A stretch of DNA of 64,000 bases, from contig JAEUQU010000002.1 of assembly GCA_016789455.1 (NCBI GenBank), positions 1,116,001 to 1,180,000 of the forward strand, given 5' to 3'. Source of the stretch: Candidatus Saccharibacteria bacterium. GTDB taxonomy: Bacteria; Patescibacteriota; Saccharimonadia; Saccharimonadales; Saccharimonadaceae. This document shows positions 1 through 64,000 of this stretch, in pieces. Within the stretch, counting starts at the first letter, position 1; each line of letters opens with the position of its first letter. The position numbers and the translations under genes were made by a program. The notes under the pieces are model-generated. The model was not told the DNA's origin. It ran no database searches and was given only the letters and a program-made list of their open reading frames with translations.

Positions 1-220
1 GGAAGGTGATGGCCTTGAGGACGTTGCTCCAGATGCTGCCCTGGCCGAACAGACGGTCGCCGCTACCGCCACATATAGCGGAGTCGACCGGCGCTTCGCC
101 ACAGGCAGGCTCAAAGACATTCAAGGCCTGTACTGGCGCCTGGACCGCGACTGCGGCCACCAGTGACACTACCGCCAATGCGGCGGCACTTACTGCGATC
201 TTCTTAATAAGCGTGTTCAT
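1..220 (-). CDS. T4SS pilin-like protein (partial, 3' end outside window)
   Basis: The start codon lies at 218-220 on the minus strand and the gene runs off the window edge, so only about 73 residues are visible. The N-terminus has basic residues (NTLIKK) followed by a hydrophobic Ala/Val-rich stretch ending near an APVQA site, which reads as a Sec signal peptide. The mature part begins with a Cys-containing segment and continues into an SNVLKAIT stretch, the same layout as the three genes upstream. By position and layout it is a fourth VirB2/TrbC-type pilin-like subunit of the same T4SS operon. Its start is 2 bases past the stop of the upstream gene, so the two are probably co-translated. 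Lacking the second membrane segment, the family call is inference. Confidence 0.55.
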   Translation of the reverse strand, partial: MNTLIKKIAVSAAALAVVSLVAAVAVQAPVQALNVFEPACGEAPVDSAICGGSGDRLFGQGSIWSNVLKAITF

Positions 221-222
221 GA

Positions 223-519
223 TTACGAGGTTCCTTGTACAGTGTTGCCGAAAAACGCGATGATGGCCGTGGCGCTCATGGCGACGGCTATGCCGATGAC
301 CGCGTAGAGGATGGTGCGCTTGGCCTGGGCAATCTGCGACTGGTCGCCGCCGCTGGTGATGTAGCGCAGGCCGCCGACCATCAGGAAGAGGGTGGCCAGC
401 GCGCCCACTACCACGAAAGTGGCACTCAGGACGCTTTGGAAAGTGCCGGTGGTGGCCTGGACGGTCGGGATGCCAAAGTCACTCATTGACAAGGCTACGT
501 TTTGCAGATGCTTTTCCAT
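223..519 (-). CDS. T4SS pilin-like (VirB2/TrbC type) protein
   Basis: 98 residues from the ATG at 517-519. I chose it because AGGAG sits about 9 bases upstream; a longer reading frame exists but begins inside the neighbouring gene. Two hydrophobic segments (about residues 30-55 and 65-90) flank a short polar loop with a GGDQSQIAQAKRT motif, the pattern of VirB2/TrbC pilins where the cytoplasmic loop lies between two membrane helices. It lacks a clear cleavable signal peptide. The start is 2 bases below the stop of the 521-943 gene. Together with its neighbours it would give the secretion apparatus or conjugative pilus several paralogous subunits. Confidence 0.7.
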   Translation of the reverse strand: MEKHLQNVALSMSDFGIPTVQATTGTFQSVLSATFVVVGALATLFLMVGGLRYITSGGDQSQIAQAKRTILYAVIGIAVAMSATAIIAFFGNTVQGTS

Positions 520-520
520 A

Positions 521-943
521 TCAGAATACTCCTGACACAAAGTTGACGATTGCCACCGAGGAGATGGTGATGCCAAGACCGATCAAAGCTTCAAGAATCG
601 TGTTCTTGGCCTCGGCAATCGCCCCGGTCTCTCCATCGGCTTTAATATATTTTATACCACCCCATATTACCATGGCTAGTGCAATATAAGCGGCAACTTT
701 CAACAAGGAGTCAGCCACCCAGAAGACCAGGCCGGTAATTTCCTTGAAGCTGGTGACGGACGGCCCGACTCCTTCTTTGCACGGCAGATATGTCGTCCAG
801 GGCTGCAGCATGAAGAACGGGACGCCGCCACTACATTCACCGGCGGCGTGCGCCGTCGGGACAGGGGAGACGAAGGCAGCACCAAAGAAGCCTAAGATGG
901 CAACAAGGCTGACTTTGGTGACAAAATATTGAATCGTGCTCAT
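521..943 (-). CDS. T4SS pilin-like protein with signal peptide
   Basis: 140 residues. A signal peptide is visible (hydrophobic core around residues 10-27, then PVPTAHAAG with an AHA-A cleavage site). A Cys pair follows in the mature N-terminus (GECSGG and LPCKEG), and then two membrane helices separated by the polar loop DGETGAIAEAKNTI. This resembles the Saccharibacteria T4SS pilin family. It lies between two other pilin-like genes in one minus-strand run, 9 bases after the 953-1342 gene. The family-level call is solid; its individual role (major or minor pilin) cannot be told from sequence. Confidence 0.75.
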   Translation of the reverse strand: MSTIQYFVTKVSLVAILGFFGAAFVSPVPTAHAAGECSGGVPFFMLQPWTTYLPCKEGVGPSVTSFKEITGLVFWVADSLLKVAAYIALAMVIWGGIKYIKADGETGAIAEAKNTILEALIGLGITISSVAIVNFVSGVF

Positions 944-952
944 AATTTCTCC

Positions 953-1342
953 TTATCCAAAGATTCCGGGTATAAAGAACTGCAGGATGGCACCCATGAA
1001 GATATAGAGGATAAGACCGATGACGGCGTTACGGATGATCTCGATAGCTTTTTGGACCTGTGATTGGCTACCGCGAGCGGTCGAGTACATGATGCCACCG
1101 GCAATGATGGCAGATATTACCAGGACGCCGACCATGACGGAGAGGACGGTGGTAATGCCGGCAATATAGCCGATGATCGGATTGTCACTGCCTCGGCAGC
1201 CGGGGTCGATCGCGACGGGTACGTTACCGCAAGTAGCCGCCGCATAGACTGCCAACGGTTTGACTGCCAACACGGCAGCGCCCACCATACCTACACCGGC
1301 GCTTATCGTTTTATGAGCACGGAGTCTGGTTGCTAATTTCAT
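953..1342 (-). CDS. T4SS pilin-like protein, first gene of the pilin run
   Basis: 129 residues. It has a basic N-terminus (KLATRLRAHK), a hydrophobic signal segment ending in VYAAA, a mature Cys pair (TCGNV and PGCRG), and two membrane helices around the loop TARGSQSQVQKAIE. The loop motif SQSQVQKA matches SQIAQAKR and TGAIAEAKN in the two following genes, so the three are paralogues. It is the promoter-proximal gene. Just upstream of the ATG the sequence TTATAAGGGCTT holds both a -10-like TATAAG and an AAGGG that could pair with 16S rRNA, so a short-leader or leaderless start is possible. It diverges from the virB6-like gene. Confidence 0.75.
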   Translation of the reverse strand: MKLATRLRAHKTISAGVGMVGAAVLAVKPLAVYAAATCGNVPVAIDPGCRGSDNPIIGYIAGITTVLSVMVGVLVISAIIAGGIMYSTARGSQSQVQKAIEIIRNAVIGLILYIFMGAILQFFIPGIFG

Positions 1343-1463
1343 AAGCCCTTATAACTTTACGATATTAGTTTATCTGTATCTCTTCAGCCTTCACTATAGC
1401 ATGGCCAGCAAGCATTTTAGGCAATTGTAGAATACCGTGCGATGCATTACACTAAGAATTATC
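1343..1463. promoter_or_regulatory. divergent intergenic region, pilin run / virB6-like operon
   Basis: This 121-base A+T-rich gap separates the minus-strand pilin genes from the plus-strand T4SS operon and must carry both promoters. On the minus strand a TATAAG lies a few bases before the pilin ATG. On the plus strand TATAGC (1397-1402) and TAGAAT (1428-1433) are possible -10 elements, but neither has a convincing -35 at 17 bases. I cannot fix the transcription starts from sequence. Confidence 0.4.
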
Positions 1464-4070
1464 ATGCATTCTTTGCAGAGTAGAGTTCTTTGGGTGGGTG
1501 GCTTCCTTGGTGTCTTGTGTGCGATGTTGCTGGCTGCGTTCGGGCCAACACCAGTTGCCCATGCGACGGGGGAGGTATTCACGTATGGTCCGCCGAGTTC
1601 AACGCCGGGCCTGACTTCGGACACCATAACGGTATCCGGGGGTAATACCAACCTGCCGCCTATCACGCTGCAGGTGCAGCCGGGCACTAATAACTACGAG
1701 GGGTCGATAGAGGGCACCGCCAACGACAGCATCAAGTTTGGCTGCCGTCTTGAAGTAACCGTCGACGTGACCGACGGCACGCCTGGCACCGGTGAGGTGA
1801 CCTACCGGGCCGCTCAGTCCAGAGGTTCGCCATGTACCGGACTGCCACGAGGTGTCAGCAGTGGTAACATCACCATCGCAGCCGCTCCTGCGCCACCAGC
1901 TGGCGGTGCAGCCGCCGGCCCGACCTGCGATCCCGTCCAGAACGTACAGGGCACCTACAACCAGGCTGATAATAATTGTACCTATCCTCAGAACGCCTTT
2001 CCTGGCAACAGCTGTCCAGCACCGCTGACCGGCACCACCGGCGGTATCTGTACCGGACCGGCAAAGAACGGGGCGGGTGAGCAGGTGCAGTGTTCGGCTG
2101 GAACGGCAGCGAGCTGGCTGCTGTGTATGATTCTTGATGTGTCACTGCGCCTCATCGACACAATTACCAAAGAAATTGGTAAGCTGCTCTTCATTCCTCC
2201 GTTCACGTCAGATGACAGCTCGCATGCCGTCACCTGGACTGTCTGGGGCAACATACGTTCCATAGCCAATGTGATGTTCGTCATCGTGCTGTTCGTCATG
2301 ATTTTCTCACAGGCTACTTCTATCGGCATCAGTGCTTACGGCATTAAACGGTTCGCGCCGAAGATCGTGGCGCTGGCCATACTGTCGAATACGAGTTCGA
2401 TCTGGGCGCCAGGCCTGGTGGACGCCATAAACATCCTTACGCAAGGCATCGGTGGTATCTTCGATGCCGCCTTGGCCGCATCACCCGATAATAAACTGGC
2501 AGCTCCGCTGTCATCCGGTGGCGCGCTCAACGCCATCGCCGGCATTATGCTGGGAGTGGCAATCGCCGGCGCTGTCGTCATCTTCCTGGCTGCAAACTTG
2601 GGTGCAGTCAGTCTGGCAGTGATCGCGATGTACCTGGTGCTAGCCGGCCGGCTGGCGGTGGCCGAGATCTTTGTGGCAACTTCAGCGGCCCTGCCCGTAC
2701 TGTTTGCCACCCGTCAAACCGAAAAGCTTGGCAGTCAGGCTTGGGACTTCGTATTATCCGCCCTGATGATCGGGCCTGCCGCCATGCTTCTTTTCGGCGG
2801 CACACAGACGGCGGCCATCATCATGGCGGCTGATGCCAGCACCCAGAATCCACCGGATGTATTGCGGCTCGGCCTGGCCCTGGGCGTGGCCGGAGCGGCA
2901 CTGGCGCTGGCGCCTGGTCTGATTTCTGTCGGTAAGTACTCGGCTGGACGCGTCAGCCAGTTGATGCGGGGTGGACTGCAAAAGGCGAACTCGCGGTTGG
3001 ACAAGACGTCGTACGGCCGAAACCGGGCTATCGTCAAGCAGGCGAAAGAGCAGGCTAAGCAGCAGCGGTTCTTGGAGAAGGTGGGAAGTGGTGGCGGTGC
3101 CTTGGGAAGGCGCAATGCTGCAGCAGCTTATCTGGGACGTAAGATCCCTCAGTCAGCTCAAATCGGACCCGTCGGTACGTTTGCCAACTCAAGCAAGGCG
3201 GTCTATCAGCAGCTTGAGGATGCGCGTAATGAAATGTATAACAAACAGGCTAAGTCGCATATGGACAACCTTACTCGCAACTCGGCGGCGGTGTTGGCTG
3301 CGGATGATGTGTCGTATGACGCCAATAAGAAAGTTCTTAGGCAAGGCAATATCGAATACGACATGAGTGACCCGAGCAAACGCACCGAGTCGATAAACGG
3401 CGTGAAGCTAAACTCACTTGATAACGGTGACCTCTCTGCGCTTAACTACGCTACACAACAGGGACTTGGCCAGAAGAACAATATCGCCGGGTCGCTGGCA
3501 ATTGGCAACATATTGATACAGCAAGGCGCCATGACGAGCGATATGAAAAAGAACATCGTCCTACGCTCTGGCAATGGTGCCACTGCCAGTGTCGTGAATA
3601 ATGCATTCAACGGTGATGCTCGTAAAAATGGCGACCTCCATCTCGCATATGACAGCGTACAGACAGTCAATGGTCAGGTAGAGTTCCAAGTCGGTGCCCA
3701 AAAGGGTGGTGCTGACGGCGTGATGAAGCATGTCGTTGACTCCAAGGGTCTAGGCGGCGTGAACAAAGAGATGCTCGGCGACAACAACTTCAAGTTTGCC
3801 GCAATTAATCAGGTTGAGCGCCTGCGCGCGCAGGACAAGGACGCCTTTGAGCGCGAACTTACGAAAGTCAACGACCGTGTCATCAACGACCTGAGCCAGG
3901 CCTACGGCCGCAACCTTGCCTTGAAAGACCTACAGGCATCCGGCGTCGCAAACCCGGACAATGCACAGATCGAAAGCCACTTTGCCGCGAAATACGCGAC
4001 CGAGCCCGACAGATACGCCACCGATTTGCGCGCCATCCGTGCAGCTGCCGCCCAAAAATACAAAGCTTAA
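1464..4070 (+). CDS. VirB6/TrbL-like polytopic T4SS membrane protein
   Basis: 868 residues from the ATG at 1464, which gives a clean signal peptide ending in VAHA; an in-frame GTG at 1437 would add nine residues and spoil it. The N-terminal ~200 residues are extracytoplasmic, Pro/Thr/Gly-rich with paired cysteines. A block of about six to seven hydrophobic helices follows (roughly residues 220-490, including VMFVIVLFVMIF and AIAGIMLGVAIAGAVVIF), the VirB6/TrbL pattern of an inner-membrane channel component. The C-terminal ~370 residues are hydrophilic, Lys/Gln/Asn-rich and probably cytoplasmic. It begins the plus-strand operon ahead of PrgI and VirB4. No strong ribosome-binding site precedes it. 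The family call rests on topology and context. Confidence 0.7.
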   Translation: MHSLQSRVLWVGGFLGVLCAMLLAAFGPTPVAHATGEVFTYGPPSSTPGLTSDTITVSGGNTNLPPITLQVQPGTNNYEGSIEGTANDSIKFGCRLEVTVDVTDGTPGTGEVTYRAAQSRGSPCTGLPRGVSSGNITIAAAPAPPAGGAAAGPTCDPVQNVQGTYNQADNNCTYPQNAFPGNSCPAPLTGTTGGICTGPAKNGAGEQVQCSAGTAASWLLCMILDVSLRLIDTITKEIGKLLFIPPFTSDDSSHAVTWTVWGNIRSIANVMFVIVLFVMIFSQATSIGISAYGIKRFAPKIVALAILSNTSSIWAPGLVDAINILTQGIGGIFDAALAASPDNKLAAPLSSGGALNAIAGIMLGVAIAGAVVIFLAANLGAVSLAVIAMYLVLAGRLAVAEIFVATSAALPVLFATRQTEKLGSQAWDFVLSALMIGPAAMLLFGGTQTAAIIMAADASTQNPPDVLRLGLALGVAGAALALAPGLISVGKYSAGRVSQLMRGGLQKANSRLDKTSYGRNRAIVKQAKEQAKQQRFLEKVGSGGGALGRRNAAAAYLGRKIPQSAQIGPVGTFANSSKAVYQQLEDARNEMYNKQAKSHMDNLTRNSAAVLAADDVSYDANKKVLRQGNIEYDMSDPSKRTESINGVKLNSLDNGDLSALNYATQQGLGQKNNIAGSLAIGNILIQQGAMTSDMKKNIVLRSGNGATASVVNNAFNGDARKNGDLHLAYDSVQTVNGQVEFQVGAQKGGADGVMKHVVDSKGLGGVNKEMLGDNNFKFAAINQVERLRAQDKDAFERELTKVNDRVINDLSQAYGRNLALKDLQASGVANPDNAQIESHFAAKYATEPDRYATDLRAIRAAAAQKYKA

Positions 4071-4085
4071 CGGAGGCTATAACTT

Positions 4086-5171
4086 ATGGCAGTCTACAAA
4101 GTCCCCCAAGACGTCGAAGCCGAAGACAAACTGGTCGGTCCGTTCACGTTCCGGCAGTTCATCTATATGCTGATTGTGGCTGGTGCTGGCGGCTTAAGCT
4201 TTATGTTCATCCAGGCGCCGATTCCGCTGCCGTTCTTCAGCTTCATCACGATTCCGATTGGACTGGCGTTTTTGATGCTGGCCTTGCCGCTGCGTAAAGA
4301 TCAGCCAATGGAAATCTACCTGTTGGCCATCCTGCGCTTCATGCTCAAGCCGAAGCGCCGCATCTGGAGTACTGATGGCGTGCCGGCAACCGTCATGATT
4401 GACGCACCAAAGGTCGTTGAGCAACACCTCACCAAAGACTTTGACGGCACGGAAGCGGCCCATCGCCTTGATTACCTGGCAAAGATCGTCGATACGCGCG
4501 GCTGGGCAGCCAAGGGCGTCGATATTCCCAACGCGCCGTCGCTGAGCAGTCAGGTAGTTAAGGAGGCGGATGACACCACCGACGTCCTGGACGAAGATGC
4601 TGACATCGCCAAGTCATTCGACGCGCTACTGGCAAAACAGAAAGAAGTATCACGCAATGCTGCCCGCGAACAGATGGCCGGCATCGCCCAGGGCATGCCG
4701 TACACGCCGCCCTCCGCCATGCCGCCGGCCTATACGCCAGCACCAGCAGGCAGGGCGCCATTGCCACCGCCACCGACCCCTAAGGTCGTCGCAGGCGCAC
4801 CAGCAGATGCGCATCATGTGACGGCAACGCCGGTCGAGCCCAAGCCGGTCACCGCGCAGCAGCCGGCAGCTCCAGTAGCCGCCAAGCCGGCAGCCACGCC
4901 GCCACCACCAGCCAAGCACCCGGTTCATAACACGCACACCAATCACGCCGGCATCAAGACCGAGAAGATAGCCGCCGCGGACAAGGTGAGTCACCTGGCG
5001 CATCCGGGCGCAGCCGCACCGCAGGCGTTCCAGCAATACATGACACCCCAGGTTTCACCTGCTATAATGAACCTGGCAAATAATAAAGACCTCAGCATAC
5101 AGGCAATCGCTCATGAGGCGGAGCGTTTGGCACAGAACGACGACCAAGTGGTGGAGATTCCTTTACGCTAG
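4086..5171 (+). CDS. PrgI family (VirB3-like) T4SS protein with long Pro-rich tail
   Basis: 361 residues with a strong ribosome-binding site GGAGG 10 bases upstream. Residues 1-95 match the PrgI family: YKVPQDVEAEDKLVGPFTFRQF, then two membrane helices (about 28-45 and 50-70) and a short KPKRR cytoplasmic turn. PrgI corresponds to VirB3, the small inner-membrane partner of VirB4, and the VirB4 gene is two genes downstream as expected. Residues ~200-300 are a low-complexity Pro/Ala spacer, and the C-terminus has a short ordered-looking segment (NLANNKDLSIQAIAHEAE). The tail is much longer than in a minimal PrgI (about 100 residues) and may bind other T4SS parts; that is inference. Confidence 0.85.
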   Translation: MAVYKVPQDVEAEDKLVGPFTFRQFIYMLIVAGAGGLSFMFIQAPIPLPFFSFITIPIGLAFLMLALPLRKDQPMEIYLLAILRFMLKPKRRIWSTDGVPATVMIDAPKVVEQHLTKDFDGTEAAHRLDYLAKIVDTRGWAAKGVDIPNAPSLSSQVVKEADDTTDVLDEDADIAKSFDALLAKQKEVSRNAAREQMAGIAQGMPYTPPSAMPPAYTPAPAGRAPLPPPPTPKVVAGAPADAHHVTATPVEPKPVTAQQPAAPVAAKPAATPPPPAKHPVHNTHTNHAGIKTEKIAAADKVSHLAHPGAAAPQAFQQYMTPQVSPAIMNLANNKDLSIQAIAHEAERLAQNDDQVVEIPLR

Positions 5172-5205
5172 GCATAATCTTTTTAGGGTGGTGGAGTAAA
5201 TAATC

Positions 5206-6231
5206 GTGGATCCTCAGCAATATCCAGGGCAGCAACAGGCACCTCATGCCAGCGGCATGCCCCCGGGCTATCCGGGTGGCCCGGCTGTCCCTCAGCAACC
5301 AGTTCCGGGCGCACCGATGCCGCCCCAGCCGCAGTATGCGCCGCAACAGATGCCGCAGGCACCGATGCCTCCTGCGCCGGCCCCTCATATGCCCGTACAG
5401 GGTCCCATGCCGCACCCTCAGCAGCCGCAACCGCAGCCACAGCCCGGCCAACCAGCCCCAGGCCAGCCCAACCCTAACGCCAAGACGCCACCGCCCGTAC
5501 CAGCCCGCAACCTCAACAGCACCCAGAACACGCTGCTGATCTCTGAGATGCGTGACAGCATGGTCATCATGAATGATGGCAGCATGCGCGCCGTCGTGGC
5601 CTGCCGCTCCATCAACTTCGACCTGATGAGCGCCCGCGAAAGGGAAGGCATCGAATACGGCTACCAGAGTTTTTTGAACTCGCTATACTTTGCCGTCCAG
5701 ATCCTTATCCGCTCGCAGCGCGTCGACATCGGCCCGTACCTGCAGAAACTGGCCCGCCTCCGCCGCGACCAGGACAATATGCTGCTGGGCGTACTGATGG
5801 ATGACTATATCGAGTTTATCGCGACGATTTCGGAAGAGACCAACATCATGGACAAGCAGTTTTATGTGGTCATTCCGTACTACCCGTCGGGCGATCTGAG
5901 CAGCGCCGTCACCAGCAGTAAAAACCTGATGGCCGGCCTCAGCGCCAACCAGAAGCAGCAGGCGGTCATCCATATCGCTGAGCCAACCTACCAGAAGGCC
6001 AAGGAAGAGATGCAGAACCGCGTCATGACCGTCATCAACGGCCTGATCCAAATGGGTATCCACTCCACCCGGCTCGACACCAAGCAGCTGGGCGAACTGT
6101 ACTACAACGTTTACAACCCTGACACGGCCGTCCGCGAGCCGCTCGGCAACTTTGACACGGCGCCGACGATCGCCATCCGCAAAGGCACCGGCCAGGCACC
6201 ACAACCTCACCTTGAAAGGGAGAAACAATAA
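5206..6231 (+). CDS. TraC/VirB4 N-terminal-domain-like T4SS protein
   Basis: 341 residues from a GTG at 5206, chosen because GGAG lies 9 bases upstream and no ATG fits. The first ~100 residues are a Pro/Gln/Gly-rich disordered region. From about residue 105 a folded domain begins (NTLLISEMRDSMVIMNDGSM) that resembles the N-terminal domain of TraC/VirB4 proteins: a beta-rich start, then helices with SQRVDIGPYLQKL and RRDQDN. There is no Walker A, so it is not an ATPase. It overlaps the virB4 start by one base (TAATG), so translation is coupled. A plausible reading is that the VirB4 N-terminal region is partly split into a separate subunit, but function is unproven. Confidence 0.65.
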   Translation: MDPQQYPGQQQAPHASGMPPGYPGGPAVPQQPVPGAPMPPQPQYAPQQMPQAPMPPAPAPHMPVQGPMPHPQQPQPQPQPGQPAPGQPNPNAKTPPPVPARNLNSTQNTLLISEMRDSMVIMNDGSMRAVVACRSINFDLMSAREREGIEYGYQSFLNSLYFAVQILIRSQRVDIGPYLQKLARLRRDQDNMLLGVLMDDYIEFIATISEETNIMDKQFYVVIPYYPSGDLSSAVTSSKNLMAGLSANQKQQAVIHIAEPTYQKAKEEMQNRVMTVINGLIQMGIHSTRLDTKQLGELYYNVYNPDTAVREPLGNFDTAPTIAIRKGTGQAPQPHLEREKQ

Positions 6232-8144
6232 TGGGCTTATTCGGCGGCAAGAAGAAAGATCCGACTGATATCGCCCAGGCCCAGCGCCTGCGCGAACAAC
6301 AGGAGATTGAACAGGAATTCCAAAGGGGCATCACCACACTGCGCGACCTGATTGCGCCGAGTTCGGTTGAGTTCCAGTCCAGCCACTTCCGTCTTGGCAC
6401 CAAGTATGGCCGGACCATCTACGTCTATGGCTACCCGCGCCAGGTGTACACCGGCTGGCTGAGCCCGCTTATCAACATTGACGAAGTGGTGGATGTCAGC
6501 ATGTTCATCTACCCGGTCGAAAGCGCCATCGTCCTGAATAACCTGCGCAAGAAGGTGAGCCAGCTCGAGGCAAGCATCCAGATGAATGCCGAGCACGGCA
6601 AGGTGCGCGACCCGGCCCTGGAAGCAGCCGTCCAGGACGCCGAGGAACTGCGTGACCAGCTGCAGGTCGGTGCGGAGCGTTTCTTCCGCTACGGCCTCTA
6701 CGTCACCGTCTATGCCGACAGCCTGGACGAACTGCAGTTCATCCAGCACAAGATTGAGACGGTCCTGGGCCAGCAGCTGGTCTTTAGCAAGGTCGCCTCA
6801 AGCCAGCAGGAGCAGGGATTGAACTCGACCGTGCCGCAGCTGGCTGACCAATTGCAAATTCGTCGCAATATGAACACCGGTGCCATCAGCACCAGTTTCC
6901 CGTTCACCAGCGCCGACCTGACACAGGACACCGGCATCCTCTATGGCATCAACATGCACAACAACGGTCTGGTTATCTTTGACCGCTTCACCTTGGAAAA
7001 CGCCAATATGGTGGTCTTCGCCAAGTCCGGTGCAGGTAAGTCTTACACTGTGAAGCTTGAGGCGCTGCGCTCCATGATGATGGGCGCGGAAGTCATTATC
7101 ATCGACCCTGAAAATGAGTACCAGAAGCTATGTGACGCGGTCGGCGGGGCTTACATCCGCCTCAGTTTGAACTCGGATACACGCATCAATCCCTTCGACC
7201 TGCCGCGCGTCATCGACACCGACGACGCCGAAGACGCCCTGCGCGCCAACCTGATCACCCTGCATGGCCTGCTGCGCCTGATGATGGGTGGCGCCCAGAT
7301 TCTGGCAAGTGGCGGCAACATGCCCGCCCTGACGCCTTTGGAAGAAGCTGACCTCGACCAGGCACTGATTGATACCTACGCCCGCGCCGGCATCACCAGC
7401 GATCCGCTGACCCATAATTCAGTTCCTCCAACCATTGCTGATCTGTACGAGACCTTACTGCACATGGGCGGCAGCGGCCCGCAGCTGGCCCAGCGCCTCC
7501 GCAAGTACACCAGTGGTACGTTCGCCGGCATCTTCAGCCAGCAGAGTAATGTCATCATCGACAACCCGATGGTCGTCTTTAACATCCGCGACCTGGAAGA
7601 CGAACTACGGCCAGTAGCCATGTACATCATCCTAAGCTACATCTGGAACAAGACCCGCAGCGACCAGCGCCGCCGGCTCCTGTTGGTGGATGAGGCCTGG
7701 CAGCTGATGAAGTATGACGACTCCGCCAACTTCCTGTTCAGCCTTGCCAAGCGCGCCCGTAAGTACTTCCTGGGCCTGACCACCATCACGCAGGACGTCG
7801 AGGACTTCATGGGGAGCAAGATGGGACGGGCCATCGTAGCCAACGCCTCGATGCAGCTGCTGCTGAAGCAGTCGACCAGTGCCGTCGATGTCCTGGCCGA
7901 AGTCTTCAAACTGACTGACGAGGAAAAGAAGCGCCTGGCGCAGTTCCCGGTAGGACAGGGCCTGTTCTTTGCCGGACAAAGCCATGTCCATGTCCAGATC
8001 ATCGCCAGTCCGACGGAACATTCACTGATTACGACCGATCCGAGACAGTTACAGCAGATCGCCGAGATACAACAGGGAGCGGGCGGCGACGGAGCGGCGA
8101 ACCAGCTCAATCCGGGGTCGCCGTACTCCAGCAACGGGTTCTAA
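6231..8144 (+). CDS. virB4: VirB4/TraC type IV secretion ATPase
   Basis: 637 residues. Walker A (FAKSGAGKSYT) lies near residues 262-272 and Walker B (LLLVDEAWQLM) near 480, followed by the VirB4-typical ARKYFLGLTTITQDVEDF segment, conserved polar residues of the RecA-like core (SMQLLLKQS) and a GQGLFFAGQ motif near the end. VirB4 is the conserved hexameric ATPase that powers pilus assembly and substrate transfer at the inner membrane. The 5' region (LRDLIAPSSVEF) matches CagE/TrbE/VirB family starts. GGGAGAA precedes the ATG. Position after PrgI and the TraC-N-like gene supports the call. No VirD4 or VirB11 gene is in view, so they must be elsewhere. Confidence 0.93.
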   Translation: MGLFGGKKKDPTDIAQAQRLREQQEIEQEFQRGITTLRDLIAPSSVEFQSSHFRLGTKYGRTIYVYGYPRQVYTGWLSPLINIDEVVDVSMFIYPVESAIVLNNLRKKVSQLEASIQMNAEHGKVRDPALEAAVQDAEELRDQLQVGAERFFRYGLYVTVYADSLDELQFIQHKIETVLGQQLVFSKVASSQQEQGLNSTVPQLADQLQIRRNMNTGAISTSFPFTSADLTQDTGILYGINMHNNGLVIFDRFTLENANMVVFAKSGAGKSYTVKLEALRSMMMGAEVIIIDPENEYQKLCDAVGGAYIRLSLNSDTRINPFDLPRVIDTDDAEDALRANLITLHGLLRLMMGGAQILASGGNMPALTPLEEADLDQALIDTYARAGITSDPLTHNSVPPTIADLYETLLHMGGSGPQLAQRLRKYTSGTFAGIFSQQSNVIIDNPMVVFNIRDLEDELRPVAMYIILSYIWNKTRSDQRRRLLLVDEAWQLMKYDDSANFLFSLAKRARKYFLGLTTITQDVEDFMGSKMGRAIVANASMQLLLKQSTSAVDVLAEVFKLTDEEKKRLAQFPVGQGLFFAGQSHVHVQIIASPTEHSLITTDPRQLQQIAEIQQGAGGDGAANQLNPGSPYSSNGF

Positions 8145-8212
8145 GACAAAAGAGAGCAGAAAAGCAGCGGGATCAGTAAGAGAGCGTAAGGGAGAAGGGG
8201 CAGCAGACAGTC

Positions 8213-10924
8213 ATGGCGACCGGCCTGAAGAACGACAAACGGGAAAACGAACAGCTTGAGCATTCACACAACACTGCCCAGGATCGTTTTGATGAGATCG
8301 TCAACCGCGAGTTCGACGGCAAGACGCGCCAGCAGATGCAGGAGCGGGCCGAGCGGGGCGCTGCTGACGACAAGGCGGCTGGAGAGAATGGCGAAAGCAC
8401 CGCCAGCCGCCTGCGCCAGGCCGAATCGAGCGACGACAGCCTGGGGGACGGCCCTGACGACCGCGATATCGCCGAACAGGAGTCATCGCCAAGCGGCTGG
8501 AAGACCAATGTCCAGCCCAAGGAGGGCGATGCCAAACCGGAGGGCAAGGCGAAAGGCCGGATGGGCAACAAGAAGAAAGCTGCTACCGTCGGCATCCTGG
8601 CCGGCCTGGCCACCAGTGTTGTCAGCTTCGTCTTCTTCGGCCTGACCTCGCTGTTTACCGAAATCAAAGAAAATTATCATGAGTGGGCCAACAAGACCAA
8701 CCTGACCCGCACATCGCAGCGCGCCAAGCAGAACTTCCACAAGAAGATGCAGCCGCCAAAGGATTGTATCGGTATCCGCTGCAAGACGAAGCAAGGCTTC
8801 AGCGCCAAGGACGAACAGCGGCTGCTGCGCGGCGGTGCCAAGGACCTGGATATCAAGACGACAACCGTCAGGGTCAACGGCGTCACCAAGGAAGTGCGGC
8901 ACCTGACCGCCTTCACCCTGCCGAGCGGCGACCGGGTGACGGCAGGCGATTTCCTCACTAAGTTTGACACTTCGCGGGAGCTGGCGCGTTTTACGGCCAA
9001 CTCCGGTTTTAATACGCCAGGTGCTTTCACCCGGACCATCAATATCGTCAAGAAGTTCTCCAAGCTCGGGTTCTTGCGCAGCAACCACCTGAAGGGGAAG
9101 AATCTTAATGACCCCAAAGAGGTGAAGAAGTCGTTCAGGCAACGCATCATGGGCGCCGTCGCACCCGAGTTGCGCGCCCAACGGCCTGGCATCCCCCAGC
9201 CGGATGAAGGCACGCAATTGCCGCCCGGCACCCAGGAAGCACTTGGTGCACTGGGCGACCTGCAGGACGAAGTGGTCGCAGCCGCCACCTCGGAGCGTGA
9301 ACGCTTGTTAAACGACCCTGACGCCAAGCCATCAATCTTCCCGGACCTCAGCAAAGTACCACGACTGGCCCTCGGCACCACGGGCGGAGCCATCATCGGT
9401 GGTATCAAAGGCCTTAACTATGGCAGCCTGCTGGAAACCGCCTGCTCCATCAACACCTCCATCAAGGCGATCAGCTACGGGGCAAAGATTTTCGTGGCGT
9501 TGTCACTGGTGCGCGCATTAAGTGCCTATATTCCACTGTTTGATGCCGTCAAGACGGGCGACATCACCTACCAGGAGGCCGGTGTACTGGCAGAGTCCGT
9601 CCTGAAGCCCGACGAGCAAGGAAGAAACTTCTTTGACTCGCCCGGTTACCAGCTGATGATGTACGGCACGCCGCCGAACATGGATACGATTGCGCCGTAC
9701 GTCTACGGCACCGGCTTTGCATTGCTGACCGATAAGATCCGTACCATCCTTAACCCGTACGGCGTCACCGATGCTTCGTGCGGCGTTGTCAACAGCACGC
9801 CGTTCCAGATTATAACTTTGGCGGGCAGTATCGTCGCGGCCGTGCTGACGCTGGGCACTTCGACCATCATTTCGGTCGCCGGCGGGGCGGCTATGGGCGT
9901 CGTTGAATCAGCCCTGGAGGCCATTATCATTCCGATATTGGTGCAGTATGCCGCCGGCACCACGGTGACTGGTGACGAGAATGGCTACCAGCTGGGAACT
10001 ATCTTCGCAGCCGGCATGCTGGTGCTTGCCAGTCATATGGCACGCTCACAGGGCATGCGGCCGCTCAAGAAGGCTGAACAGCCAGTCATCAGTGCCGAGA
10101 CCGACCGCCTGTACGCCATCTATCACGAGGAGGAGAAGCCGGATGTCCTCAAGAAGGTCGCCACCAGTACCGCCGCCTTTGCCGCCCGGCTGACCAATCC
10201 GGCGTTACTCTTCCAGCCTGCCAAGGTAATCGGCATGGCTACCGAGGATGCCACGCCGAACGCCATGGCCGTGGACGGCGTCAAGCAGGGCACTCAGTGC
10301 AAGGACGAGGATGCCGCCATCCTGGACATCGCTGTCAGTGATTTCTGCACGCCGATCTATGGCCAATCGACCGCCGTCCTCAACGACCCCAACAACGATC
10401 CCGACCTGGTCATTGAGCGCATGATCGCCGGCCAGTTCGTCGATGAGCAGACCGGCGAGCCGACCACCACTGCCAACGGCCAGGAATTTAAGAAGTTCCG
10501 TGAAATCTGCATGGACGGCACCACGCCGCTCGTCTCCACGACCGTCGAATTTGAAGAGTGGGGCAATGTCCGCACCGGCGAGTACTGTGCCCAGACCGAG
10601 CAACCCTATAGCGACTTCATGCTCTTCCGCATGGACGACAATATCAATGAGGACGAGGGTGCTGTGAAGCCGTTCATCCAGGAATCGAATGGTACGGGCG
10701 GCGCACCTGCCACTCCGACCCCCGCAGGTGGCGCGCCGGCAGCACCAGGCGCTCCAGCAGCACCGGCAGCCCCGACCGGCCAGCGTACCGACGAAGCCCG
10801 CCCTCAAACCGTCGCTGCACGCCCCGTCACCACCGACATCACCGTCCGCAGCACCGCTCCGTTCAAAGAAACCGGCCTGCCGGTACGATCAGGCAAAAGC
10901 AAGGAAGAAGCAAACAACACATGA
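8213..10924 (+). CDS. large T4SS-associated membrane protein, unknown function
   Basis: 903 residues. I do not recognise a named family. Residues 1-120 are highly charged and hydrophilic (cytoplasmic-looking). A hydrophobic helix follows near residues 122-145 (VGILAGLATSVVSFVFFG), with further hydrophobic segments around 385-440, 520-560 and 585-610. Paired cysteines at DCIGIRCKT, in the segment after the first helix, would be extracytoplasmic. The C-terminus (about 830-880) is a Pro/Ala/Gly linker with a short basic end. It lies 68 bases after virB4 and overlaps the next gene by four bases (ATGA), so it belongs to the T4SS operon. A core-complex or pore component is plausible but not shown. 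Confidence 0.6.
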   Translation: MATGLKNDKRENEQLEHSHNTAQDRFDEIVNREFDGKTRQQMQERAERGAADDKAAGENGESTASRLRQAESSDDSLGDGPDDRDIAEQESSPSGWKTNVQPKEGDAKPEGKAKGRMGNKKKAATVGILAGLATSVVSFVFFGLTSLFTEIKENYHEWANKTNLTRTSQRAKQNFHKKMQPPKDCIGIRCKTKQGFSAKDEQRLLRGGAKDLDIKTTTVRVNGVTKEVRHLTAFTLPSGDRVTAGDFLTKFDTSRELARFTANSGFNTPGAFTRTINIVKKFSKLGFLRSNHLKGKNLNDPKEVKKSFRQRIMGAVAPELRAQRPGIPQPDEGTQLPPGTQEALGALGDLQDEVVAAATSERERLLNDPDAKPSIFPDLSKVPRLALGTTGGAIIGGIKGLNYGSLLETACSINTSIKAISYGAKIFVALSLVRALSAYIPLFDAVKTGDITYQEAGVLAESVLKPDEQGRNFFDSPGYQLMMYGTPPNMDTIAPYVYGTGFALLTDKIRTILNPYGVTDASCGVVNSTPFQIITLAGSIVAAVLTLGTSTIISVAGGAAMGVVESALEAIIIPILVQYAAGTTVTGDENGYQLGTIFAAGMLVLASHMARSQGMRPLKKAEQPVISAETDRLYAIYHEEEKPDVLKKVATSTAAFAARLTNPALLFQPAKVIGMATEDATPNAMAVDGVKQGTQCKDEDAAILDIAVSDFCTPIYGQSTAVLNDPNNDPDLVIERMIAGQFVDEQTGEPTTTANGQEFKKFREICMDGTTPLVSTTVEFEEWGNVRTGEYCAQTEQPYSDFMLFRMDDNINEDEGAVKPFIQESNGTGGAPATPTPAGGAPAAPGAPAAPAAPTGQRTDEARPQTVAARPVTTDITVRSTAPFKETGLPVRSGKSKEEANNT

Positions 10925-12294
10925 GAATACCAATGAAACAATTCTTCAAAAAACTGACATTGTACGTAGTGGCCGCCGTATCGGCAGTCACGATGGTGCC
11001 GCTCTCGGAAGTGCACGCCCAGGTGGTGACGCCACAGCCGCTCTCGCTTGAGGAGTATAAGCGTGAGATCCAGAGTAACTACTACGATGAGTTGGATCTG
11101 AATGCGCCGTGTAGTGCGCAGGTGGGCACGACCGTACTGGTGGGTGGGGATAACGTCGAAATGGCCTGGAACTTCTTCATCCAGAATGGATTGAGCCCTC
11201 AGCAAGCCGCCGGCATCATGGGCAACCTGATGGTTGAATCACATCTCGTACCAGACAAGCAGGAGGTAGGACAGCCCTGGCCGCGCGGCGGTTGGGGTAT
11301 TGCCCAGTGGACCGGCGCACGCCGTCCGCCACTAGCTGCTGCCGTTCAGGCCGCCGGCCTGCCATACACCAACGCCCAGACGCCCGCCAACCAGATCACA
11401 CCGCTGCTGGCACTCCAGCTGGATTACCTGAAGAATGAATCAATCAGCCGCAAATCGATCACACGCCCCGGAGCCGCCAATGAGTGGGAAGGTATAAAGC
11501 AGGAGACCACCGTCGAAGCTGCCATGATTTACTGGGAGAAGAACTTTGAGCGGGCGGGGAAGCCGATGCTTGGCCGGCGTTTGGATTACGCCAATCAGAT
11601 CTTTGCTAAGTATGGGAATAAGGCACCAGCCGGCCAACCTACGACACCCAACCCTGCAGATCCGGGCGAAGACCCCGGCACGAATGTCAACCCGAATGAC
11701 CCCGGCGTCGCAAACCCAACCAATGGCACGGGCTGTTCGCCCTCGACCGGTGGCGGTGTAGTCGCAGGCAATATCGTCAAGACAGCACTTGGCTTGGCTT
11801 GGCCGCAGCCATTCAAACACGCACAGCCAGACCCGTTCCGGCGAAGTGCAATGGTTCCGACACCTGCTTACAAAACAGAGTTGGCAAAGTACGGTTACCG
11901 CGGTGACGGCGCCGACTGTGGCGTCTTCGTATCCACCGTCATGCGCTCGAGTGGAGCTGACCCTAAATTCCCAGTCGGTACCGCCAACATCAAGGCATAC
12001 ATGGAATCTCACCCAGAGCTGTACAAGAACATGGGCCCGCTTACCAGTACCGACCAATTGGTACCCGGCGACATTCCGGTCATCCCCAGCACGGGTGGCC
12101 GCGCCGGTCACATCTTCCTCTACGTCGGGCCACAGCCGGGTAATTACTCGACTGCCAGCGCCTCGCTTGATAGCCGTACCGCCAGCCTGACCAACGACAA
12201 CATCAACGACAGCCGCGGCCGCTACACCATCTTCCGTCCAGTCATGGGCGGCGCCGCCCAAACACAAACCACAACAGGAGCCCCAACACCATGA
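10921..12294 (+). CDS. secreted two-domain wall hydrolase (phage-tail-lysozyme-like plus NlpC/CHAP-like)
   Basis: 457 residues with a signal peptide ending in EVHAQ. About residues 75-220 match the phage tail lysozyme family: a WNFFIQNGLSPQQAAGIMGNL stretch with the acidic residue in NLMVESHL and a WGIAQWTG motif. After a Pro/Asn linker (residues ~235-275) a second domain begins. DCGVFVSTVMR near residue 328 and GHIFLYVG near 398 have the Cys/His spacing of NlpC/P60- or CHAP-type cysteine peptidases. This would be the VirB1-like muralytic enzyme that opens peptidoglycan for the secretion channel, here with both glycan- and peptide-cutting potential. The ATG overlaps the previous stop; a second ATG four codons later is also possible. 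Confidence 0.75.
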   Translation: MRIPMKQFFKKLTLYVVAAVSAVTMVPLSEVHAQVVTPQPLSLEEYKREIQSNYYDELDLNAPCSAQVGTTVLVGGDNVEMAWNFFIQNGLSPQQAAGIMGNLMVESHLVPDKQEVGQPWPRGGWGIAQWTGARRPPLAAAVQAAGLPYTNAQTPANQITPLLALQLDYLKNESISRKSITRPGAANEWEGIKQETTVEAAMIYWEKNFERAGKPMLGRRLDYANQIFAKYGNKAPAGQPTTPNPADPGEDPGTNVNPNDPGVANPTNGTGCSPSTGGGVVAGNIVKTALGLAWPQPFKHAQPDPFRRSAMVPTPAYKTELAKYGYRGDGADCGVFVSTVMRSSGADPKFPVGTANIKAYMESHPELYKNMGPLTSTDQLVPGDIPVIPSTGGRAGHIFLYVGPQPGNYSTASASLDSRTASLTNDNINDSRGRYTIFRPVMGGAAQTQTTTGAPTP

Positions 12295-12914
12295 GCAACT
12301 TGTACCGGAACCTCGTCATCGGCTTGATCGCGGCCATCCTGGTCTCACTGATCGGCCTGGGCATGATCAACCACATGCAGCAGAGCGGACGCACTGCCAC
12401 CATCACCACGTTGGTCGCACCGGCCCGCGGCACCACCATCACCATCAACGGCGTCAAGGTGAGTGAGGGCGATGTCGCCGTCAAGCCGGGCGTCTACAAG
12501 GTCACCTTCAGCCGCGACGGCTTCGCCACCGAATCCCGTACCGTCAACGTCAAGGACAAGGATACGGCCGAGGTCGCCGTCGTGCTCGATCCCAGCACCG
12601 CCGCCACTCGCGAGTGGTACACCGCAAACAAGGCCGATGCCGAGAAGGCAGAGCAAATCACCGGCACCAACTCGGAAGCCATCGCCGATGCCAAGATCAA
12701 CGCGTTGCCAGTCATGCAGCGCCTGCCTCGCGTCGTCGATACCTACCGCATCGATTACGGCTCCACGCAGCGCGACACCGACGACGAAAGCGCGACCGCC
12801 CTCTACATCACCGAGCTTGCCCCTGGCGGCGAGGCCCGCGCCCGCAACTGGCTGAAGTATCAGGGCTACGACGCCACCAACACCGAAATCATCGTTAAGA
12901 ATCCGCGCAACTAG
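12291..12914 (+). CDS. membrane-anchored PEGA-like domain protein
   Basis: 207 residues. One membrane helix (about 8-28) is followed by an extracytoplasmic part. Residues ~40-100 (TTITINGVKVSEGD, then PGVYKVTFSRDGF) have the short beta-sandwich signature of PEGA domains. The rest is a small alpha/beta region with no family I recognise. It overlaps the hydrolase gene by four bases (ATGA) and so belongs to the T4SS operon. PEGA domains occur in surface and wall-associated proteins; a structural or anchoring role at the secretion site is inference. Confidence 0.6.
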   Translation: MSNLYRNLVIGLIAAILVSLIGLGMINHMQQSGRTATITTLVAPARGTTITINGVKVSEGDVAVKPGVYKVTFSRDGFATESRTVNVKDKDTAEVAVVLDPSTAATREWYTANKADAEKAEQITGTNSEAIADAKINALPVMQRLPRVVDTYRIDYGSTQRDTDDESATALYITELAPGGEARARNWLKYQGYDATNTEIIVKNPRN

Positions 12915-12929
12915 GCAAGGGGGATCATC

Positions 12930-13433
12930 ATGGAAACACAACCAGCACTCGACCTGCAGAAACTGGCCGTCATCGGCCTGATCCTCGCACTGGTCGCCAT
13001 CCTGGGCTTTGGCCTCAGCGGCATCAGCGCCGCACCAGAGCCCGACCCTAACAGCAACGCCGCTACCAGCGCCGAGGTCAAGCAGGATTCAGTCCAGGCA
13101 CAAAGCAGTAATATCGATCTCTTGAAATACGAGGGCGTCACCGTCGACCACATCGACGCGCTGCAATATGCCTTCTACCAGTTCGCCGTCAAGGAAAAGC
13201 TGCCGCTGCGCGAGCTGGTCATCGACAAAGCCAGCGTCAAGTCGGTTGAAACCGCCGCCTCACAAGAAGAAGGCATCCTGCCGTTCGAATTTAATTTCAG
13301 CTACGGCGACAAACAGTACAAGGGCCGCGCCGATTTCAGCCTCATCAGCAGCACCAGACTGACCGTCCGTGACGCCAACGGCGGCGGCAAGCTGTTCGAA
13401 TCAGATATGATCGACGCCAACACCATCCCGTAA
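12930..13433 (+). CDS. small membrane-anchored protein, unknown function, last T4SS operon gene
   Basis: 167 residues, not a family I recognise. A single hydrophobic helix (about residues 10-32) is followed by a short Asn/Ala-rich linker and a ~110-residue extracytoplasmic domain with alternating helix and strand. AAGGGGG lies about 9 bases before the ATG. Its stop is 12 bases from the converging recF stop, so two oppositely transcribed operons meet here with no room for an intrinsic terminator between them. It is probably co-transcribed with the PEGA-like gene (15-base gap). Confidence 0.55.
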   Translation: METQPALDLQKLAVIGLILALVAILGFGLSGISAAPEPDPNSNAATSAEVKQDSVQAQSSNIDLLKYEGVTVDHIDALQYAFYQFAVKEKLPLRELVIDKASVKSVETAASQEEGILPFEFNFSYGDKQYKGRADFSLISSTRLTVRDANGGGKLFESDMIDANTIP

Positions 13434-13445
13434 GGGAAGTGTCCG

Positions 13446-14513
13446 CTACAATGGCAGGCCGATCGGAATCATCCGGCCGCCGCCAAGATCCTCAGGAATA
13501 CTGACCGCCTCCGTGGTGGTCAGTATCATCTGGTACCCTCCCAGCAGGCTGGCGAGGGCTTTTTGCCGTGTCGAATCAAGTTCGCTCATGACATCATCAA
13601 GCAGCAATAAAGGCGAGCGCCCGCTCAGTTCGGCCAGTTGCGTCACTTCGATATGCTTCATGGCCAACATCAGGCTGCGCTGCTCGCCGCGTGAAGCGGT
13701 ATTTTCCGCAGCAGCACCGTTAATTACGATGTTGAAATCACTACGATGTGGGCCGATGGTAGTATAACCACGCTGCATATCAAACGGCCTGAGGCGCCGC
13801 AGGGCGGTCAATATGTCCGATTTGGCAATATGACGCCCGGTCTCGTATAAAACCTCTATATGGTGCTGACGATGGGCGATACGGCTATATTCCTCAGCGA
13901 TGGAGCGGTTGAGGATGGCGACAACCTCGTGCCGGTACTCCTCGATCTTCGCCGCCAGCTCGGCCATAGAGACATCCCAGGCGAATAACTGGTCGTCAAG
14001 CTGGGATTCAGACAGCTCATAGGAGCGTTTTAAGAGGTTGTTACGCTGCAGCAACACCCGGTCGTACCGCCGCAGTACCGTCGCACCATCCATGAACCAC
14101 TGGGATATCAGCGTATTGAGAAATTGGCGCCGCCGGAAAGGGGAGCCGGTAAGGATGCGCAGCATATCCGGCTCGAACAGCACCACCGGCAGGCTATTAT
14201 CGCGTTTGAAGCGTTTCTTAGGCCCGCTATTGACCGCCAGGCTCTTGGGCGGCCTCACAGACGTCTCGTAGCGCAAAACCCGCTCATGGTCCTCGTAAAC
14301 GCCGTCCAGGCGGAACCATTCGGCGCCGGTGCGCACCAAGTCTTTATCTGCCACCCGGAACGATGTGCCGGCTGCCAGCACATAGACCGCCTCCAGCAGG
14401 TTGGTCTTGCCGATACCGTTAGGGCCGATGATCAGATTGACGCTATCCGAGAACTCAAAGAAACTGTCGGCATACGACCTGAAGTTCTGGATACGGAGCG
14501 AGCGGATAGACAT
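13446..14513 (-). CDS. recF: DNA replication and repair protein RecF
   Basis: 355 residues, usual length for RecF. The N-terminus SIRSLRIQNFRSY is typical. Walker A (GPNGIGKTN) is near residues 30-38, the ABC-type signature (SRGEQRSLMLAMK) near 277 and Walker B with the D-loop (LLLLDDVMSELD) near 300. RecF is an SMC-like ATPase that loads RecA at single-strand gaps through RecOR. It lies 18 bases after dnaN in the classic dnaA-dnaN-recF order, all on the minus strand. Presence of recF beside dnaN argues for a complete origin block. Confidence 0.95.
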   Translation of the reverse strand: MSIRSLRIQNFRSYADSFFEFSDSVNLIIGPNGIGKTNLLEAVYVLAAGTSFRVADKDLVRTGAEWFRLDGVYEDHERVLRYETSVRPPKSLAVNSGPKKRFKRDNSLPVVLFEPDMLRILTGSPFRRRQFLNTLISQWFMDGATVLRRYDRVLLQRNNLLKRSYELSESQLDDQLFAWDVSMAELAAKIEEYRHEVVAILNRSIAEEYSRIAHRQHHIEVLYETGRHIAKSDILTALRRLRPFDMQRGYTTIGPHRSDFNIVINGAAAENTASRGEQRSLMLAMKHIEVTQLAELSGRSPLLLLDDVMSELDSTRQKALASLLGGYQMILTTTEAVSIPEDLGGGRMIPIGLPL

Positions 14514-14531
14514 CGGAGAGGGGAGTGATCC

Positions 14532-15626
14532 TTATGATTTGAGCGGCATGATGATGTGCATATAGCCCTGGTCGTTCTTGGCGCGCAGGATGCATGCAGC
14601 CAGCTTACCACTGAATGAGAAGGTGACGGGGGAATCATCGATACAACCAAGCCCCTCTATGAGGTAGCGCGAGTTCAGGGTCACCTTGCCGTCGCTCGTC
14701 ACCTGGGCATTGGCCTCGGAGGTGTTTTCGCCGAGCTGGGAGGCGATGGAGTGGATCCGTACGGCGGCGTCATCGTGCACCGCATCGATAGTCACACCGC
14801 CGCCGCTTTCCCGCGCGAACAGCGAAGCCACCTTGGTAATACGGATGAAGTCCTGTTTGTCGATTTCCACAACTGTATCGCTTGAAGTGGGGACAAGCTG
14901 CCGGTAATCCACATACTTGCCATCGATCAGCTTGCTGGTAATCTCTACGTCGCCCAGGCGCAGGCGTACCTGGGTCTCGTCGAGCAGGATAGCGACCATG
15001 GCCACGTCATCACTCAGCGCCCGTACGACTTCAGCCAAGGCGCTCGCCGGTATGATAGCCGCCACTTCGCCCTCGAACGTGTCCAACAGCCGGCGCTCCG
15101 CCAGCCGGTACCCGTCAGTGGCAGCCATATAGAGCGCACCTTCATGGCTGTGCCAGTAGACACCGGTAAGGGTCGGTCGCGTGTCATCGTGCGATGCAAC
15201 TAACACAACCTGCTGAATGGCTCGTTTAAGGAGCTTTGCATCAACTTCCAGTTCAGTCATCGCTTCTATGCCGGGCAGATCGGGAAATTCATCGGCGTGC
15301 ATGCCGTTTATCTTTGAGCTGTAGCCGCCGCTTTTGATGTGCAGGGTGGTGCCTTCCAGCATCATGTCGACGTTGCCGGCCGGCAGACTGGTGATGAATT
15401 CGCTCATCAGCCGGGCCGGAACGGTGAATCCACCCTCCTGATCGACTTTTCCACCGACATATTCAGTGATTGCTATCTCTAAATTGGTCGCCGCCAGCAG
15501 TAAACGGTTATTTTCTGCTCTTAAAAGGATATTTCCCAGAATGGGCAGGGAAGTCTTGGCGCTTGCCACCCGGCCGACTGTGCCGAGTGCCCGCGCAAGC
15601 TTTTCTTGTGTGACAGTTAGTTTCAT
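14532..15626 (-). CDS. dnaN: DNA polymerase III sliding clamp, beta subunit
   Basis: 364 residues, standard length for the three-domain beta clamp. The start MKLTVTQEKLARAL and later landmarks are typical: LPILGNIL, the LLAATNLEIAI segment, TGVYWH and ATDGYRLAE, and the C-terminal LRAKNDQGYMHIIMPLKS, where MPL is the conserved clamp ending. The clamp encircles DNA and tethers the replicase. A strong GAAGGAGG lies about 8 bases upstream of the ATG, so unlike several neighbours this gene has a conventional leader. The A+T-rich stretch at 15650-15690 is the likely promoter area. Confidence 0.97.
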   Translation of the reverse strand: MKLTVTQEKLARALGTVGRVASAKTSLPILGNILLRAENNRLLLAATNLEIAITEYVGGKVDQEGGFTVPARLMSEFITSLPAGNVDMMLEGTTLHIKSGGYSSKINGMHADEFPDLPGIEAMTELEVDAKLLKRAIQQVVLVASHDDTRPTLTGVYWHSHEGALYMAATDGYRLAERRLLDTFEGEVAAIIPASALAEVVRALSDDVAMVAILLDETQVRLRLGDVEITSKLIDGKYVDYRQLVPTSSDTVVEIDKQDFIRITKVASLFARESGGGVTIDAVHDDAAVRIHSIASQLGENTSEANAQVTSDGKVTLNSRYLIEGLGCIDDSPVTFSFSGKLAACILRAKNDQGYMHIIMPLKS

Positions 15627-16004
15627 ATGTCAGGCCTCCTTCAGGACTAATTATTAGTATTCTTATTCTTTTATATAAATAAATAGTAGTAATAACAGTA
15701 GGGAGTGTGGAAACTGGGTATAACTCCCGGTTTTCCCCCTGTTAGACGCGTGCTGTTCATGGTGGAAAGAGCGGGGTAAAGACTGGTGTATAAATCGGGG
15801 ATAAGGCACGGGTTATGAACATATGTTTTTGTACCGTGTCTTTTTTACCGCTTTGTCCACTGTTTGTTACACAGCTCGTGTATGAACATGCACAGACTTT
15901 CCAATTACCACCCACTGATTAACCACCAACAAGCCACAGCTTGTCCACAGCATATGCACACTTGACCCTCTCGTTTGAATATGAAAAGTATTCAGGGCCT
16001 GACT
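15627..16004. other. dnaA-dnaN intergenic region, candidate oriC part
   Basis: This 378-base non-coding gap between dnaA and dnaN holds DnaA-box-like 9-mers: TTGTCCACA at 15941-15949, TTGTCCACT at 15853-15861, and a weaker GTTTCCACA on the minus strand at 15705-15713. An A+T-rich stretch (15650-15690, TTATTCTTTTATATAAATAA) next to dnaN is a candidate unwinding element. The dnaN promoter must also lie here. No open reading frame or RNA gene is recognisable. Whether the origin fires here or on the other side of dnaA cannot be decided by eye. Confidence 0.65.
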
Positions 16005-17423
16005 CTATCCATAGAGTACTTCGCGGATATTTGCAACTTGCTGGCGGGTAACTTGATCCAGCTTGATGCTTTTTTCGATCTTTTCGACCGAATGGATGGC
16101 CGTGGTATGGTCCTTGCGGCCAAGTTCGCTGGCAATGCGCGGGAAGCTTAAGTGAAGCTCACTGCGCAGGAGGTACATGGCAATCTGCCGCGGTCCGACG
16201 ATATGTTTGTCGCGTTTGGGGCTCATGATCTCGGCCGGCTCCAGCTGGAAGTGCTTGGCCGTCTTCTCGACTATCTGTTTGGCCGTGAGATGGCGGGGGC
16301 GGCTGGCCCGGACATCAGAAATAAGTCCGGCCGCCGTCTGCGCATCCGGGGTAGTGCCGCTCATCTCGCAGTAGGTCAGCAGTTTGTTGAGGGCGCCCTC
16401 CAGCTCGCGGATGTTGGTCTGGACGTTACCGGCGATGTATTCGACGGTCTCGCGGTCGAGGGTGATGTCGTGCTGGGAGGCTTTGGTCTGCAGGATGGCG
16501 CAACGGGTTTCGAAATCGGGCAGCTGCATATCAATGGCCATGCCCCATTCAAAACGGCTGCGGAGGCGTTCTTCGAGGGTGGGGATGCTCTTGGGCGGCT
16601 GGTCGGAACTGATGATGATCTGCTTATTGGCCTGGTGCAGGGCGTTGAAGGTGTGGAAGAAGCCTTCCTGGGTGGCCTGCTTGCCGGCGATGAACTGGAT
16701 GTCGTCGATAATCAGGACGTCGACGTTACGGTAGCGCTCGGCGAAGCCCTGTTTCTTAAACCGGATGGAATCGAGGAATTCGTTAACAAAAGTTTCACAA
16801 CTGGTGTATAGAATACGGGCATCGGGGTCGTTGCGGCGGATTTCGTTGCCGACCGCCTGGATGAGGTGCGTCTTGCCCAGGCCGACCCCGCCATAAATAA
16901 AGAGAGGATTACATTTTGTACCAGGATTCTTAGCGGCCGCCTGGCTGGCGGCAAAAGCCAGCTCGTTGCTGCCACCGACGATGAAGGTCTCAAAGGTGTA
17001 GCGTTCATTCAGGCCGCCATTGCTGCTGGTGGGGCGGGGGCGGGATTCCGGCCGTGTAATCTGCGGCGCGACCCGTGACGGGCCGGATGTTTCGCGGACG
17101 TTCGTGTCGCGCTGGGAGGTACTGGTTGTTGCCTGGGTGGTGGCTGCACCGGCCGGCTGTGGCTGCCGCTTGGGTACAGCCGAAGAGATGACGTATTCGA
17201 TGCCGGTTACTTCGGGGCGGACTTTTTGGAGGATGTCGAGAATCTGCCGGTTGAACTTGGCCTGCATCTGCTCGCGGGCAAAGATGTTCGAGACGCCGAC
17301 GACGGCTTTGTCGCCATTGATCTCAATAAGCTCTGAGTTCTTGAACCAGGTGATGTAGCTGGCGCGAGTGACGGAGAGTTCTATCTCTCCCAGGACACTT
17401 TGCCACACAGACGCTTCATTCAT
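16005..17423 (-). CDS. dnaA: Chromosomal replication initiator protein DnaA
   Basis: 472 residues, normal length. Domain I starts at the N-terminus (VWQSVLGEIE, YITWFKNSE). A Gln/Thr/Pro-rich linker (domain II, about residues 88-135) follows. Domain III has Walker A (GGVGLGKTHLIQAVGN, near 175) and Walker B (VLIIDDIQFIAGK, near 235). Domain IV carries the DnaA signature (SFPRIASELGRKDHTTAIHS) near residues 435-455. It binds the TTNTNCACA boxes seen on both sides of the gene. Upstream sequence gives GAAGGGG about 12 bases before the ATG and GAGGT immediately before it, so the ribosome-binding site is not textbook. Confidence 0.97.
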   Translation of the reverse strand: MNEASVWQSVLGEIELSVTRASYITWFKNSELIEINGDKAVVGVSNIFAREQMQAKFNRQILDILQKVRPEVTGIEYVISSAVPKRQPQPAGAATTQATTSTSQRDTNVRETSGPSRVAPQITRPESRPRPTSSNGGLNERYTFETFIVGGSNELAFAASQAAAKNPGTKCNPLFIYGGVGLGKTHLIQAVGNEIRRNDPDARILYTSCETFVNEFLDSIRFKKQGFAERYRNVDVLIIDDIQFIAGKQATQEGFFHTFNALHQANKQIIISSDQPPKSIPTLEERLRSRFEWGMAIDMQLPDFETRCAILQTKASQHDITLDRETVEYIAGNVQTNIRELEGALNKLLTYCEMSGTTPDAQTAAGLISDVRASRPRHLTAKQIVEKTAKHFQLEPAEIMSPKRDKHIVGPRQIAMYLLRSELHLSFPRIASELGRKDHTTAIHSVEKIEKSIKLDQVTRQQVANIREVLYG

Positions 17424-17682
17424 ACCTCATATACCCCTTCGACTCCTTCGACAGGCTTAATACACCCATTGAAGGGACCCTCTTTTGCTGCCGGACACCC
17501 GGCTTGTTCGTGTGTCTATAGTAGCGCTTTTAGCCAGTTTTCCACAACTGGTTTAGGCCATTTTCGACCATGTAATAAACACTACTTTCAAATTGCAACT
17601 TTTACACAGTCTTTTCTGACATCTGTAAATATGTGGAAAAGTATTGTCCGCTAGTGGAAAAGCTGTTATAGTACCTACCATT
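17424..17682. other. dnaA-rpmH intergenic region with a DnaA-box cluster, candidate oriC
   Basis: Four DnaA-box-like sites lie in 125 bases: TTTTCCACA at 17538-17546, TTTTACACA at 17600-17608, and on the minus strand TTTTCCACA at 17632-17640 and TTTTCCACT at 17653-17661. Two share the exact 9-mer, and the surrounding sequence is A+T-rich. The gap separates divergent dnaA and rpmH, the classic location of many bacterial origins. The last box overlaps the spacer of the rpmH promoter, so DnaA could also regulate rpmH. The dnaA promoter must also be here. Confidence 0.7.
17644..17672 (+). promoter_or_regulatory. rpmH promoter
   Basis: A -35 TTGTCC (17644-17649) and a -10 TATAGT (17667-17672) are separated by exactly 17 bases. 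Transcription would start about 17679-17680, only 3-4 bases before the rpmH ATG, so no ribosome-binding site can be in the leader. A DnaA-box-like site (17653-17661) lies in the spacer. Confidence 0.75.
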
Positions 17683-17820
17683 ATGCCAAAACGTACTCAC
17701 CAGCCAAAGACACGTCACCGTGCCCGCACCCACGGCTTCCGCGCCCGCATGTCGAGCCGCACCGGCCGCATGGTGCTAAAGCTGCGCCGCCTGAAGGGCC
17801 GCAAGAAGCTGACGGTCTAA
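17683..17820 (+). CDS. rpmH: 50S ribosomal protein L34
   Basis: 45 residues. The sequence starts [20 protein letters not shown] and continues with an RMSSRTGR motif and an [11 protein letters not shown] end, the very basic L34 pattern with the usual length of about 44-47. It sits immediately next to dnaA as in most bacteria. It is preceded by a promoter so close that the mRNA would be leaderless or nearly so, and followed directly by an intrinsic terminator. Unusually, it is not followed by rnpA: a minus-strand pseudopilin gene is wedged between them. Confidence 0.95.
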
Positions 17821-17848
17821 AAAGCAGCCCTCCGGGGCTGTTTTTATT
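17821..17848 (+). terminator. intrinsic terminator of rpmH
   Basis: CAGCCC (17825-17830) pairs with GGGCTG (17835-17840) around a TCCG loop. The stem can be extended by A-T pairs, and it is followed by TTTTTATT. It begins right after the rpmH stop codon. Confidence 0.85.
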
Positions 17849-17904
17849 AACTGGATACACTCTTCTGGGGACTGGCCGCGTCAGTCGCGCCGGCTCCCCG
17901 TGCG

Positions 17905-18540
17905 CTATAGTTCGGATGGCAGCGGTAGTATGACTCGGCAGACGGTGGAGGAGCCCCAGCTGCCCGAGTAGGACTGGGTCACCCTCGCGGCAGTCGTCGA
18001 GGAGTAGGCACCGTTCGCGAGCGGCCTGAGCTTGCAGTCCTGATTGGTGCCCTCCAGCAGGTACTGCAACAGCGGCGTATTGGCAACGCTGTCGACGGTT
18101 GTCATCGTGCGCAGGGTGATGCCGCTGATGAAAGCAGTGCCGGCAGAGTTATAGAGTGGTGTGGTGGGGAATGACGGCAGGGTGGGGCTAGGGGTCTTAA
18201 GCGCGGTATTCATGGCGGCGGCGGGGTGCTTGACATTAGTGCTCTCGCCACAGTCTTCATCCACATTGGCGTCCATGTCGGCCGGCAGACCTTCACCTAG
18301 GCAGATATGCCCGCCGGATCCGGTCATGCTTATGCCGGGAGGATACGCCCCGTCGTCGGCAGTGTAGGTCTTCAATAATTTATACCAGGCCTGAGCGCTG
18401 GTGAGCCGCTCGGCATTGCGGGCGTCGCGCTGTGCATTGGAAAAAGTGCTCAGGGCAATGACCGCCAGGATGCCGATGACCACGATGACAATCAGCAGCT
18501 CGACGATGGTAAACCCTGTACTGCGCCCACCCATTTTCAT
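17905..18540 (-). CDS. type IV pilin-like (pseudopilin) protein
   Basis: 211 residues. The N-terminus carries a textbook prepilin peptidase site: a short basic leader ending in STG, then FTIVELLIVIVVIGILAVIA with the conserved Glu at position +5 of the mature protein. A ~150-residue C-terminal domain follows with two to four Cys residues (HICLGE, DEDCGE, QDCKL, TVCRV), which could form the disulfide loops of pilins. It would be an inner-membrane or surface subunit of a type IV pilus or competence pseudopilus. It is alone here, on the opposite strand, between rpmH and rnpA; no PilB, PilC or PilD gene is in the window. Confidence 0.85.
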   Translation of the reverse strand: MKMGGRSTGFTIVELLIVIVVIGILAVIALSTFSNAQRDARNAERLTSAQAWYKLLKTYTADDGAYPPGISMTGSGGHICLGEGLPADMDANVDEDCGESTNVKHPAAAMNTALKTPSPTLPSFPTTPLYNSAGTAFISGITLRTMTTVDSVANTPLLQYLLEGTNQDCKLRPLANGAYSSTTAARVTQSYSGSWGSSTVCRVILPLPSEL

Positions 18541-18602
18541 ATATGCAGTGTAGCATAAGCGGTACGAACAGGCTGTGTGAAGCGGCGGGCGATGGCCTCC
18601 TC

Positions 18603-18631
18603 TCGACGACAGAGGTCAAAGCCGCTATCCT
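18603..18631 (+). promoter_or_regulatory. rnpA promoter (leaderless type)
   Basis: A -10 TATCCT at 18626-18631 lies 6 bases before the rnpA ATG, so transcription would begin at or next to the A of the start codon. A weak -35 (TCGACG, 18603-18608) sits 17 bases upstream. No ribosome-binding site is present. Confidence 0.55.
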
Positions 18632-18637
18632 AAGACC

Positions 18638-19000
18638 ATGCTTTCCCAGCCTTACCGTTTCCATGGCCACAGCAGCCTGTCATATGTCTTCCGCAAAGGC
18701 CACACTGTCCGTGGCCATCATCTGATGATCCGCACGGTCCGCAATGACCGCCGGCAGCTGCCGCGTATCGCCGTCATCATCAGCAAGAAGGTGGCCAAGC
18801 GGGCGCATGACCGTAACCGTATCCGCCGCCGGCTGTATGAGGCGCTGCGCCTGGAGCTGCCGCACATCACCGGTGCGTATGACATCGCCGTCATGGTCAC
18901 CAGCCGGGAGATAGAGAGTGAGCCTTTTATGCGCATCGAAAAGGAAGTGCAGCGCCTGCTGAAGGTGGCGCGGGTAGTGGCTCCGCCTCCACAGGAGTAG
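18638..19000 (+). CDS. rnpA: Ribonuclease P protein component
   Basis: 120 residues, usual length. It carries the family's central basic signature (SKKVAKRAHDRNRIRRRLYE, about residues 50-70) and the YRFHGHSSLSYVFRKG start. RnpA assists the RNA subunit in removing tRNA 5' leaders; the RNA gene itself is not in view. The gene is next in the conserved series rpmH-rnpA-yidC-jag, although a pseudopilin gene interrupts the series just before it. Its promoter is so close to the ATG that a leaderless message is likely. Confidence 0.93.
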   Translation: MLSQPYRFHGHSSLSYVFRKGHTVRGHHLMIRTVRNDRRQLPRIAVIISKKVAKRAHDRNRIRRRLYEALRLELPHITGAYDIAVMVTSREIESEPFMRIEKEVQRLLKVARVVAPPPQE

Positions 19001-19028
19001 CCGTTTTCAGTAACAGATACGGCCGTGC

Positions 19029-19034
19029 TATACT
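19029..19034 (+). promoter_or_regulatory. yidC -10 element (near-leaderless)
   Basis: TATACT at 19029-19034 is followed 9 bases later by the yidC ATG at 19044, giving a predicted leader of about 2-3 bases. The -35 region (TTCAGT, 19006-19011) is weak. No ribosome-binding site is present. Confidence 0.5.
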
Positions 19035-19043
19035 TATCCGAGT

Positions 19044-20012
19044 ATGAGTATTTTTGAGATTCTTTTCACCCAGCCGATTTTCAATATCCTGCTGTTCCTG
19101 TACGGCATCGTTCCGGGCCACGACCTGGGTATCGCTGTCATCATCTTCACCATCCTGGTGCGCCTGGCGCTCTGGCCGCTGGTAAAGAAGCAGCTGCACC
19201 AAAGCAAGCTGATGCGCGAGCTGCAGCCGCAGCTGGCCGCCATCAAGAAGAAGGCCAAGGGCAACCGGCAGCTTGAAGGCCAGCTGATGCTGGAGCTTTA
19301 TAAGGAGAAGGGTGTCAACCCGTTCAGCAGTTTCGGACTCTTGCTTATTCAGCTGCCGTTCTTCATTGCGCTCTATAGCTCCATCAATATCCTGGCCAAT
19401 CATAAGGATGACATCGACAAGTACATCTACCCCGCGCTGCAGGCCATCCCACACCTGAAAGAAGTAGCGGCGAATCCTGATAAGTTCAATGAGATTGCCT
19501 TCGGCTTCCTCGACCTGACCCAATCGGTCGTCAATGCCAAGACGGCACTGATTGCCGGCGTCCTGCTGCTTATCGCCATCGTCACGGCTATCCTGCAGTA
19601 CTTCCAGTCCAAGCAGCTGATGCCGGCGCCAGCCGAGAAGAAACGCCTGCGCGATATGTTCCGTGACCAGTCAAACGGTAAGGATGTCGACCAGTCCGAG
19701 ATGATGGCGGCCGTCGGCCAGAAGACCATCCTGTTCCTGCCGGTCATCATCTTCATCACCTCGATCTACATCGCCGGTGCCCTGAGCCTGTACCTGCTGA
19801 CTACCACGCTGGTCGGCTTCATCCAGCAGCGCCGTGTCCTGAACCGCGATACCGAGGAAATGGAAACCCAGGCCGACAGGGCTGATGTAAAAGTAACCAT
19901 CAAGCCAGCAGAGGTGGATGGCACCGAAAAAGCTGCCAAAAAAGATAAAACCAGCAAATCGGCCCGGGCCAGGAAGGCCAAAGCTGCTAAAATTGTCGGC
20001 AAGAAGCGTTAG
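19044..20012 (+). CDS. yidC: Membrane protein insertase YidC/Oxa1
   Basis: 322 residues, close to the short Gram-positive-type YidC rather than the long Gram-negative form with a periplasmic domain. Membrane helices are visible at about residues 10-45 (PIFNILLFLYGI and LGIAVIIFTILVRLAL), 98-120 (GLLLIQLPFFIALYSS), 170-190 and 230-265. The conserved Arg in the first core helix (TILVRLALWPL) is the hydrophilic-groove residue. The C-terminal ~50 residues are Lys/Ala-rich, as expected for ribosome contact. It inserts membrane proteins with or without SecYEG. It is followed 33 bases later by jag, its usual partner. Confidence 0.95.
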   Translation: MSIFEILFTQPIFNILLFLYGIVPGHDLGIAVIIFTILVRLALWPLVKKQLHQSKLMRELQPQLAAIKKKAKGNRQLEGQLMLELYKEKGVNPFSSFGLLLIQLPFFIALYSSINILANHKDDIDKYIYPALQAIPHLKEVAANPDKFNEIAFGFLDLTQSVVNAKTALIAGVLLLIAIVTAILQYFQSKQLMPAPAEKKRLRDMFRDQSNGKDVDQSEMMAAVGQKTILFLPVIIFITSIYIAGALSLYLLTTTLVGFIQQRRVLNRDTEEMETQADRADVKVTIKPAEVDGTEKAAKKDKTSKSARARKAKAAKIVGKKR

Positions 20013-20045
20013 GAGCGCATTAACGTAAGCAGAGGTTTTATTCGT

Positions 20046-20510
20046 ATGGACAGGGAAGCATCAATCGCATTCGCAGAAAAATACCTAAGTGACATCCTGG
20101 CCTTCTTTGGGCTGAATGTCGCCGTCAGCGTGACGTGCGAGGAAGATGTGATTGAGCTGTCGGTGCCGTCGACGCATCTGAACGGCTTCCTGATCGGACA
20201 GCACGGCGCCACGCTGAAATCACTCCAGATGATTATCGGGGCAGCCCTGCGCAGCAAGGACGCCGAGCTGCAGCGGGTGACTGTCGATATCGCCAATTAC
20301 CGCCGGCATCACGCCGAAAAGCTGGAAGAGCAGGCGAGGGAATGGTGCCGCCAAGTAGTGGAGAGCGGGGAAGCGATGCACCTGGCACCGATGAACCCGG
20401 CCGACCGGCGGGTGGTGCACCAAGTGATAGGGGAGTACCCTTCCCTATCCTCCGAATCAGAAGGGGAGGGTAGGACCCGGCATGTGGTAATCCTGCCACA
20501 CGCAAAGTAG
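20046..20510 (+). CDS. jag: KH and R3H domain RNA-binding protein Jag/KhpB
   Basis: 154 residues. A KH domain covers about residues 35-85 with the GxxG loop as GQHG (STHLNGFLIGQHGATLKSLQ). An R3H domain follows near 115-150 with the ADRRVVHQ motif giving Arg-x3-His. The Jag N-terminal domain of longer homologues is absent, so this is the short form. KhpB proteins bind RNA and affect cell division and envelope growth in Gram-positive bacteria. AGAGG lies about 10 bases before the ATG. It ends the origin block; a parS-like palindrome and a terminator follow. Confidence 0.92.
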   Translation: MDREASIAFAEKYLSDILAFFGLNVAVSVTCEEDVIELSVPSTHLNGFLIGQHGATLKSLQMIIGAALRSKDAELQRVTVDIANYRRHHAEKLEEQAREWCRQVVESGEAMHLAPMNPADRRVVHQVIGEYPSLSSESEGEGRTRHVVILPHAK

Positions 20511-20522
20511 GGGGCAAAAATA

Positions 20523-20538
20523 TATTTCACGTGAAAAA
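20523..20538. other. parS-like centromere site
   Basis: TATTTCACGTGAAAAA matches 14 of 16 bases of the widely conserved parS consensus bound by ParB/Spo0J (TGTTTCACGTGAAACA), including the whole 12-base palindromic core TTTCACGTGAAA. It lies in the non-coding gap after jag, about 3 kb from the dnaA region, where origin-proximal parS sites are expected. No chromosomal parAB pair is in the window, so the partner protein must be encoded elsewhere. The match is seen directly; function is inferred. Confidence 0.75.
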
Positions 20539-20562
20539 TATGTGAAAGTCAAATTGTTGATA

Positions 20563-20597
20563 AACTGTGGATAACCAAATATCCGCAGTTTTTATTT
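20563..20597. terminator. terminator between convergent jag and glycosyltransferase genes, containing a consensus DnaA box
   Basis: An 11-base-pair stem (20563-20573 with 20580-20590, one G-T wobble) encloses a 6-base loop and is followed by TTTATTT on the plus strand. On the minus strand the hairpin is followed by a weaker T-run. The left arm contains TGTGGATAA, the reverse complement of the perfect DnaA box TTATCCACA (20566-20574). Confidence 0.8.
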
Positions 20598-21720
20598 AGG
20601 CGTCAACTGTATCAGCTGTGGCGGTGCGTGCCAGGGCATCCTCATAGATATCCAGGGTCTGCTGGGCCATGCGTTCCCATGAGTATTGCTTGTAACAGAG
20701 GTCGCCCCTGTTACGGAGTTTTGTGGCAATTTTGTCATCGGAGAGTACCTGTTCAATCTTCCCCGCCATGTCGCCGTGGCTGTGGGCATCGAAGTACAGG
20801 GCGGCGTCGCCGTAGATTTCCGGCAGACAGGTGGCGTCGCTGCTGACGACCGGCGCGCCATGCCGCATAGCCTCCAGGCCAGGCAATCCGAAGCCTTCCA
20901 TGAATGACGGAAAGACGTAGGCCCGGCATTTGGCGTACAGCCAGGCAAGCTCGGCATTATCGGCAAAGCCATAAAAGACAACATTCTTATACCCCTGCTC
21001 TGTTACCCACTGCATATCGCGCTCACGGAAGGTGTCTTTCTTGCCGACGATGACCAGCTGAAGATCGGGGAACTTGGAGAGCAGTAACTGATGGGCCTGG
21101 ATCAGGTTGCGGTTGTTCTTGTATGGCTCGGCCCGGCCGACGTACAGGATGAATGGCACATGCTCCAGCCGGGTGACGGTGCGGGGACGGGTGCTGAGCA
21201 GGTCGGCTGCCTCGTAGGTCACGCTCACCCGCTCCGGGCTTATTCGGGTCAGTGTGATGAAGTCGCGCTTGGTATACTCGCTCGGCGTGATGACCTGGAC
21301 GGTGCGGCCGGCGACGCGTCTGAGGAGCCATTTCAGTACCGCCTGCTTAAAACGCAGTACCGGCACCGACATATCATCGACTTCCGTCAGGCGCAGCTGG
21401 CTGAGGTCGTGGACGGTAGTGACGGTAGCGCCGTTATAAAAGGCAGGTTGCTGGGGCATGCAGAAATGAACGAGGTCGGGTGCCAATGCATCGAGATACC
21501 GCTTAAAGCCGATCTGCTCGGCAAAGCTGTAGTTGGCAAAATCGACGGTCTTCACCTTGAAGTTGGAGCGGCTGGGCTGCCAGTAGTCGCGGTCGGCGGT
21601 CGGTACCAGGACAGTGAAGTCGTGAGGGGACTCAAGTTGCTCCAGATAGGTCAGCAGGCGCTCGACGTAGCGGCCGGTGCTGGAGTTGATGATGCGGGCA
21701 TCGATTGCGATATGGGCCAT
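20596..21720 (-). CDS. GT4-family glycosyltransferase
   Basis: 374 residues from the ATG at 21720; a longer frame exists, but a -10 element lies just upstream of this ATG and the protein begins here with the typical MAHIAIDARII. It has a GT-B fold: an N-terminal Rossmann half with VTTVHDLSQL and ITPSEYTKRD, and a C-terminal half with ILYVGRAEPYKNN and the GT4 signature FMEGFGLPGLEAM, whose Glu residues bind the sugar-nucleotide donor. It is cytoplasmic or membrane-peripheral and adds a sugar to a lipid-linked glycan. It is transcribed divergently from the exporter operon. The sugar specificity is not readable. Confidence 0.88.
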   Translation of the reverse strand: MAHIAIDARIINSSTGRYVERLLTYLEQLESPHDFTVLVPTADRDYWQPSRSNFKVKTVDFANYSFAEQIGFKRYLDALAPDLVHFCMPQQPAFYNGATVTTVHDLSQLRLTEVDDMSVPVLRFKQAVLKWLLRRVAGRTVQVITPSEYTKRDFITLTRISPERVSVTYEAADLLSTRPRTVTRLEHVPFILYVGRAEPYKNNRNLIQAHQLLLSKFPDLQLVIVGKKDTFRERDMQWVTEQGYKNVVFYGFADNAELAWLYAKCRAYVFPSFMEGFGLPGLEAMRHGAPVVSSDATCLPEIYGDAALYFDAHSHGDMAGKIEQVLSDDKIATKLRNRGDLCYKQYSWERMAQQTLDIYEDALARTATADTVDA

Positions 21721-21729
21721 ATAGGCACT

Positions 21730-21735
21730 AGTATA
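21730..21735 (-). promoter_or_regulatory. -10 element of the 20596-21720 glycosyltransferase gene
   Basis: Reading the minus strand, TATACT ends 9 bases before the ATG, giving a 2-3 base leader. The -35 17 bases further (GTGCTG) is weak. It fixes the start choice for this gene. Confidence 0.5.
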
Positions 21736-21805
21736 TACCACTGGCCAGACGGCAGCACGAACGGGCACAGCATGGTTTTATAAGATACAACACCCGGCCG
21801 TATCG

Positions 21806-21834
21806 TTGCCGCACAAGATGAAAAAAGGTATAAT
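21806..21834 (+). promoter_or_regulatory. promoter of the glycan-export operon
   Basis: A -35 TTGCCG (21806-21811) and a perfect -10 TATAAT (21829-21834) are separated by 17 bases. The permease ATG is at 21844, so the predicted leader is about 2-3 bases and no ribosome-binding site fits. Confidence 0.8.
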
Positions 21835-21843
21835 ATCGGCTAT

Positions 21844-22659
21844 ATGCAAAATGTGAAACAGCGGTACCGCTACTCAGCGATTTTGCTGAGAGAGCTGGTA
21901 ATTACCGATTTCAAACTGCGGTATCATGGGTCGGTGTTGGGGTATATCTGGTCGCTGCTGCGGCCGTTAGCCCTGTTTGCCATCCTGTATGTGGTCTTTG
22001 TCTGGTTCCTGCGGGTCGGCGAAGGGGTGCCGCACTACCCTATCTACCTGTTGCTGGGTATCGTGCTCTGGAACTACTTCGCCGAGGTGACGAATAACGG
22101 GGTCAGTGCCATCCTGGGCCGCGGCGATCTGATCCGCAAGATCAATTTCCCCAAGTATGTCATCGTGCTCTCGGGGTCGCTGTCGGCGCTGATCAACCTG
22201 GGTATCAACCTGGTGGTGGTGGCCCTGTTCATGGTGGTGTTCGGTACCGAGCTGCAGCCGGCGGCATTGATTTTTGTGCCGCTGCTCATCATCCAGCTGT
22301 TTGTGCTGGCCCTTGGTGTGGCCTTTCTGCTCAGCGCGCTCTATGTGAAGTTCCGCGACATCGGCTATATCTGGGAAGTCTTTATGCAGGGCGCCTTTTA
22401 TGCCACGCCGATTCTCTACCCGGTGACGTATGTCATGGAAAAGGCGTATTGGGCAGCACAGCTACAGATGCTGAACCCGATGGCGCAGATCGTCCAGGAT
22501 ATCCGCTACTACATGGTAACGACCGATGCGATCACTATCCATACATTGTTTGATAACCCGCTGTTGACGTGGTTGCCGGTGGTGCTGTCCGGGCTGATCT
22601 TCTGGCTGGGCGCCACGTATTTCAAGCGGCAATCCCGATACTTTGCGGAGAAGGTGTAA
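21844..22659 (+). CDS. wzm: ABC-2 type polysaccharide export permease (Wzm-like)
   Basis: 271 residues, the usual length for Wzm/TagG permeases. The N-terminal amphipathic segment (RYSAILLRELVITDFKLRY) and LGYIWSLLRPL are the family landmarks. About six membrane helices follow, including ALFAILYVVFVWFL, LVVVALFMVVFG and LFVLALGVAFLLSALYV. A YPVTYV segment lies near the end. It exports an undecaprenyl-linked glycan across the membrane, driven by the ATPase encoded one base downstream. Start of an operon running to 30649, under a near-perfect leaderless-type promoter. Confidence 0.9.
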   Translation: MQNVKQRYRYSAILLRELVITDFKLRYHGSVLGYIWSLLRPLALFAILYVVFVWFLRVGEGVPHYPIYLLLGIVLWNYFAEVTNNGVSAILGRGDLIRKINFPKYVIVLSGSLSALINLGINLVVVALFMVVFGTELQPAALIFVPLLIIQLFVLALGVAFLLSALYVKFRDIGYIWEVFMQGAFYATPILYPVTYVMEKAYWAAQLQMLNPMAQIVQDIRYYMVTTDAITIHTLFDNPLLTWLPVVLSGLIFWLGATYFKRQSRYFAEKV

Positions 22660-22660
22660 T

Positions 22661-23863
22661 ATGGGCAAGCAGACGGTACTTTCAGTCGAACATGTCAGCA
22701 AGCAGTTTATACTGCCGCATGAGCAAAGCAGCGATTCCTTAAAGCGGGCCATCACCGGCCTGTTTCAATCGCGCAACACCGGGTACGAGGTACAACACGC
22801 GCTCAAAGACGTTTCGTTCGAAGTGAAGAAGGGTGAGTTCTTCGGTATCCTGGGCCGCAACGGCAGCGGTAAGAGCACCATGCTGAAGATGCTGGCGGGC
22901 ATTTACCAGCCGACAGAAGGAACGATTGCATTTGAAGGGAAACTGGTGCCGTTCATCGAGCTTGGTGTCGGGTTCAACCCGGAGCTGACCGGCCGCGAGA
23001 ATGTCTTCCTCAACGGTGCCCTGCTTGGTTTTTCCAAGGAAGAGGTCGAAGACCGCTACGACGATATCGTCCGCTTTGCCGAGCTGGAGGATTTCATGGA
23101 CCAGAAGCTCAAGAACTACTCGAGCGGCATGCAGGTGCGGCTGGCCTTCTCTGTCGCGACGCACGCCGAGGCGGACATCCTGCTGATCGACGAGGTGCTG
23201 GCCGTGGGCGACGCTGATTTCCAGCGCAAGTGCTACAACTTTTTCAAATCGCTCAAGAAGAGCAAGAAGACGGTCATTTTTGTGACGCACGACATGGGCG
23301 CCGTCCGCGAATACTGCGACCGGGCCATCCTGATCCAGGAAGGTGTCATCACGCATGACGCCTCGGCCGACAAGGTCGCCGACGAATACCTGAAGATGTT
23401 CAACCAGCGCGAGGAAGAGCCGGAAGAGTCTGAAGACGGCGAAGAAGAGGTGACGAACCGCTATGGGACCGGCCAGGTAAAGTTTGACAGCATCACCGCC
23501 ACGACGACCGACGACGACGTGAAGATCACGATTGAGCTCCACAACAACAAGCGTGAAAGCGATATCGTCGTCGGCCTGCGCATCAAGGATGCTGAGGGGC
23601 GGCTGGTGACCGGTGGCAATACGCTGATGTATATGAAGCCGGAGCAGGGCCGGCTCGACCTGGCGCCGGGCGAGCGCAAGACGCTGCGCTATACGATTGA
23701 TAAGTCGCTGTTCGGGGCGGGTACGTTCTCGATCGGCTCCAGTATCAAGCTGCGCGACAAGGTGACGGTCTGTGACGACTGGGAAGGCGCCGCCAGCTTC
23801 TCGGTGGTGGCCCAGGAATCGTATTACCCGATCATCGCACCAGCCAAGCTGGAGGTCGAATAA
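22661..23863 (+). CDS. wzt: ABC transporter ATP-binding protein with Wzt-like C-terminal glycan-binding domain
   Basis: 400 residues from the ATG at 22661. The ATPase domain (about 1-245) has Walker A (GILGRNGSGKSTM, near 65), the signature NYSSGMQVRLAFS, Walker B (ADILLIDEVLAVGD) and the H-loop VTHDMGAV. After an acidic linker (EEEPEESEDGEEE, about 248-265) comes a ~130-residue beta-sandwich (KFDSITATTTDDDVK, YTIDKSLFGAGTFS) like the Wzt C-terminal domain. That domain recognises the modified non-reducing end of finished O-antigen-type chains before export. This suggests export of a capped polymer. It pairs with the permease just upstream. Confidence 0.9.
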   Translation: MGKQTVLSVEHVSKQFILPHEQSSDSLKRAITGLFQSRNTGYEVQHALKDVSFEVKKGEFFGILGRNGSGKSTMLKMLAGIYQPTEGTIAFEGKLVPFIELGVGFNPELTGRENVFLNGALLGFSKEEVEDRYDDIVRFAELEDFMDQKLKNYSSGMQVRLAFSVATHAEADILLIDEVLAVGDADFQRKCYNFFKSLKKSKKTVIFVTHDMGAVREYCDRAILIQEGVITHDASADKVADEYLKMFNQREEEPEESEDGEEEVTNRYGTGQVKFDSITATTTDDDVKITIELHNNKRESDIVVGLRIKDAEGRLVTGGNTLMYMKPEQGRLDLAPGERKTLRYTIDKSLFGAGTFSIGSSIKLRDKVTVCDDWEGAASFSVVAQESYYPIIAPAKLEVE

Positions 23864-23868
23864 CGGCC

Positions 23869-25056
23869 ATGGCAAAACTTCCCCACATCATGGTTGACGC
23901 CTTCCCGCTCGTCGACGACCACTTCAGCGGCGTCGGCCACTATACGCTGGGCATCGTCTCCGGTCTGGATGAACTGGCAGGAGAGGGCAAGTTGACGTAT
24001 TCATTGATCGCACCCCGGCACTGGACCGACCGGCTCAACAAATATGGCCTCGAGCATTACAAGCGCATCATTGCCAACCCGGTTCCCAACCGTATCATCC
24101 GCGGTTTTATGAAATTCCAGTGGGATGTGCCGCTTGATTTCATCCTGGGACAAGGGAACTACTACTTCCCTTCATTCCTGGCCTGGCCGACCTGGAAGGC
24201 CGACTCGACGGTGGTGGTCCACGACGTGACGTACCTGGCGGTGCCGGAGTGCGTCGACAAAGGGAACCGGGACTATCTGGCCGAGGTGGTGCCGTTCTCG
24301 CTCAAGAATGCTAAAAACATCATCGCCGTCTCGCAGTTCAGTAAGGACGAGATAGTGAAGTATTACAAGCTGGATCCGAAGCTGATATCGGTGGCGCACC
24401 CGTCAATCGACCGCAAGCATTTTTACCGGCGCAGCGCCGAAGAGATCCACTCGGTCAAAGCCAGGTACGATATCTTCAGTGAGAAGTATATGTTCGCCGT
24501 CGGCAACATTGAGCCGCGTAAGAACTACAAGCGGCTGGTTGAAGCGTACGTGAAGCTGCCGCGGCACATCACAAATGAGTACCCGCTGGTCATCGTCGGG
24601 GCGGGCGGCTGGAATAACGACGACATCAAGACGGCCATCCAGAAGGCGAAAGAGGACGGCTACAAGATTATCAATCCCAAGCAGTTCGTGCTGGACGCCG
24701 ATATTCCGGCGCTCTATAGCGGGGCCAGCTTCTTTGTGTCGGCACCGGTCTACGAAGGCTTTGGCATGCCGCCGCTGGAGGCGTACGCCTGCGGCACGCC
24801 GGTCATCACCAGCAATGTCGCTTCCCTGCCCGAGGCGGCTGGTGATGCCGCCGTCTACGTGGATCCATACGACGTTGATGATATCCGCCAGAAGATCGAG
24901 CATATGGTAAAGGTGGTAGAGAAGGATCCGCACCATTTTGACGCGGCTATGGAGAAACATCTGCAATCATTGAACTGGCGGACCAGCGCCGAGATAACCG
25001 CCGCCGCCCTGACCGGCAAGCCGCTGGAGTACTTCAGGAAGGAGACAACGGTTTAA
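23869..25056 (+). CDS. GT4-family glycosyltransferase
   Basis: 395 residues with a GT-B fold. The N-terminus has [19 protein letters not shown], where the SGVGHY glycine loop is typical. The middle has [12 protein letters not shown] and [16 protein letters not shown]. The C-terminal half has [18 protein letters not shown] and the donor-binding signature [19 protein letters not shown]. It is 5 bases after wzt and ends exactly at the start of the next glycosyltransferase, so these genes are tightly coupled. It is likely a chain-extending transferase of the exported glycan; donor unknown. Confidence 0.9.
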
Positions 25057-26283
25057 ATGAAGCTGGGGATCGATCTACGACCATTACAGACGGGGCATAA
25101 GTATCGCGGCATCGGTGAGGTGACCAAGCAGGTGACGAACCGCGTCCTGCAGCTTGCTGCCGCTGACGAGGCGCGTGATATCGACATCCTGTTTTACGAA
25201 TACGACGACGATGACCCCAAGCAGCTGTTGGATATCCCCGAAGGTATCAGTTATGACGTAGTGAAGCTTGGTACCATGCCAGAAACCGACACGACCGCCA
25301 GCAAGAAGGAAAAACTACGCCGTCACTATGCGCTGCTGTATGGCAAGCCGGTGGAGGGTTCGGAGTACAGCGATGTTTTTCTGCAGTTCGATTACGCCCT
25401 CGGCGTCCCAACCGATACCAAGACGGTGCTGGTCAAACACGACCTGATTCCGCTGATCTTCTGGGATAAGTACTTTGAATCGGCCTGGGTGCCCTTCCGC
25501 AACAAGGCGGCGCGTACCACGCTGCGTACCCTGTTCAATAACCACAAGTTCATGCGGCAGCTGCGGCGGTCGCTGCGGGATGCGCATGTCGTCATGTCGG
25601 TGTCGCACAACACCAAGCGCGATATTGAGAAGTATTTCGGCGTGGACCCTGCCAAGTCGAAAGTAGCTCTGCTGGGCGTAGATGTGAAGCCGGCCAAGAC
25701 CAACGACATCACTGCCGTCGACAAAGCGCGCCTGCCCACCAAGCCCTATCTGCTGTTCGTGGGGGCGGGAGACGCCCGCCGCCGCGTCGACGACCTGGTA
25801 GCTGCCTATAACAATCTCAAAGCCGCCGGCCGTGATATCCAGCTGGTGCTGGTAGGTGAGAATTTCAAATCGCCCACCGATATCCCGAACGTGACGGTGC
25901 GCAACGCCGTGCTGGCCTCATCATACAAGAAAGACCTGCTGACGCTGGGCTACGTCGATGACGAGACCAAGCAATGGCTGTACAAGAACGCCTTGGCCTA
26001 CGTCTACCCTACGCGGTATGAGGGCTTTGGCATTCCCATTCTGGAGGCCATGCTGCTGGAGTGTCCGATTGTCGTGTACAAGAACTCATCGGTGCCGGAA
26101 GTGGGCGGCGAGCATGCTCTGTACGCCGAGAACTGGGAAGGACTGGTACGCCAGGTAGAAGCTTTGCTTGATGAGGCTCCCGAAACACGCCGCCAGCGCG
26201 TCCAGGCGGCCCGTAGGCACGCCGAACAGTTTACCTGGGATAAGACGGCGGCGGCTATTTATGAAGAGCTGGTAGGGGCTTAG
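25057..26283 (+). CDS. GT4-family glycosyltransferase
   Basis: 408 residues. It starts MKLGIDLRPLQTGHKYRGIGEV, a variant of the glycine-rich N-terminal loop. VLVKHDLIPLIF and VVMSVSHNTKRDIEKYFG mark the acceptor half. LLFVGAGDARRRVDDLVAAY and the signature YEGFGIPILEAMLLECPIV mark the donor-binding half. It directly abuts the preceding transferase and is a paralogue of it in layout. A cytoplasmic role in building the same polymer is likely; linkage and sugar cannot be assigned. Confidence 0.88.
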   Translation: MKLGIDLRPLQTGHKYRGIGEVTKQVTNRVLQLAAADEARDIDILFYEYDDDDPKQLLDIPEGISYDVVKLGTMPETDTTASKKEKLRRHYALLYGKPVEGSEYSDVFLQFDYALGVPTDTKTVLVKHDLIPLIFWDKYFESAWVPFRNKAARTTLRTLFNNHKFMRQLRRSLRDAHVVMSVSHNTKRDIEKYFGVDPAKSKVALLGVDVKPAKTNDITAVDKARLPTKPYLLFVGAGDARRRVDDLVAAYNNLKAAGRDIQLVLVGENFKSPTDIPNVTVRNAVLASSYKKDLLTLGYVDDETKQWLYKNALAYVYPTRYEGFGIPILEAMLLECPIVVYKNSSVPEVGGEHALYAENWEGLVRQVEALLDEAPETRRQRVQAARRHAEQFTWDKTAAAIYEELVGA

Positions 26284-26286
26284 CAT

Positions 26287-27666
26287 ATGGCGCGTGAATC
26301 GGCCAGCAACAACCAGGTGAGCCTGTATCGCCGTATACGGGCCAAGCTGGCCGGGCAGCGGCTGTATAGTCCGCACGACCTGATCGGGCCGCACCGCTTG
26401 GATATCGCTGCCAAGACGGTCTTTGCGCGGGCGTACATCGAGGGCAACACCTCGACCTGGCCAGAAGAGCTCTACCGCGAACACATCCGCGCCTGGAACG
26501 GGTTTTACGAGAAGGCACCGCTTAAGAACAGCTATGAGGATTTCCGGCGGTCGTTCGTCGAGGTCATCGAGTCGGCGCAGAACGGGAAGTTCCGCCACCA
26601 CGAAGCGCCGGTCAGCCTGGACCGCGAAGGGAAATTGGAGAACGGGGCGCACCGGGTGAGCACGGCGCTGGTGCTGGACAGGTTCGTCAACACCTTCATC
26701 AACGAGGAGATGACGGCCGGCCAGTGGAACCATGACTTCTTTTCCTACTGGGCGTTCTGGGCGCGTGAGCACCTCAACACCGGGCTGGCGGAAGAGTATG
26801 TGGATGCTATGACGGTGGAGTACATCGCACTGGCACCCAGGCAGATGTACGTGGTCATCGTCTTCCCCACCGCCGAGGATCACCGCGACGAAGCGGACGG
26901 CATCATCAGGTCGTTCGGCGACGTGCTGAATGTCAAAGAAATCCCGGCAGCCCGATTGAATGCCAAGGCGGTCATCCGCCAGCTCTACGCCGGTGAATGG
27001 TGGAATGATGACGACCATCTGGAGCACGTCGTGAACAAGGCGGAGGGCTGCTTTGCGGGCACGGCGCCGCTGCGGGTCTATATCGTCCGCTCGGATCTGG
27101 ATGAGGCAGGGCGCCGCGAAGAAAAGGTGAAACTGCGGGCGATGTGGGGCAAAGAAAACCACAGCATCCACATCAGCGACACGCCGGAAGAAGCGCACCG
27201 TCTGACGCGCATGTTCTTCCATGCCGGGTCACGGGCGGTATTGGGCGTGGAGCTGGAGCGTGAGTTCCCTGCCAAGTTCGGCCGGTTGTTCCGGGAGTTC
27301 ATGGCGGCGGCGCCCAGTGATATCCGGCAGCGTGATGATATCTGCATCGATTCCAGCAGCACCCTGGGCATCCTGGGGCTGCGTGATGTCAACGACATTG
27401 ATTATCTGCACCGCGGCGAAGCATTGGTGCGCACCGACAATCCCGACATCTCCAGCCACAATGAGCATGCTCACTGGTATGCCGACTCAATCGATGAGAT
27501 CGTCACCAATCCCCGGCTGCATTTCTACTATAATGGCATCAAGTTCGCAGCACCGGCAGTGGTGCGGGCTATGAAGGCCAACCGGGGTGAAGAAAAGGAT
27601 AAACGGGACGTAGCCCTGATAGATGGGTTCATGAACAACCATAAGGAGTTTTATGTCAAACGGTAA
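26287..27666 (+). CDS. glycan-cluster protein of unknown function, ParB-like and nucleotidyltransferase-like motifs
   Basis: 459 residues; I do not recognise the full-length family. Around residue 118 LDREGKLENGAHRVSTAL resembles the D-G-x-HR core of ParB/sulfiredoxin-like domains, which use it to bind nucleotides. Near residue 355 SSSTLGILGLRDVNDIDYL resembles the GS...D-x-D core of nucleotidyltransferase folds. In between are Trp/Asp-rich segments (YAGEWWNDDDHLEHV). It lies inside the exporter/transferase operon (3-base gap before, 14-base overlap after), so it most likely modifies or decorates the glycan. No membrane helix or signal is visible. Function is inference only. Confidence 0.45.
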   Translation: MARESASNNQVSLYRRIRAKLAGQRLYSPHDLIGPHRLDIAAKTVFARAYIEGNTSTWPEELYREHIRAWNGFYEKAPLKNSYEDFRRSFVEVIESAQNGKFRHHEAPVSLDREGKLENGAHRVSTALVLDRFVNTFINEEMTAGQWNHDFFSYWAFWAREHLNTGLAEEYVDAMTVEYIALAPRQMYVVIVFPTAEDHRDEADGIIRSFGDVLNVKEIPAARLNAKAVIRQLYAGEWWNDDDHLEHVVNKAEGCFAGTAPLRVYIVRSDLDEAGRREEKVKLRAMWGKENHSIHISDTPEEAHRLTRMFFHAGSRAVLGVELEREFPAKFGRLFREFMAAAPSDIRQRDDICIDSSSTLGILGLRDVNDIDYLHRGEALVRTDNPDISSHNEHAHWYADSIDEIVTNPRLHFYYNGIKFAAPAVVRAMKANRGEEKDKRDVALIDGFMNNHKEFYVKR

Positions 27667-28675
27667 GCATATTCCGAAAGTAGCTGTCATTACCAGGACG
27701 AAGGATCGGGGATTGTTGTTGGAGCGCGCCATCAAGAGCGTGCATCAGCAGACGATGGAGGATTTTGTTCATGTGATCATCAATGATGCGGGTGATCCTG
27801 CCATCGTGGAAGACCTGGTCAAAAAACATGAGCAGCTGATCCGCGGACGCGTCAAGATCATCCACAATACTGAGTCGCGCGGCATGGAAGCGGCTTCCAA
27901 CAAGGCGATCAAGAGTGTCGACTCGACCTTCATCGCCATCCACGATGATGACGACACCTGGCATCCGGATTTTTTGAAAGCAACCACCGAGCGGCTGGAA
28001 GATAACGGCATGCAGGGCGTGGTGGTGACGACCGACCGGGTAGTCGAGGACATCATCGACGACGTGGTGCATATCAAGCTGGTAGAGCGCTGGCTGCCGT
28101 GGGCCAAGGCTATTAATTTCTATAGCATGTGCATCGATAATTACGCCACGCCGATCACTTTTTTGTACCGCCGCGCCGTCTACGACAAGATCGGTTATTA
28201 CGACGAGAACCTGCCGGTGCTGGGCGACTGGGACTTTGCACTGCGGTTTATCCGGCTGCATGACATCGATTTCATCAACAGCGACACTGCCCTTGCCTAC
28301 TACCATCACCGTCCGAACGTGAAGGGCATCAACGGCAACAGCGTCTTTGCCGGCATCGACAAGCACGAGTATTACCTTAACCAGGTTGCTAATAAGTTCC
28401 TGCGTGAGGATCTGCAGCGTGGCAGCCTGGGCTTTGGCTACATGTTCAGCCACTTGCGCGCCCAGCGCGATAACCGGCGCGATATGGAGCGGCAACTCGA
28501 GAAGATCGAATGTCAGACACAGCAACTCAACCAACAGGTTGAAGAAGTGCGGCGCACCTTGGGTGAGCGGACGACCGGGGCGCATATCAAGAGCCTGTAC
28601 CGCATCGCCAAAAAGGTGCCGCGGCTGACACTCCACAAAGTAAAGAACACGATTAAGAAGGCAGGACGGATATAG
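27653..28675 (+). CDS. GT2-family glycosyltransferase
   Basis: 340 residues with a GT-A fold. The N-terminus has VAVITRTKDRGLLLERAIKS, followed by the nucleotide-binding IHDDDDTWHP (a DxD-type metal-binding motif near residue 100) and LPVLGDWDFALRF, where the acidic residues are the usual catalytic region. The C-terminal ~60 residues form a coiled-coil-like stretch (MERQLEKIECQTQQLNQQ), then a basic amphipathic end (VKNTIKKAGRI) that could touch the membrane. AAGGAG precedes the ATG, which overlaps the previous gene by 14 bases. Its stop touches the next gene's start. Confidence 0.87.
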   Translation: MSNGKHIPKVAVITRTKDRGLLLERAIKSVHQQTMEDFVHVIINDAGDPAIVEDLVKKHEQLIRGRVKIIHNTESRGMEAASNKAIKSVDSTFIAIHDDDDTWHPDFLKATTERLEDNGMQGVVVTTDRVVEDIIDDVVHIKLVERWLPWAKAINFYSMCIDNYATPITFLYRRAVYDKIGYYDENLPVLGDWDFALRFIRLHDIDFINSDTALAYYHHRPNVKGINGNSVFAGIDKHEYYLNQVANKFLREDLQRGSLGFGYMFSHLRAQRDNRRDMERQLEKIECQTQQLNQQVEEVRRTLGERTTGAHIKSLYRIAKKVPRLTLHKVKNTIKKAGRI

Positions 28676-30649
28676 ATGGACACGACGTACAAGGACAAGA
28701 TAGAGCAGGCAGACGTCGTATCATTTGATATCTTCGATACCGTCCTGATACGCAAGGTGGCCCGGCCGACCGACGTGTTCCGGATTGTCCAGGAGTATTT
28801 CAATGCGGTCAGTCCCCACTTCATCACGGCCGATTTTGCCAAGCTACGGGTAGACGCCGAAATAGAGGCGTACAAGACCATTAATCCCAACGCGGATATC
28901 GATGCGATTTATGGCATCATCGCCAGGCGCGGCAATTATAACGAGGCGTTCATCGAGGCGCTGAAGCGGGCGGAGCTGGACGTCGAATCCATCCTGCTGG
29001 AGCCGAACGCCGCCGGCGTGAAGCTGTATAAGCAGGCGCGGGAGGCGGGCAAGCAAGTGGTCTTCATCAGCGATATGTACCTGAAGAAAAGCTTCGTGAA
29101 GCAACTGCTGAAGAAGAACGGTTTTGATGAGTGGGATGAGCTGATCGTCTCGGCCGAGGATGGCGTCGCCAAGCACGACGGTACGGCGTACGCCCGGCTG
29201 TTCACGCTGTTTCCAGACAGTAATTACCTGCACGTCGGCGACAATGAGCACAGCGATATCCACTGGGCGCAGGCCTACGGCATCGATACCATCCACCTGG
29301 AACAGAACCTGAAGAAGATGTCATACGAGACGCAGCCGGTCAGCCAGACGGCGCAGGGTGGTATGCTGTACCGCAGCAGCCTGCAGTCGTCCTACTCGAT
29401 TGAGGATACCCAGCACAGCATGATTACTGGGATCATCGCCGGCAAGATCGCGGCGGGTGGACTGGCGACGCACGCCGAGAGCATCGGCTACTCAATATTC
29501 GGTCCATTGCTGCTGGGGTATGTGCAATGGCTGCATACACAGGCCAATACTGACGGCGTGGATGAGTTGTACTTTTTGGCGCGCGATGGCGCTATCATGC
29601 AGCGGGCCTATGACGAGTACTGGCGGGAACGTGCCTTGCCATCGCACTACCTGCTGGCTTCGCGCCGGCTCTATAACCTGCCTAAACTGACTGGTGCGTT
29701 CGCGCCCGAGGATATCACCTTCCTGACCTCGACTGATTATCCGCTGCTGGTGAGTGACTACATCGGCCGTCTGGGGCTGGAGACCAACGAACCGCGCGTG
29801 CGTACTGTGCTGCAGCAGCTTGGCCTGGAGCCTGAGACGCGCATCGATACGTCGCTGCTGCAGCAGCGCATGAAGGCGGCCTTCATGCTGCTGGCGGACG
29901 TGGTGCGCGAGCTGGCGCACAAAGAGCGGACGCTGCTGCTTGATTACTTCAGGGAGGAAGGGCTGAAGCAGGGCATGGGGCGCAATAAGGCTATCGTTGA
30001 TGTCGGTTGGAACGGCTCGATGCAGCGTTCTCTGAACACGCTGCTGAAATCGGAGTTTACCGGATACTACTTTGGCATCCACGATAACGAGGTGACGATT
30101 CCGATGGGCAATGCTATGGGTGCGTTCCTTGACCGGCGTAATGACCTGACCAAAGAACAGGCGATCCTGACCCGCGGCGCCGTCGAGGTCATGGAGTATT
30201 TCTTTACCAACCCTGCCCAGCAGAGCGTCGTCGGCCTCAAGAAACATGGCAAGGAATACGTGGCGGTGACCGCCGAGGAAGACCGCGACGAGACCATGCT
30301 GCAGAATCTGCGCGAGATACAGGCGTCTGCCGTCGATTTCATCAGTGATTTCAGGAAGTGCACGGCGCAGCTGCCGGAGGCGGCCCGTAAGATCAGTCTC
30401 GATGTGTCCATCCGCAACGCCGTTCATATGTACTACCATCCGAACGATGGGGCGGCGACAGTCATCGGGCTGGTGGCGCATTCGCACAGCATCGGGGTGC
30501 CAGCGCGTTTCATCGGTTCGCCGATCCATGACCGCGGGTACTACCTGAAGCATCGCGACGCGCTGCAGAAGGAATACGACATCGCCTACTGGAAGCCTGG
30601 CTTCATTAAGAATGCGGCGATGAAAGGGATTCCGTTCGAGTTATCGTAA
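28676..30649 (+). CDS. HAD-superfamily protein of polysaccharide clusters (COG5610-like)
   Basis: 657 residues. The HAD core is in the first ~210: motif I VVSFDIFDTVLIR (near residue 15), motif II VFISDMYLKK (near 125), a Lys in AEDGVAKHDG (motif III) and motif IV LHVGDNEHSDIHWA (near 180). The remaining ~440 residues form a helical region with a second apparent domain (LYFLARDGAIMQRAY, then IVDVGWNGSMQ near residue 445) that I cannot name but which recurs in long HAD proteins from O-antigen and capsule loci. It may act on phospho-sugars or phospho-modified glycans. Last gene of the exporter operon, followed by a strong terminator. Confidence 0.75.
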   Translation: MDTTYKDKIEQADVVSFDIFDTVLIRKVARPTDVFRIVQEYFNAVSPHFITADFAKLRVDAEIEAYKTINPNADIDAIYGIIARRGNYNEAFIEALKRAELDVESILLEPNAAGVKLYKQAREAGKQVVFISDMYLKKSFVKQLLKKNGFDEWDELIVSAEDGVAKHDGTAYARLFTLFPDSNYLHVGDNEHSDIHWAQAYGIDTIHLEQNLKKMSYETQPVSQTAQGGMLYRSSLQSSYSIEDTQHSMITGIIAGKIAAGGLATHAESIGYSIFGPLLLGYVQWLHTQANTDGVDELYFLARDGAIMQRAYDEYWRERALPSHYLLASRRLYNLPKLTGAFAPEDITFLTSTDYPLLVSDYIGRLGLETNEPRVRTVLQQLGLEPETRIDTSLLQQRMKAAFMLLADVVRELAHKERTLLLDYFREEGLKQGMGRNKAIVDVGWNGSMQRSLNTLLKSEFTGYYFGIHDNEVTIPMGNAMGAFLDRRNDLTKEQAILTRGAVEVMEYFFTNPAQQSVVGLKKHGKEYVAVTAEEDRDETMLQNLREIQASAVDFISDFRKCTAQLPEAARKISLDVSIRNAVHMYYHPNDGAATVIGLVAHSHSIGVPARFIGSPIHDRGYYLKHRDALQKEYDIAYWKPGFIKNAAMKGIPFELS

Positions 30650-30663
30650 GAGCCTCTCTGCTT

Positions 30664-30697
30664 AAAAAATAGCTCCCAGGCGTAGGAGCTATTTTTT
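30664..30697. terminator. bidirectional intrinsic terminator
   Basis: AAAAAATAGCTCC (30664-30676) and GGAGCTATTTTTT (30685-30697) form a perfect 13-base-pair stem around an 8-base loop. It has a T-run on each strand, and it sits between the convergent exporter operon and the lectin gene. Confidence 0.95.
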
Positions 30698-30718
30698 ATT
30701 GAGCGGTACGTGCGGGGA

Positions 30719-32359
30719 TTACCAGCGGCCGCTAGTACCAGTCGCCCACAGCGCTTTGCTGCCACTGTAGATGACGACGTTGCCATCATCCTGCACAAAG
30801 AGCTTAGGCGAGGTGCCGCCGCCGCTGTTGCTGGCCCAGGTGGGGCGGTTGTTGGTGTCGTACATGACCAGGTTGCCGTCAGCCTGCATATAGACGGCTG
30901 CGATTGAACGGGCATTGGTGCCCGAGCCCCAGATGGCGCCACGCTGCGAGTAAAGAACCAGGTTGCCGTCGTTCTGCATGTGTAGCGAGTATTTGCCATT
31001 GCTCGACTTAAGCCATTGGCCGGGCTTAAGGCCCTTGTTAGTATCAAGCATGTTGGCAGGCGGCGGAGGGGTGGTGGTGCCGCCGTTACCGCCGGTCTGT
31101 GGCGGGGCGGGCGGCGCAGTGATGGTGAACTTGAAGTTCGTGTTGGTATTGTTGAACCAGGCGGCGCCGTCCATGACGAGCGTCAGGTCTTCTTGGAAGT
31201 AGGCGGCGTTGTTCGGTGCTTTCATCGCAAACTCGAAAGTGGCGTTTTCGCCCGGGCGGACGGTACTTTCTTTCATGTAAGCGATGCGGTTGCCGGCAAG
31301 CCAGGAGCTGTCCCACATGGCCGAGCCGCGGTCACGCGGGTTGTGCGGGGCCAGTTTGACGGTATTGGCGGTCCAGGTGTTGGCGCCGCGGTTGACGACG
31401 ACCAGCCGCAGATACACCGTTTGTCCGGCTGCCAGGTTGGCGTGGTTGTTAGCGTCGTTGATCTGGGTGGTGCGGGCGGCGTCGGAGTAGATGCCCTGCC
31501 AGACGCGGCCATAGTGGTATGGCCAGCCCTGGGTAGAGCCGAACCAGTTGGTGAAGTACAGGTAGAAGTTGCGATTGCCATAGGCGCCACAGTTGGCGGT
31601 GCCCCAGGTGGCATCAAGTGCACCCTGGTTGGGCTGGTACGGGGTGTAGTTGTAGAGGGCCTGGGTGGCGCGGTTCTGAATAGTGACGTTAGTGCCACCG
31701 CACGACTTGTTGGGGTTGTACTGGATGTAGTTGTTGCCAACGACGTACGGCGTATACCAGCTGGGGCTGGCGTTCATGATGGCGCGGAACATGCGGGCGG
31801 CCCAGCGCAGCTGGTTGGTAAGGCCGTAGTACTGTGAGTCGCATGGGGCGGTGTCCGGACAGCCATAGCCGGTGGCGGTCTTGTACTGGATGCTGACCGG
31901 CCAGGCATCGGTGACCAGGCCCTGCTCTTTCTGTAACAGGACAATCAGCACCTGAGGGTTGATGTTGAACTCGTGGGAGGCATCGTAGATGATCTGGGCG
32001 GCAGTCTTGCCGTTCTCGCTATAATCACGCAGGCAGGTAAACGGGGCGCTGTAGCCGCGGGCTTCGGCCCACTGGCGGCGCGTACCACCGCCGTACTCTG
32101 AGGGTTGGACGCCCCAAGTGTCGCAGTTTGGCATGCGGTCGTTTAGGAATGACTGGATGGCGGCGGCGGACATGGATGTCTTGTTGGTCATGACGCCGTC
32201 GCTGATGATGTTGCCGGCGTTCCAGCCTGGAACGGCCGCATCGGCCCGATCGTTGCCCAGACCGTACATCATAAAGCCGGCCGTCGTGACGAAGGTGGCC
32301 ACGATAAAGGTGGTGAGGCGGGAGGGCCGTTTAAATTTTGTGGAGGGGAGGGAGAGCAT
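30719..32359 (-). CDS. secreted protein: lytic-transglycosylase-like, NBR1-type Ig-like and bulb-lectin domains
   Basis: 546 residues. A hydrophobic N-terminal segment ending in ADAA looks like a signal peptide. About residues 45-260 contain FNINPQVLIVLLQKEQGL, where the Glu could be the catalytic residue of a transglycosylase/lysozyme-like fold; a Cys-rich segment (GYGCPDTAPCDS, KSCGGT, ANCGAYG) suggests disulfides. Residues ~300-400 (VYLRLVVVNRGANTW, STVRPGENATFEF) resemble the NBR1-type immunoglobulin-like domain. After a Pro/Gly linker, residues ~440-546 form a bulb-type lectin with three intact QxDxNxVxY mannose-binding motifs (QNDGNLVLY, QADGNLVMY, QDDGNVVIY). It is probably displayed on or shed from the cell surface; it follows the anchored 188-aa gene by 13 bases and lacks a visible ribosome-binding site. 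Confidence 0.78.
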   Translation of the reverse strand: MLSLPSTKFKRPSRLTTFIVATFVTTAGFMMYGLGNDRADAAVPGWNAGNIISDGVMTNKTSMSAAAIQSFLNDRMPNCDTWGVQPSEYGGGTRRQWAEARGYSAPFTCLRDYSENGKTAAQIIYDASHEFNINPQVLIVLLQKEQGLVTDAWPVSIQYKTATGYGCPDTAPCDSQYYGLTNQLRWAARMFRAIMNASPSWYTPYVVGNNYIQYNPNKSCGGTNVTIQNRATQALYNYTPYQPNQGALDATWGTANCGAYGNRNFYLYFTNWFGSTQGWPYHYGRVWQGIYSDAARTTQINDANNHANLAAGQTVYLRLVVVNRGANTWTANTVKLAPHNPRDRGSAMWDSSWLAGNRIAYMKESTVRPGENATFEFAMKAPNNAAYFQEDLTLVMDGAAWFNNTNTNFKFTITAPPAPPQTGGNGGTTTPPPPANMLDTNKGLKPGQWLKSSNGKYSLHMQNDGNLVLYSQRGAIWGSGTNARSIAAVYMQADGNLVMYDTNNRPTWASNSGGGTSPKLFVQDDGNVVIYSGSKALWATGTSGRW

Positions 32360-32372
32360 GGCTGCGGCGGGG

Positions 32373-32939
32373 CTACTTGATGGTTATCTTTTGAGAGGTA
32401 GCAGTTTTCTTGTCATCGTGGCTGGCAGAGACTTCCAGGTTCCATTCGCCAGGCGCCAATTCGCTGACAGGCACGTCGAAGCCCTGGCAGGTTGAGGTGC
32501 TGGCCATGGCCTGGATGCCGGCCTCACGGCTGACGCGCTTGTCGCCCATGGTGAGGTTGAGGTAACAGGTGCCGTTCCAGACGGCATCGATCTGGGTGCG
32601 GATCTGCAGGGTACCTTCATTCTGGTTGGCGGCCGTGATGGTCAGATTGACGCCACCGGAAGTATTGCCGTTATCGCCGGCATCATTCGCCTGGGGGGTC
32701 TTGGTGTCGGGGTATGGCAGCGGCGTGGGGGTGGCCTCCGGATTGTCGACCGGAGCCGGGTTCTGGCTGTCGTCGGCGTCCTGCCCCTGGCTGTAGTCGG
32801 CGTCGGTGCCGACGATACTGCGCAGGCTGTCGTTCACCAGGAAGTAGGCCAGACTGCTGCCCACAACAAGCACCGTCGCAACCAGTCCGGCGATCAAAAG
32901 AGTCTTTCTACTAGTAGTCTTGATAGGGGTGTTTTTCAT
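32373..32939 (-). CDS. membrane-anchored extracytoplasmic protein, unknown function
   Basis: 188 residues, no recognised family. A single N-terminal membrane helix (about 13-35, TLLIAGLVATVLVVGSSLAYF) is followed by a disordered Asp/Pro/Thr-rich linker (about 45-95). The ~90-residue beta-rich domain has two Cys (GTCYLNL and TSTCQGF) likely forming a disulfide. A TATAAT lies 14 bases before the ATG on the minus strand (32954-32959), giving a leader of about 7 bases. It is the first gene of a two-gene unit with the lectin protein and may act with it at the surface. Confidence 0.55.
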   Translation of the reverse strand: MKNTPIKTTSRKTLLIAGLVATVLVVGSSLAYFLVNDSLRSIVGTDADYSQGQDADDSQNPAPVDNPEATPTPLPYPDTKTPQANDAGDNGNTSGGVNLTITAANQNEGTLQIRTQIDAVWNGTCYLNLTMGDKRVSREAGIQAMASTSTCQGFDVPVSELAPGEWNLEVSASHDDKKTATSQKITIK

Positions 32940-33007
32940 GTGTTTGCTTTTTAATTATAGCTGATATCATCTATAGCTAACCATACAGACCGACAGTGGT
33001 CAACGGA

Positions 33008-34225
33008 TTAGCCGGCAAAGTAGTTGTTGACGAAGAGGATATAGAGGTAGGCCTGTAATAATATGCCGACATAAATACAACCGTAGGTCACCGGCCGCAG
33101 CCAGCCGCGTCGTAACGAGAGGTGCAGGATGGCGATATAGATGACGATGCACGGCAGTAGGTAGCGGTTAACGGAAATGAGATTGCTGTTGAGGCTGAAC
33201 ATTACCATGGCCAGGATGCCGAAGACGGCCAGCGGAATGCCGGCTTTCCGCTTGTACCACAGCGAATAGACCGCGGCGGCGAACAGTACCATCAGCCCGA
33301 TCATCGGTAGCAGCAGGTTGACGAAGATGCCCTCGTCAAACGGCACCGGCGTCAGCAGCGCGTCACGCACCCGGCGGGCCGTCTCGCGGTAAAGCTCAAA
33401 AATGTTGGGGTTGAAGACCTGGTAGGGCCAGTCATCGGTCAACTTGTAGGCGTGCAGCATCAACAGGAAATCGCCGCGAACCAGCTGCAGGTACAGGCCA
33501 TACAGCACGAAGCCGAGTGGCGCCAGCAAGAACCACAGGAGGTTGCGGTTGAGTGTCTGGCGGATGTTCCAGCCGTAGGCACGTATGAACTCCAGGCCGC
33601 ACAAGGCCACAAACAGGATGGCGGGCAGGCGCACTGCGGTCAGGACGGCCAGCGCCAGCCCCATCGCCCACCAGCGGCGCTGCAGTGCGAACAGGTAGGC
33701 CCAGAAGCCGACGGCACAGAAGATGGCCTCTGTGTAGAAGAAATGCAGGAAAATAGCGGCGGGCGAGGTCAGGAAGATGGCTGGCAGCCACCAGCGGTGC
33801 TTGCGGCCGACGAAGTGCTCAGCGATCCTCGCCAGGGCCAGGATGATACAGGCGGTGGCTGCGGTGTTGATGATCAGGGCAGACAGCGGCTCGCCCAGCA
33901 GTCCGAACGAGAGGCCGTCGAGCAACCAGACCATCAGCGGGAAGAGGGGGTAAAAGACAGGTGAGGCGCTGGCAGGATCGGCATAGGCACCATGCACGAT
34001 TGCCTGATACCACCCGGCGTCCCAGCGGAGCGTATGGCCCAGCATGCCGTGCGGCTCGGGGCTGGCGGGCCGCTGGAAGATGTTGTTCAAGGTCGAATCA
34101 AAGATGATACCCATGACGGTCATCATCAGCTGCCAGCCGACGGCAAGCATGACGGCCTTGCCGCCGTCAGAGGCAAAAAAGCGGGATGCGAGCTGCCGGG
34201 CGGTGTTTATTTTACGGTGAGCCAT
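33008..34225 (-). CDS. PIG-V-like integral membrane mannosyltransferase
   Basis: 405 residues from the ATG at 34225; an upstream in-frame codon would extend it across the divergent promoter. It is polytopic, with about nine to ten hydrophobic segments. The first loop has LRWDAGWYQAIV with the Asp expected of GT-C glycosyltransferases, then SPVFYPLFPLMVWLL and a FLHFFYTEA segment, which match the PIG-V family seen in Actinobacteria and Patescibacteria. These enzymes use polyprenyl-phosphate sugars (mannose in PIG-V) on the outer side of the membrane. It is divergent from the mannose-1-phosphate guanylyltransferase gene, which fits mannose use. Substrate is inferred. Confidence 0.75.
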   Translation of the reverse strand: MAHRKINTARQLASRFFASDGGKAVMLAVGWQLMMTVMGIIFDSTLNNIFQRPASPEPHGMLGHTLRWDAGWYQAIVHGAYADPASASPVFYPLFPLMVWLLDGLSFGLLGEPLSALIINTAATACIILALARIAEHFVGRKHRWWLPAIFLTSPAAIFLHFFYTEAIFCAVGFWAYLFALQRRWWAMGLALAVLTAVRLPAILFVALCGLEFIRAYGWNIRQTLNRNLLWFLLAPLGFVLYGLYLQLVRGDFLLMLHAYKLTDDWPYQVFNPNIFELYRETARRVRDALLTPVPFDEGIFVNLLLPMIGLMVLFAAAVYSLWYKRKAGIPLAVFGILAMVMFSLNSNLISVNRYLLPCIVIYIAILHLSLRRGWLRPVTYGCIYVGILLQAYLYILFVNNYFAG

Positions 34226-34272
34226 AGGATATGTGGTTAATATACCCGTTTTATGCAATCGTCGCAAAGACT

Positions 34273-34281
34273 TGCTATAAT
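34273..34281 (+). promoter_or_regulatory. extended -10 promoter of the mannose-1-phosphate guanylyltransferase gene
   Basis: TTGCTATAAT ends at 34281: a perfect TATAAT (34276-34281) preceded by TGC gives an extended -10. It lies 7 bases before the ATG at 34289, so the message is probably leaderless. This also shows that an in-frame ATG at 34253, upstream of the promoter, cannot be the start. Confidence 0.75.
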
Positions 34282-34288
34282 CTTCTCT

Positions 34289-35338
34289 ATGATTATCGTT
34301 ATTATCGCCGGTGGCTCAGGCACCCGTCTCTGGCCCCTCTCAACCCCTTCGTTCCCCAAGCACTTGCTGTCGTTGACCGGCGAGCGCTCCATGCTGCAGA
34401 CCACCTATGACCGCGCCGCCAAGGTGGCCGACAGCGTCTACATCGTCACCGAGTCCGGCCACGCCGACGAACTACGCGCCCAGTTGCCCGAGCTGGCACC
34501 GGAAGCCTTCATTGTCGAGCCGGGCCGCCGCGGCACCGCCAGCTGTATCGTGGCCGCCCTGGATTGTCTGGCCCGCCGCCATGATGCCGAGGAGCCGATC
34601 GCCTTCATCCATGCCGACCACCATGTCCGTGACGCCGAGGGCTTTGCCCGTTCCTTCATCATCGCCGCCGCCGCCGCCAAAGAGAAGCGCTCCATCGCCC
34701 TGGTGGGTGTTGAGCCGACCAACCCGGCGACAGGCTTTGGCTATATCGAGAAAGGTGAGCCGATCCGGCTTGATTCCATCGTCCACTACGTCTGCGACTT
34801 CAAGGAAAAACCAGATTTCGACACCGCCCGCAACTACGTTGAAAGCGGCCGCTACCTCTGGAACTGCGGCTACTTCGTCGGTACGCTGACCATCTTCTTG
34901 GGCGCTATGCAAAAGCACGCGCCGGTCCTGTATGAGAACTTCCAGAAGCTGCAGGACATCAACGAGGACGCCAAGCGCTACAACGACACCTATCTTAGCT
35001 TTGAGAACGAAACCATCGACATCGCCCTGATCGAAAAGGTCGACAACCTGCTGGCCGTCCCCGCCACCTTCGACTGGATGGACGTCGGCTCCTTCAAGGA
35101 CCTGCATGACGCCAACCCGTCAGATGAAGCCGGTAACTTCTGCAAGGGCAAGGACATCTATCCACTGGAAGTCGAGAACGCTTTCATCCGCAACGAGGAG
35201 GACAAGCCCGTCGCCGTCATCGGCCTGGATAACATCGTCGTCGTCAATACCAAGCACGGTATCCTGGTGGCCCGCAAGGATATGAGCCAGCGCGTCGGTG
35301 ATATCGCCAAGGCGATCCAAAAGGCCAAGGCCACCTAG
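34289..35338 (+). CDS. manC: mannose-1-phosphate guanylyltransferase
   Basis: 349 residues. The N-terminus is the sugar-nucleotidyltransferase signature IIVIIAGGSGTRLWPLS, followed by PKHLLSLTGERSM. FIVEPGRRGTASC, FIHADHHVRD, NPATGFGYIEKG and the FDWMDVGSFKDLHD segment near residue 260 are landmarks of GDP-mannose pyrophosphorylases. It is the single-function form without the C-terminal isomerase domain. It makes GDP-mannose from GTP and mannose-1-phosphate, feeding GDP-mannose or dolichol-phosphate-mannose-type donors for the neighbouring transferases. The start is fixed by the extended -10 element 7 bases upstream. Confidence 0.9.
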   Translation: MIIVIIAGGSGTRLWPLSTPSFPKHLLSLTGERSMLQTTYDRAAKVADSVYIVTESGHADELRAQLPELAPEAFIVEPGRRGTASCIVAALDCLARRHDAEEPIAFIHADHHVRDAEGFARSFIIAAAAAKEKRSIALVGVEPTNPATGFGYIEKGEPIRLDSIVHYVCDFKEKPDFDTARNYVESGRYLWNCGYFVGTLTIFLGAMQKHAPVLYENFQKLQDINEDAKRYNDTYLSFENETIDIALIEKVDNLLAVPATFDWMDVGSFKDLHDANPSDEAGNFCKGKDIYPLEVENAFIRNEEDKPVAVIGLDNIVVVNTKHGILVARKDMSQRVGDIAKAIQKAKAT

Positions 35339-35364
35339 GCCTTGCTGCAACGCACGCACCCATC

Positions 35365-35856
35365 ATGACAAAACCACTGACCAAGAAACCCTTTTTCCGG
35401 TACTCGGTGGTGGGAACGGCTTCGTCAGTACTTGACTACGTGGTATTGGTTGCCTTGTTCCATGGCCTGCACGCTCCCCTCCCCGTGGCGGCGACCGCCG
35501 GATATATCGCCGGTCTGCTTTTTAACTTCGTCGTCAACAAGAAATGGGCTTTCAAGGCCAAGGGCGGTGCCAAGCACACCGGCAAGCAGGCACTGAAGTA
35601 TGCCGTGCTCCTGGCGGTGAACCTGCTGGTGCTCAACCTGGCGCTGCAGTGGCTTGATGACTATGGTATCGGGCCGGAATACGGCAAGATTATCGTCACC
35701 CTGGGCATTACGGTCTGGAATTACTTCTTCTACCGCCGGGTCATCTTCAAACCAAAACATCCCCGTCGTCATCAGGACGGATCGGACCGATCTTCGGCGG
35801 CGTCGGCGGCAGGGCCGGAGGCTGGGGAGCGGGCGGCGGGCCGGCATTCGGATTAG
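35365..35856 (+). CDS. GtrA family membrane protein
   Basis: 163 residues. Four hydrophobic helices (YSVVGTASSVLDYVVLVALF, AATAGYIAGLLFNFVVN, ALKYAVLLAVNLLVLNLALQW and IIVTLGITVWNYFFYRRVIF) with the NKKWAF loop match GtrA, a small protein implicated in moving polyprenyl-phosphate-linked sugars or modifying surface glycans. It is 26 bases after manC. The C-terminal ~36 residues are Ser/Ala/Gly/Arg-rich and overlap, on the opposite strand, the last 110 bases of the convergent glycosyltransferase gene. That tail is probably unstructured. Confidence 0.82.
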   Translation: MTKPLTKKPFFRYSVVGTASSVLDYVVLVALFHGLHAPLPVAATAGYIAGLLFNFVVNKKWAFKAKGGAKHTGKQALKYAVLLAVNLLVLNLALQWLDDYGIGPEYGKIIVTLGITVWNYFFYRRVIFKPKHPRRHQDGSDRSSAASAAGPEAGERAAGRHSD

Positions 35857-36979
35857 TGTGGTTCAGGACTGACTCGCGCAGCTCGTTGATGAAACGGGCA
35901 GTGCTGAAACGCTCGGCGGAGTCGCTGACGGTGCGGGGGTCAAAGTTGATCATTTCAAAACGTCCGATGGCTGCCATCAGTGAGTCGACCGTCTGTGATT
36001 CAAAGAAGACGCCGTTGATGCCATCCTGGATATAATCGAGCGCGCCGCCGTTCTTGTAGGCGATGACGGGCGTGCCGGCGGAAAGCGCCTCTACCGGTGT
36101 GATGCCAAAATCTTCGCGGCCAGGGAAGATGAGCGCCTTGGCCTGCTGGAAATAAGCAGTGATGTCAGCGTCCTCAATGTTCTCCAAAAAGAGCACGTTG
36201 GCGCCGCCCCGCCGCTTCAGCTCCTCGTGTTCACTTCCCTTGCCGATCACGACCAGCCGCTTGTTCAGCTGCGAGCAGGCCACGACGGCCAGGTCGAGCC
36301 GCTTGTAGGGAATCTGGCGGCCGACCACCAGGTAGTAATCCTGCTTCTGCACCGGTGCCTGCGGGCGCAGGCGGTTGGTGTCGACCGGCGGGAAGATGAC
36401 TTCGGAATCGCGGTTATAGTACTCTTTGATGCGGCGTTGTACCTCATGGGAGTTGGCAATGAAGCGGTTGACGCCGTGAGTACTCTCCAGGTCGCGCTTC
36501 CGCATCCAGCGCACAAAAGCCGGCATGACCAGCCGGACGAGGGGATTGAGCATGCCAAAGCCCGGATTCTGCATGTATTCCTCGTAGTGGCTCCAGTAAT
36601 AGCGGATGGGGCTGTGGCAATAGCAGATGTGCATGGCCATCTGTTTTCGGGTGACGACTGCCTTGGCTTCGGCGCTGGCGCTGGACAGGATGATGTCGTA
36701 TTCCTTAAGATCTAACTTCTTAAAGGCGGCAGGCCGCAGCACCGGCCAGAGCTGGTGCTTATAGCGCAGGGATTTTGGCAATTTCTGCAGCCAGGTGGTG
36801 CGCACATCCAGGCCTAAGAAGGCCGGGCAGCCCTCCGGGTTGAACACCGAGGTAAAGATTGGCGCATCCGGAAACGCCTCGTGCATCGCCAAGACGACGC
36901 GCTCGGCGCCGCCCATATTGGTGAGCCAGTCGCAGACAATCGCAATCTCAGGGCTGCTGGTCTCTTCTGTCTCGCTCAT
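35747..36979 (-). CDS. GT4-family glycosyltransferase (mannosyltransferase-like)
   Basis: 410 residues with a GT-B fold. The N-terminal ~170 residues include the glycine loop CDWLTNMGGAERVVLAMHEAFPD and ICYCHSPIRYYWSHYEEYM, common in WbaZ/WcaC-type mannosyltransferases. The donor half has YYLVVGRQIPYKRLDLAVVA and the EDFGITPVEALSAGTPVIAY signature. The last ~40 residues are Pro-rich and low-complexity. It overlaps the upstream sugar-transferase gene by four bases, and its end overlaps the oppositely transcribed GtrA gene by 110 bases. It most likely adds an early sugar to the undecaprenyl-linked unit. Confidence 0.87.
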   Translation of the reverse strand: MSETEETSSPEIAIVCDWLTNMGGAERVVLAMHEAFPDAPIFTSVFNPEGCPAFLGLDVRTTWLQKLPKSLRYKHQLWPVLRPAAFKKLDLKEYDIILSSASAEAKAVVTRKQMAMHICYCHSPIRYYWSHYEEYMQNPGFGMLNPLVRLVMPAFVRWMRKRDLESTHGVNRFIANSHEVQRRIKEYYNRDSEVIFPPVDTNRLRPQAPVQKQDYYLVVGRQIPYKRLDLAVVACSQLNKRLVVIGKGSEHEELKRRGGANVLFLENIEDADITAYFQQAKALIFPGREDFGITPVEALSAGTPVIAYKNGGALDYIQDGINGVFFESQTVDSLMAAIGRFEMINFDPRTVSDSAERFSTARFINELRESVLNHTNPNAGPPPAPQPPALPPTPPKIGPIRPDDDGDVLV

Positions 36980-38412
36980 CGTGCCCCCCGTTTAAATATG
37001 ACGACCGGGAGAGTCTTGAGCAGGATTTTCATGTCCAGCCAAAAACTCCAGTTCTGTGCATAGTATAGCTCAAGTTCGACGCGCTGCTCAAAGCGCAATT
37101 GGTTACGGCCTGAAACCTGCCAGAGGCCGGTAATGCCTGATTTGACGCTGTGCAACAGGGCGCCGCGGCCACGGTAGAGGGGCAGTTCCTGCGGCAGGAT
37201 GGGGCGCGGACCCACCAAGCTCAGGTCGCCCTTCAGGACGTTGAACAGCTGTGGCAATTCATCCAACGAGGTAGCCCGGATGAACCGGCCGAACATGGTG
37301 ATGCGTGGATCATTGACCACTTTGCGGTTGATCTCGTATTCGCGGGCCAGGTCTTCCCTGCCCATCTCGCGGAATTCTTCGGCGGCGTCCTTCTTGCCGT
37401 ACTTGCTGCTCATGCTGCGGAATTTGATGAGGCGGAAAGGCTCTGAATAGCGGGTGAGCCGTTTGCTCAGGTAAAAGACCGGTCCAGGATTGAGTATCAA
37501 TTGTAGTAAAATAAGCAACAAGAACAGTGGTGACAGCACGATGAGCGCCAGGCTGGTAGCCAGCACATCAAACCAGCGCTTTACCAGCTCACCCCAGCCG
37601 ATCAGCGGCGTCTGGTGGACGTTGATGATGGGATAGCCCAAAAAGATATCGATGGTGTTCTTGCCGGAGTAAAACTCGGCTTCGCCAGGGATGAAACTGT
37701 ACTGGATGTGGCGCTCCTGGGCGACGCTCAAAATATTCTGGTTATGGGTGGCCGATTCGTACAGGTTAGTCTGGATGATACCGGTGACGCCCATGCTTTC
37801 CAGTGCAGCCAGGGCTTTATCAACGGAGGTAAAGTGCTCGCCGCGGAAACCATGGGGCACCAGGTGCTTGGGACAGACCAGGGCCACGACGCGGTAGCCG
37901 GAGCGGCGGGTATCGCTGAGGCTGCCCACGATGTCACGCGTGGCGTCACTCTCGCCGATGATCATTATCTTATTGATGCCGACACCGATGCGGAAGAGAT
38001 AAGTACGTAACTGGCGCATGATTTCGCGGCCCAGGACCAGCAGGATGAAGGCGCCGCCAAAGCTATAAATGGCCACCAGGCGGGCCGGGAAGATCGGCCG
38101 GTTGATGGCGTACGAAAAACCAAGCATCAACAGGATGCCGATGAAGCTGCCGATGAACAACCGGCCAACTTCGGTCAGCCGCTTGGAATAGACCGACGAA
38201 CTATAGAGTCCCAGGAATCCGAAGATGATCTGCCAGAGCGGCGCGATGATCAGTGCGGTCACAAAGAAATCATAGGCATAGACCGGCACCAGCAGCGGCC
38301 GGGTGTCTATTTGGGTACGTATAAAATAGGCCACGCTGAAGGCGGCAACCAGGATGATGAAATCGGCGATAATCAGCGATAAGCTGTACGACCGGGCGGA
38401 TTTAGTAGGCAT
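36976..38412 (-). CDS. undecaprenyl-phosphate sugar phosphotransferase (WbaP/WcaJ type)
   Basis: 478 residues. Five N-terminal membrane helices (from SLSLIIADFIILVAAFSVAY to about residue 130) are followed by a CoA-binding-like Rossmann segment (IMIIGESDATRDIVGSL). The C-terminal catalytic part starts with a last helix (LALIVLSPLFLLLILL) and contains the polyprenol phosphohexose-1-phosphate transferase motifs: LIKFRSM, TSLDELPQLFNVL, LVGPRPILP and the VKSGITGLWQVSGRN block. It moves a hexose-1-phosphate onto undecaprenyl phosphate and so starts glycan synthesis. It heads a two-gene operon with the GT4 gene and diverges from the ligase gene. Confidence 0.93.
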   Translation of the reverse strand: MPTKSARSYSLSLIIADFIILVAAFSVAYFIRTQIDTRPLLVPVYAYDFFVTALIIAPLWQIIFGFLGLYSSSVYSKRLTEVGRLFIGSFIGILLMLGFSYAINRPIFPARLVAIYSFGGAFILLVLGREIMRQLRTYLFRIGVGINKIMIIGESDATRDIVGSLSDTRRSGYRVVALVCPKHLVPHGFRGEHFTSVDKALAALESMGVTGIIQTNLYESATHNQNILSVAQERHIQYSFIPGEAEFYSGKNTIDIFLGYPIINVHQTPLIGWGELVKRWFDVLATSLALIVLSPLFLLLILLQLILNPGPVFYLSKRLTRYSEPFRLIKFRSMSSKYGKKDAAEEFREMGREDLAREYEINRKVVNDPRITMFGRFIRATSLDELPQLFNVLKGDLSLVGPRPILPQELPLYRGRGALLHSVKSGITGLWQVSGRNQLRFEQRVELELYYAQNWSFWLDMKILLKTLPVVIFKRGAR

Positions 38413-38454
38413 ATGTTTGTAGGGTTGACCTGGCAGTATTGTATCATTAAGGGA

Positions 38455-39864
38455 GTGAAATCACAGCTGAAGGGCATGGCGGCAGGGCAGGGGTTCGCGC
38501 GGTTGGCGGGCCTGTTTGCGGCCGGTGCGGTCGCGCTGGTCATTGCTTTGATGTCGTTTCATGCCTTCCTTAGCACCTGGGCGGGCGCGGCGCTTGGTAA
38601 TGAGCTGGTGTGGAAGTCCTGGAAGGAGCTGGTGCTGGGGGTGGCGATTATCGGGTTGCTGACCAGCGCCTATTGGTACCGTGATGTGTTCCTGCGCGTC
38701 GTCCGGCGGCCCATCAGCCTTGTAATCTTTGCCTTTTTAGGGCTGCACCTGCTGCTTGCGGCCATTCTGCAGACCCCGGGCGGCTCCACGCTGGCCGGCC
38801 TGATGACCAATCTGCGCTTTCTGGCAATCTTCCTGCTGGCGCAGCTGCTGGTAGAGCTGTTCCCGCACGGGACAGTGCGGCTGCGGACATGGCTGACGCG
38901 CACCGTCCTGGTTTGCGGGGTATTAGTGGCGCTTATCGGGCTGCTGCAGGTCACGGTGATACCGCGCGATTTCCTGGTGCAGTTCGGTTATGACAAATTT
39001 ACGACGATAGCGCCCTTCATACTGGTGGATGAGCAGGAGCATGCCCTGCGGGCTTTTGCGACACTCAGGGGGCCGAATACGCTTGGCATGTTCCTGTTAT
39101 TGCCGCTGGGCATGCTGAGCGTACTGGCGGCGCGGCGGCAGCGGCTGGCGCTGACGGTGCCGGCGGTGGCAATCGTAGCGCTTGGTATCTTCGCTACGGG
39201 ATCGCGCAGCGCCTGGCTCGGGGCGGTGGCGGTAATGATCGCGTTGCTGCTGGCACTGGCCGGCCGCAAGCGCTTGTTGCGGCTGGCAAAACGCTACGGT
39301 GCCCTGGTGGTTATCATCCTGGGGGTGCTGGTGTTGGTGGCCGAATCCGTACCGGCCATCCGCCTGGCCATCTTCCACTCCAGCCCTGGCGACCCCAGCC
39401 TGACCGAAGGTTCGACTGACAAACATTTTGAAGCGACCGCCGGCGGTATTGTCGATGCCGCCTTGCATCCGTTCGGCCGCGGCCCGGGCGAGGCAGGGCC
39501 GGCCAGCTTTTACAGTCCTAACGGCCCGCGCATCGCCGAGAATTATTATGTCCAGGTGGCACAGGAGGTGGGTATCATCGGTCTGGGGCTGCTGCTGACT
39601 ATCTTATATATAGTAGCGCGGCGGCTGTGGCGCCTGGTGCAATCGCGCGGTGCCTCGCCGCTGGCCCTGGGGCTGTTTGCCAGCTTCTGGGGCATTGCCG
39701 TCATCAACCTGTTCCTGCATGGTTGGGCCGACGACCCGACGGCGCTAGTCTGGTGGGGACTTGCCGGTCTGTTGCCGCTGGCGGATAATGGAACGCATGA
39801 GCGAAGCACCCGCCGCACACAATCCGGCAAAAAGACCGACAAAAGCCCAGCACGCACTGCTTGA
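38455..39864 (+). CDS. O-antigen ligase-like / polymerase-like membrane protein
   Basis: About 469 residues from a GTG at 38455. I chose it over the in-frame ATG at 38413 because a -10-like TATCAT (38442-38447) ends 7 bases before it and would start the message on it. It is polytopic, with at least ten hydrophobic segments. The long extracytoplasmic loop contains the family region NTLGMFLLLPLGM, TGSRSAWLGAVAV and later FGRGPGEAG and ENYYVQVAQEVGIIGLGLLL, the O-antigen ligase (WaaL/Wzy) pattern. It would transfer or polymerise the exported glycan outside the membrane. The 3' end overlaps the start of the HTH gene. Confidence 0.83.
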   Translation: MKSQLKGMAAGQGFARLAGLFAAGAVALVIALMSFHAFLSTWAGAALGNELVWKSWKELVLGVAIIGLLTSAYWYRDVFLRVVRRPISLVIFAFLGLHLLLAAILQTPGGSTLAGLMTNLRFLAIFLLAQLLVELFPHGTVRLRTWLTRTVLVCGVLVALIGLLQVTVIPRDFLVQFGYDKFTTIAPFILVDEQEHALRAFATLRGPNTLGMFLLLPLGMLSVLAARRQRLALTVPAVAIVALGIFATGSRSAWLGAVAVMIALLLALAGRKRLLRLAKRYGALVVIILGVLVLVAESVPAIRLAIFHSSPGDPSLTEGSTDKHFEATAGGIVDAALHPFGRGPGEAGPASFYSPNGPRIAENYYVQVAQEVGIIGLGLLLTILYIVARRLWRLVQSRGASPLALGLFASFWGIAVINLFLHGWADDPTALVWWGLAGLLPLADNGTHERSTRRTQSGKKTDKSPARTA

Positions 39865-40225
39865 TTACATTCAAGCCTTCATCAAACAGCATGGCTACGG
39901 CCCCAGCTATCGCGAGATTATGCGGGCGCTGGAATATAGTTCCGTCTCGACCGTGGCGGTGCATGTGGACGGCCTGGTTGCCGCAGGCAGGTTACGCAAG
40001 AAGGGCCGCTCGGCCCGTTCTCTGGAGGTGGTAGGGAAGGGCGAACCGACCGTTGCCTTGGTGCTGACCGAGGATGAGGCCTGGCTGGTAAAGCGCCTGG
40101 AGGAATACCTGGCAGACATCAAAGCCAGTGACGCGACGCTGCAGAGTATGTTGGAGACGTTTACGGCGTTGGAGTTGCCGCTGGCGAAGGCGGCGGTCGA
40201 GCGGCATATAGATACTTTGAGTTAA
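39788..40225 (+). CDS. LexA-type winged-helix DNA-binding protein without protease domain
   Basis: 145 residues from the ATG at 39788 (a second ATG at 39797 is equally possible). Residues ~15-80 match the LexA N-terminal domain: TKAQHALLDYIQAFIKQHGYGPSYREIMRALEY, then SSVSTVAVHVDGLVAAGRLRKKG, the helix-turn-helix and wing. The C-terminal half is a helical segment without the Ala-Gly cleavage site or Ser/Lys dyad of LexA, so it is not a self-cleaving repressor. It overlaps the ligase gene by about 75 bases in another frame. A regulatory role is likely; target sites are unknown. Confidence 0.7.
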   Translation: MERMSEAPAAHNPAKRPTKAQHALLDYIQAFIKQHGYGPSYREIMRALEYSSVSTVAVHVDGLVAAGRLRKKGRSARSLEVVGKGEPTVALVLTEDEAWLVKRLEEYLADIKASDATLQSMLETFTALELPLAKAAVERHIDTLS

Positions 40226-40247
40226 TGAACGCTTAATTAAGCACCGC

Positions 40248-40276
40248 TGGCAATAATATTTGAGAGCAGATACAAT
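40248..40276 (+). promoter_or_regulatory. probable promoter of the 40312-41105 gene pair
   Basis: A -10 TACAAT (40271-40276) lies 17 bases after a weak -35 TGGCAA (40248-40253). AGGAGGG (40301-40307) precedes the ATG at 40312 by about 5 bases, so this gene pair has an ordinary leader. Confidence 0.45.
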
Positions 40277-40311
40277 TGAAGTAGAACAAGCGTAAGCACA
40301 AGGAGGGATGT

Positions 40312-40500
40312 ATGACAAAGAAGCAATCCCAAGAATCAAATCAGCAGCGCTCAAAAACCGAACAACCGAAGACCAAAATACAAAAAGTTGAGCAGTTGTA
40401 TGGGAAGGGCAAAAGCACTGCAAGTCTCGAGGACGCGAGTAAATACTTCAAAAGTATTGGCTACGAGTCGCTAGCTAATCTCTTGACTCCTGCAAAATGA
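40312..40500 (+). CDS. small hydrophilic protein, putative antitoxin
   Basis: 62 residues, no known family that I can name. The first ~25 residues are Lys/Gln/Ser-rich and probably disordered; the rest (VEQLYGKGKSTASLEDASKYF, then SIGYESLANLL) could form two helices. It has a strong AGGAGGG ribosome-binding site and overlaps the next gene by four bases (ATGA). Small size, an order ahead of a putative HEPN protein, and A+T-rich composition unlike the glycan genes before it suggest an antitoxin of a two-gene system. This is inference. Confidence 0.5.
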   Translation: MTKKQSQESNQQRSKTEQPKTKIQKVEQLYGKGKSTASLEDASKYFKSIGYESLANLLTPAK

Positions 40501-41105
40501 CCGATGAATTTATTACAGCCATTCCTCCACTGGAGAAGTTTGAGGCGCGTTTTGATTTTGTAAGAAACGGTACGCTTAAAAGCAACGCGGCCATTTATCT
40601 TCGATACATCACTTTATTAATTGCCAGTTCTGATCAGCTAAAAGAAGATAACCTGTCTTACACATTATATAAAGACATTATTGTGTACACAGCGTCCATA
40701 GTAGAGTCTATTTTTGAGTATAGTATCCGAGAGTATATTGTCATGGGCAAAGCTAAGGAAGAAGCACTGGGCTTCACTTGGCACTACACTGAGCTATCAC
40801 AGATAAACCACGACTGTTCAGACTTTGAAGGAGCAAAGTTTACTGTAGTAAAGAAAGAAAAGAGACCAAAAAGTACTTCACATGATCTTGGTTTTGATGA
40901 CATTAATAGTGCGGCAAAACGTTTGAAAATCTTGGACAATCAGTTATATGCAGTGGCTACTGGTTTAAGAAAAAAGCGCAACTATATCCACCTCTCGTCC
41001 TTGGAGAAATCGTCGGACGATTATTTTATTAAGTCTGATGTCGATGATGCTCTCAATGGAGCTGGAAAAATTATCGATAGAGTGCAGTACGTACTTTTAA
41101 AGTAG
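40497..41105 (+). CDS. putative HEPN-domain protein, possible toxin
   Basis: 202 residues, mostly helical. Near residue 165 the segment GLRKKRNYIHLSS fits the Rx4-6H catalytic motif of HEPN RNases (Arg-Lys-Lys-Arg-Asn-Tyr-Ile-His). An earlier helix (KDIIVYTASIVESIFEYSIREYIVMG, about 62-85) matches the buried helix that usually carries a conserved Glu in that fold. The four-base overlap with the small gene upstream is typical of toxin-antitoxin pairs. The A+T-rich codon use differs from the preceding core genes. It could alternatively be a phage or abortive-infection HEPN protein; only the motif supports the call. Confidence 0.5.
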   Translation: MTDEFITAIPPLEKFEARFDFVRNGTLKSNAAIYLRYITLLIASSDQLKEDNLSYTLYKDIIVYTASIVESIFEYSIREYIVMGKAKEEALGFTWHYTELSQINHDCSDFEGAKFTVVKKEKRPKSTSHDLGFDDINSAAKRLKILDNQLYAVATGLRKKRNYIHLSSLEKSSDDYFIKSDVDDALNGAGKIIDRVQYVLLK

Positions 41106-41125
41106 GCTAAACTTTCGGCGAGCAT

Positions 41126-41155
41126 TTGACTTACGTTGCAAAATCAGTCTATAAT
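41126..41155 (+). promoter_or_regulatory. tRNA-Asn promoter
   Basis: A -35 TTGACT (41126-41131) and a perfect -10 TATAAT (41150-41155) are 18 bases apart, the strongest-looking promoter in the window. A hairpin AGTACGG-CTCG-CCGTACT (41170-41187) lies in the tRNA 5' leader and may guide processing. Confidence 0.8.
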
Positions 41156-41199
41156 ATCGCCTGTACCTCAGTACGGCTCGCCGTACTGTTATACGCTAT

Positions 41200-41274
41200 T
41201 CCGGCGTAGCTCAGTGGTAGAGCGGGGCGCTGTTAACGCCTAGGTCACTGGTTCGAGCCCAGTCGCCGGAGCCA
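41200..41274 (+). tRNA. tRNA-Asn (GTT)
   Basis: A full cloverleaf can be drawn. The acceptor TCCGGCG (41200-41206) pairs with CGCCGGA (41264-41270), the D-arm is GCTC...GAGC, and the anticodon arm GGGCG-CTGTTAA-CGCCT has anticodon GTT. The T-arm is ACTGG-TTCGAGC-CCAGT. The discriminator base is G and CCA is encoded. It is the only RNA gene recognised in the window, and the A+T-rich accessory region starts right after it. A partial duplicate of its 3' end lies at 41424-41490. Confidence 0.95.
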
Positions 41275-41336
41275 GAGCAAGCAGAGAAAAGCGCAGACCC
41301 AGTTCCTAGACCTGGCTGCAACTTCTCTCCTTGCTC
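41275..41336 (+). other. long imperfect hairpin directly downstream of tRNA-Asn
   Basis: GAGCAAG (41275-41281) pairs with CTTGCTC (41330-41336). The inner AGAGAA (41283-41288) pairs with TTCTCT (41323-41328). There is no T-run after it, so it is more likely a processing or recombination structure than a terminator. Confidence 0.5.
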
Positions 41337-41377
41337 AGCCAAGAAAGATACGTGCTGATTACAAAGCACAAATGTTG

Positions 41378-41403
41378 GAACCGTCCGAAAGGGCGGTTCT
41401 TTC
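41378..41403 (+). terminator. intrinsic terminator downstream of tRNA-Asn
   Basis: GAACCGTCC and GGGCGGTTC form a 9-pair stem (one G-T) around a GAAA tetraloop (41378-41399), followed by TTTC. It would end the tRNA transcript before the copper operon. Confidence 0.8.
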
Positions 41404-41423
41404 GTAGCCACCTCTGTTATTTA

Positions 41424-41490
41424 GTTCGAACCCAGCCGCTCTCCTCCTGAGCGAACAAGCAGGCGAAAAGCAGACCTGTTCCCTAGACCT
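41424..41490 (+). repeat. imperfect duplicate of the tRNA-Asn 3' end and flank (41251-41313)
   Basis: The segment starting GTTCGAACCCAGCCGC at 41424 mirrors GTTCGAGCCCAGTCGC at 41251 in the T-arm. After a diverged stretch both continue with GAGC, then AAGCAG and GAAAAGC, then AGACC, GTTCC and CTAGACCT in the same order. The second copy carries small insertions and deletions. A second, decayed copy of a tRNA 3' end next to an A+T-rich island is what a former attachment site would look like. Confidence 0.6.
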
Positions 41491-41494
41491 AGAC

Positions 41495-41524
41495 TTGCAT
41501 AGTACCCCCTGGGGGTACTACAAT
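41495..41524 (+). promoter_or_regulatory. csoR promoter with CsoR operator in the spacer
   Basis: A -35 TTGCAT (41495-41500) and a -10 TACAAT (41519-41524) are 18 bases apart. The spacer is filled by a perfect palindrome, two 10-base arms TAGTACCCCC/GGGGGTACTA around a central T (41500-41520), the G/C-tract type bound by CsoR repressors. Bound CsoR would block RNA polymerase directly. The message would start at the ATG at 41531. Confidence 0.85.
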
Positions 41525-41530
41525 AGAGTT

Positions 41531-41815
41531 ATGATTAGCGATATAAAGCAGCGTGCACTACATCGTGCCAAAATCCTTGAAGGTCAGATGCGTGGTATTC
41601 AAAAGATGATTGAAAACGAAGACTATTGTATGGACATACTTACGCAAAACCTAGCCATTCAAAAGTCTCTCGGCTCTTTAAATAAGCTGATACTTGAAAA
41701 CCACGTACGAACACACATTAAAGAAAACCTCAGTTCCGGCTCGGAGACAGACCAGGAGCAGGCAGTTACTGAAATGTTGAGCTTGTACGAGCTAACAAAC
41801 ATCAGGGGCAAATAG
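41531..41815 (+). CDS. csoR: CsoR-family copper-sensing repressor
   Basis: 94 residues from the ATG at 41531, fixed by the promoter and operator just upstream. The DUF156/CsoR fold is clear: RALHRAKILEGQMRGIQKMIENEDYCMDILTQ and IQKSLGSLNKLILENHV. Of the usual Cys-His-Cys copper ligands, the first Cys (EDYC) and the His 25 residues later (ENH) are present, but the third, four residues on, is His rather than Cys, giving a C-H-H set as in Thermus thermophilus CsoR. It represses its own operon until Cu(I) binds. It starts the copper operon and is 2 bases from the next gene. Confidence 0.93.
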   Translation: MISDIKQRALHRAKILEGQMRGIQKMIENEDYCMDILTQNLAIQKSLGSLNKLILENHVRTHIKENLSSGSETDQEQAVTEMLSLYELTNIRGK

Positions 41816-41817
41816 AG

Positions 41818-42186
41818 ATGAAGTACATAACAGCAATAAAGTCTGCTCTGATTTTATTAGCTGTTCTGCTCCTTAATTCTGTTACTGTTGCTGGGCATAC
41901 GTCTGCAATGAGTACAATGTCGCACGAGATGGGCGGGATGAGCCACAATTCCAGCGATACAAGGTCCTGTTCAACGCTATGCCGCACGGCGGTTGTTAGC
42001 CGAGAAGAAAATGCTATTAGGAATGACGAAAACGAAGACGATGATGAGCCGGTGTTGCCCTTTTACGTACAAGATATGAACTGGCTATCCGATAGTAAAA
42101 CTCTAAAGCAGGAACTTTATGCTGATGTGATAAAACCGCCGCCAAAGATACCAATATATATTCTCTATGGGGTATTCAGAGCCTGA
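41818..42186 (+). CDS. small secreted Met/His-rich protein, possible copper chaperone
   Basis: 122 residues; no named family. A hydrophobic segment (about 8-27, SALILLAVLLLNSVTVAG) is a signal peptide or anchor. A Met/His cluster follows (TSAMSTMSHEMGGMSHNSS), the type of sequence that binds Cu(I) in periplasmic copper proteins, then two Cys (RSCSTLC), an acidic stretch (ENEDDDEP), and a C-terminal ~50 residues of unclear fold. It lies 2 bases after csoR in the same operon, so a role in extracytoplasmic copper binding is likely. Confidence 0.6.
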   Translation: MKYITAIKSALILLAVLLLNSVTVAGHTSAMSTMSHEMGGMSHNSSDTRSCSTLCRTAVVSREENAIRNDENEDDDEPVLPFYVQDMNWLSDSKTLKQELYADVIKPPPKIPIYILYGVFRA

Positions 42187-42237
42187 GATTATGTTTGTTA
42201 ATACGCAAACACAATCTAAGATACCTTTGGAGTACAA

Positions 42238-43383
42238 ATGAAAAGAAAATATCTATGGCTAACGGGTGGAATATCTGTCCTGCTTGTAGTGGTAGCTGCA
42301 TTTCTACTTTTCCCTGTTATGGGAGCGAAAAATGCGAATGACAAGGTGTATGTCGCAGCCGAAGATGCTGGAAGAATAGACGTAATTAGTCCCAAATCAC
42401 GCTCTGTCATTACAGAAATTGACCTAGCCAATAAAGAAGATGCCGATGGCACAATGTATATGGCACACAACGTCCAGGTTGCCCCTGATGGCAAATCTGT
42501 ATGGGTTACTGCAAATGCTATGGCAAACCATACAACGAGCTTGAAGACACGTATACTGGACAAACTATTCCCTACGGCGTATGCCGATGAAGGACACGAT
42601 GAAGTATCTACCAGTTCCGATCAAGTTGTTGTCATTGATCCCTTAACAGACAAGATAACTAGACGGATTGATATAGGAAGCGACCAGCACTTAGCACACG
42701 TGGTTCTAACGCCTGACAGTAAATTTGCTCTGGCTACATCCCAGAATAAGGGTGAGGTGTACAAAATTGATGCTGAAACCTTTAAAGTTGTTGGAACAGC
42801 AAAAGCTAAAACCAATGCTCAACCCCACGGACTACGCGTATCGCCTGATGGGAAATATGCGTACGTTGCACTGATGGGAGACAAAAGTATGGGCAAATTG
42901 AGTTTAGCAACACTTGCATTTGAGTATATACCGTTGAATGGTACGCCTGTACAAACTGGTATTACCGCAGATGGGAAATATGCTTTAGTATCTGTCTTTA
43001 CGGATAAAAGCGTGGCTATTGTAGACACTTCCAATGGCAATGTACGGTATGCGAAGTTACCAGGCGATGCAAAAGGACCATTACAGCTGTACCCAACGTC
43101 TGATGCTCGGTATGCGTATGTCGCAGACCAGGGTAATGACTTTGGGCAGTCGGCAGGAAACAGCTTGTATAAAGTTGACGTCCAGCAAGCAAAAACAGTT
43201 CAAACTATACCAGTTGGCACAGCACCGCACGGCGTGGTTGTTTCGCCAGATGATTGGTACACATACGTTACAAATATGGAAAGCAATGACGTTTCAGTAG
43301 TTGATAATAACGATGGAAAAGAAGTTGCTCGCATTAAAGTTGGCAAAAAACCGAATGGAATAAGTTATTGGACTAAACAATAA
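42238..43383 (+). CDS. secreted YVTN-type beta-propeller protein
   Basis: 381 residues. An N-terminal membrane anchor or signal (about 5-28, WLTGGISVLLVVVAAFLLFP) is followed by six to seven repeated blades. Recurring motifs such as VYVAAEDAGRIDVISP, KSVWVTANAM, GKYAYVALMGDKS and WYTYVTNMESNDVSVVDN show the YVTN pattern. A His-rich loop (DEGHDEVSTSS) lies near residue 118. Such propellers are often found with copper and redox enzymes but here no cytochrome or oxidase follows. GGAG lies 7-8 bases upstream of the ATG. Its role in the operon is unknown; surface binding or metal scavenging are options. Confidence 0.75.
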   Translation: MKRKYLWLTGGISVLLVVVAAFLLFPVMGAKNANDKVYVAAEDAGRIDVISPKSRSVITEIDLANKEDADGTMYMAHNVQVAPDGKSVWVTANAMANHTTSLKTRILDKLFPTAYADEGHDEVSTSSDQVVVIDPLTDKITRRIDIGSDQHLAHVVLTPDSKFALATSQNKGEVYKIDAETFKVVGTAKAKTNAQPHGLRVSPDGKYAYVALMGDKSMGKLSLATLAFEYIPLNGTPVQTGITADGKYALVSVFTDKSVAIVDTSNGNVRYAKLPGDAKGPLQLYPTSDARYAYVADQGNDFGQSAGNSLYKVDVQQAKTVQTIPVGTAPHGVVVSPDDWYTYVTNMESNDVSVVDNNDGKEVARIKVGKKPNGISYWTKQ

Positions 43384-43410
43384 TCGGATAACTAAGGATT
43401 GGAGATAACT

Positions 43411-43833
43411 ATGAAAAGTAAAAGCATAATGACAATAGCACTGATTGCAATCATCGTAGCGGCTGGATTTGGCGGTTACACGTTAGGCAATCAAAATGAA
43501 ACTAAGAATACAAATACATCCGTTACAACTCAGCAACAATCAAAGGCAACGGATCATAACTCAATGTCTATGATGGATATGAACAAGCAGCTAGAGGGTT
43601 TATCTGGCGATGACTACGACAAAGCATTCATTGAGATGATGATCACTCATCACGAGGGAGCTGTAGATATGGCTAAGCTGTCAGCCTCACGAGCGAAACA
43701 CGATGAGATAAAACAACTCAGTCAAGCTATCATCACGGCACAAGATAAGGAAATTGCTGAGATGAAGCAATGGCAGCAAGACTGGGGTTATTCTACTGGC
43801 GAAATGAACGAAATGATGCACAGTGGACACTAA
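43411..43833 (+). CDS. DUF305 (CopM-like) copper-binding protein
   Basis: 140 residues from the ATG at 43411, chosen because TTGGAG is 8-9 bases upstream; an in-frame TTG at 43399 lies inside that site. An N-terminal anchor (about 6-25) is followed by a polar linker and then the DUF305 core. This has SMSMMDMNKQLEGLSGDDYDKAFIEMMITHHEGAVDMAKLS with the conserved MITHHEGA motif, and a C-terminal MNEMMHSGH tail rich in Met and His. DUF305 proteins such as cyanobacterial CopM bind Cu(I) in the periplasm. It sits in the copper operon with the P-type ATPase. Confidence 0.88.
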   Translation: MKSKSIMTIALIAIIVAAGFGGYTLGNQNETKNTNTSVTTQQQSKATDHNSMSMMDMNKQLEGLSGDDYDKAFIEMMITHHEGAVDMAKLSASRAKHDEIKQLSQAIITAQDKEIAEMKQWQQDWGYSTGEMNEMMHSGH

Positions 43834-43834
43834 A

Positions 43835-43939
43835 ATGAACGATAATCATCCCAACTATCAAAAAATACTGTACCGGGCTTGCTGGGCTATACTGGCTGCT
43901 ATCGTAGTCTTTGCAATCATAAAACTGTTGAGAGGCTAA
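43835..43939 (+). CDS. 34-aa single-pass membrane peptide
   Basis: 34 residues, immediately after the DUF305 gene. A polar N-terminus (NDNHPNYQKIL) is followed by one hydrophobic helix (WAILAAIVVFAIIKLL) and a basic end. It is short enough to be doubtful, but it starts one base past the previous stop and ends three bases before the next gene, as a real operon member would. Its function is unknown. Confidence 0.5.
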   Translation: MNDNHPNYQKILYRACWAILAAIVVFAIIKLLRG

Positions 43940-43942
43940 ACT

Positions 43943-44146
43943 ATGAAACACGGAAAAGACAATCAAAAGTTAGTTAGTGCCAAATACAGCGAATGGCAGG
44001 CATCATTGTTTGGTGCCTGCCTCATTGCATTCGGGCTGGGCGTCTTACTGCATCGTTTTTTTGGCGTAGGGGCTTGGCTGATAATAATCCTCGGAGTACT
44101 CTTGCATAGCTGGGGAATGAAAAAGACATATGAAAGGAATAAATAA
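43943..44146 (+). CDS. small two-helix membrane protein
   Basis: 67 residues with two hydrophobic helices (about 20-40, SLFGACLIAFGLGVLLH, and 43-58, AWLIIILGVLLHSW) and basic ends. No family recognised, though similar short proteins occur in copper and heavy-metal operons of Patescibacteria-like gene sets as far as layout goes. It overlaps the start of the next gene by 17 bases. It may help the ATPase or bind metal weakly through the His residues. Confidence 0.55.
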   Translation: MKHGKDNQKLVSAKYSEWQASLFGACLIAFGLGVLLHRFFGVGAWLIIILGVLLHSWGMKKTYERNK

Positions 44147-44999
44147 AGTCGTGGATCAAAATAATAATTCGGATAACGAACCGAAAGAAAATACCCATAA
44201 TCGTTTTTTGAAACTCAATAAAAAAGCCATTGTGTATACAGCTGGCATAGCCGCTGCGATTGTATTGTTAGTCGGCGGAGTGTACGGCTATGTATACGCA
44301 TCTACTCCTGAACATCTTAGGAAACCGACCTACCAGCATTACCATTACCGCACACAAATACTGGTTAACGGTAAGGCGGTTGACTTTTCAAAGGATGAAT
44401 TTCAAGTAGTAAGCGGAAATTCCACTACGTGTAGCGCGGAAGTGGGCAGCATACCGATAGACTTTCACGATAAGATGGATCAGCTGACACACGTTCACTG
44501 GAATGGTATGACGGGCGGCGAGTTTCTGAAATACTTTGGTTGGAACTTCATTGGCGGTGATGATGAAGTGCTCGGACGACGGTACGATGCAGGTATGATG
44601 CCTAGCTCAGTGAAGATATACGGCAAGGTTCTGCCAGCCGTACCCGATAAAGCTAACTTCTACGTATATGTAGGCGACAAGAGTGACTATCAGAAAAAAG
44701 ATTGGAATGACTTTCTGAAACAGGATATTGAGACGTTCTTCGGCAAAAAAAGTAACATAGGACACAGCGAAGAAGTGTCATCTGCTAATGTCCTCAACTG
44801 GCTATTTCCAAAAGCCTATGCTCACGGCGGCGTGATAGATGAGCATCCGTCCGAAAAAACAGAGGAAGAACTGACCCGTATAAACAACCTGGTTGGTAAT
44901 GTAGCTATATTTGTACAAGAAAATGAGCCTACCAAAGAACAAATACAGTCACGTTTTAATAACCTTGTGCCTTTACACGAAAGTACGTGCGGGGATTAA
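44130..44999 (+). CDS. membrane-anchored extracytoplasmic protein of the copper operon, unknown function
   Basis: 289 residues, no family I recognise. A cytoplasmic N-terminus (about 35 residues) is followed by one membrane helix (VYTAGIAAAIVLLVGGVYGYVY). The extracytoplasmic domain has many His and aromatic residues in HYHYRTQILVNGKAV, IDFHDKMDQLTHVHWNGM and YAHGGVIDEH, a pattern that could bind metal. Two Cys lie at TTCSAE and the C-terminal STCGD. It starts inside the preceding gene and its stop is 3 bases before the ATPase, so it is an integral operon member. The in-frame GTG at 44151 is a weaker alternative start. Confidence 0.6.
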   Translation: MKGINKVVDQNNNSDNEPKENTHNRFLKLNKKAIVYTAGIAAAIVLLVGGVYGYVYASTPEHLRKPTYQHYHYRTQILVNGKAVDFSKDEFQVVSGNSTTCSAEVGSIPIDFHDKMDQLTHVHWNGMTGGEFLKYFGWNFIGGDDEVLGRRYDAGMMPSSVKIYGKVLPAVPDKANFYVYVGDKSDYQKKDWNDFLKQDIETFFGKKSNIGHSEEVSSANVLNWLFPKAYAHGGVIDEHPSEKTEEELTRINNLVGNVAIFVQENEPTKEQIQSRFNNLVPLHESTCGD

Positions 45000-45002
45000 A
45001 CT

Positions 45003-47036
45003 ATGGATCACTCTCACCACGAACATCATCACGATAACAATGAGCACCAGGAGCACGACAAGCACGCCGGTCATTCGGTAGCAATGTTTAAGAATAAGTT
45101 CTGGCTATCGTTGCTGCTGACTATTCCTGTGCTTGTCTATTCCGAAATGATACAGCATTGGCTGAACTTTACGCCGCCAGCATTTCCTGGTTCGCAGTAT
45201 GTACCGTTTGTACTAAGTTCTGTCATATTCTTTTATGGCGGTATGGTGTTCATTCGTAGTGCGTTGGGTGAGCTAAAAGCCAAACTGCCAGGTATGATGA
45301 CTTTGATCAGCCTGGCAATTATCACTGCTTATGTATATAGCGTTGCAACACAGTTTTTTATTAAGGGCGAAACGTTCTTTTGGGAGCTGGCGACCTTAGT
45401 AACGATTATGCTGCTTGGTCATTGGCTGGAGATGGCATCGGTTGCTAAGGCTGAAAATGCACTTGATGCCATCTCTAAGCTGCTACCTGATAAAGCCGAA
45501 AAGTTAGTTAATGGTAAGCCAAAACAGGTGCTTGTCAGTGAGCTAAAGGTCGGCGACTTGGTGTTAATCCGTCCAGGTGCAAGCATACCCGTTGATGGTG
45601 TGATTGTGGACGGCAGCTCGTCAGTTGATGAAGCTGCTATCACTGGCGAAAGCAAACCCGTAACTAAAGGTGTAGATGATGAAGTTGTCGCTGGTACAAA
45701 CAATCAGGATGGCTCACTGACAGTAAAAATCACAAAACTCGGTCAGGATACTGCGCTGGCGGGTATTATGCGACTTGTAGCTGAGGCACAAAGCTCAAAG
45801 TCTAACGTGCAGGTGCTTGCCGATAAAGCCGCCTTTTATCTGACTGTCGTTGCAATCGCTACTTCAATCGTTACTTTTGTATTCTGGCTGATTGCCAAAG
45901 ATGCGGGTTTTGCATTAGAGAGGTCGGTTACGGTTCTGATAATCGCTTGTCCGCACGCACTAGGCCTAGCAATTCCATTAGTAGTATCAATTTCGACCGC
46001 ACTATCTGCAAAAAATGGGCTACTTGTCAGAAAGCGTCTTGCGCTTGAGTCTGCAAGAAAATTAGACTGGGTACTGTTTGATAAAACGGGTACGCTTACC
46101 AAAGGTAAGCACGGGGTAACTGATATATGGGCAACTAAAGGCTATAGCAAGAAAGCCATATTACATCTAACCGCTAGCTTAGAGCAGAACAGCGAACACA
46201 TCGTGGGTAAAGGCATCGCACGCAAAGCCGAGGAGGAGGACGTCCATCTCGATGAAGTTACCAATTTTAAAGCGCTGCCTGGAATTGGCGTGCAGGGCAC
46301 ACTGCACGGCAGAGACAGCTTTGTTGCAGCAGGATACCGCTATATTACAGACCACAACCTGTCGATACCAAAAGATATACGCGAGAGCATCAAACAGGCT
46401 GCCAAAGTCGGCAAGGCAGAGGTTTATCTTATAAAAGACAGTGTAGTCATAGGTGCATTAGCATTGGCTGACGAGGTACGACCAGAATCAAAGGACGCTA
46501 TCCAGGCACTTCATGGTCTTGGTATAAAAATCGCTATGATAACGGGCGATTCCAACGAGGTTGCGGCATATGTTTCAAAACAGCTTGGCTTAGACCAGTA
46601 TTTTGCAGAAGTCAGACCTGAAGACAAAGCTGCCAAGGTAAAAGAACTACAGCAAAATGGACAAAAAGTTGCAATGGTAGGTGACGGCATAAATGACGCT
46701 CCTGCACTTACGCAAGCGGATATAGGCATAGCTATCGGTGCTGGCACGGATGTAGCAATCAAATCAGCAGATATTATATTGGTGAAAAGCGATCCTCAAG
46801 ATGTAGTAAAAGTCATAAACCTTTCAAAGCGTACGTACAGCAAAATGACCCAGAACCTGGTTTGGGCTACTGGTTACAATGTGTTTGCCATTCCTTTAGC
46901 AGCAGGTGTCCTGTTTGGATCGGGCATAGTACTGGCCCCTGCCTTGGGTGCGGTTCTAATGTCAATATCAACAGTAGTAGTGGCGTTAAACGCTCAGCTT
47001 TTGAGAAGAACTGACTTGGCTCTGATAAAATCCTAA
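45003..47036 (+). CDS. copB: P1B-type copper-exporting ATPase, CPH class (CopB-like)
   Basis: 677 residues. The first ~30 residues are His-rich (HSHHEHHHDNNEHQEHDKHAGH), a metal-binding N-terminus. Membrane helices flank the actuator domain with TGES (near 215). The transmembrane metal site is CPH (ACPHALG, near 315), the hallmark of the P1B-3/CopB class, instead of CPC. The phosphorylation motif DKTGTLTKG is near 359 and the hinge GDGINDAP near 560. It exports Cu(I) or Cu(II) from the cytoplasm at ATP cost. It is the last gene of the operon, and its 3' end overlaps by 51 bases the oppositely transcribed recombinase. Confidence 0.93.
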   Translation: MDHSHHEHHHDNNEHQEHDKHAGHSVAMFKNKFWLSLLLTIPVLVYSEMIQHWLNFTPPAFPGSQYVPFVLSSVIFFYGGMVFIRSALGELKAKLPGMMTLISLAIITAYVYSVATQFFIKGETFFWELATLVTIMLLGHWLEMASVAKAENALDAISKLLPDKAEKLVNGKPKQVLVSELKVGDLVLIRPGASIPVDGVIVDGSSSVDEAAITGESKPVTKGVDDEVVAGTNNQDGSLTVKITKLGQDTALAGIMRLVAEAQSSKSNVQVLADKAAFYLTVVAIATSIVTFVFWLIAKDAGFALERSVTVLIIACPHALGLAIPLVVSISTALSAKNGLLVRKRLALESARKLDWVLFDKTGTLTKGKHGVTDIWATKGYSKKAILHLTASLEQNSEHIVGKGIARKAEEEDVHLDEVTNFKALPGIGVQGTLHGRDSFVAAGYRYITDHNLSIPKDIRESIKQAAKVGKAEVYLIKDSVVIGALALADEVRPESKDAIQALHGLGIKIAMITGDSNEVAAYVSKQLGLDQYFAEVRPEDKAAKVKELQQNGQKVAMVGDGINDAPALTQADIGIAIGAGTDVAIKSADIILVKSDPQDVVKVINLSKRTYSKMTQNLVWATGYNVFAIPLAAGVLFGSGIVLAPALGAVLMSISTVVVALNAQLLRRTDLALIKS

Positions 47037-48296
47037 TTCTCCGTTAAAAATCTTCAACTTTGTATTAATACCGCCAGCGAATATGATCCTTTCACTTTCT
47101 GTTCCGCTCGTAAGTATATATCGTGAGTATTCAATCAATGGGTTGTCTAGTTTTTGATCAATTTTGTAGTGTCCTAGCAAAGTCTTCGTTACATAGTAGT
47201 GCTTGTCTACTTTGGCCCGTAATTTCTCAGATATCTCTATCTTATGATAATGTTCTTCAATAAAAGCTTGAAGTAACTCACACAGTTTCGTTTCGCTGAC
47301 ATATTTTTCCTTGCAATCAGGGTCTTTTCGACGCGTGCAGTTGTAATAAACGAATCTCTTGGTATCCCCGCTTTTCAGAATCTTGAACTTGTCCTGCGCT
47401 GTGATATCGGCATTACATTGGCCACATTTCAACATTCCCCTGAAGGCAAATGTCTTTGATCCCCATACACCCTTATTAACACCTCTCGTTTCTTGCACTA
47501 GGTCAAATAACTCTTTGGAAATCAGCGGCTTATGAGCACCCGTGTACCACGGTGCATCCGGCGCCTGCGGATACTGGAATCTACCGTAGTAGAAGGGTGT
47601 GCTGAGAATAACAAGTATCTGACTGACACTGATAGGTTTACCGGATCGGTTGGTGAAACCCTGTTCATCCAGCCAGGCTTTGAGCCTTCGGCCGCTCCAG
47701 CGTTCGTAACCGGCTTTGTGAAACGCTTCCTTGATAAGCTCTGAACGCTCCGGATCGAGAATAATATCGTTTATACCGCCGAAAGCCCGGTTCATATAGC
47801 CAAGCGGCGCTACGCCGGGCCGCCAGCCCATCTCACATTTGGTTTTTATACCGCGTTTGACATTAATACTCTTGTTGTCATTCTCAAGTTTCGCCTGAGA
47901 GCACAGAATCATCAGCAGGAATTTCTCATTCGGATTATTCGTGAACGTCTGCGAGTATGTTCGAATATGCAGGAGCTTACCCTGATCCATGAGATCGACA
48001 ACCGCACCAAGATCACCGGCGTTGCGGGAAAGGCGGTCCGGCGCCCAAGTCAGGATCGCATTATATTCACCATTTGCTAAACCGGCGAGCATTCTGTTGT
48101 AAACCGGCCGTTTGCCTGAATCTTTGGCCGAATAGCTCTCCTGAAGTTCGCAAACCACATTCAGCCCATCGTTCTCGGCCAAGGCCCGCATTTCGGCGAG
48201 CTGCGAGTCAATTGACATCGCCTGTCGCTCGTCCGACTCGCTCGATTTACGGGCGTACAGGCAGTATTTTAGATCTGTTATTGCTTTGTCCAGCAT
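46986..48296 (-). CDS. large serine recombinase
   Basis: 436 residues from the ATG at 48296 (a GTG at 48305 is possible). The resolvase domain has the catalytic Ser in YARKSSESDERQAMSIDSQ, followed by LTWAPDRLSRNAGDLG. The recombinase domain (GVAPLGYMN, LKAWLDEQGFTNRSGKPIS) and a zinc-ribbon domain (LKCGQCN, YYNCTRRKDPDCKEKY) follow, then a coiled-coil-like end. These enzymes integrate or excise phages and mobile elements at short att sites without a tyrosine mechanism. Its C-terminus reaches into the copper ATPase gene on the other strand. It suggests that this stretch arrived as, or with, a mobile element. Confidence 0.92.
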   Translation of the reverse strand: MLDKAITDLKYCLYARKSSESDERQAMSIDSQLAEMRALAENDGLNVVCELQESYSAKDSGKRPVYNRMLAGLANGEYNAILTWAPDRLSRNAGDLGAVVDLMDQGKLLHIRTYSQTFTNNPNEKFLLMILCSQAKLENDNKSINVKRGIKTKCEMGWRPGVAPLGYMNRAFGGINDIILDPERSELIKEAFHKAGYERWSGRRLKAWLDEQGFTNRSGKPISVSQILVILSTPFYYGRFQYPQAPDAPWYTGAHKPLISKELFDLVQETRGVNKGVWGSKTFAFRGMLKCGQCNADITAQDKFKILKSGDTKRFVYYNCTRRKDPDCKEKYVSETKLCELLQAFIEEHYHKIEISEKLRAKVDKHYYVTKTLLGHYKIDQKLDNPLIEYSRYILTSGTESERIIFAGGINTKLKIFNGELGFYQSQVSSSQKLSV

Positions 48297-48332
48297 GGCA
48301 AGCACAACAGTACCGCCACGGTCCTGGGAAGT

Positions 48333-49415
48333 CTAGGACTTAATGAATTCCGTTAAAGCTCTGACAATATCATCGGCATGCTCCTGAACGTAGTCGGCGG
48401 GGATCGAAGGCCACTTATTCAGCTCCGTGTCGCCGAGATCTGTTACGCCGGACACATTAATGTGGCGGGCAAGTGTATCGCGCAGCCGTTTACGAAGCTC
48501 GACATCTTCCGGCAGATAGCCGAAGCTTACCTGTACAACTCCGTCCGTGAATACTGATACGAACGATATAGGGGATATACGTGTGAATTGCGGATTAAAT
48601 GAACCCCGGGCAGCACCAGTACCCCATCGAATTGTGTCGGCTTCCGCCCTGACCCAGTCGTATAGTTTGCGAAGTGCCTCGATTTTGGGTGCATCAAGTC
48701 TGGAGTTTACCTCCTGCCAGTAGCTTGTTTCGTCCCATTTTCGCCTTGCACCCGGAGATGATTTAGCCGACACAACATCCTTTTTTACTTCCGTGCCGAA
48801 CATCTTGGGAATTATGATTTCAAACGTCTGGTGTCTGTAATATTCAAGTTCGACAGCGTAGACATCGAACTGGCTGTTGCGGTTCATGAACAGTATCAGG
48901 TCCTTCAGCTGCCTGTGCAGACTGTCCATCAGTACCACGAATTTGAAAGTGCCGTTATTCAGGTTGGCTTGGATATTATTCATCAGTATTTCAGCACCGT
49001 CTTCATCAACTCCGAAGAAATCCTGTAGCTTCTCCGTGATCGAGCTGCCGAACTGCTTCTGTACATGCTTATCAAGCTGCATGGTAAAGTCGGCAAAATC
49101 GATGGAACTGCTCCATAACGACGCACCGTAATCCAGAACCTGTGCCACCACGGTGCGTTTATCAGGATTCTTGTACAGCTTGGTTTCAACAAGATAGATA
49201 TTGCCGTTCTGATCCACACCTAGCGCATCAATTGGACCGCTTGCAGTGCCGAATTCGCGGGCAAGTATAAGTAAGCGTATATCTTCGTCAATCTCATAAA
49301 CCGGCACAGCGTCAGGGTTGTTGTAAATGTACTGCTGAAGGTAATCTTCTTTATCAAAACCGCTGGGGTTCAGGCGCTGGGCGCCTTTTCCGTTTTCCGA
49401 GATGATGAGTGACAT
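48333..49415 (-). CDS. PD-(D/E)XK nuclease-like protein, NucS/DUF91-related
   Basis: 360 residues with a strong AAGGAGG ribosome-binding site. Around residues 60-98 GPIDALGVDQNGNIYLVETKLYKN gives the Asp and the Glu-x-Lys of the PD-(D/E)XK fold. VVAQVLDYGASLW follows, the Gln-Tyr helix seen in RecB- and NucS-like nucleases. The rest is mostly unrecognised. It lies between a recombinase and a terminase gene on the same strand, so it is a mobile-element or phage gene; roles in DNA repair, defence or packaging-related processing are possible. The catalytic call is motif-based only. Confidence 0.65.
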   Translation of the reverse strand: MSLIISENGKGAQRLNPSGFDKEDYLQQYIYNNPDAVPVYEIDEDIRLLILAREFGTASGPIDALGVDQNGNIYLVETKLYKNPDKRTVVAQVLDYGASLWSSSIDFADFTMQLDKHVQKQFGSSITEKLQDFFGVDEDGAEILMNNIQANLNNGTFKFVVLMDSLHRQLKDLILFMNRNSQFDVYAVELEYYRHQTFEIIIPKMFGTEVKKDVVSAKSSPGARRKWDETSYWQEVNSRLDAPKIEALRKLYDWVRAEADTIRWGTGAARGSFNPQFTRISPISFVSVFTDGVVQVSFGYLPEDVELRKRLRDTLARHINVSGVTDLGDTELNKWPSIPADYVQEHADDIVRALTEFIKS

Positions 49416-49635
49416 CGGCGTTCCTCCTTGTTAGGTCCATGCGCCGATGCCTGTATATAAAAGGACAGCCACGCTGGACTGTCTAGGACCCAAACAAGCA
49501 GTTATGCCTATTCTTTTTTACGTAGCTGCCCATTTATCGGCACAACTACGTGACTGGTCACGTAACTAATTGTTTGAATCCTAGACATGTCCATTGTACC
49601 GCTGCCATCAGATTAAAGCCAGTAGTAACAAGAAG
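49416..49635. other. non-coding gap between nuclease-like and terminase genes
   Basis: 220 bases without a gene. It holds GTCTAGGA at 49481-49488, and TCCTAGAC at 49579-49586, which is its reverse complement. The same 8-mer lies at 48331-48338, and its complement at 41304-41311 in the tRNA flank. A complex palindromic stretch is also present: ACGTAGCTGCCC and GCACAACTACGTGACTGGTCACGTAAC. These could be recombinase or terminase sites; function is not shown. Confidence 0.35.
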
Positions 49636-51177
49636 TTAATCCCACGCCCCGGAAGTGGCTTCCTCCCAGTCATCCAGACGGCGCGACCAGTAGTCGCGGC
49701 CGCTGCGGGACGACCGCCCGCGCCGGAACGGGTTCGGTCCGCTGAATAGCTCCTCCCATGTGCCGATTCGTACCGTACCGCCACGTCGGTCATCACGAAT
49801 AAACTCCAGAACAGCTGTCGTCAGCGCGTCCACTAGGTCATCGTGTTTTTCGACGCCAAAGTGTACCAGCTGTGTAATCAGCTGTTCGGCACCTTTTCTG
49901 GGGAACAGAATCGTACCGCGCTGGATTCTGTCGGCGATCATATTAAGACGTGAACGCTTGTCGGAATGCGGCGTCACGCCCGCGACATCCAGACCGTCGG
50001 CTGTCAGCTGCTGGACAACCGCAGCCTGATAGGCTGTCTGCTCAATATACAGCCTGGGGTATCGGTAAAAATCGCTCATTGCTTTGAGCTGCTCCACTGT
50101 AGCAGGGAACGACATGCGTTTATTGACGATATTAGGCTGAATATACATACGCTGATTCTCACCGCTACCACGGATATATATCACCAGTATGGCTGTAAAA
50201 TCGGCTTTATCATTCTCGGATATTGCCAGGTCGACACCTATAATGATCCGGCTGTACTGACCGCGCAGCAGTTCCGGCAGCTCATCATAGTAGTGAATCA
50301 TGTCATGCGAAATGATCTGATCATCATCTGTCACCAGATTTAGCATGTACTCACGCTCCCAGGCGATTCGACTGGCCACACTACGTTCCATTTTCTTAAC
50401 CGCCGCCATGTCCGGAAACTTACCCGGCCACGTACTCACGCCGTTCCTGACTATCGGCCATTCTGTGAAGGTACCATCAATTTCATTACGCTGAATCAGC
50501 GACATCAGGCGCATCAGCAGTGAATCCTCATGGAGCAGATTGCCGACCACGATTCGCTTTGTGTAGGTATCACCGGCGGGAATTATCTCACCCGTGTACC
50601 AGTCAAAGGTTTTCTGACGTCCCTCCCTGGTTTTAACTGACTGTACGTCTTCGACGTCATCCGAAATGATGAGATCCGGTCGTTTGGCACCGTGACGGAT
50701 TCCGCGGACGCTCTGCTCGGTGGATATGGCTGTTATACGGGCATTATATTTCGGTATATATAAAGACGTCGAACCCCATTCCTCGCGCTGTTCTGTGAAC
50801 GGCCCGAGGTCATTAGCCAGCAATTCATTACTTTCCAGCTCACGCTTGATATTAGTCAGGTGGACTCGGGCCTGATACTGCGTCTGGCTGGCAATGACTA
50901 CAAACTTTTTCTGCTGTCGGCCGACAATCGCCCAGATGGGATAGGACATGGTAATGATGGTCGACTTGGCGGAACCGCGGAACGCCATCACCACCGCCAG
51001 CGGCGTCTCATCCTGTTCGGTAATGGAGAACAGCTCCCGGTGCAGGTCGGATATCTCATATTCCATGTAGTTCGAGAAGTATGTGGCAAAGAAGTAGAGG
51101 TGACTGTTTGCCGTCACCTCCGTCCTTACCTGACGGTCTGTATATAGCCGTTCCAGCAGATCTTTATTCAGCATCAT
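49636..51177 (-). CDS. terL: phage terminase large subunit
   Basis: 513 residues. The N-terminal ATPase domain has a Walker A-like VMAFRGSAKSTIITM (near 62) and a Walker B LIISDDVED region (near 170). The C-terminal nuclease part has IIGVDLAISENDKADFTA (near 320), YIEQTAYQAAVV and HDDLVDALTTA, the acidic residues of the RNase H-like TerL nuclease. It packages DNA into procapsids, but no portal, capsid or tail genes are present in this window. It overlaps the small subunit gene by 14 bases and shares its ribosome-binding site GAGGAAAAGG. Confidence 0.9.
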   Translation of the reverse strand: MMLNKDLLERLYTDRQVRTEVTANSHLYFFATYFSNYMEYEISDLHRELFSITEQDETPLAVVMAFRGSAKSTIITMSYPIWAIVGRQQKKFVVIASQTQYQARVHLTNIKRELESNELLANDLGPFTEQREEWGSTSLYIPKYNARITAISTEQSVRGIRHGAKRPDLIISDDVEDVQSVKTREGRQKTFDWYTGEIIPAGDTYTKRIVVGNLLHEDSLLMRLMSLIQRNEIDGTFTEWPIVRNGVSTWPGKFPDMAAVKKMERSVASRIAWEREYMLNLVTDDDQIISHDMIHYYDELPELLRGQYSRIIIGVDLAISENDKADFTAILVIYIRGSGENQRMYIQPNIVNKRMSFPATVEQLKAMSDFYRYPRLYIEQTAYQAAVVQQLTADGLDVAGVTPHSDKRSRLNMIADRIQRGTILFPRKGAEQLITQLVHFGVEKHDDLVDALTTAVLEFIRDDRRGGTVRIGTWEELFSGPNPFRRGRSSRSGRDYWSRRLDDWEEATSGAWD

Positions 51178-51577
51178 CCTTTTCCTCGGGCAGCTGACTG
51201 ATACCTGCCAGCTGCAGGGCTTTGCCGACCAGTTCTACCTGGTCGGGTGTCAGCTCCTGCTGTACAGCCTGAATGCGTGCGTCAACTTCCAGCCGGTTGC
51301 GGTAGCGGTGATGGTGATGCTTCAGCCAGAAAGTTATTGCAGACATATTCTGGTCTTTGATGGCGTTTATGAGCTGCGACTCGGCAAGGTCATTAATTCT
51401 GCCGATACTCAGCTCTATTGTTTCATCACAGGCATCGGCAAATGATTCATCCTCCTTGCGCCAGCGATAGTACGTGGACCGCGGCAGCCCGACATGTTTA
51501 CAGGCCGCCTCCACAATGGGTGTTTTCGCCAGCTGCGTCAGTAGGAGCTGCTTGTCTTTATCCTGGTTGCGACTCAT
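51164..51577 (-). CDS. terS: phage terminase small subunit-like protein
   Basis: 137 residues. The N-terminal half holds a helix-turn-helix of the homeodomain/phBC6A51 type (KTPIVEAACKHVGLPRSTYYRWRKEDESF). The middle has an NAIKDQNMSAITFWLKHHHHRYRNR segment typical of phage small terminases, and the C-terminus is helical. It would recognise the packaging site and load the large subunit. It overlaps the DNA-methylase gene by four bases (ATGA) and terL by 14, so the three are one transcription unit. Confidence 0.78.
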   Translation of the reverse strand: MSRNQDKDKQLLLTQLAKTPIVEAACKHVGLPRSTYYRWRKEDESFADACDETIELSIGRINDLAESQLINAIKDQNMSAITFWLKHHHHRYRNRLEVDARIQAVQQELTPDQVELVGKALQLAGISQLPEEKDDAE

Positions 51578-52908
51578 AGCTTCACCCGCTTCTGACCGGT
51601 CAGGTTCTCCCAGCGCTTTAGTGCCACCTCCGCATATATAGGAGATTTTTCCATGATGTAGCAGCGACGCTTGAGCTTAGTGGCGGCAATTAGAGTTGAT
51701 CCTGATCCGCAGAACGGCTCAACGATAAGGTCACCGCGTTTTGTAAGCACTTTGATGTAAGGGATTAGTATCTCAATCGGTTTAGTGCCGAAGACGACAC
51801 CTTGGCCGGAATGCTTTTCATCACTGGCCTGAAATTCTATGAAGTCCGTCGGCTGGTATTTCTTGCCCCCTTTGTAGCCCTCCCACTGCGGTTTGCCACT
51901 GATGGCGTAAAGTGCTGTTTCATACTCCTCCTGTAGCCCGTCCGATTCAGGGTCATGATTATAGGGCACGGTACCGGTACCGCCGACTACAGCGATGTCA
52001 TGTTTGCTGAAGAACTTATACTTAGCACTGAAGCCCTGATGACGATTCGGAAGGTGCCAGACAATCATGTTTTTGACCTTCCAGTACTTTTCCATTTCGC
52101 CCCATATGACTCTGAGGTTCTTCCAGTTTTCGTATACGATTATCGAGTAGTCCGGCTCGGCATAGCGGGCGACATTGGCCATCCACTTCTCGGTAAAGTC
52201 CGGCGGCAGTACGTCAGTCTCCAGGTATCGACGGTTTTTCTTGGCACCGAAGCCGGTGGTCGGCTTACCGCCACGCTTGGCATGCAGATAATCAAGAATA
52301 TAGGGCGGGTCAGTCAGGCACATGTCAGCCTGTTCGCCGTTCATCAGCTTATCGAAGTCCTCGGCAACAGTGCTGTCGCCGCACATCAGTCGTGAGTCGC
52401 CCAGCTGGTAGACGTCACCTTTCTGAACGGTTTTCTTCTTGATACCCAGCTTCTGCAGCTCTTTTTCCAGGTCGAAGTTCTCCGGCTCATCAGTTGCCAT
52501 ATCAAAGATTTCATCGAGCTCCTCACTGTCGAAGCCCACGTCTGCAAGGAGTGCTTCGTCAAACTCGGCCAGCAACTCGTAGTCCCAGTCGCCGAGATTT
52601 CTGTTAAGGCGCAGGTTCAGTTCTTTCTCTTTGGCTTCATCCGGAATACTGATATAAACGACCGGCACTTCCTTATAGCCGAGATCCCTGGCTACCTTCA
52701 ACCGAAAGTGACCACCTATGACTATGTTACGACGCTCGTTCGCGCCGTTGACAAGTATCGGGTCGACCAGGCCGAACTGTTTGATGCTTGCTGTAAGTCC
52801 GGCAATGGCCTCCTCACCCCACTTGCGCGGATTATAGGCAGCGGCTTTGAGACTGGATACTTTGACCAGCTCTACATTAAGTTTATTATCTGGGGTTGAA
52901 GTACTCAT
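51574..52908 (-). CDS. ParB-domain / DNA methyltransferase fusion
   Basis: 444 residues from the ATG at 52908, chosen because GGAGGAAGTC precedes it. Residues ~10-105 form a ParB-like nuclease/CTPase-type domain with YNPRKWGEEAIAGLTASI and IVIGGHFRLKVARDLGY. A linker rich in Glu/Asp follows. The methylase part has CLTDPPYIL (motif IV, near 195) and EPFCGSGSTLIAATKLKRRC (motif I, near 405), the beta-class order of N4-cytosine/N6-adenine methylases. Phages commonly encode such orphan fusions to protect their DNA. It is the first gene of the minus-strand terminase unit. Confidence 0.88.
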   Translation of the reverse strand: MSTSTPDNKLNVELVKVSSLKAAAYNPRKWGEEAIAGLTASIKQFGLVDPILVNGANERRNIVIGGHFRLKVARDLGYKEVPVVYISIPDEAKEKELNLRLNRNLGDWDYELLAEFDEALLADVGFDSEELDEIFDMATDEPENFDLEKELQKLGIKKKTVQKGDVYQLGDSRLMCGDSTVAEDFDKLMNGEQADMCLTDPPYILDYLHAKRGGKPTTGFGAKKNRRYLETDVLPPDFTEKWMANVARYAEPDYSIIVYENWKNLRVIWGEMEKYWKVKNMIVWHLPNRHQGFSAKYKFFSKHDIAVVGGTGTVPYNHDPESDGLQEEYETALYAISGKPQWEGYKGGKKYQPTDFIEFQASDEKHSGQGVVFGTKPIEILIPYIKVLTKRGDLIVEPFCGSGSTLIAATKLKRRCYIMEKSPIYAEVALKRWENLTGQKRVKL

Positions 52909-52969
52909 GACTTCCTCCTTTGTAGTTATTTGGTAATAACCACAAACCCTTCGTGTTTTCGGCAATCAA

Positions 52970-53042
52970 AAAGCCGATCACAAAGAATTAATCATAGACG
53001 GCACCGTTGGTACTGTATGATCAATTCCTCACGATCGGCTTT
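52970..53042. repeat. 10-base inverted repeat with 53-base spacer
   Basis: AAAGCCGATC (52970-52979) and GATCGGCTTT (53033-53042) are exact complements, and the right arm is followed by CTTTCT. The spacer contains a further small palindrome, TGATCA. It could be a regulator-binding region, a recombination end or a long hairpin RNA. Confidence 0.5.
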
Positions 53043-53201
53043 CTTTCTACGCTTTCGCGAACAGCCTTTTTCTGACCCCGCTGTGGAATTGTGTGGACGT
53101 TAAATTGTTAACAATTATTATTGTATAACCGGATAAATAATATTGCAAAGGCATGGAGACCTCGACATATATTTGATAGGTAAGACCACCGTCAGCTTTC
53201 C

Positions 53202-53230
53202 TTGTCAACAGAGATAAAACAGAGTAAAAT
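53202..53230 (+). promoter_or_regulatory. defence operon promoter
   Basis: A -35 TTGTCA (53202-53207) and a -10 TAAAAT (53225-53230) are 17 bases apart, giving a ~40-base leader. A second candidate, an extended -10 TGTTAAAAT ending at 53266, would start transcription only about 5 bases before the ATG at 53279. No ribosome-binding site is seen before the ATG. Confidence 0.6.
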
Positions 53231-53278
53231 ACAGGCAGATGCAGCCTCTGGCAACATTGTTAAAATTCTCTGTCCCAC

Positions 53279-54784
53279 ATGACAAATACTATTGACTCCG
53301 GCTTTGATATTGCAGCGCCCCGACCAGAGGCGCTTATACAGTCGCTGCGCGCTTTTGGCTATGATCTCTCAACTGCCATTGCTGACATAGTTGATAACAG
53401 TATCTCTGCATCAGCGAAGAATATTGCGATTGATTTTTTCTGGAATGGTGAAGATTCATATATTTCCATACAGGATGACGGCTGCGGAATGTCTGAGGAA
53501 GAGCTCATTAATGCCATGCGTCCCGGCAGCCGAAGCCCGCTTGAAGAACGCAGCCCGAAAGACCTAGGTAGATTCGGGCTGGGCTTAAAGACCGCGTCAT
53601 TCTCGCAATGCAAAAAACTGACCGTAGCCTCAAAAACTAATGATGGCAATTTTGCAGTACGCTGCTGGGATCTGGACTATGTTACCGAACATGGCGAATG
53701 GAGGTTGCTGAGGAGTGCTTCTACTACTATGCAGCATCTTATAGATAAAGCTCCAGACACTCCATCCGGCACAATTGTTTTACTGGAAAATCTGGACAGG
53801 CTTACTAAAGATACAAAGGTGGATAGCCGGCACGATCATGATAAATTCTTGGAGGATGCAGAGAAAGTGAAAAATCATCTGGCTATGGTATTTCACCGTT
53901 ATCTAGAGCGCATCAATGGACCTAAATTTACAGTCAACTCACGTCCGGTGAAACCATGGGATCCTTTTTTGACATCCGAACCCGCTACACAAAACCTGAC
54001 AGAAGAAGCACACCATATCTTAGGCGGTAAGCTTGTAGTTAAACCGTATGTTCTGCCCCATGTATCAAAAATCAGCCAAGAGGTACACTCCCGGGCCGCT
54101 GGCCCAAAAGGCTGGAATGCGCAGCAGGGATTTTACGTTTATCGGAATTCCCGCCTGCTGGTGGCAGGAGAATGGCTGGGTCTCGGTTTTCAAAAAGAAG
54201 AACACTATAAGTTGGCAAGGATATTACTAGATATACCGAATTCAATGGATGAGCACTGGGAAATTGATGTCAAGAAATCAAGAGCATACCCGCCCGTTGC
54301 GTTACGTCGCGAACTGAAACGTCTGGCTGAGGTTACCAGACAAAGAGCTGCTGACGTATATAGACATAGAGGAAAAATCATTGCCCGTCAGCATGCTGGT
54401 AAATTTTCTTATACCTGGGATAGGAAAATCACGCACGGCAAGATATCCTATAAAATCAATCGTGAACATCCCTTTATCAAATCGTTACTCGATCGGCAGG
54501 ATGTCAGTAAAGAAGTTAGCAACCTCCTCAAGTTGATTGAGGAAACTGTGCCCGTACCAACCATTATGGTTGATAACGCCGAGAGCCCGGGCAAGCAGGC
54601 CCAGCCCTTTGAGCAGGCAGCCGAAGGTGAAGTAAAACGGCTGGCCACGGACATATACCGGATTCTCCTGATTGAACGTACCGAAAGCGAAGCCATTGAA
54701 GCGATTCAGACAATGGAGCCGTTTAACCAGTACACGGATGACCTGGTGCCATATTTGAAGGGACTTGAAAGGAGCGCAGTGTGA
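53279..54784 (+). CDS. MORC/MutL-type GHKL ATPase of a restriction-like defence system
   Basis: 501 residues. The GHKL ATP-binding site is complete: N-box AIADIVDNSISASA (near 35), G1 QDDGCGMSEEE (near 65), G2 LGRFGLGLKTAS (near 97). SGTIVLLENLDRL follows, and then a second domain with EIDVKKSRAYPP, where the Lys resembles the MutL/MORC transducer residue. It is close to the bacterial MORC-like proteins linked to Z1 proteins. Nucleotide-driven dimer closure would clamp DNA. First gene of a tightly overlapping operon: its stop overlaps the next start (GTGA). It probably acts as the ATP-dependent DNA clamp or sensor of the system. Confidence 0.87.
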   Translation: MTNTIDSGFDIAAPRPEALIQSLRAFGYDLSTAIADIVDNSISASAKNIAIDFFWNGEDSYISIQDDGCGMSEEELINAMRPGSRSPLEERSPKDLGRFGLGLKTASFSQCKKLTVASKTNDGNFAVRCWDLDYVTEHGEWRLLRSASTTMQHLIDKAPDTPSGTIVLLENLDRLTKDTKVDSRHDHDKFLEDAEKVKNHLAMVFHRYLERINGPKFTVNSRPVKPWDPFLTSEPATQNLTEEAHHILGGKLVVKPYVLPHVSKISQEVHSRAAGPKGWNAQQGFYVYRNSRLLVAGEWLGLGFQKEEHYKLARILLDIPNSMDEHWEIDVKKSRAYPPVALRRELKRLAEVTRQRAADVYRHRGKIIARQHAGKFSYTWDRKITHGKISYKINREHPFIKSLLDRQDVSKEVSNLLKLIEETVPVPTIMVDNAESPGKQAQPFEQAAEGEVKRLATDIYRILLIERTESEAIEAIQTMEPFNQYTDDLVPYLKGLERSAV

Positions 54785-57549
54785 ATACCGATTACAAGAA
54801 TAAAGTTTCAGGCATGGTTTTTACGCTTCTTGAAGCCGAGAAAAATCCTACCGTCGAATTAATACGTCGTAAGATTGAGGATGTAATAAAGATTTTTCCT
54901 GAAACTGAAGCTACCCAAATTGATGTTAGCCAGCTGGCTAGGGAAATTGAGTCAAAAATCTCAATCTATGTCGATGACGCAACTTCCCTGGTCAAAAATG
55001 AAGGACATCAGGAATGGTTACCGGAACAGCGTGCCAAAATAAACTGGAGGTTCTGGAACCGTTATCGAAAGTACCTTGAAAGATCGGTAGGTCTGCCCCC
55101 GGCAGTAACTAACGGGCTGGACAAAATGACTGACAGGGTTTTAGAGAGACTGGAGGTTCCTGAAAGAGACGGATCATGGGATACTCGCGGTATGGTGGTT
55201 GGACGTGTCCAGTCAGGGAAAACTGGTAATTACATAGGTCTCATCTCGAAAGCCATTGACTCCGGATACAAAGTTATCGTTATCCTTACAGGTATGCACG
55301 ATAGCCTTCGCGCCCAAACTCAACTCCGCGTTGACGAGGGAATACTCGGTTTTGACACTCAGAAAAGCCGGAGTTTCCAAAACAATAATGAGCGTATTGG
55401 AGTTGGTAAACTGCCGGATGAGCCACTTCTGACCGTACATTCACTGACAAGTAGCGAGAATAAAGGCGACTTCAAAAAAAGCTTCGCGATGCAGGCCTCA
55501 GCCATGTTTGGCGGTGAACCGGTAATACTTGTTGTGAAGAAGAACAAAAGCGTACTCAGCAATCTACTGCAGTGGGCAGTCAGTGTTCGTGGCATTGAAG
55601 ACCCATCCAATGGCAGAAAAATCATTCCTAACATTCCGTTACTGCTGATTGACGATGAAGCAGATAATGCATCTGTAAATACTAAGAAAATCCCTGTTGA
55701 TGAAGACGGCAAGCCTATGGAAGATTATGATGTTACTGCTATCAACGGCAAGATTAGGGAAATTCTGAGCACATTCACTAAAAGTGCGTACGTTGCCTAC
55801 ACCGCAACTCCTTTCGCCAACATTTTTATATCCGGTGACAACAAAACTGACACACACGGGAAGGATCTCTTTCCTGAAAATTTCATCGTTAATCTGGCAC
55901 CGCCATCCAGCTATATAGGCCCTTCTCAGATATTTGGAACTGATGGTAACCCGGACCTGGGGATCAGCGCATCACCCCGTCTTCCGCTTTACAGAGAAGT
56001 GGATGATTGGGAGGCTGCATTCCCACTGGGTCATAAGAAGGATCATGATCCTGAAGAGTTGCCAGAAACACTCAAGCACGCGATCCGTGCATTCATACTT
56101 GTCTGCGCTGCCCGTCGGGCAGGTGGCCAGGCAACCGACCATAACTCAATGCTTGTTCACGTCACAAGATTCAATAATGTGCAGGCCAAGGTAGCCGAGC
56201 TGGTCGAAGATGAGCTGCGGTACATCCGCCGGCGGCTGGAAATGGGAGATGGCGGTGCTTCTACTTCAGTACTTGATGAGCTTGAAGAGTTGTGGAATGA
56301 CGATTTCGAGCACACAACTGCAAAAATGAACGATTACGAACATGCGGATATTGGGTGGCCTGAAGTCAGAGATGCGTTGTTTGAAGCGAGCTCAAAGATC
56401 ACTATTAAAATCATGAACGGCCAGGCAAAAGACGCCTTAGATTATGCTGATCACCGCGATCAGGGACTCAGCGTGATAGCCATTGGTGGCGACAAGCTTT
56501 CGCGTGGACTGACCCTGGAAGGGTTGTCGGTAAGTTATTATCTGCGCTCTACAAAAATGTATGACACCCTTATGCAGATGGGTAGATGGTTCGGATACCG
56601 CCCCGGCTACTTGCATTTGTGCCGGCTTTATACAACGAGTGAACTGCTGTCATGGTATGAACACATAACTCTGGCGAGCGATGAACTTCTGGCTGACTTT
56701 GATCGTATGGCAGAGACCGGTGGAACACCAAGTGACTATGGTCTCAAGGTCCGCACCGATCCGGGAAAGAAACTGATCGTGACAGCATTGAACAAGATGC
56801 GCTCCGGTGTAGAAGTACCTATCTCCTACAGCGAGGAGCTGGTAGAGCTTGTTTACTATGCCAGAGAAGAAAGAGTGCACCAAGCAAACTTCACTTTCAC
56901 GGATGAGTTTATAAAAGGACTTGGCGAATATGAAAAACGTGGCAAAAGCAGCTTCATGTGGCGGGACGTAACCGGCAAGAAAGTCATCGGTTTTCTGAAC
57001 GGTCTGGTAACACATCCTCTCGCCGTGAAAGCAGCCGGCGCCTCGAAATACATCAGTGACATGACCAGAAAAGGCGAGCTCACAGACTGGACGGTACTGC
57101 TTGTCTCAAATGCCAAGCCAGAAAACCGGACAGTTCTGGGTGGTCTTGATATCGGCCTGACAGATCGTCGGAATGATGACAAGAATTCAAATCCAAATGT
57201 ATACATAATAAATAGAAGTCATATTATCAGTCCTGGCGATGAGTATGAGGATCTGGACTCAGAGGAGCGTGGTCGTGCCTTAAGTCTGACTCGTGAAGAT
57301 TGGGCTGATCCGAACCGTCGTCGGCGCAGCGCGGCGCCACCGGAAAAACCAACCGGCAGGTTTGCAAGACGAGTGCGCAACCCGCGTAATGGAATGCTGA
57401 TCCTGTACACTCTGAACCCAAAGCTGATCGGCGAAGAGCTCAGAACACCTGTTGTAGGTTACGCGATCAGTTTCCCGCAAAGCCCGACGGCCGTAAAAAC
57501 GAACTACATGTTAAACGAAGTAGCGATGGGTAAAGACGAGGATGAATAG
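54781..57549 (+). CDS. Z1-domain superfamily II helicase-like ATPase/endonuclease
   Basis: 922 residues from a GTG at 54781 with GGAG 7-8 bases upstream. Helicase-type motifs occur in order: Walker A VVGRVQSGKTGNY (near 140), motif II LLIDDEADNASVN (near 290), motif III-like AYTATPFANIF (near 340), and the Z1 domain with IGGDKLSRGLTLEGLSVSY and MQMGRWFGYRPGYLHLCRL (near 560-620). It is the only enzyme with this pair of motifs I know of in such operons, and it is always described as a putative endonuclease or translocase. The charged C-terminus may contact partners. It is the core motor candidate of the system. Confidence 0.9.
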   Translation: MNTDYKNKVSGMVFTLLEAEKNPTVELIRRKIEDVIKIFPETEATQIDVSQLAREIESKISIYVDDATSLVKNEGHQEWLPEQRAKINWRFWNRYRKYLERSVGLPPAVTNGLDKMTDRVLERLEVPERDGSWDTRGMVVGRVQSGKTGNYIGLISKAIDSGYKVIVILTGMHDSLRAQTQLRVDEGILGFDTQKSRSFQNNNERIGVGKLPDEPLLTVHSLTSSENKGDFKKSFAMQASAMFGGEPVILVVKKNKSVLSNLLQWAVSVRGIEDPSNGRKIIPNIPLLLIDDEADNASVNTKKIPVDEDGKPMEDYDVTAINGKIREILSTFTKSAYVAYTATPFANIFISGDNKTDTHGKDLFPENFIVNLAPPSSYIGPSQIFGTDGNPDLGISASPRLPLYREVDDWEAAFPLGHKKDHDPEELPETLKHAIRAFILVCAARRAGGQATDHNSMLVHVTRFNNVQAKVAELVEDELRYIRRRLEMGDGGASTSVLDELEELWNDDFEHTTAKMNDYEHADIGWPEVRDALFEASSKITIKIMNGQAKDALDYADHRDQGLSVIAIGGDKLSRGLTLEGLSVSYYLRSTKMYDTLMQMGRWFGYRPGYLHLCRLYTTSELLSWYEHITLASDELLADFDRMAETGGTPSDYGLKVRTDPGKKLIVTALNKMRSGVEVPISYSEELVELVYYAREERVHQANFTFTDEFIKGLGEYEKRGKSSFMWRDVTGKKVIGFLNGLVTHPLAVKAAGASKYISDMTRKGELTDWTVLLVSNAKPENRTVLGGLDIGLTDRRNDDKNSNPNVYIINRSHIISPGDEYEDLDSEERGRALSLTREDWADPNRRRRSAAPPEKPTGRFARRVRNPRNGMLILYTLNPKLIGEELRTPVVGYAISFPQSPTAVKTNYMLNEVAMGKDEDE

Positions 57550-58555
57550 GAGCTTCGCGGATATATGGACAGAGATAGAGCAGGAAGCTGCGAACAGCCG
57601 TAAGCCGCATTTTCTGGTAAGGCGAGTAATCCCGGAAAGCAGCTTGGACGCGTTTATTGGAACTGAGTTTCCGGGAGGTCGCAGAGTATTTGCGCTGGAG
57701 GTCAGTCTGCAGGCTATGGATAAACTGGAAGATCTGCCTGCATTCAAAGGACTAGAGATCAGTAAGCGTGAATCAGTCGCAAACCAAAAAGATAAAGCCG
57801 CCTTACTGATCACCCTAAAGGCTACCAGATTCGCTGATGTCTTCGCTATTCTCATTGAGGATCTGGCAGCTGAACTTCATCCTATCAAGGACGAAAACGA
57901 TGCATTGGAAATAATGATTACTCGGCTTATTAAATGGCAGCAGCTGATAGAATCTGGTGGTCACGAAGGTCTGTCAGAAGATGCTGCACGCGGCCTCTAC
58001 GGTGAACTCTATATTTTAGCCACCCATTTACTGCCGACACAGGGAACAAGGGCAGTATTCGGCTGGAAAGGATTTAGCGCCGAGCAGCAGGATTACTACT
58101 TTGGTCGCGATGCTATAGAAGTAAAAACAACTAAAGCCAAGCAGCATCAGAAATTAACTATTGCCAGCGAGCGACAACTGGATGAAGGCACCTTTAACCG
58201 CCTGTTTCTTTATCATCTGTCGGTTGCCGAACTGCCAGGCAATGAGAATACGCTGCCGAAGGTTGTGGAATTTATACGTAAAAAAGCCCGAGAGGACGGC
58301 AGGGCTTTGAATTATTTCGAAGACGCTCTTTTCCAGGCAGGTTACCTAGATGCACAAAGCGGGCTTTATGAAATGGCTGGTTATGAAATCCGTGAAGAAA
58401 ACCTTTTTCTAGTTACTGATAAATTTCCACGAATACTTGAGAAAGAGCTCCGGTCTGGAGTTGGGGATGTAACTTACTCTATCAATGTGGCCGAGTGCAA
58501 GCATCACGTAGTTGGATTATCCGAATTTGCAACACTGGAGCCGGGCGATGAATAG
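57542..58555 (+). CDS. PD-(D/E)XK motif protein (DUF4420-like)
   Basis: 337 residues. The nuclease-like core is in the middle: GLYGELYILATHL (with the conserved Glu, near 155) and YYFGRDAIEVKTTKAKQHQ, giving an Asp and Glu-x-Lys near 195-205, the pattern of PD-(D/E)XK enzymes in this defence family. The first ~120 residues and last ~100 residues are of unknown fold. It overlaps the Z1 gene by 8 bases (ATGAATAG) and is itself overlapped by the AIPR gene in the same way. It is likely the DNA-cutting subunit, although the active residues are only inferred by position. Confidence 0.78.
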   Translation: MNRSFADIWTEIEQEAANSRKPHFLVRRVIPESSLDAFIGTEFPGGRRVFALEVSLQAMDKLEDLPAFKGLEISKRESVANQKDKAALLITLKATRFADVFAILIEDLAAELHPIKDENDALEIMITRLIKWQQLIESGGHEGLSEDAARGLYGELYILATHLLPTQGTRAVFGWKGFSAEQQDYYFGRDAIEVKTTKAKQHQKLTIASERQLDEGTFNRLFLYHLSVAELPGNENTLPKVVEFIRKKAREDGRALNYFEDALFQAGYLDAQSGLYEMAGYEIREENLFLVTDKFPRILEKELRSGVGDVTYSINVAECKHHVVGLSEFATLEPGDE

Positions 58556-60614
58556 TGTTAAAAGTCTGGAAGATTTCAGCCAGGATATTCACCAGCAGGT
58601 AATTGCCACTGCAGATATCGAAGGTGAGGAGGCATTCCGGGAAGATAAGTTCACTGAGCTGATGATAGAATATCTCACTGATGCCGGCGAGGTTGATGAT
58701 GGTATCGTCTGTTCTTACCGGGCCAAGGGCCTACAGGTAAACGGATACAGCCTAAGTGAGGACGAAGAGGTATTTGATATATTCATCAGTAAGTATACCT
58801 CTGTTACACCACCCGAAACAGTCGCATCAGCAGATGTGGTTGCCGGCTTCAAGCGCGGCCTTAACTTTGTTGATAAAGCACTGACAGGACTTTACGAATC
58901 ACTTGAGGAAGCTTCACCGGTTTTTGACTTGGCACAACGGATTTACGATGTCAGGAAGTCCGTCACAAAAGTGCGGCTGATGTATCTGACCGATGGACTT
59001 GTCAAAGATGTTAAGCACAAAGACACTGAGTTGAATGGCGTCATAGTTTCTTACCATCTATGGGATATTGAGCGTCTCTATAAAGTCTGGACTTCGGGTA
59101 AAAAGCGGGAGACGATAGAGATTGACTTTGAGCAGCGCTTCGGCCACGCAATTCCGTGTTTGAAAATGCCTAAAGGCAACCCTGATTACACCACCTACCT
59201 GGCAATATTTCCGGCAAGTGTTCTGGTTGATCTGTACGGGGAATATGGCACACGCTTATTGGAAAGAAATGTCCGTTCGTTTCTACAGGCAAGAGGCCAG
59301 GTCAATTCGGGTATTCGACGAACTATTTTAGAAGAACCGTACATGTTTCTTGCTTATAACAATGGAATAGCCGGTACATCTGAAATGATTCAGATTTTAG
59401 AGCAGTCCGATGGCGGGCTGGCGATAAAGAGCTTGCGTGACTTCCAGATTGTAAACGGTGCTCAGACTACAGCCTCGCTCTACCATGCAACCAAAAAGGA
59501 CAAAGCAGATGTCTCTGAAGTATTCGTACAGGTAAAACTGACTGTTATTGACGATCTGGGCAAAATGGATGACTTTGTGCCACTTATCTCTCAATATTCA
59601 AACAGCCAGAACAAAGTTCAGACAGCTGATTTTTCAGCTAACGATCCGTTTCACCGTGAGATTGAGGAGCTTTCACGCACCATCTGGGCTCCGGCGCAAC
59701 AGGGCACACAACGTCAGACTCGCTGGTATTATGAGCGCGCACGTGGTCAGTACACTGACGATAAAAACCGCGAAGGTACGCCTGCTCGTAAAAAAGCATT
59801 CGAGCTGGTCAACCCCAATTCTCAGAAATTTACCAAAACTGACCTTGCAAAGTTTGAGAACACCTGGGATCAGTTGCCATATCTCGTAAGCCGAGGTGCG
59901 CAGAAAAACTTCCGGGAATTCACTATACGACTCAAAGATCGGCATGGTCGTTCGCCTAATCAGACTTATTTCCAGCGCCTTGCTGCGAAAGCACTGATGT
60001 TCAGGGCAGCTGAAAAGATAGTTCAGGCGCGTAAATACGGTGGCTATCGTGCCAATATTGTTACGTACACATTGGCGCTCATTTCACATCTTTCTGCTCA
60101 GCGTCTCGACCTTGATAGTATTTGGAAGAACCAGATGCTTTCGCCGGCGCTTCGTGATGCCATTGACAGTATTTCAGAAGTTGTTTTTGATCATATCGTA
60201 AATGCTCCTGGTAATGCTAACGTTACAGAATGGTGTAAAAAAGAAGAGTGCTGGAAGCAGTTAAAAAATAAGGGGATTGTGCTACCGTCGGCGCTGAGCG
60301 CTGAGCTTCTGACTGCCAACCACAAAGTTGAGGATGTTGCGTCAGGCAAGGGCGAATGGGAAGAAACCGAGGCTGATGGCGTTGACACCGCTGCAGTTAC
60401 GGGCGTAGGCGCTGATGTCTGGTTCCAGTTATCGTCATGGGCGAAGGAAACAGACAACCTACAGCCTTGGCAGCGCGGTATTGCCTACTCAGTGGGCCAA
60501 TTACTCGCCCGAGGACGGAAGCCATCACGCAAACAAACCCAACATAGTGTTAAAATACTTGAGGAAGCAAAGCGCTTAGGCTTTAATACACAAGATGCAA
60601 ATAAGAGTTACTGA
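58548..60614 (+). CDS. AIPR (abortive infection phage resistance) family protein
   Basis: 688 residues from the ATG at 58548, which overlaps the previous stop by 8 bases; a longer frame begins inside the previous gene. AIPR landmarks are present: an N-terminal FREDKFTELMIEYLTDAGE, FLQARGQVNSGIRRTI, YMFLAYNNGIAGTSEM and DFQIVNGAQTTASLYHA (near 305), then NSQNKVQTADFSANDPFHREI. The family is tied to phage resistance and to Z1 and MORC neighbours, but its biochemical activity is not established by the sequence. It overlaps the methyltransferase gene by 20 bases, so it is fully coupled. Confidence 0.88.
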   Translation: MNSVKSLEDFSQDIHQQVIATADIEGEEAFREDKFTELMIEYLTDAGEVDDGIVCSYRAKGLQVNGYSLSEDEEVFDIFISKYTSVTPPETVASADVVAGFKRGLNFVDKALTGLYESLEEASPVFDLAQRIYDVRKSVTKVRLMYLTDGLVKDVKHKDTELNGVIVSYHLWDIERLYKVWTSGKKRETIEIDFEQRFGHAIPCLKMPKGNPDYTTYLAIFPASVLVDLYGEYGTRLLERNVRSFLQARGQVNSGIRRTILEEPYMFLAYNNGIAGTSEMIQILEQSDGGLAIKSLRDFQIVNGAQTTASLYHATKKDKADVSEVFVQVKLTVIDDLGKMDDFVPLISQYSNSQNKVQTADFSANDPFHREIEELSRTIWAPAQQGTQRQTRWYYERARGQYTDDKNREGTPARKKAFELVNPNSQKFTKTDLAKFENTWDQLPYLVSRGAQKNFREFTIRLKDRHGRSPNQTYFQRLAAKALMFRAAEKIVQARKYGGYRANIVTYTLALISHLSAQRLDLDSIWKNQMLSPALRDAIDSISEVVFDHIVNAPGNANVTEWCKKEECWKQLKNKGIVLPSALSAELLTANHKVEDVASGKGEWEETEADGVDTAAVTGVGADVWFQLSSWAKETDNLQPWQRGIAYSVGQLLARGRKPSRKQTQHSVKILEEAKRLGFNTQDANKSY

Positions 60615-62280
60615 TGATATCCCTGTTATAGATTTGTTCGCCGGCCCCGGTGGGTTGAGTGAAGGCTTCGCTTCCTTCACCCCCTCAGGCACGACCGGCA
60701 ATCCCTTCAATATAACCGCCTCTGTTGAAATGGATGCATGGGCGCATCAGACCCTTGAACTTCGGAGCTTCTTTCACGAGTTTCATGGTAACGCTCCGGA
60801 CGAGTACTATCAGTATCTGCGACAGGAGATCACAAAAGATGAGCTATTCGATCTCTACCCGATACAGGCAGCGGCTGCTAAAAAGCGCGCAATACTGGCA
60901 GAGCTCGGCAATAAAGAACACGACGTCCTTATTACCCAGCGACTGAACCAGGTCTTCGAAGATAATCCGGATAAACCGTGGGTGCTGATCGGTGGACCAC
61001 CTTGCCAGGCTTATTCGGTCATTGGCCGGTCCCGCCGCCAAGCAAACGGTGCGGGCCTGCAGAAACAGGAGGAGGATAATCGAAACTTCCTGTATCTGGA
61101 ATACCTGAAGATCATTGCCAACTATAAACCTGCTGTTTTCGTGATGGAAAACGTAAAAGGCATGCTGTCTGCGAGAGTTAACGGTAAACAGATTTTTCAT
61201 GAGATACTGAAAGATCTTCGCCACCCCAAAGATGCACTGGAAGATTCCAATGTTCCGGGCTATAAGCATAACGGGCTGGAATATAAGATTTATTCTCTGG
61301 TTGTATCAAAAGACGATGGCTCAGAGCTCAAACCGACCGATTACATCATTCAATCTGAAAACTATGGCGTGGGCCAGATGCGTCACCGTGTAATACTCCT
61401 CGGAATTCGCAGTGATATTGATGTTAAACCACGAACCCTCACGCCACGAGAAGATAAAGTTACTGTAGAAAGTCTGCTTGCCGATCTGCCTAAGCTCAGA
61501 AGCTCATTTACTCGTCCGGCAGGCGGTGCCGAGGAATGGTACGATTTCCTGGCGGACATAAATAAACAGGAATGGTACAAACAGTATAAACCGGCTGTTG
61601 AGAACGGTAGCCCCGTAGATGCGAAAGCCCTCAAAGTAAAAATGGATGAGTGTTTGAAAGCGATTCGCAGCGACCTCAGTACCGGCAGTGAGTTTGCGGA
61701 GGCGGATGTGAAGTCGGCATACAGGTCCGACTGGTTCAATGACCCGAAAATCGGAGGTGTCGTTAACCATATTGCGCGGGGACACATGAAGGAAGACCTG
61801 TACCGGTATTTCTTCGCTGCTGCTTATACCAGTGCATTCGGAAGGTCACCACGCATGAAGGACTTTCCTACGCAGTTATTGCCGAAGCATAAGAATGTGG
61901 GTAGATCACTCGATAAAGGTGCATTCGATGACAGATTCCGGGTCCAGCAGACTGATCGACCAGCGACTACCATCACATGCCATATATCCAAAGATGGCCA
62001 CTACAATATTCACTACGATGCATCTCAATGTCGCAGTTTGACCGTGCGCGAAGCCGCACGACTTCAATCATTCCCTGATAACTATTACTTCGTCGGCCCG
62101 CGCACACAGCAGTACCACCAGGTGGGAAACGCCGTTCCGCCACTGCTGGCCTCACAAATCGCGGACATAGTTTACGATGTCGTCAGTCAAGTACCACGAG
62201 TCATAAGTCGGCAGGAAACACTCCAGGAAATTGATATGTCACCGGCCAGATCATCCGAATTAAAAGTTGCTAAAGTTTAA
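60595..62280 (+). CDS. C5-cytosine DNA methyltransferase
   Basis: 561 residues with all the main motifs: I DLFAGPGGLSEGF, IV GGPPCQAYSVIGR with the catalytic Cys (near residue 138), VI FVMENVKGML, VIII VGQMRHRVILLGI, IX-X ARLQSFPDNYYF and YHQVGNAVPP. The variable region between VIII and IX (about 290-450) is the target recognition domain and does not reveal the site. It marks host DNA so that the linked nucleases spare it. Last gene of the plus-strand operon; it converges with the Mrr-type nuclease, the stops overlapping by four bases. The Vsr gene beyond fits C5-methylation. Confidence 0.95.
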   Translation: MQIRVTDDIPVIDLFAGPGGLSEGFASFTPSGTTGNPFNITASVEMDAWAHQTLELRSFFHEFHGNAPDEYYQYLRQEITKDELFDLYPIQAAAAKKRAILAELGNKEHDVLITQRLNQVFEDNPDKPWVLIGGPPCQAYSVIGRSRRQANGAGLQKQEEDNRNFLYLEYLKIIANYKPAVFVMENVKGMLSARVNGKQIFHEILKDLRHPKDALEDSNVPGYKHNGLEYKIYSLVVSKDDGSELKPTDYIIQSENYGVGQMRHRVILLGIRSDIDVKPRTLTPREDKVTVESLLADLPKLRSSFTRPAGGAEEWYDFLADINKQEWYKQYKPAVENGSPVDAKALKVKMDECLKAIRSDLSTGSEFAEADVKSAYRSDWFNDPKIGGVVNHIARGHMKEDLYRYFFAAAYTSAFGRSPRMKDFPTQLLPKHKNVGRSLDKGAFDDRFRVQQTDRPATTITCHISKDGHYNIHYDASQCRSLTVREAARLQSFPDNYYFVGPRTQQYHQVGNAVPPLLASQIADIVYDVVSQVPRVISRQETLQEIDMSPARSSELKVAKV

Positions 62281-63449
62281 TCTTCTTTTAGGCTCCGTAG
62301 CCATTTTTCTACAGATTTTGTATCATTATAGCCTGCACCCTCAAGTATCCTTACGATATCGCCTCCGGATATAATCACAACGGGGTGACCATCTTCAATG
62401 ATTTCCTTGTAGGCCTGGTCATTGACATAAGAAGTTGTAACAAGGAAGCCAACCTGCCTGTGTCTTAAGCGGGAGATCAATCTGGAAGTCTCCCTGACAC
62501 CGACTGAACTACGGATAGAGTAGCACTTGGCTTCAATAGCAAACTCTACTTTGATGGAATTATCCTCCAAGCCTATCTTATATTCACCGGTTGCGTCACG
62601 ACCACCATCTCTCGTTCTGCGCGTCAGGTCATAGCTTGCCACATTTTTATCCATTAATTTGACAAGTTCTGCGGCACATTTTTCAAAGCCGTAGCTGTCA
62701 TCAGTAAATGCTCCGTGTATTCTATTCAAAATTTCCAAACCAGCCGGCTCTTGAGGCAATTGCTCCTCTTTAGTACGGTTATCTACAGTTCTTTCGGCAG
62801 TTAGAGGTGGCGGCACCTTCTGACCCAGTCGCCATTTAAGCCAGTGCTTCGGCGCATTAACAGATTCTGTATTTTCATCGTGCAGATCCCTAATCCACTC
62901 ACGCGTTACAACCGGTTCATTCAGAACTGTAAAAATGGCACGATAGTTCTGGAAACGCTGGCCTTTTTTCATCTTCCACACCGCTACAAGATCTTCTGTG
63001 CTGGTTACGCCGGCCTTGCCCGGAATAAGCAGACCTCTGAAAATTACATCGCGTCCGTTGGCACCTTTTGTGAAGAGAAATACAGGAGGTATCTTTTCGT
63101 ACTGTTGCTGGTGCAGAGCGTCAAAAATATCGCGCAAGAACTGGTTGCCACCAAGAGCTGTGCCGTGCAGATCGGCACCAGCATTTTTATTATCGCCGTA
63201 GTAGGTCACCATGCCGTTGTAGTAATCTATCGAATCCGGCCAGTCCGGGTCACCTAGGGATGAGTAAAGTACCACAAATTTGTAGCCTTTTGCCGCGCTT
63301 CCTACCCGGCGAAAACCGCCGCGATTGCCGCAACCGAGCAATTCCGGCAGACAGTCAAATCCGCCAGCTGAACTTGCATCAGCTTTATAAACAGCATCAA
63401 CAATCAGCGGCGCATTTGGGATATCTGGTGATCTGAACTCTGTACTCAT
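62277..63449 (-). CDS. Mrr-type restriction endonuclease with probable AspBHI/MspJI-like N-terminus
   Basis: 390 residues. The C-terminal ~140 residues have the Mrr catalytic pattern: RTRDGGRDATGEYK (Asp in DGGRD), then FAIEAKCYSIRSSVGV with Glu-Ala-Lys, and SRLRHRQVGFLVTTSYVN. The N-terminal ~200 residues have ELLGCGNRGGFR, DWPDSIDYYNGMVTYYGDN and LGGNQFLRDIF, which resemble the DNA-binding domain of AspBHI/MspJI modification-dependent enzymes. A TATAAT (63467-63472, minus strand) lies 17 bases upstream of the ATG. It is transcribed against the methyltransferase. The N-terminal assignment is from memory of family motifs and needs a profile search. Confidence 0.72.
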   Translation of the reverse strand: MSTEFRSPDIPNAPLIVDAVYKADASSAGGFDCLPELLGCGNRGGFRRVGSAAKGYKFVVLYSSLGDPDWPDSIDYYNGMVTYYGDNKNAGADLHGTALGGNQFLRDIFDALHQQQYEKIPPVFLFTKGANGRDVIFRGLLIPGKAGVTSTEDLVAVWKMKKGQRFQNYRAIFTVLNEPVVTREWIRDLHDENTESVNAPKHWLKWRLGQKVPPPLTAERTVDNRTKEEQLPQEPAGLEILNRIHGAFTDDSYGFEKCAAELVKLMDKNVASYDLTRRTRDGGRDATGEYKIGLEDNSIKVEFAIEAKCYSIRSSVGVRETSRLISRLRHRQVGFLVTTSYVNDQAYKEIIEDGHPVVIISGGDIVRILEGAGYNDTKSVEKWLRSLKED

Positions 63450-63503
63450 AAAATTACTCTGATGTAATTATACCTGTGACAGATTAGATATTAGAATATA
63501 AGT

Positions 63504-63911
63504 ATGGACCGAATTACCAAAGAGCACCGTAGCTGGAACATGTCACGCATACGCGGTAAGGATACCGCACCTGAAATGCTGGTTCGTAAGTATTTGTATG
63601 CTCATGGCATCAGGTACCGGCTTCATGCAAAACTTCCAGGCAAACCGGATGTTGTAATACGGAAGAATAACTCAGTTCTGTTTATTAATGGCTGCTTCTG
63701 GCATGGCCATAACAACTGTAAATATGCAGTTACTCCAAAGTCCAATACTGACTTCTGGCAAAGTAAAATCAGCGGCAACGTAGAGAGAGATCAAAGGAAC
63801 CGCCAGCAGCTTGAGGCCGACGGCTGGAAAGTTTTAACAGTCTGGGAGTGTGAACTTGAAAAGGATCGCGACCGGACGCTGCAAAATATACTTAGTTTTA
63901 TGAAGGAGTAG
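63504..63911 (+). CDS. vsr: Vsr (very short patch repair) DNA mismatch endonuclease
   Basis: 135 residues, the standard length. The family signature is complete: RSWNMSRIRGKDTAPEMLVRK, YRLHAKLPGKPDVV with the PD of the active site, LFINGCFWHGHNNC (metal and structural residues), FWQSKISGNVERDQRN and VLTVWECEL. It nicks 5' of the T in T-G mismatches that arise when 5-methylcytosine deaminates, so it protects the sites of a C5 methyltransferase. This fits the gene 1.2 kb away. A TAGAAT -10 (63492-63497) ends 6 bases before the ATG, so the message may be leaderless. Confidence 0.95.
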   Translation: MDRITKEHRSWNMSRIRGKDTAPEMLVRKYLYAHGIRYRLHAKLPGKPDVVIRKNNSVLFINGCFWHGHNNCKYAVTPKSNTDFWQSKISGNVERDQRNRQQLEADGWKVLTVWECELEKDRDRTLQNILSFMKE

Positions 63912-63918
63912 TTCAATT

Positions 63919-64000
63919 ATGAGTAATATCTGTAAAAATTGCGGTCACGACGAATCAAAATGTACTTTTGACGAAACCTACCGCCGGGCAAAAGAACTAA
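63919..64000 (+). CDS. partial reading frame with zinc-ribbon-like N-terminus
   Basis: The frame opens at the ATG at 63919, 7 bases after vsr, and runs off the window end with 27 complete codons. The visible part is MSNICKNCGHDESKC, then TFDETYRRAKEL. Two Cys (C-x2-C) and a third Cys suggest a small metal-binding ribbon. Identity and length are unknown. A continuation of the defence operon beyond the edge is possible. Confidence 0.45.
   Translation, partial: MSNICKNCGHDESKCTFDETYRRAKEL

What the first reader, a model, noticed from the sequence alone, without database searches (positions are those of the whole stretch)
30719..32359. Secreted multi-domain lectin protein next to mannose genes
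All three QxDxNxVxY motifs are intact, so mannose binding is credible. The same polypeptide carries a transglycosylase-like and an NBR1-type Ig-like domain. Beside manC and a PIG-V-like mannosyltransferase it may bind the cell's own glycan, or mannose-rich actinobacterial surface polymers such as arabinomannan. It would then be a candidate adhesin or wall-opening factor for host attachment.
Basis: partly seen in the sequence, partly recalled or inferred. Interest (0 to 1): 0.7.

Follow-up and report, generated by a model that had tools for sequence, protein, structure and literature searches.

The report
Swappable-tail wall protein in Saccharibacteria
This is one member of a protein family found across Saccharibacteria, tiny bacteria whose known members live on other bacteria: a fixed lysozyme-like part joined to an interchangeable sugar-binding tail, and in the clearest case the tail was exchanged together with neighbouring genes that build a surface sugar polymer.

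Summary
ORF 30719-32359(-) encodes a secreted-looking 546-aa protein with a lysozyme-fold head, a weakly supported NBR1/NPCBM-type Ig-like domain and a GNA-type mannose lectin with three intact QxDxNxVxY motifs. The mannose-gene neighbourhood is not the general feature.

(1) The ~235-aa head has no Pfam model and occurs in most genomes of this Saccharibacteria family, but tails fall into at least 12 unrelated groups (ricin, ChW, LGFP, SH3-like, B-lectin, DUF5648 and others). (2) A tightly linked partner gene (TM helix, linker, Ig domain) lies directly upstream in 110 of 113 loci; both sit at a polysaccharide gene cluster. (3) In two genomes 97% identical at DNA level up to the last head codons (WFG), tail plus a 12-15 kb polysaccharide cassette are non-homologous, then 96% identity resumes.

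I favour a wall-engaging head whose tail binds the polysaccharide made by the coupled cassette (0.45). Host-directed adhesin/lysin remains open (0.30). Enzyme activity, mannose binding and localisation are untested. No matching description turned up in the open-access library searched.

The parts
30719..32359 (-). head-and-tail gene, 546 aa, the reported finding
   Evidence: homologues
32234..32359 (-). residues 1-42: signal-peptide-like N-terminus (hydrophobic stretch, then ADAA), secretion inferred
   Evidence: sequence; hydrophobic N-termini in the homologues
31538..32233 (-). residues 43-274: conserved lysozyme-fold head; Lys144-Glu145 invariant, six invariant or near-invariant Cys
   Evidence: alignment, model, fold; no Pfam
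31925..31927 (-). Glu145, invariant, candidate catalytic acid in the motif INPQVLIVLLQKEQ
   Evidence: role inferred
31172..31435 (-). residues 309-396: NBR1/NPCBM-associated Ig-like domain
30725..31054 (-). residues 436-545: GNA-type B-lectin domain, three intact mannose-site motifs (462-470, 492-500, 523-531)
32373..32939 (-). partner gene, 188 aa: TM helix, flexible linker, Ig-like beta-sandwich with two conserved Cys; 13 bp upstream of the head gene
34253..35338 (+). manC-type mannose-1-phosphate guanylyltransferase; near the head gene in 7 of 36 loci
36976..38412 (-). Bac_transf polysaccharide-initiating sugar transferase, cluster flank
25057..28675 (+). GT4, unnamed 459-aa protein and GT2 genes on the tail side of the cluster
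22643..23863 (+). Wzt-type polysaccharide ABC-transporter ATPase with Wzt_C domain

Best explanation
It is the secreted half of a two-gene surface module. The partner is held in the membrane and presents an Ig domain. The head has a lysozyme fold and most likely grips or nicks peptidoglycan. The exchangeable tail recognises the surface polysaccharide made and exported by the neighbouring gene cassette, here probably a mannose-containing polymer, and so seats or organises that polymer on the wall. When a cell acquires a new polysaccharide cassette it acquires the matching tail with it, joined at the WFG codons. SHOWN: domain anatomy, predicted fold, tight linkage of the two genes, tail exchange at a fixed junction, co-exchange of tail and cassette in one genome pair. 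INFERRED: secretion, peptidoglycan binding or cleavage, partner-head interaction, tail-to-own-polymer binding.
For: Partner plus head in 36 of 36 loci, mostly with glycan-biosynthesis genes around them, and in 110 of 113 loci overall, most commonly overlapping by 4 bp. G754 vs G755: 97% identity up to the head end, then about 30%, a non-homologous block of 12.6 vs 14.7 kb, then 96% again. The G754 block holds glycosyltransferases, pyruvyl transferase, UDP-galactopyranose mutase and an ABC ATPase. Two further pairs lose DNA similarity at the same junction. Same-type tails share more downstream genes at equal head identity: 0 of 500 permutations reach it, though the effect is small. B-lectin tails in genomes with manC 5 of 6 vs 7 of 24 for other tails. 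Actinobacterial homologues next to ABC transporter genes of polysaccharide-export type carry CWB2- and LGFP-like repeats (read from sequence).
Against: No binding or localisation data. The manC association is only p 0.026 and is not significant when relatedness is controlled (about 1 pair for, 0.2 against). Co-exchange could simply mean that all surface determinants of a hypervariable island move together. Upstream genes are also glycan genes in the window, and tail-side gene sharing is low in absolute terms (about 0.05-0.11 for same-type pairs below 90% head identity). The full cassette exchange with resumed identity was traced in one genome pair only.
Confidence: 0.45

Rival explanations
1. 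Host-directed adhesin or lysin: the tail binds glycans on the host cell (mannose-rich polymers for this tail) and the lysozyme-fold head loosens the host wall locally, giving attachment or nutrient access; tails switch when hosts switch.
For: Cultivated Saccharibacteria are epibionts on Actinobacteria (PMC10633639). Tails are glycan- or wall-binding types and switch quickly. In Southlakia epibionticum neighbouring genes SEML1_0890 (FnIII) and SEML1_0891 (VCBS) are essential and were proposed to target host glycans; they may be this pair, since an FG-GAP/VCBS-type tail exists (L018), but this was not tested.
Against: Homologues of the head in large-genome Actinomycetota; position at the cell's own polysaccharide cluster; tail exchanged together with that cassette.
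Confidence: 0.3
2. Ordinary autolysin-like wall enzyme: the head trims the cell's own peptidoglycan, and the tails are generic wall-targeting modules with no fixed relation to the neighbouring polysaccharide.
For: Lysozyme fold closest to GH73 autolysins LytB and AtlE; invariant Glu; head-only proteins with lipobox-like N-termini in Actinomycetota (L081, L082).
Against: Does not explain the near-strict gene pair, the position at polysaccharide clusters, or the co-exchange of tail and cassette.
Confidence: 0.15
3. Phage- or competitor-driven antigenic variation: tail and polysaccharide are both exposed and diversify to escape recognition; binding specificity is secondary.
For: Scattered distribution of tail types on the head tree: 31 changes among 54 rows with 12 tail labels; median identity within a tail type only 29-44% at 60-100% head identity.
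Against: Recognisable tails are recurrent carbohydrate- or wall-binding families rather than arbitrary exposed domains.
Confidence: 0.1

Closest known systems
GNA/MMBL B-lectins (M. smegmatis lectin 4oit, plant agglutinins, putidacin/pyocin L)
   Same: C-terminal domain homology and three intact mannose-site motifs
   Different: single domain at the end of a lysozyme-fold protein; not two tandem lectin domains as in the lectin-like bacteriocins
GH73 autolysins (LytB, AtlE) and GH23-type lytic transglycosylases
   Same: fold by structure comparison (Z 9.7 LytB, 8.1 AtlE), invariant Glu at the end of a helix
   Different: no sequence family match; Cys-rich head; tails exchangeable; near-obligate partner gene; activity unknown
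Capsule-locus switching (pneumococcal cps and similar; from general knowledge)
   Same: variable polysaccharide cassette replaced between conserved flanks
   Different: here one breakpoint lies inside a protein gene, so that a secreted protein's tail is the first element of the exchanged cassette
SEML1_0890/SEML1_0891 of Southlakia epibionticum (PMC10633639)
   Same: consecutively numbered essential envelope genes with an FnIII-type and a VCBS-type protein
   Different: identity with this pair not tested; the sequences could not be located under their names

Membership tests
B-lectin (PF01453 / GNA-type) | three QxDxNxVxY carbohydrate-site motifs | tested here: met
   all three intact
B-lectin (PF01453 / GNA-type) | homology to solved mannose lectins over the whole domain | tested here: met
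   PDB 4oit E 9e-21 over residues 439-539
B-lectin (PF01453 / GNA-type) | Pfam curated cut-off | tested here: inconclusive
   26.6 bits against 32.4; E 9e-6
B-lectin (PF01453 / GNA-type) | mannose binding | not testable with these tools
   needs binding assay
Lysozyme superfamily (GH73/GH23-like fold) | fold | tested here: met
   top VIA rows almost all peptidoglycan-cleaving lysozyme-fold enzymes, best Z 9.7 over 140 residues; Foldseek E-values are not significant on their own
Lysozyme superfamily (GH73/GH23-like fold) | catalytic Glu conserved | tested here: inconclusive
   Glu145 invariant in 52 of 52 aligned and a KE motif in 113 of 113; superposition on a known catalytic residue not available
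GH73 or GH23 sequence family (not claimed) | Pfam or NCBIfam family match of the head | tested here: not met
   none for the window protein's head; hence described as lysozyme-fold, not filed as GH73 or GH23
Lysozyme superfamily (GH73/GH23-like fold) | peptidoglycan cleavage | not testable with these tools
   needs zymogram or muropeptide assay
Putidacin L1-type lectin-like bacteriocin (rejected) | full-length NCBIfam NF033557 match | tested here: not met
   76.9 bits against 275, lectin part only
NBR1-type Ig-like domain (PF16158) | profile match | tested here: inconclusive
   E 0.021 for this protein, 6e-12 for the best homologue

The most novel reading that the evidence does not exclude
The head-tail protein is a cassette-coupled specificity factor: a fixed wall-engaging head with a tail encoded as the first module of an exchangeable polysaccharide island, so that one recombination event changes both the surface polymer and the protein that reads it. 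In an episymbiont group this would be a main determinant of surface identity and possibly of host choice.
Probability: 0.4. Interest if true: 0.85.

Novelty: new variant of a known kind. Interest (0 to 1): 0.62.

Why it matters
How Saccharibacteria recognise hosts and what their surface polysaccharides do are open questions. This names a widespread, mostly single-copy gene pair whose head has no family model in the libraries searched, gives its modular logic, and shows an exchange unit with a precise breakpoint. It turns the questions 'which protein sets surface or host specificity' and 'is the essential EPS of epibionts tied to a protein reader' into tests on two genes in cultivable strains.

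Tried and rejected
Mannose-gene adjacency as the defining context: rejected, manC near the gene in 7 of 36 loci, and the B-lectin/manC association is not significant after relatedness. Lectin-like bacteriocin: rejected by domain make-up. Phage origin: PHROGs match only the lectin part, BFVD gives only weak lysozyme-fold matches. Partner gene in Actinomycetota: only weak partial matches over the TM/linker part in six genomes. Weak hits of the partner profile in other CPR cover mainly TM helix and linker and were not counted. Literature searches for lectin, transglycosylase, LGFP, peptidoglycan-hydrolase and polysaccharide terms with Saccharibacteria or Patescibacteria found no description of this family (titles and abstracts were read, one paper was searched in full text); the library lacks many subscription papers and preprints. 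Chimeric assembly as the cause of tail exchange is unlikely for G754/G755: long contigs of separate assemblies with identity resuming on the far side.

Full report
WHAT IS THERE. The window lies in a 1.44-Mb genome whose protein relatives in named records are almost all Candidatus Saccharibacteria. ORF 30719-32359(-) encodes 546 aa: a signal-peptide-like N-terminus, a Cys-rich domain (43-274), an Ig-like domain (309-396, weak PF16158/PF10633), a Pro/Gly-rich linker and a C-terminal B-lectin (436-545; PDB 4oit E 9e-21) with three intact QxDxNxVxY motifs.

THE HEAD. Residues up to about 278 align in every one of 1431 pairs of 54 relatives, whereas only 171 pairs of tails align. In 52 sequences 29 columns are invariant, including Lys144-Glu145; a KE motif is present in 113 of 113 sequences of the larger set. 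No Pfam family matches the window head. An AlphaFold2 model from 52 sequences has pLDDT 96 and pTM 0.92. VIA-align's best rows are LytB (Z 9.7, 140 residues, 3.1 A), AtlE (8.1), phage lysins, Mlt/Slt transglycosylases and goose lysozyme. The single Foldseek E-values are weak; what persuades is that nearly all top matches are peptidoglycan-cleaving enzymes of one superfamily. That Glu145 is the catalytic acid is inferred from its invariance and its place at the end of a helix after INPQ.

THE TAILS. In 52 full-length relatives Pfam finds ricin-type lectins (8), B-lectins (8), NBR1-Ig (6), ChW (5), LGFP (4), DUF5648 (3) and FG-GAP (1); a further 13 share an SH3/GW-like repeat that I name from sequence only. 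On the head tree the 12 tail labels need 31 changes among 54 rows; with the actinobacterial group, 32 (minimum 12, shuffled mean 41.8). The window's own near relatives show it: L005 (head 75% identical) has B-lectins, L007 (73-74%) has an SH3-like tail, and the same-genus genome G001 carries a repeat tail that looks like a beta-propeller. Among 24 de-duplicated pairs with heads at least 85% identical only 12 share a tail type.

THE PARTNER. A ~190-aa gene lies immediately upstream on the same strand in 36 of 36 loci and 110 of 113, usually overlapping or within a few bases; in two of the three exceptions no ORF was found immediately upstream, the third is one of two head genes on L044. It has a TM helix, a low-complexity linker and a C-terminal beta-sandwich with two invariant Cys (Ig/FnIII-like, VIA Z 11.0 with an adhesin repeat). 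In a phylum-wide sample (380 genomes) full-length partner matches coincide with strong head matches at adjacent positions in 28 genomes, by my reading; weaker partner hits cover mainly TM helix and linker.

DISTRIBUTION. Of 101 genomes of the family 78 match the full protein (60 of 67 good-quality); nearly all of these match through the head, a few only through the Ig or lectin part. In one genus made up at least partly of gut MAGs 127 of 147 have the head, mostly single copy. Across the phylum 148 of 380 match, many only as remote partial matches, and 9 of 296 Actinomycetota, strong in three genomes of 3.4-4.3 Mb. Actinobacterial versions include short proteins with lipobox-like N-termini and proteins with LGFP-like, CWB2-like and other repeats (tails read from sequence). 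Two of the loci examined lie beside ABC transporter genes that look like polysaccharide exporters. The partner is not found in the six Actinomycetota genomes tested beyond weak partial matches.

THE EXCHANGE UNIT. L046 and L048 (G755, G754; separate MAGs) have heads 96-97% identical and unrelated tails (ricin-type and SH3-like). DNA identity is about 97-98% up to the WFG codons and about 30% immediately after. The non-homologous stretch runs 12.6 kb in one and 14.7 kb in the other, with only partial 72% similarity at galE and the transporter genes, then 96% identity resumes for 11.6 kb. In G754 the stretch holds a polysaccharide pyruvyl transferase, GT2s, UDP-galactopyranose mutase and an ABC ATPase, with galE and an export permease by sequence; the shared right flank is GT2, GtrA and uvrA by sequence. 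L042/L050 and L038/L039 also lose DNA similarity at the head-tail junction. At equal head identity same-type tails share more downstream genes (excess 0.037, permutation s.d. 0.011, 0 of 500); this shuffling controls relatedness only through head-identity strata.

THE WINDOW'S CLUSTER. Around the pair lie manC, GtrA, GT4, a Bac_transf initiating transferase, GT2 and GT4 genes and a Wzt with a Wzt_C domain. From general knowledge Wzt_C domains read the cell's own polymer, including polymannans. Mannose activation, a polymer-reading exporter and a mannose lectin in one cluster fit an own mannose-containing glycan, but manC was not found near most relatives, and its association with B-lectin tails (5 of 6 vs 7 of 24, p 0.026) is not significant in the relatedness test, which had few independent pairs.

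MECHANISM AND RIVALS. Best supported is a wall-engaging head with a tail matched to the polymer of the coupled cassette. The host-adhesin/lysin reading fits the lifestyle and the published essentiality of neighbouring FnIII and VCBS genes in S. epibionticum, whose identity with this pair I could not test. Plain autolysin and antigenic variation are further rivals. None of the binding or enzymatic steps is shown.

NOVELTY. All ingredients (lysozyme fold, lectin tails, capsule-type locus exchange) are known kinds; the coupling of a secreted protein's tail to an exchangeable polysaccharide cassette in an episymbiont group is, as far as the searches here reach, undescribed.

Noticed in passing
L001:250-2052 (G000:C1 near 99309-99527): A second B-lectin protein in the same genome, 600 aa, secreted-looking, with the lectin in the N-terminal third followed by a region that looks glycosidase-like by eye.
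   Followed up: no
28676-30649: 657-aa HAD-like protein convergent with the tail end of the head gene, unnamed by Pfam beyond a weak phosphatase match; probably part of the glycan cluster.
   Followed up: no
G857:C43, G851:C28, G812:C4, G782:C10, G873:C46; L044: Tandem or nearby duplicate head proteins in a minority of genomes.
   Followed up: partly
L053 (record titled Methanobrevibacter) vs L052: Identical Saccharibacteria head-tail protein in a contig assigned to a methanogen MAG: probably a mis-binned contig.
   Followed up: partly
22643-23863: Wzt with a Wzt_C domain in the window, pointing to an ABC-exported polymer.
   Followed up: partly
A1 matches in other CPR groups: Many CPR genomes outside Saccharibacteria hold remote, partial head relatives; whether these share tail exchange was not examined.
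   Followed up: no

Follow-up and report, generated by a model that had tools for sequence, protein, structure and literature searches.

How does a 5mC-dependent restriction endonuclease come to lie beside a C5 cytosine methyltransferase, and what might it add to the operon that it adjoins? This is the most interesting point raised by the locus in the window (the whole stretch of 64,000 nucleotides analysed here), and it carries a sharp prediction, i.e., that the linked endonuclease must spare the mark made by its neighbour. The operon type is already known; the attachment of an AspBHI-type gene and a CPR-like host are what make the setting unusual. Three handles on the working of MZA systems are offered: the in-step change of the core, which the methyltransferase does not share, the fold of the AIPR protein, and the linked endonuclease.

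Table 1. Features of the locus and its surroundings (positions within the window)
Feature	Coordinates	Strand	Evidence
MzaB, prokaryotic MORC-type GHKL ATPase, 501 aa	53279..54784	+	Pfam HATPase_c_3, NCBIfam MzaB, MORC motif
MzaC, SF2-type motor with Z1 domain, 922 aa	54781..57549	+	Pfam Z1, NCBIfam MzaC, motifs
MzaD, DUF4420 PD-(D/E)XK nuclease, 337 aa	57542..58555	+	Pfam DUF4420, alignment
MzaE, AIPR protein	58548..60614 (TTG start as listed: 58512)	+	Pfam AIPR, AIPR_N, NCBIfam MzaE
C5 cytosine methyltransferase, 561 aa	60595..62280	+	Pfam DNA_methylase, motifs
AspBHI-type 5mC-dependent restriction endonuclease, 390 aa	62277..63449	-	RE_AspBHI_N, Mrr_cat, 4oc8
Vsr mismatch endonuclease, 135 aa	63504..63911	+	Pfam Vsr, NCBIfam vsr
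ParB-N domain + N6/N4 DNA methylase, outside the system	51574..52965	-	Pfam; phrog_498 295 bits
Terminase small subunit-like	51164..51577	-	phrog_4044 38.6 bits
Terminase large subunit	49636..51177	-	phrog_38 267.5 bits
Large serine recombinase	46986..48305	-	Resolvase + Recombinase; phrog_95 integrase 206.5 bits
tRNA-Asn, close to GC drop	41200..41274	+	ARAGORN

All seven frames of the locus are uninterrupted (ORF check of the window), and the Pfam scores of all seven products far exceed the cut-offs. The assignments to the MORC, Z1, PD-(D/E)XK, AIPR, C5 methyltransferase and Vsr families made in an earlier, sequence-only reading are thereby borne out, and the profile check of Z1, AIPR and DUF4420 for which it had asked gave 278, 348 and 242 bits for MzaC, MzaE and MzaD, respectively. 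With the starts as listed, the successive overlaps within the plus-strand set of five measure 4, 8, 44 and 20 bp. The ATG at 58548, which has GGAG upstream, is more likely to be the MzaE start than the TTG at 58512; the third overlap is then 8 bp, and the 4-20 bases given earlier therefore stand. The AspBHI-type gene is convergent with the operon and is followed by the Vsr gene on the plus strand; neither is among the five overlapping genes.

MzaB (HATPase_c_3, 115.6 bits) possesses the N, G1 and G2 boxes of GHKL ATPases together with GFYVYRNSRLL, the form taken here by the GhXhhpXXRhl motif in the S5 domain by which prokaryotic MORC proteins are recognised; the motif is found in all 75 relatives as well. 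MzaC has the motifs of a Z1 SFII motor (GRVQSGKT, DDEAD, TATPF and DTLMQMGRWFG), and among its relatives the Walker A motif is present in 80/80, the DEAD-like box in 79/80 and DThhQXuRhFG in 80/80. In MzaD, residues E155, D184, E193, K195 and Q212 are invariant in all 36 aligned rows. Neither MzaC nor MzaD gave a sequence match to solved structures. The occurrence of both GFYVYRNSRLL and DTLMQMGRWFG upholds the link drawn earlier to Iyer, Abhiman and Aravind 2008 (PMC2292703). As described in the available portion of that paper, its third operon type combines an SFII helicase bearing DThhQXuRhFG with an E-D-ExK nuclease, and cytosine methylases and Vsr are frequent. Those operons share with the window MORC, the Z1 helicase, the E-D-ExK nuclease, the cytosine methylase, Vsr and (in a figure legend) AIPR, whereas a methyl-dependent endonuclease is not mentioned in that portion.

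Homologues of MzaB, MzaC, MzaD and MzaE occur together and in order (PADLOC and NCBIfam), as in mzaABCDE of Gao et al. 2020, so far as its description was available. The five genes, for these four proteins and a C5 methyltransferase, form an MZA-type operon, an identity that the sequence-only reading, largely right otherwise, had missed. All four models nonetheless score below their NCBIfam equivalog cut-offs (MzaB 483/850, MzaC 814/1500, MzaD 130/420, MzaE 441/1050 bits), and the operon is, judged from its sequence, a relative or divergent member of MZA and not an equivalog by the NCBIfam standard. Compared with mzaABCDE as available, the window differs not only in these scores but also in lacking MzaA and in having an operon C5 methyltransferase, an AspBHI-type gene and Vsr. 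The model for MzaA, a sigma factor (PDLC02203), had no match in the window; it matches three places in the genome, the best being a sigma-70-like frame beside a primase-like frame. The C5 methyltransferase was considered as MzaA and rejected, since the model matches sigma-factor frames and not this gene. The system had been called complete, which is true only if MzaA is dispensable; in the available part of PMC9523054, MzaA occurs in only a few related systems.

It should be noted that, according to the portions of the sources available, the existence of this operon type was a prediction of 2008, experiments under the name mza followed in 2020 (Gao et al. 2020), and a version whose core includes a methyltransferase was reported in 2022; one member of the MZA family is referred to as validated in defence. 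The machine is poorly understood, as the words "little-characterised" had implied, but it already has a name, MZA, as well as NCBIfam and PADLOC models. The closest published description is the Type II putative system of PMC9523054, the available text of which gives, as in the window, a Z1 protein of ~925 aa, a PD-(D/E)XK protein, a C5 methyltransferase, AIPR and an association with MORC; the systems described there have about 20% identity to mzaBCDE, and that text leaves an AspBHI-type endonuclease unmentioned. CglI/NgoAVII, as presented in the available part of PMC4267653, likewise pairs a Z1 ATP-dependent motor with a separate methyltransferase, but it comprises three genes, with a separate R-protein carrying a phospholipase-D-type nuclease, and is without MORC, DUF4420 and AIPR. 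Together with the R-protein, the CglI N-proteins (Z1) hydrolyse ATP at sites that lack methylation, and translocation has been suggested. The MZA-like operon type is widespread, with at least 561 MzaC relatives in one scan. Each core gene was found in 74-80 of 80 kept loci, across which the B-C-D-E order is conserved; 65 have a related C5 methyltransferase and 48 have Vsr.

The methyltransferase (DNA_methylase, 161 bits) exhibits the PPCQ, ENV, QxRxR and GNxV motifs, and a search of its own genome found no other C5 methyltransferase. A C5 methyltransferase from an AIPR/Z1 locus of Prevotella intermedia is active, with GCWGC identified by bisulfite, in the available portion of PMC5608340. Among relatives, the B-C-D-E core changes in step and the methyltransferase does not, which suggests that the site is taken from the methyltransferase or that many methyltransferases share one site. 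The methyltransferase seems to have been exchanged between MZA operons. Vsr (Pfam 95.5 bits; NCBIfam vsr 139.5 bits, over its cut-off) repairs the T:G mismatches left by deamination of 5mC. Two Vsr patterns fit 38/48 and 35/48 of the Vsr relatives, and in one MZA-like locus from the same phylum Vsr is fused to a C5 methyltransferase.

The product of the convergent gene matches RE_AspBHI_N (216 bits), Mrr_cat (50 bits) and, over its full length, AspBHI chain 4oc8 (347 bits). The SRA-like 5mC pocket and the D/ExK nuclease residues that define the MspJI/AspBHI family are kept in all 11 aligned rows; the enzyme is an AspBHI relative and as such predicted to be 5mC dependent. "Mrr-type nuclease", the earlier label, was apt for the Mrr_cat domain but missed this dependence, and the gene, being on the minus strand, falls outside the five-gene set. 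AspBHI (4oc8), LpnPI (4rzl) and MspJI (4f0p) have the pocket and the Mrr-type nuclease in common with the window enzyme; unlike these references, the latter adjoins a C5 methyltransferase and MZA. Its specificity loops differ from those of AspBHI and partly from those of LpnPI, and because the loop residues depart from those of AspBHI (site YS(5mC)NS), no site is predicted for it. A leucine occupies the position of LpnPI R98, the loss of which nearly inactivates LpnPI; thus, the window endonuclease may be weak.

Plasmids provide a further view of this linkage. Half of ten near-full-length plasmid relatives adjoin Z1 operons, in four lineages, in a small sample in which genus-level island clustering is only partly controlled; the count leaves out H11 (82% covered, 27% identity) and the partial matches H12-H20, none of which is among the listed plasmid MzaC records. 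In three of these lineages, the endonuclease gene is at most 4 bp from MzaE, and the plasmid bacteria with the pairing are mutually unrelated. The other five relatives have no MZA gene within the stretch examined. None of the 60 McrB-like or 31 Mrr-like plasmid records listed is among the 29 MzaC records. On chromosomes, an AspBHI-type gene is present at 1/80 kept MZA loci, and the domain occurs in 3/78 genomes bearing such loci. A pattern scan of IMG/VR confirmed no viral copies of the endonuclease, and the phage set contained a single unverified 9 kb faecal clone with a match, without MZA genes. In the literature searched, no title concerned the AspBHI-MZA pairing, which may still be published.

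The surroundings of the locus suggest a mobile island. GC content is 0.605 at 38001-40000 and 0.42-0.51 rightward of there, and the terminase genes that the sequence-only reading had placed next to the system are indeed found to its left, as large and small subunits. The last 12 to 40 bases of tRNA-Asn have no copy, as an attachment repeat, in the ~60 kb rightward on either strand. Further candidate defence genes lie within the island.

We consider it somewhat probable that the locus represents a horizontally acquired MZA-type restriction machine to which a 5mC-dependent endonuclease has become attached. Within this context, self DNA would be marked by the C5 methyltransferase, whose family assignment is firm. 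MzaC would be driven by ATP along foreign DNA that lacks the mark, as proposed for the CglI Z1 N-proteins, and MzaB may clamp the DNA and so license its cutting by MzaD, which has a complete E-D-ExK-Q site; MzaE would most likely serve in DNA recognition or as a scaffold. The AspBHI-type enzyme, to judge from its family and recurrent linkage, could cut DNA with 5mC/5hmC in contexts foreign to the resident methyltransferase, and thereby close an escape route of modified-cytosine phages; Vsr would mend T:G mismatches arising at the site of the methyltransferase when 5mC deaminates. With an enzyme that cuts 5mC DNA next to the sole C5 methyltransferase found in the genome, the two must differ in specificity, an arrangement that hints at a two-gate defence, in which MZA destroys unmarked DNA and the endonuclease DNA with 5mC/5hmC in other contexts. 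That the two are coupled as one system is put forward tentatively, and we think it rather doubtful. Since the methyltransferase is seemingly exchanged, the endonuclease context would have to be tuned off the resident mark, and the specificities should co-vary across cassettes.

It is also possible, at less than an even chance, that the endonuclease is an independent passenger of the defence island, its placement functionless, and that MZA consists of the five-gene operon without any contribution from it. The solitary chromosomal case, the five plasmid relatives without MZA nearby and the other candidate defence genes sharing the island all fit such an explanation; recurrence in four plasmid lineages and the window, although in a small sample, with three lineages so close to MzaE, fits it less well, as does the lack of record overlap between MzaC and the listed McrB-like or Mrr-like genes. 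Very improbable, in our estimation, is that the cassette chiefly retains the mobile island, in the manner of a selfish RM system, such that a cell which loses the methyltransferase leaves its chromosome open to attack by MZA, with phage defence secondary. The low GC content, the serine recombinase and terminase genes close to a tRNA, and the related operons on plasmids would agree with this; however, the available sources refer to one family member as validated in defence, and the roles in stability and defence do not exclude each other.

A different division of labour would follow if MZA acted by abortive infection, with MzaB, MzaC and MzaD sensing foreign DNA and MzaE as the toxin that stops the cell. 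AIPR is named after abortive infection, the available part of PMC3506569 ascribes an N-terminal HEPN RNase toxin domain to AIPR proteins, and MzaE scores 84.5 bits against the AbiU model. However, the model of the MzaE N-terminal domain (AIPR_N, 153 bits) is alpha/beta and not all-helical, with PD-(D/E)XK matches at VIA-align Z 8.7-9.5, barely over the tool's warning level; it is a model of this domain, and the C-terminal half of MzaE is helical. The domain looks like a PD-(D/E)XK-like fold without a recognisable catalytic set, and a nuclease fold without the usual active site counts somewhat against the reading of an N-terminal HEPN domain. The VIA lists for the AIPR models showed no entry recognisable as HEPN, which excludes nothing, and Foldseek returned no hit at E <= 0.001 with either AIPR model. 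A methyltransferase together with the complete nuclease MzaD also suits DNA restriction better. We therefore regard abortive infection as unlikely, and think that MzaE most likely recognises DNA or acts as a scaffold and is not the main nuclease. Two other matches of MzaE were set aside: a ParB-like one at residues 222-390 (Z 6.2) as too weak, and one to a designed repeat protein among solved structures (one row, 55 residues, E 1e-4) as chance.

As regards the host, the CPR label is consistent with a genome of 1.44 Mb and with uL30, which was matched in 0/21 genomes (its own and 20 relatives) vs. 13/14 named controls; CPR bacteria are not known to have uL30. In this uL30-less, small-genome, CPR-like lineage, convincing MzaC was found in 2/379 sampled genomes. 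The locus is an instance of a large restriction machine entering a group of small genomes in which it is seldom found. In an MzaC tree of 82 rows built by a quick method, the window lies on a long branch (0.85) and in no starred set, for which reason no close donor is claimed; the shortest paths lead to a methanogen, a cyanobacterium and two further methanogens.

Each of the seven proteins of the locus (five from the operon, the AspBHI/Mrr-type endonuclease and Vsr) matches at least one Pfam family with a score that far exceeds the cut-off, which bears out the family assignments for which the sequence-only reading had proposed a profile check. The NCBIfam MZA models match MzaB (MORC), MzaC (Z1), MzaD (DUF4420) and MzaE (AIPR) with 483, 814, 130 and 441 bits, respectively, all highly significant, and the PADLOC MZA models also match window genes; because all four scores lie below the equivalog cut-offs, the operon is a divergent MZA member or a close relative. 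The gene overlaps, earlier put at 4-20 bases, are 4, 8, 44 and 20 bp with the listed starts; only the third exceeds that range, and it shrinks to 8 bp if MzaE begins at ATG 58548, a candidate start with GGAG upstream. MzaB and all 75 relatives carry the MORC motif GhXhhpXXRhl, and MzaC and all 80 relatives carry the Z1 motif DThhQXuRhFG, both as defined in the motif descriptions of Iyer et al. (PMC2292703). MzaD residues E155, D184, E193, K195 and Q212 are conserved in 36/36 aligned rows, and the methyltransferase, the sole C5 methyltransferase found in a search of its own genome, retains PPCQ, ENV, QxRxR and GNxV.

Features of the window and of two fetched loci (L083, right of the window on the same contig; L097, in G348, another genome of the phylum), each in its own positions
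Feature	Sequence	Position	Strand	Remark
tRNA-Asn	window	41200-41274		
P-type ATPase (E1-E2_ATPase) gene	window	45003-47036		low-GC stretch; adjoins DUF305 and beta-propeller genes
360 aa gene	window	48333-49415		by serine recombinase
MORC-type GHKL ATPase, Z1 motor, DUF4420 PD-(D/E)XK, AIPR, C5 cytosine methyltransferase	window	53279-62280	+	five overlapping frames
AspBHI/Mrr-type endonuclease gene	window	62277-63449	-	meets operon end to end
Vsr gene	window	63504-63911	+	beyond endonuclease gene
Schlafen group 3 helicase gene	L083	8326-10332		
DabA gene, then proton-antiporter-type gene	L083	10472-14921		
Fic/DOC gene	L083	15559-16110		
Vsr-C5 methyltransferase frame	L097	2037-3680		Vsr 3-73, methyltransferase 224-545

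The operon type was predicted by Iyer et al. in 2008 (PMC2292703), and mzaABCDE was described by Gao et al. in 2020, as related in citing papers. The relevant part of PMC9523054 presents a putative system, likened there to the validated mzaABCDE; its Type II combines a 925 aa Z1 protein with a PD-(D/E)XK protein, a C5 methyltransferase and AIPR, and MORC is associated with it. Unlike mzaABCDE, the window holds homologues of MzaB to MzaE and no match to the MzaA model (PADLOC PDLC02203). The best match of this model in the genome is a sigma-70-like frame adjoining a primase-like frame, in agreement with PMC9523054, where MzaA is named a sigma factor present in only a few of its systems; as the model also matches 10/14 control genomes, a lone match says little about MZA. 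The five-gene core is already known, and what is added here is a recurrent AspBHI-type partner and an occurrence in this lineage.

A scan of genome contigs with MzaC gave at least 561 confirmed relatives. Among the best 80 of these loci (phmmer E <= 1e-3; contig ends truncate some; the same-genus Z1 gene L002 left out), MzaC is present in 80, MzaD in 76, MzaB in 75 and MzaE in 74; 65 have a methyltransferase related to the window's, 48 have Vsr and one has the endonuclease. By contrast, the MzaC model matches only five of 379 sampled genomes of the phylum, convincingly only in the window's own (814 bits) and in G348 (378 bits); the best scores in the remaining three are 30-59 bits. The MZA-type system is therefore ordinary among prokaryotes and rare in the window's lineage. 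The CPR label given to the genome fits the absence of uL30 matches in 21 of 21 lineage genomes (13/14 controls have one) and genome sizes of 0.5-1.6 Mb.

BLAST scores of MzaB, MzaD and MzaE follow those of MzaC (Spearman 0.75, n=76; 0.71, n=77; 0.72, n=74), whereas methyltransferase scores do not (-0.21, n=68, p=0.09). Scores against a single reference are a crude measure, and as many as three Z1 loci of the window's phylum are in the sets, but the B-C-D-E core appears to move as one block and the methyltransferase to be swapped. Vsr goes with the methyltransferase, as indicated by G348, in which both form a single frame directly preceding MzaB, MzaC and MzaD; no MzaE match occurs within the 16 kb fetched there.

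The relevant part of PMC3506569 assigns AIPR an N-terminal HEPN RNase. However, the models of MzaE (pLDDT 85.4) and of its N-terminal domain alone (90.6) both show an alpha/beta domain, and VIA-align places the latter closest to FokI (Z 9.5, 158 aligned, 4.6 A), followed by AF1548 (Z 9.2; titled as of unknown function), AspBHI (8.9) and MspJI (8.7). Foldseek by itself gives weak matches (best E 0.015). A conserved stretch, NGYxLSEDxxxLDLF, carries D89 in 29 of 35 rows and shows no D..ExK set. A predicted alpha/beta domain with nuclease-fold matches and lacking D..ExK speaks against an N-terminal HEPN RNase and points to a subunit that contacts DNA and perhaps does not cut it.

Over 382 residues, the endonuclease aligns with AspBHI at 347 bits, more closely than with LpnPI or MspJI. 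In the pocket for flipped 5mC, the residues that are W69, D71, Y82 and D85 in the AspBHI description of PMC4499157 are retained, as are the nuclease D and ExK, in 11/11 rows aligned and read by eye, so that predicted 5mC dependence is well supported. The specificity loops differ from AspBHI (G-N-R for S41-R42-Q43 and A-D-L for R91-L92-L93), and leucine stands where LpnPI has R98, without which that enzyme is almost inactive; consequently, the target site is not predictable from sequence, and activity may be weak. Next to a C5 methyltransferase, a 5mC-dependent cutter would be expected to kill the cell unless the two act in different contexts. The only measured mark found for an AIPR/Z1 locus is GCWGC, in Prevotella intermedia (PMC5608340); were this the mark here and YS(5mC)NS, the AspBHI site, the cut site, 308 of the 666 GCWGC strand-sites of the window would be targeted. 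Thus, either at least one specificity departs from these precedents, or the enzyme is regulated or has little activity.

Of 72,556 PLSDB plasmid records, 20 hold an endonuclease relative (E <= 1e-5), 11 covering at least 80% of it. Ten were examined (at least 95% coverage, 45-50% identity; H11, 82% covered at 27% identity, left out), and a Z1 operon adjoins the endonuclease on five. The Thalassospira marina plasmid carries MzaB-C-D-E, endonuclease and C5 methyltransferase on one strand; that of Rhizobium leguminosarum carries Vsr, C5 methyltransferase, MzaB-C-D-E and then a convergent endonuclease, a layout shared by Ensifer adhaerens H7 and by its near copy H8, placed from coordinates only. 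Priestia megaterium pMLY91_4 has Z1 and DUF4420 with a convergent endonuclease, and neither MzaB nor MzaE is matched there. The open frames of MzaE and the endonuclease come to within 4 bp of one another in Thalassospira, Rhizobium and Ensifer. For the remaining five plasmids (two Priestia, three Rhodococcus), the 13-21 kb fetched gave no match to MZA genes; on the two Priestia plasmids, the genes after the endonuclease are a small DNA-binding gene, an annotated dcm and a MutH/Sau3AI-family gene, so that an AspBHI-type enzyme is paired with a C5 methyltransferase in this setting as well. Four records are common to the 20 endonuclease plasmids and the 29 with MzaC (E <= 1e-50; hypergeometric 1e-10, ignoring relatedness and island clustering). 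As controls for clustering, none of 60 McrB-like records (among 82 found) and none of 31 Mrr-like records fall within the 29; 4/20 versus 0/60 listed McrB-like matches gives Fisher p = 0.003, uncorrected for relatedness. Against a tight link, however, chromosomal MZA has an AspBHI-type gene at one of the best 80 of at least 561 loci, a distant one in Pontibacter (RE_AspBHI_N 142 bits, 28% identity to the window endonuclease), and of 78 genomes with MZA loci, each searched in full, three contain the RE_AspBHI_N domain, one of them at MZA. In the window's phylum, the domain occurs in one of 379 genomes, the window's own.

Alongside the observed gene content, motifs, order and recurrence, we infer every functional step of the following mechanism, the preferred reading. 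The methyltransferase would mark self DNA, and MzaC would move along unmarked DNA, by analogy with CglI as presented in part of PMC4267653. MzaB would clamp and MzaD cut the DNA, which MzaE might help to recognise or hold, whereas the endonuclease would remove DNA modified in foreign contexts and Vsr would repair the mutagenic cost of the methyl mark.

At tRNA-Asn, GC content drops from roughly 0.60 to 0.42-0.51; it remains under 0.53 as far as about 74 kb on the window's numbering and is mixed beyond. The genes between tRNA-Asn and the operon include the terminase genes noted earlier (large and small subunit), a serine recombinase and a ParB-N6/N4 methylase, each on the minus strand. This setting resembles a mobile island carrying genes of phage origin; a second attachment site was looked for and not found. 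The 360 aa gene has a weak match to the PADLOC candidate family PDC-S11 (64.6 bits) and one to NucS_C below cut-off. In L083, the Schlafen helicase (PADLOC candidate PDC-S41, 892 bits) is possibly another island defence gene, and the Fic/DOC gene matches candidate PDC-S04 (303 bits). In a phage collection, Z1 proteins, MzaC-type or more distant, occur in eight 'Bacteriophage sp.' records from faeces (4-29 kb); these records are phage by label and may be bacterial DNA. L083 also encodes a DabA inorganic-carbon transporter, unexpected in a small genome, and a proton-antiporter-type membrane protein, presumably DabB-like from its position.
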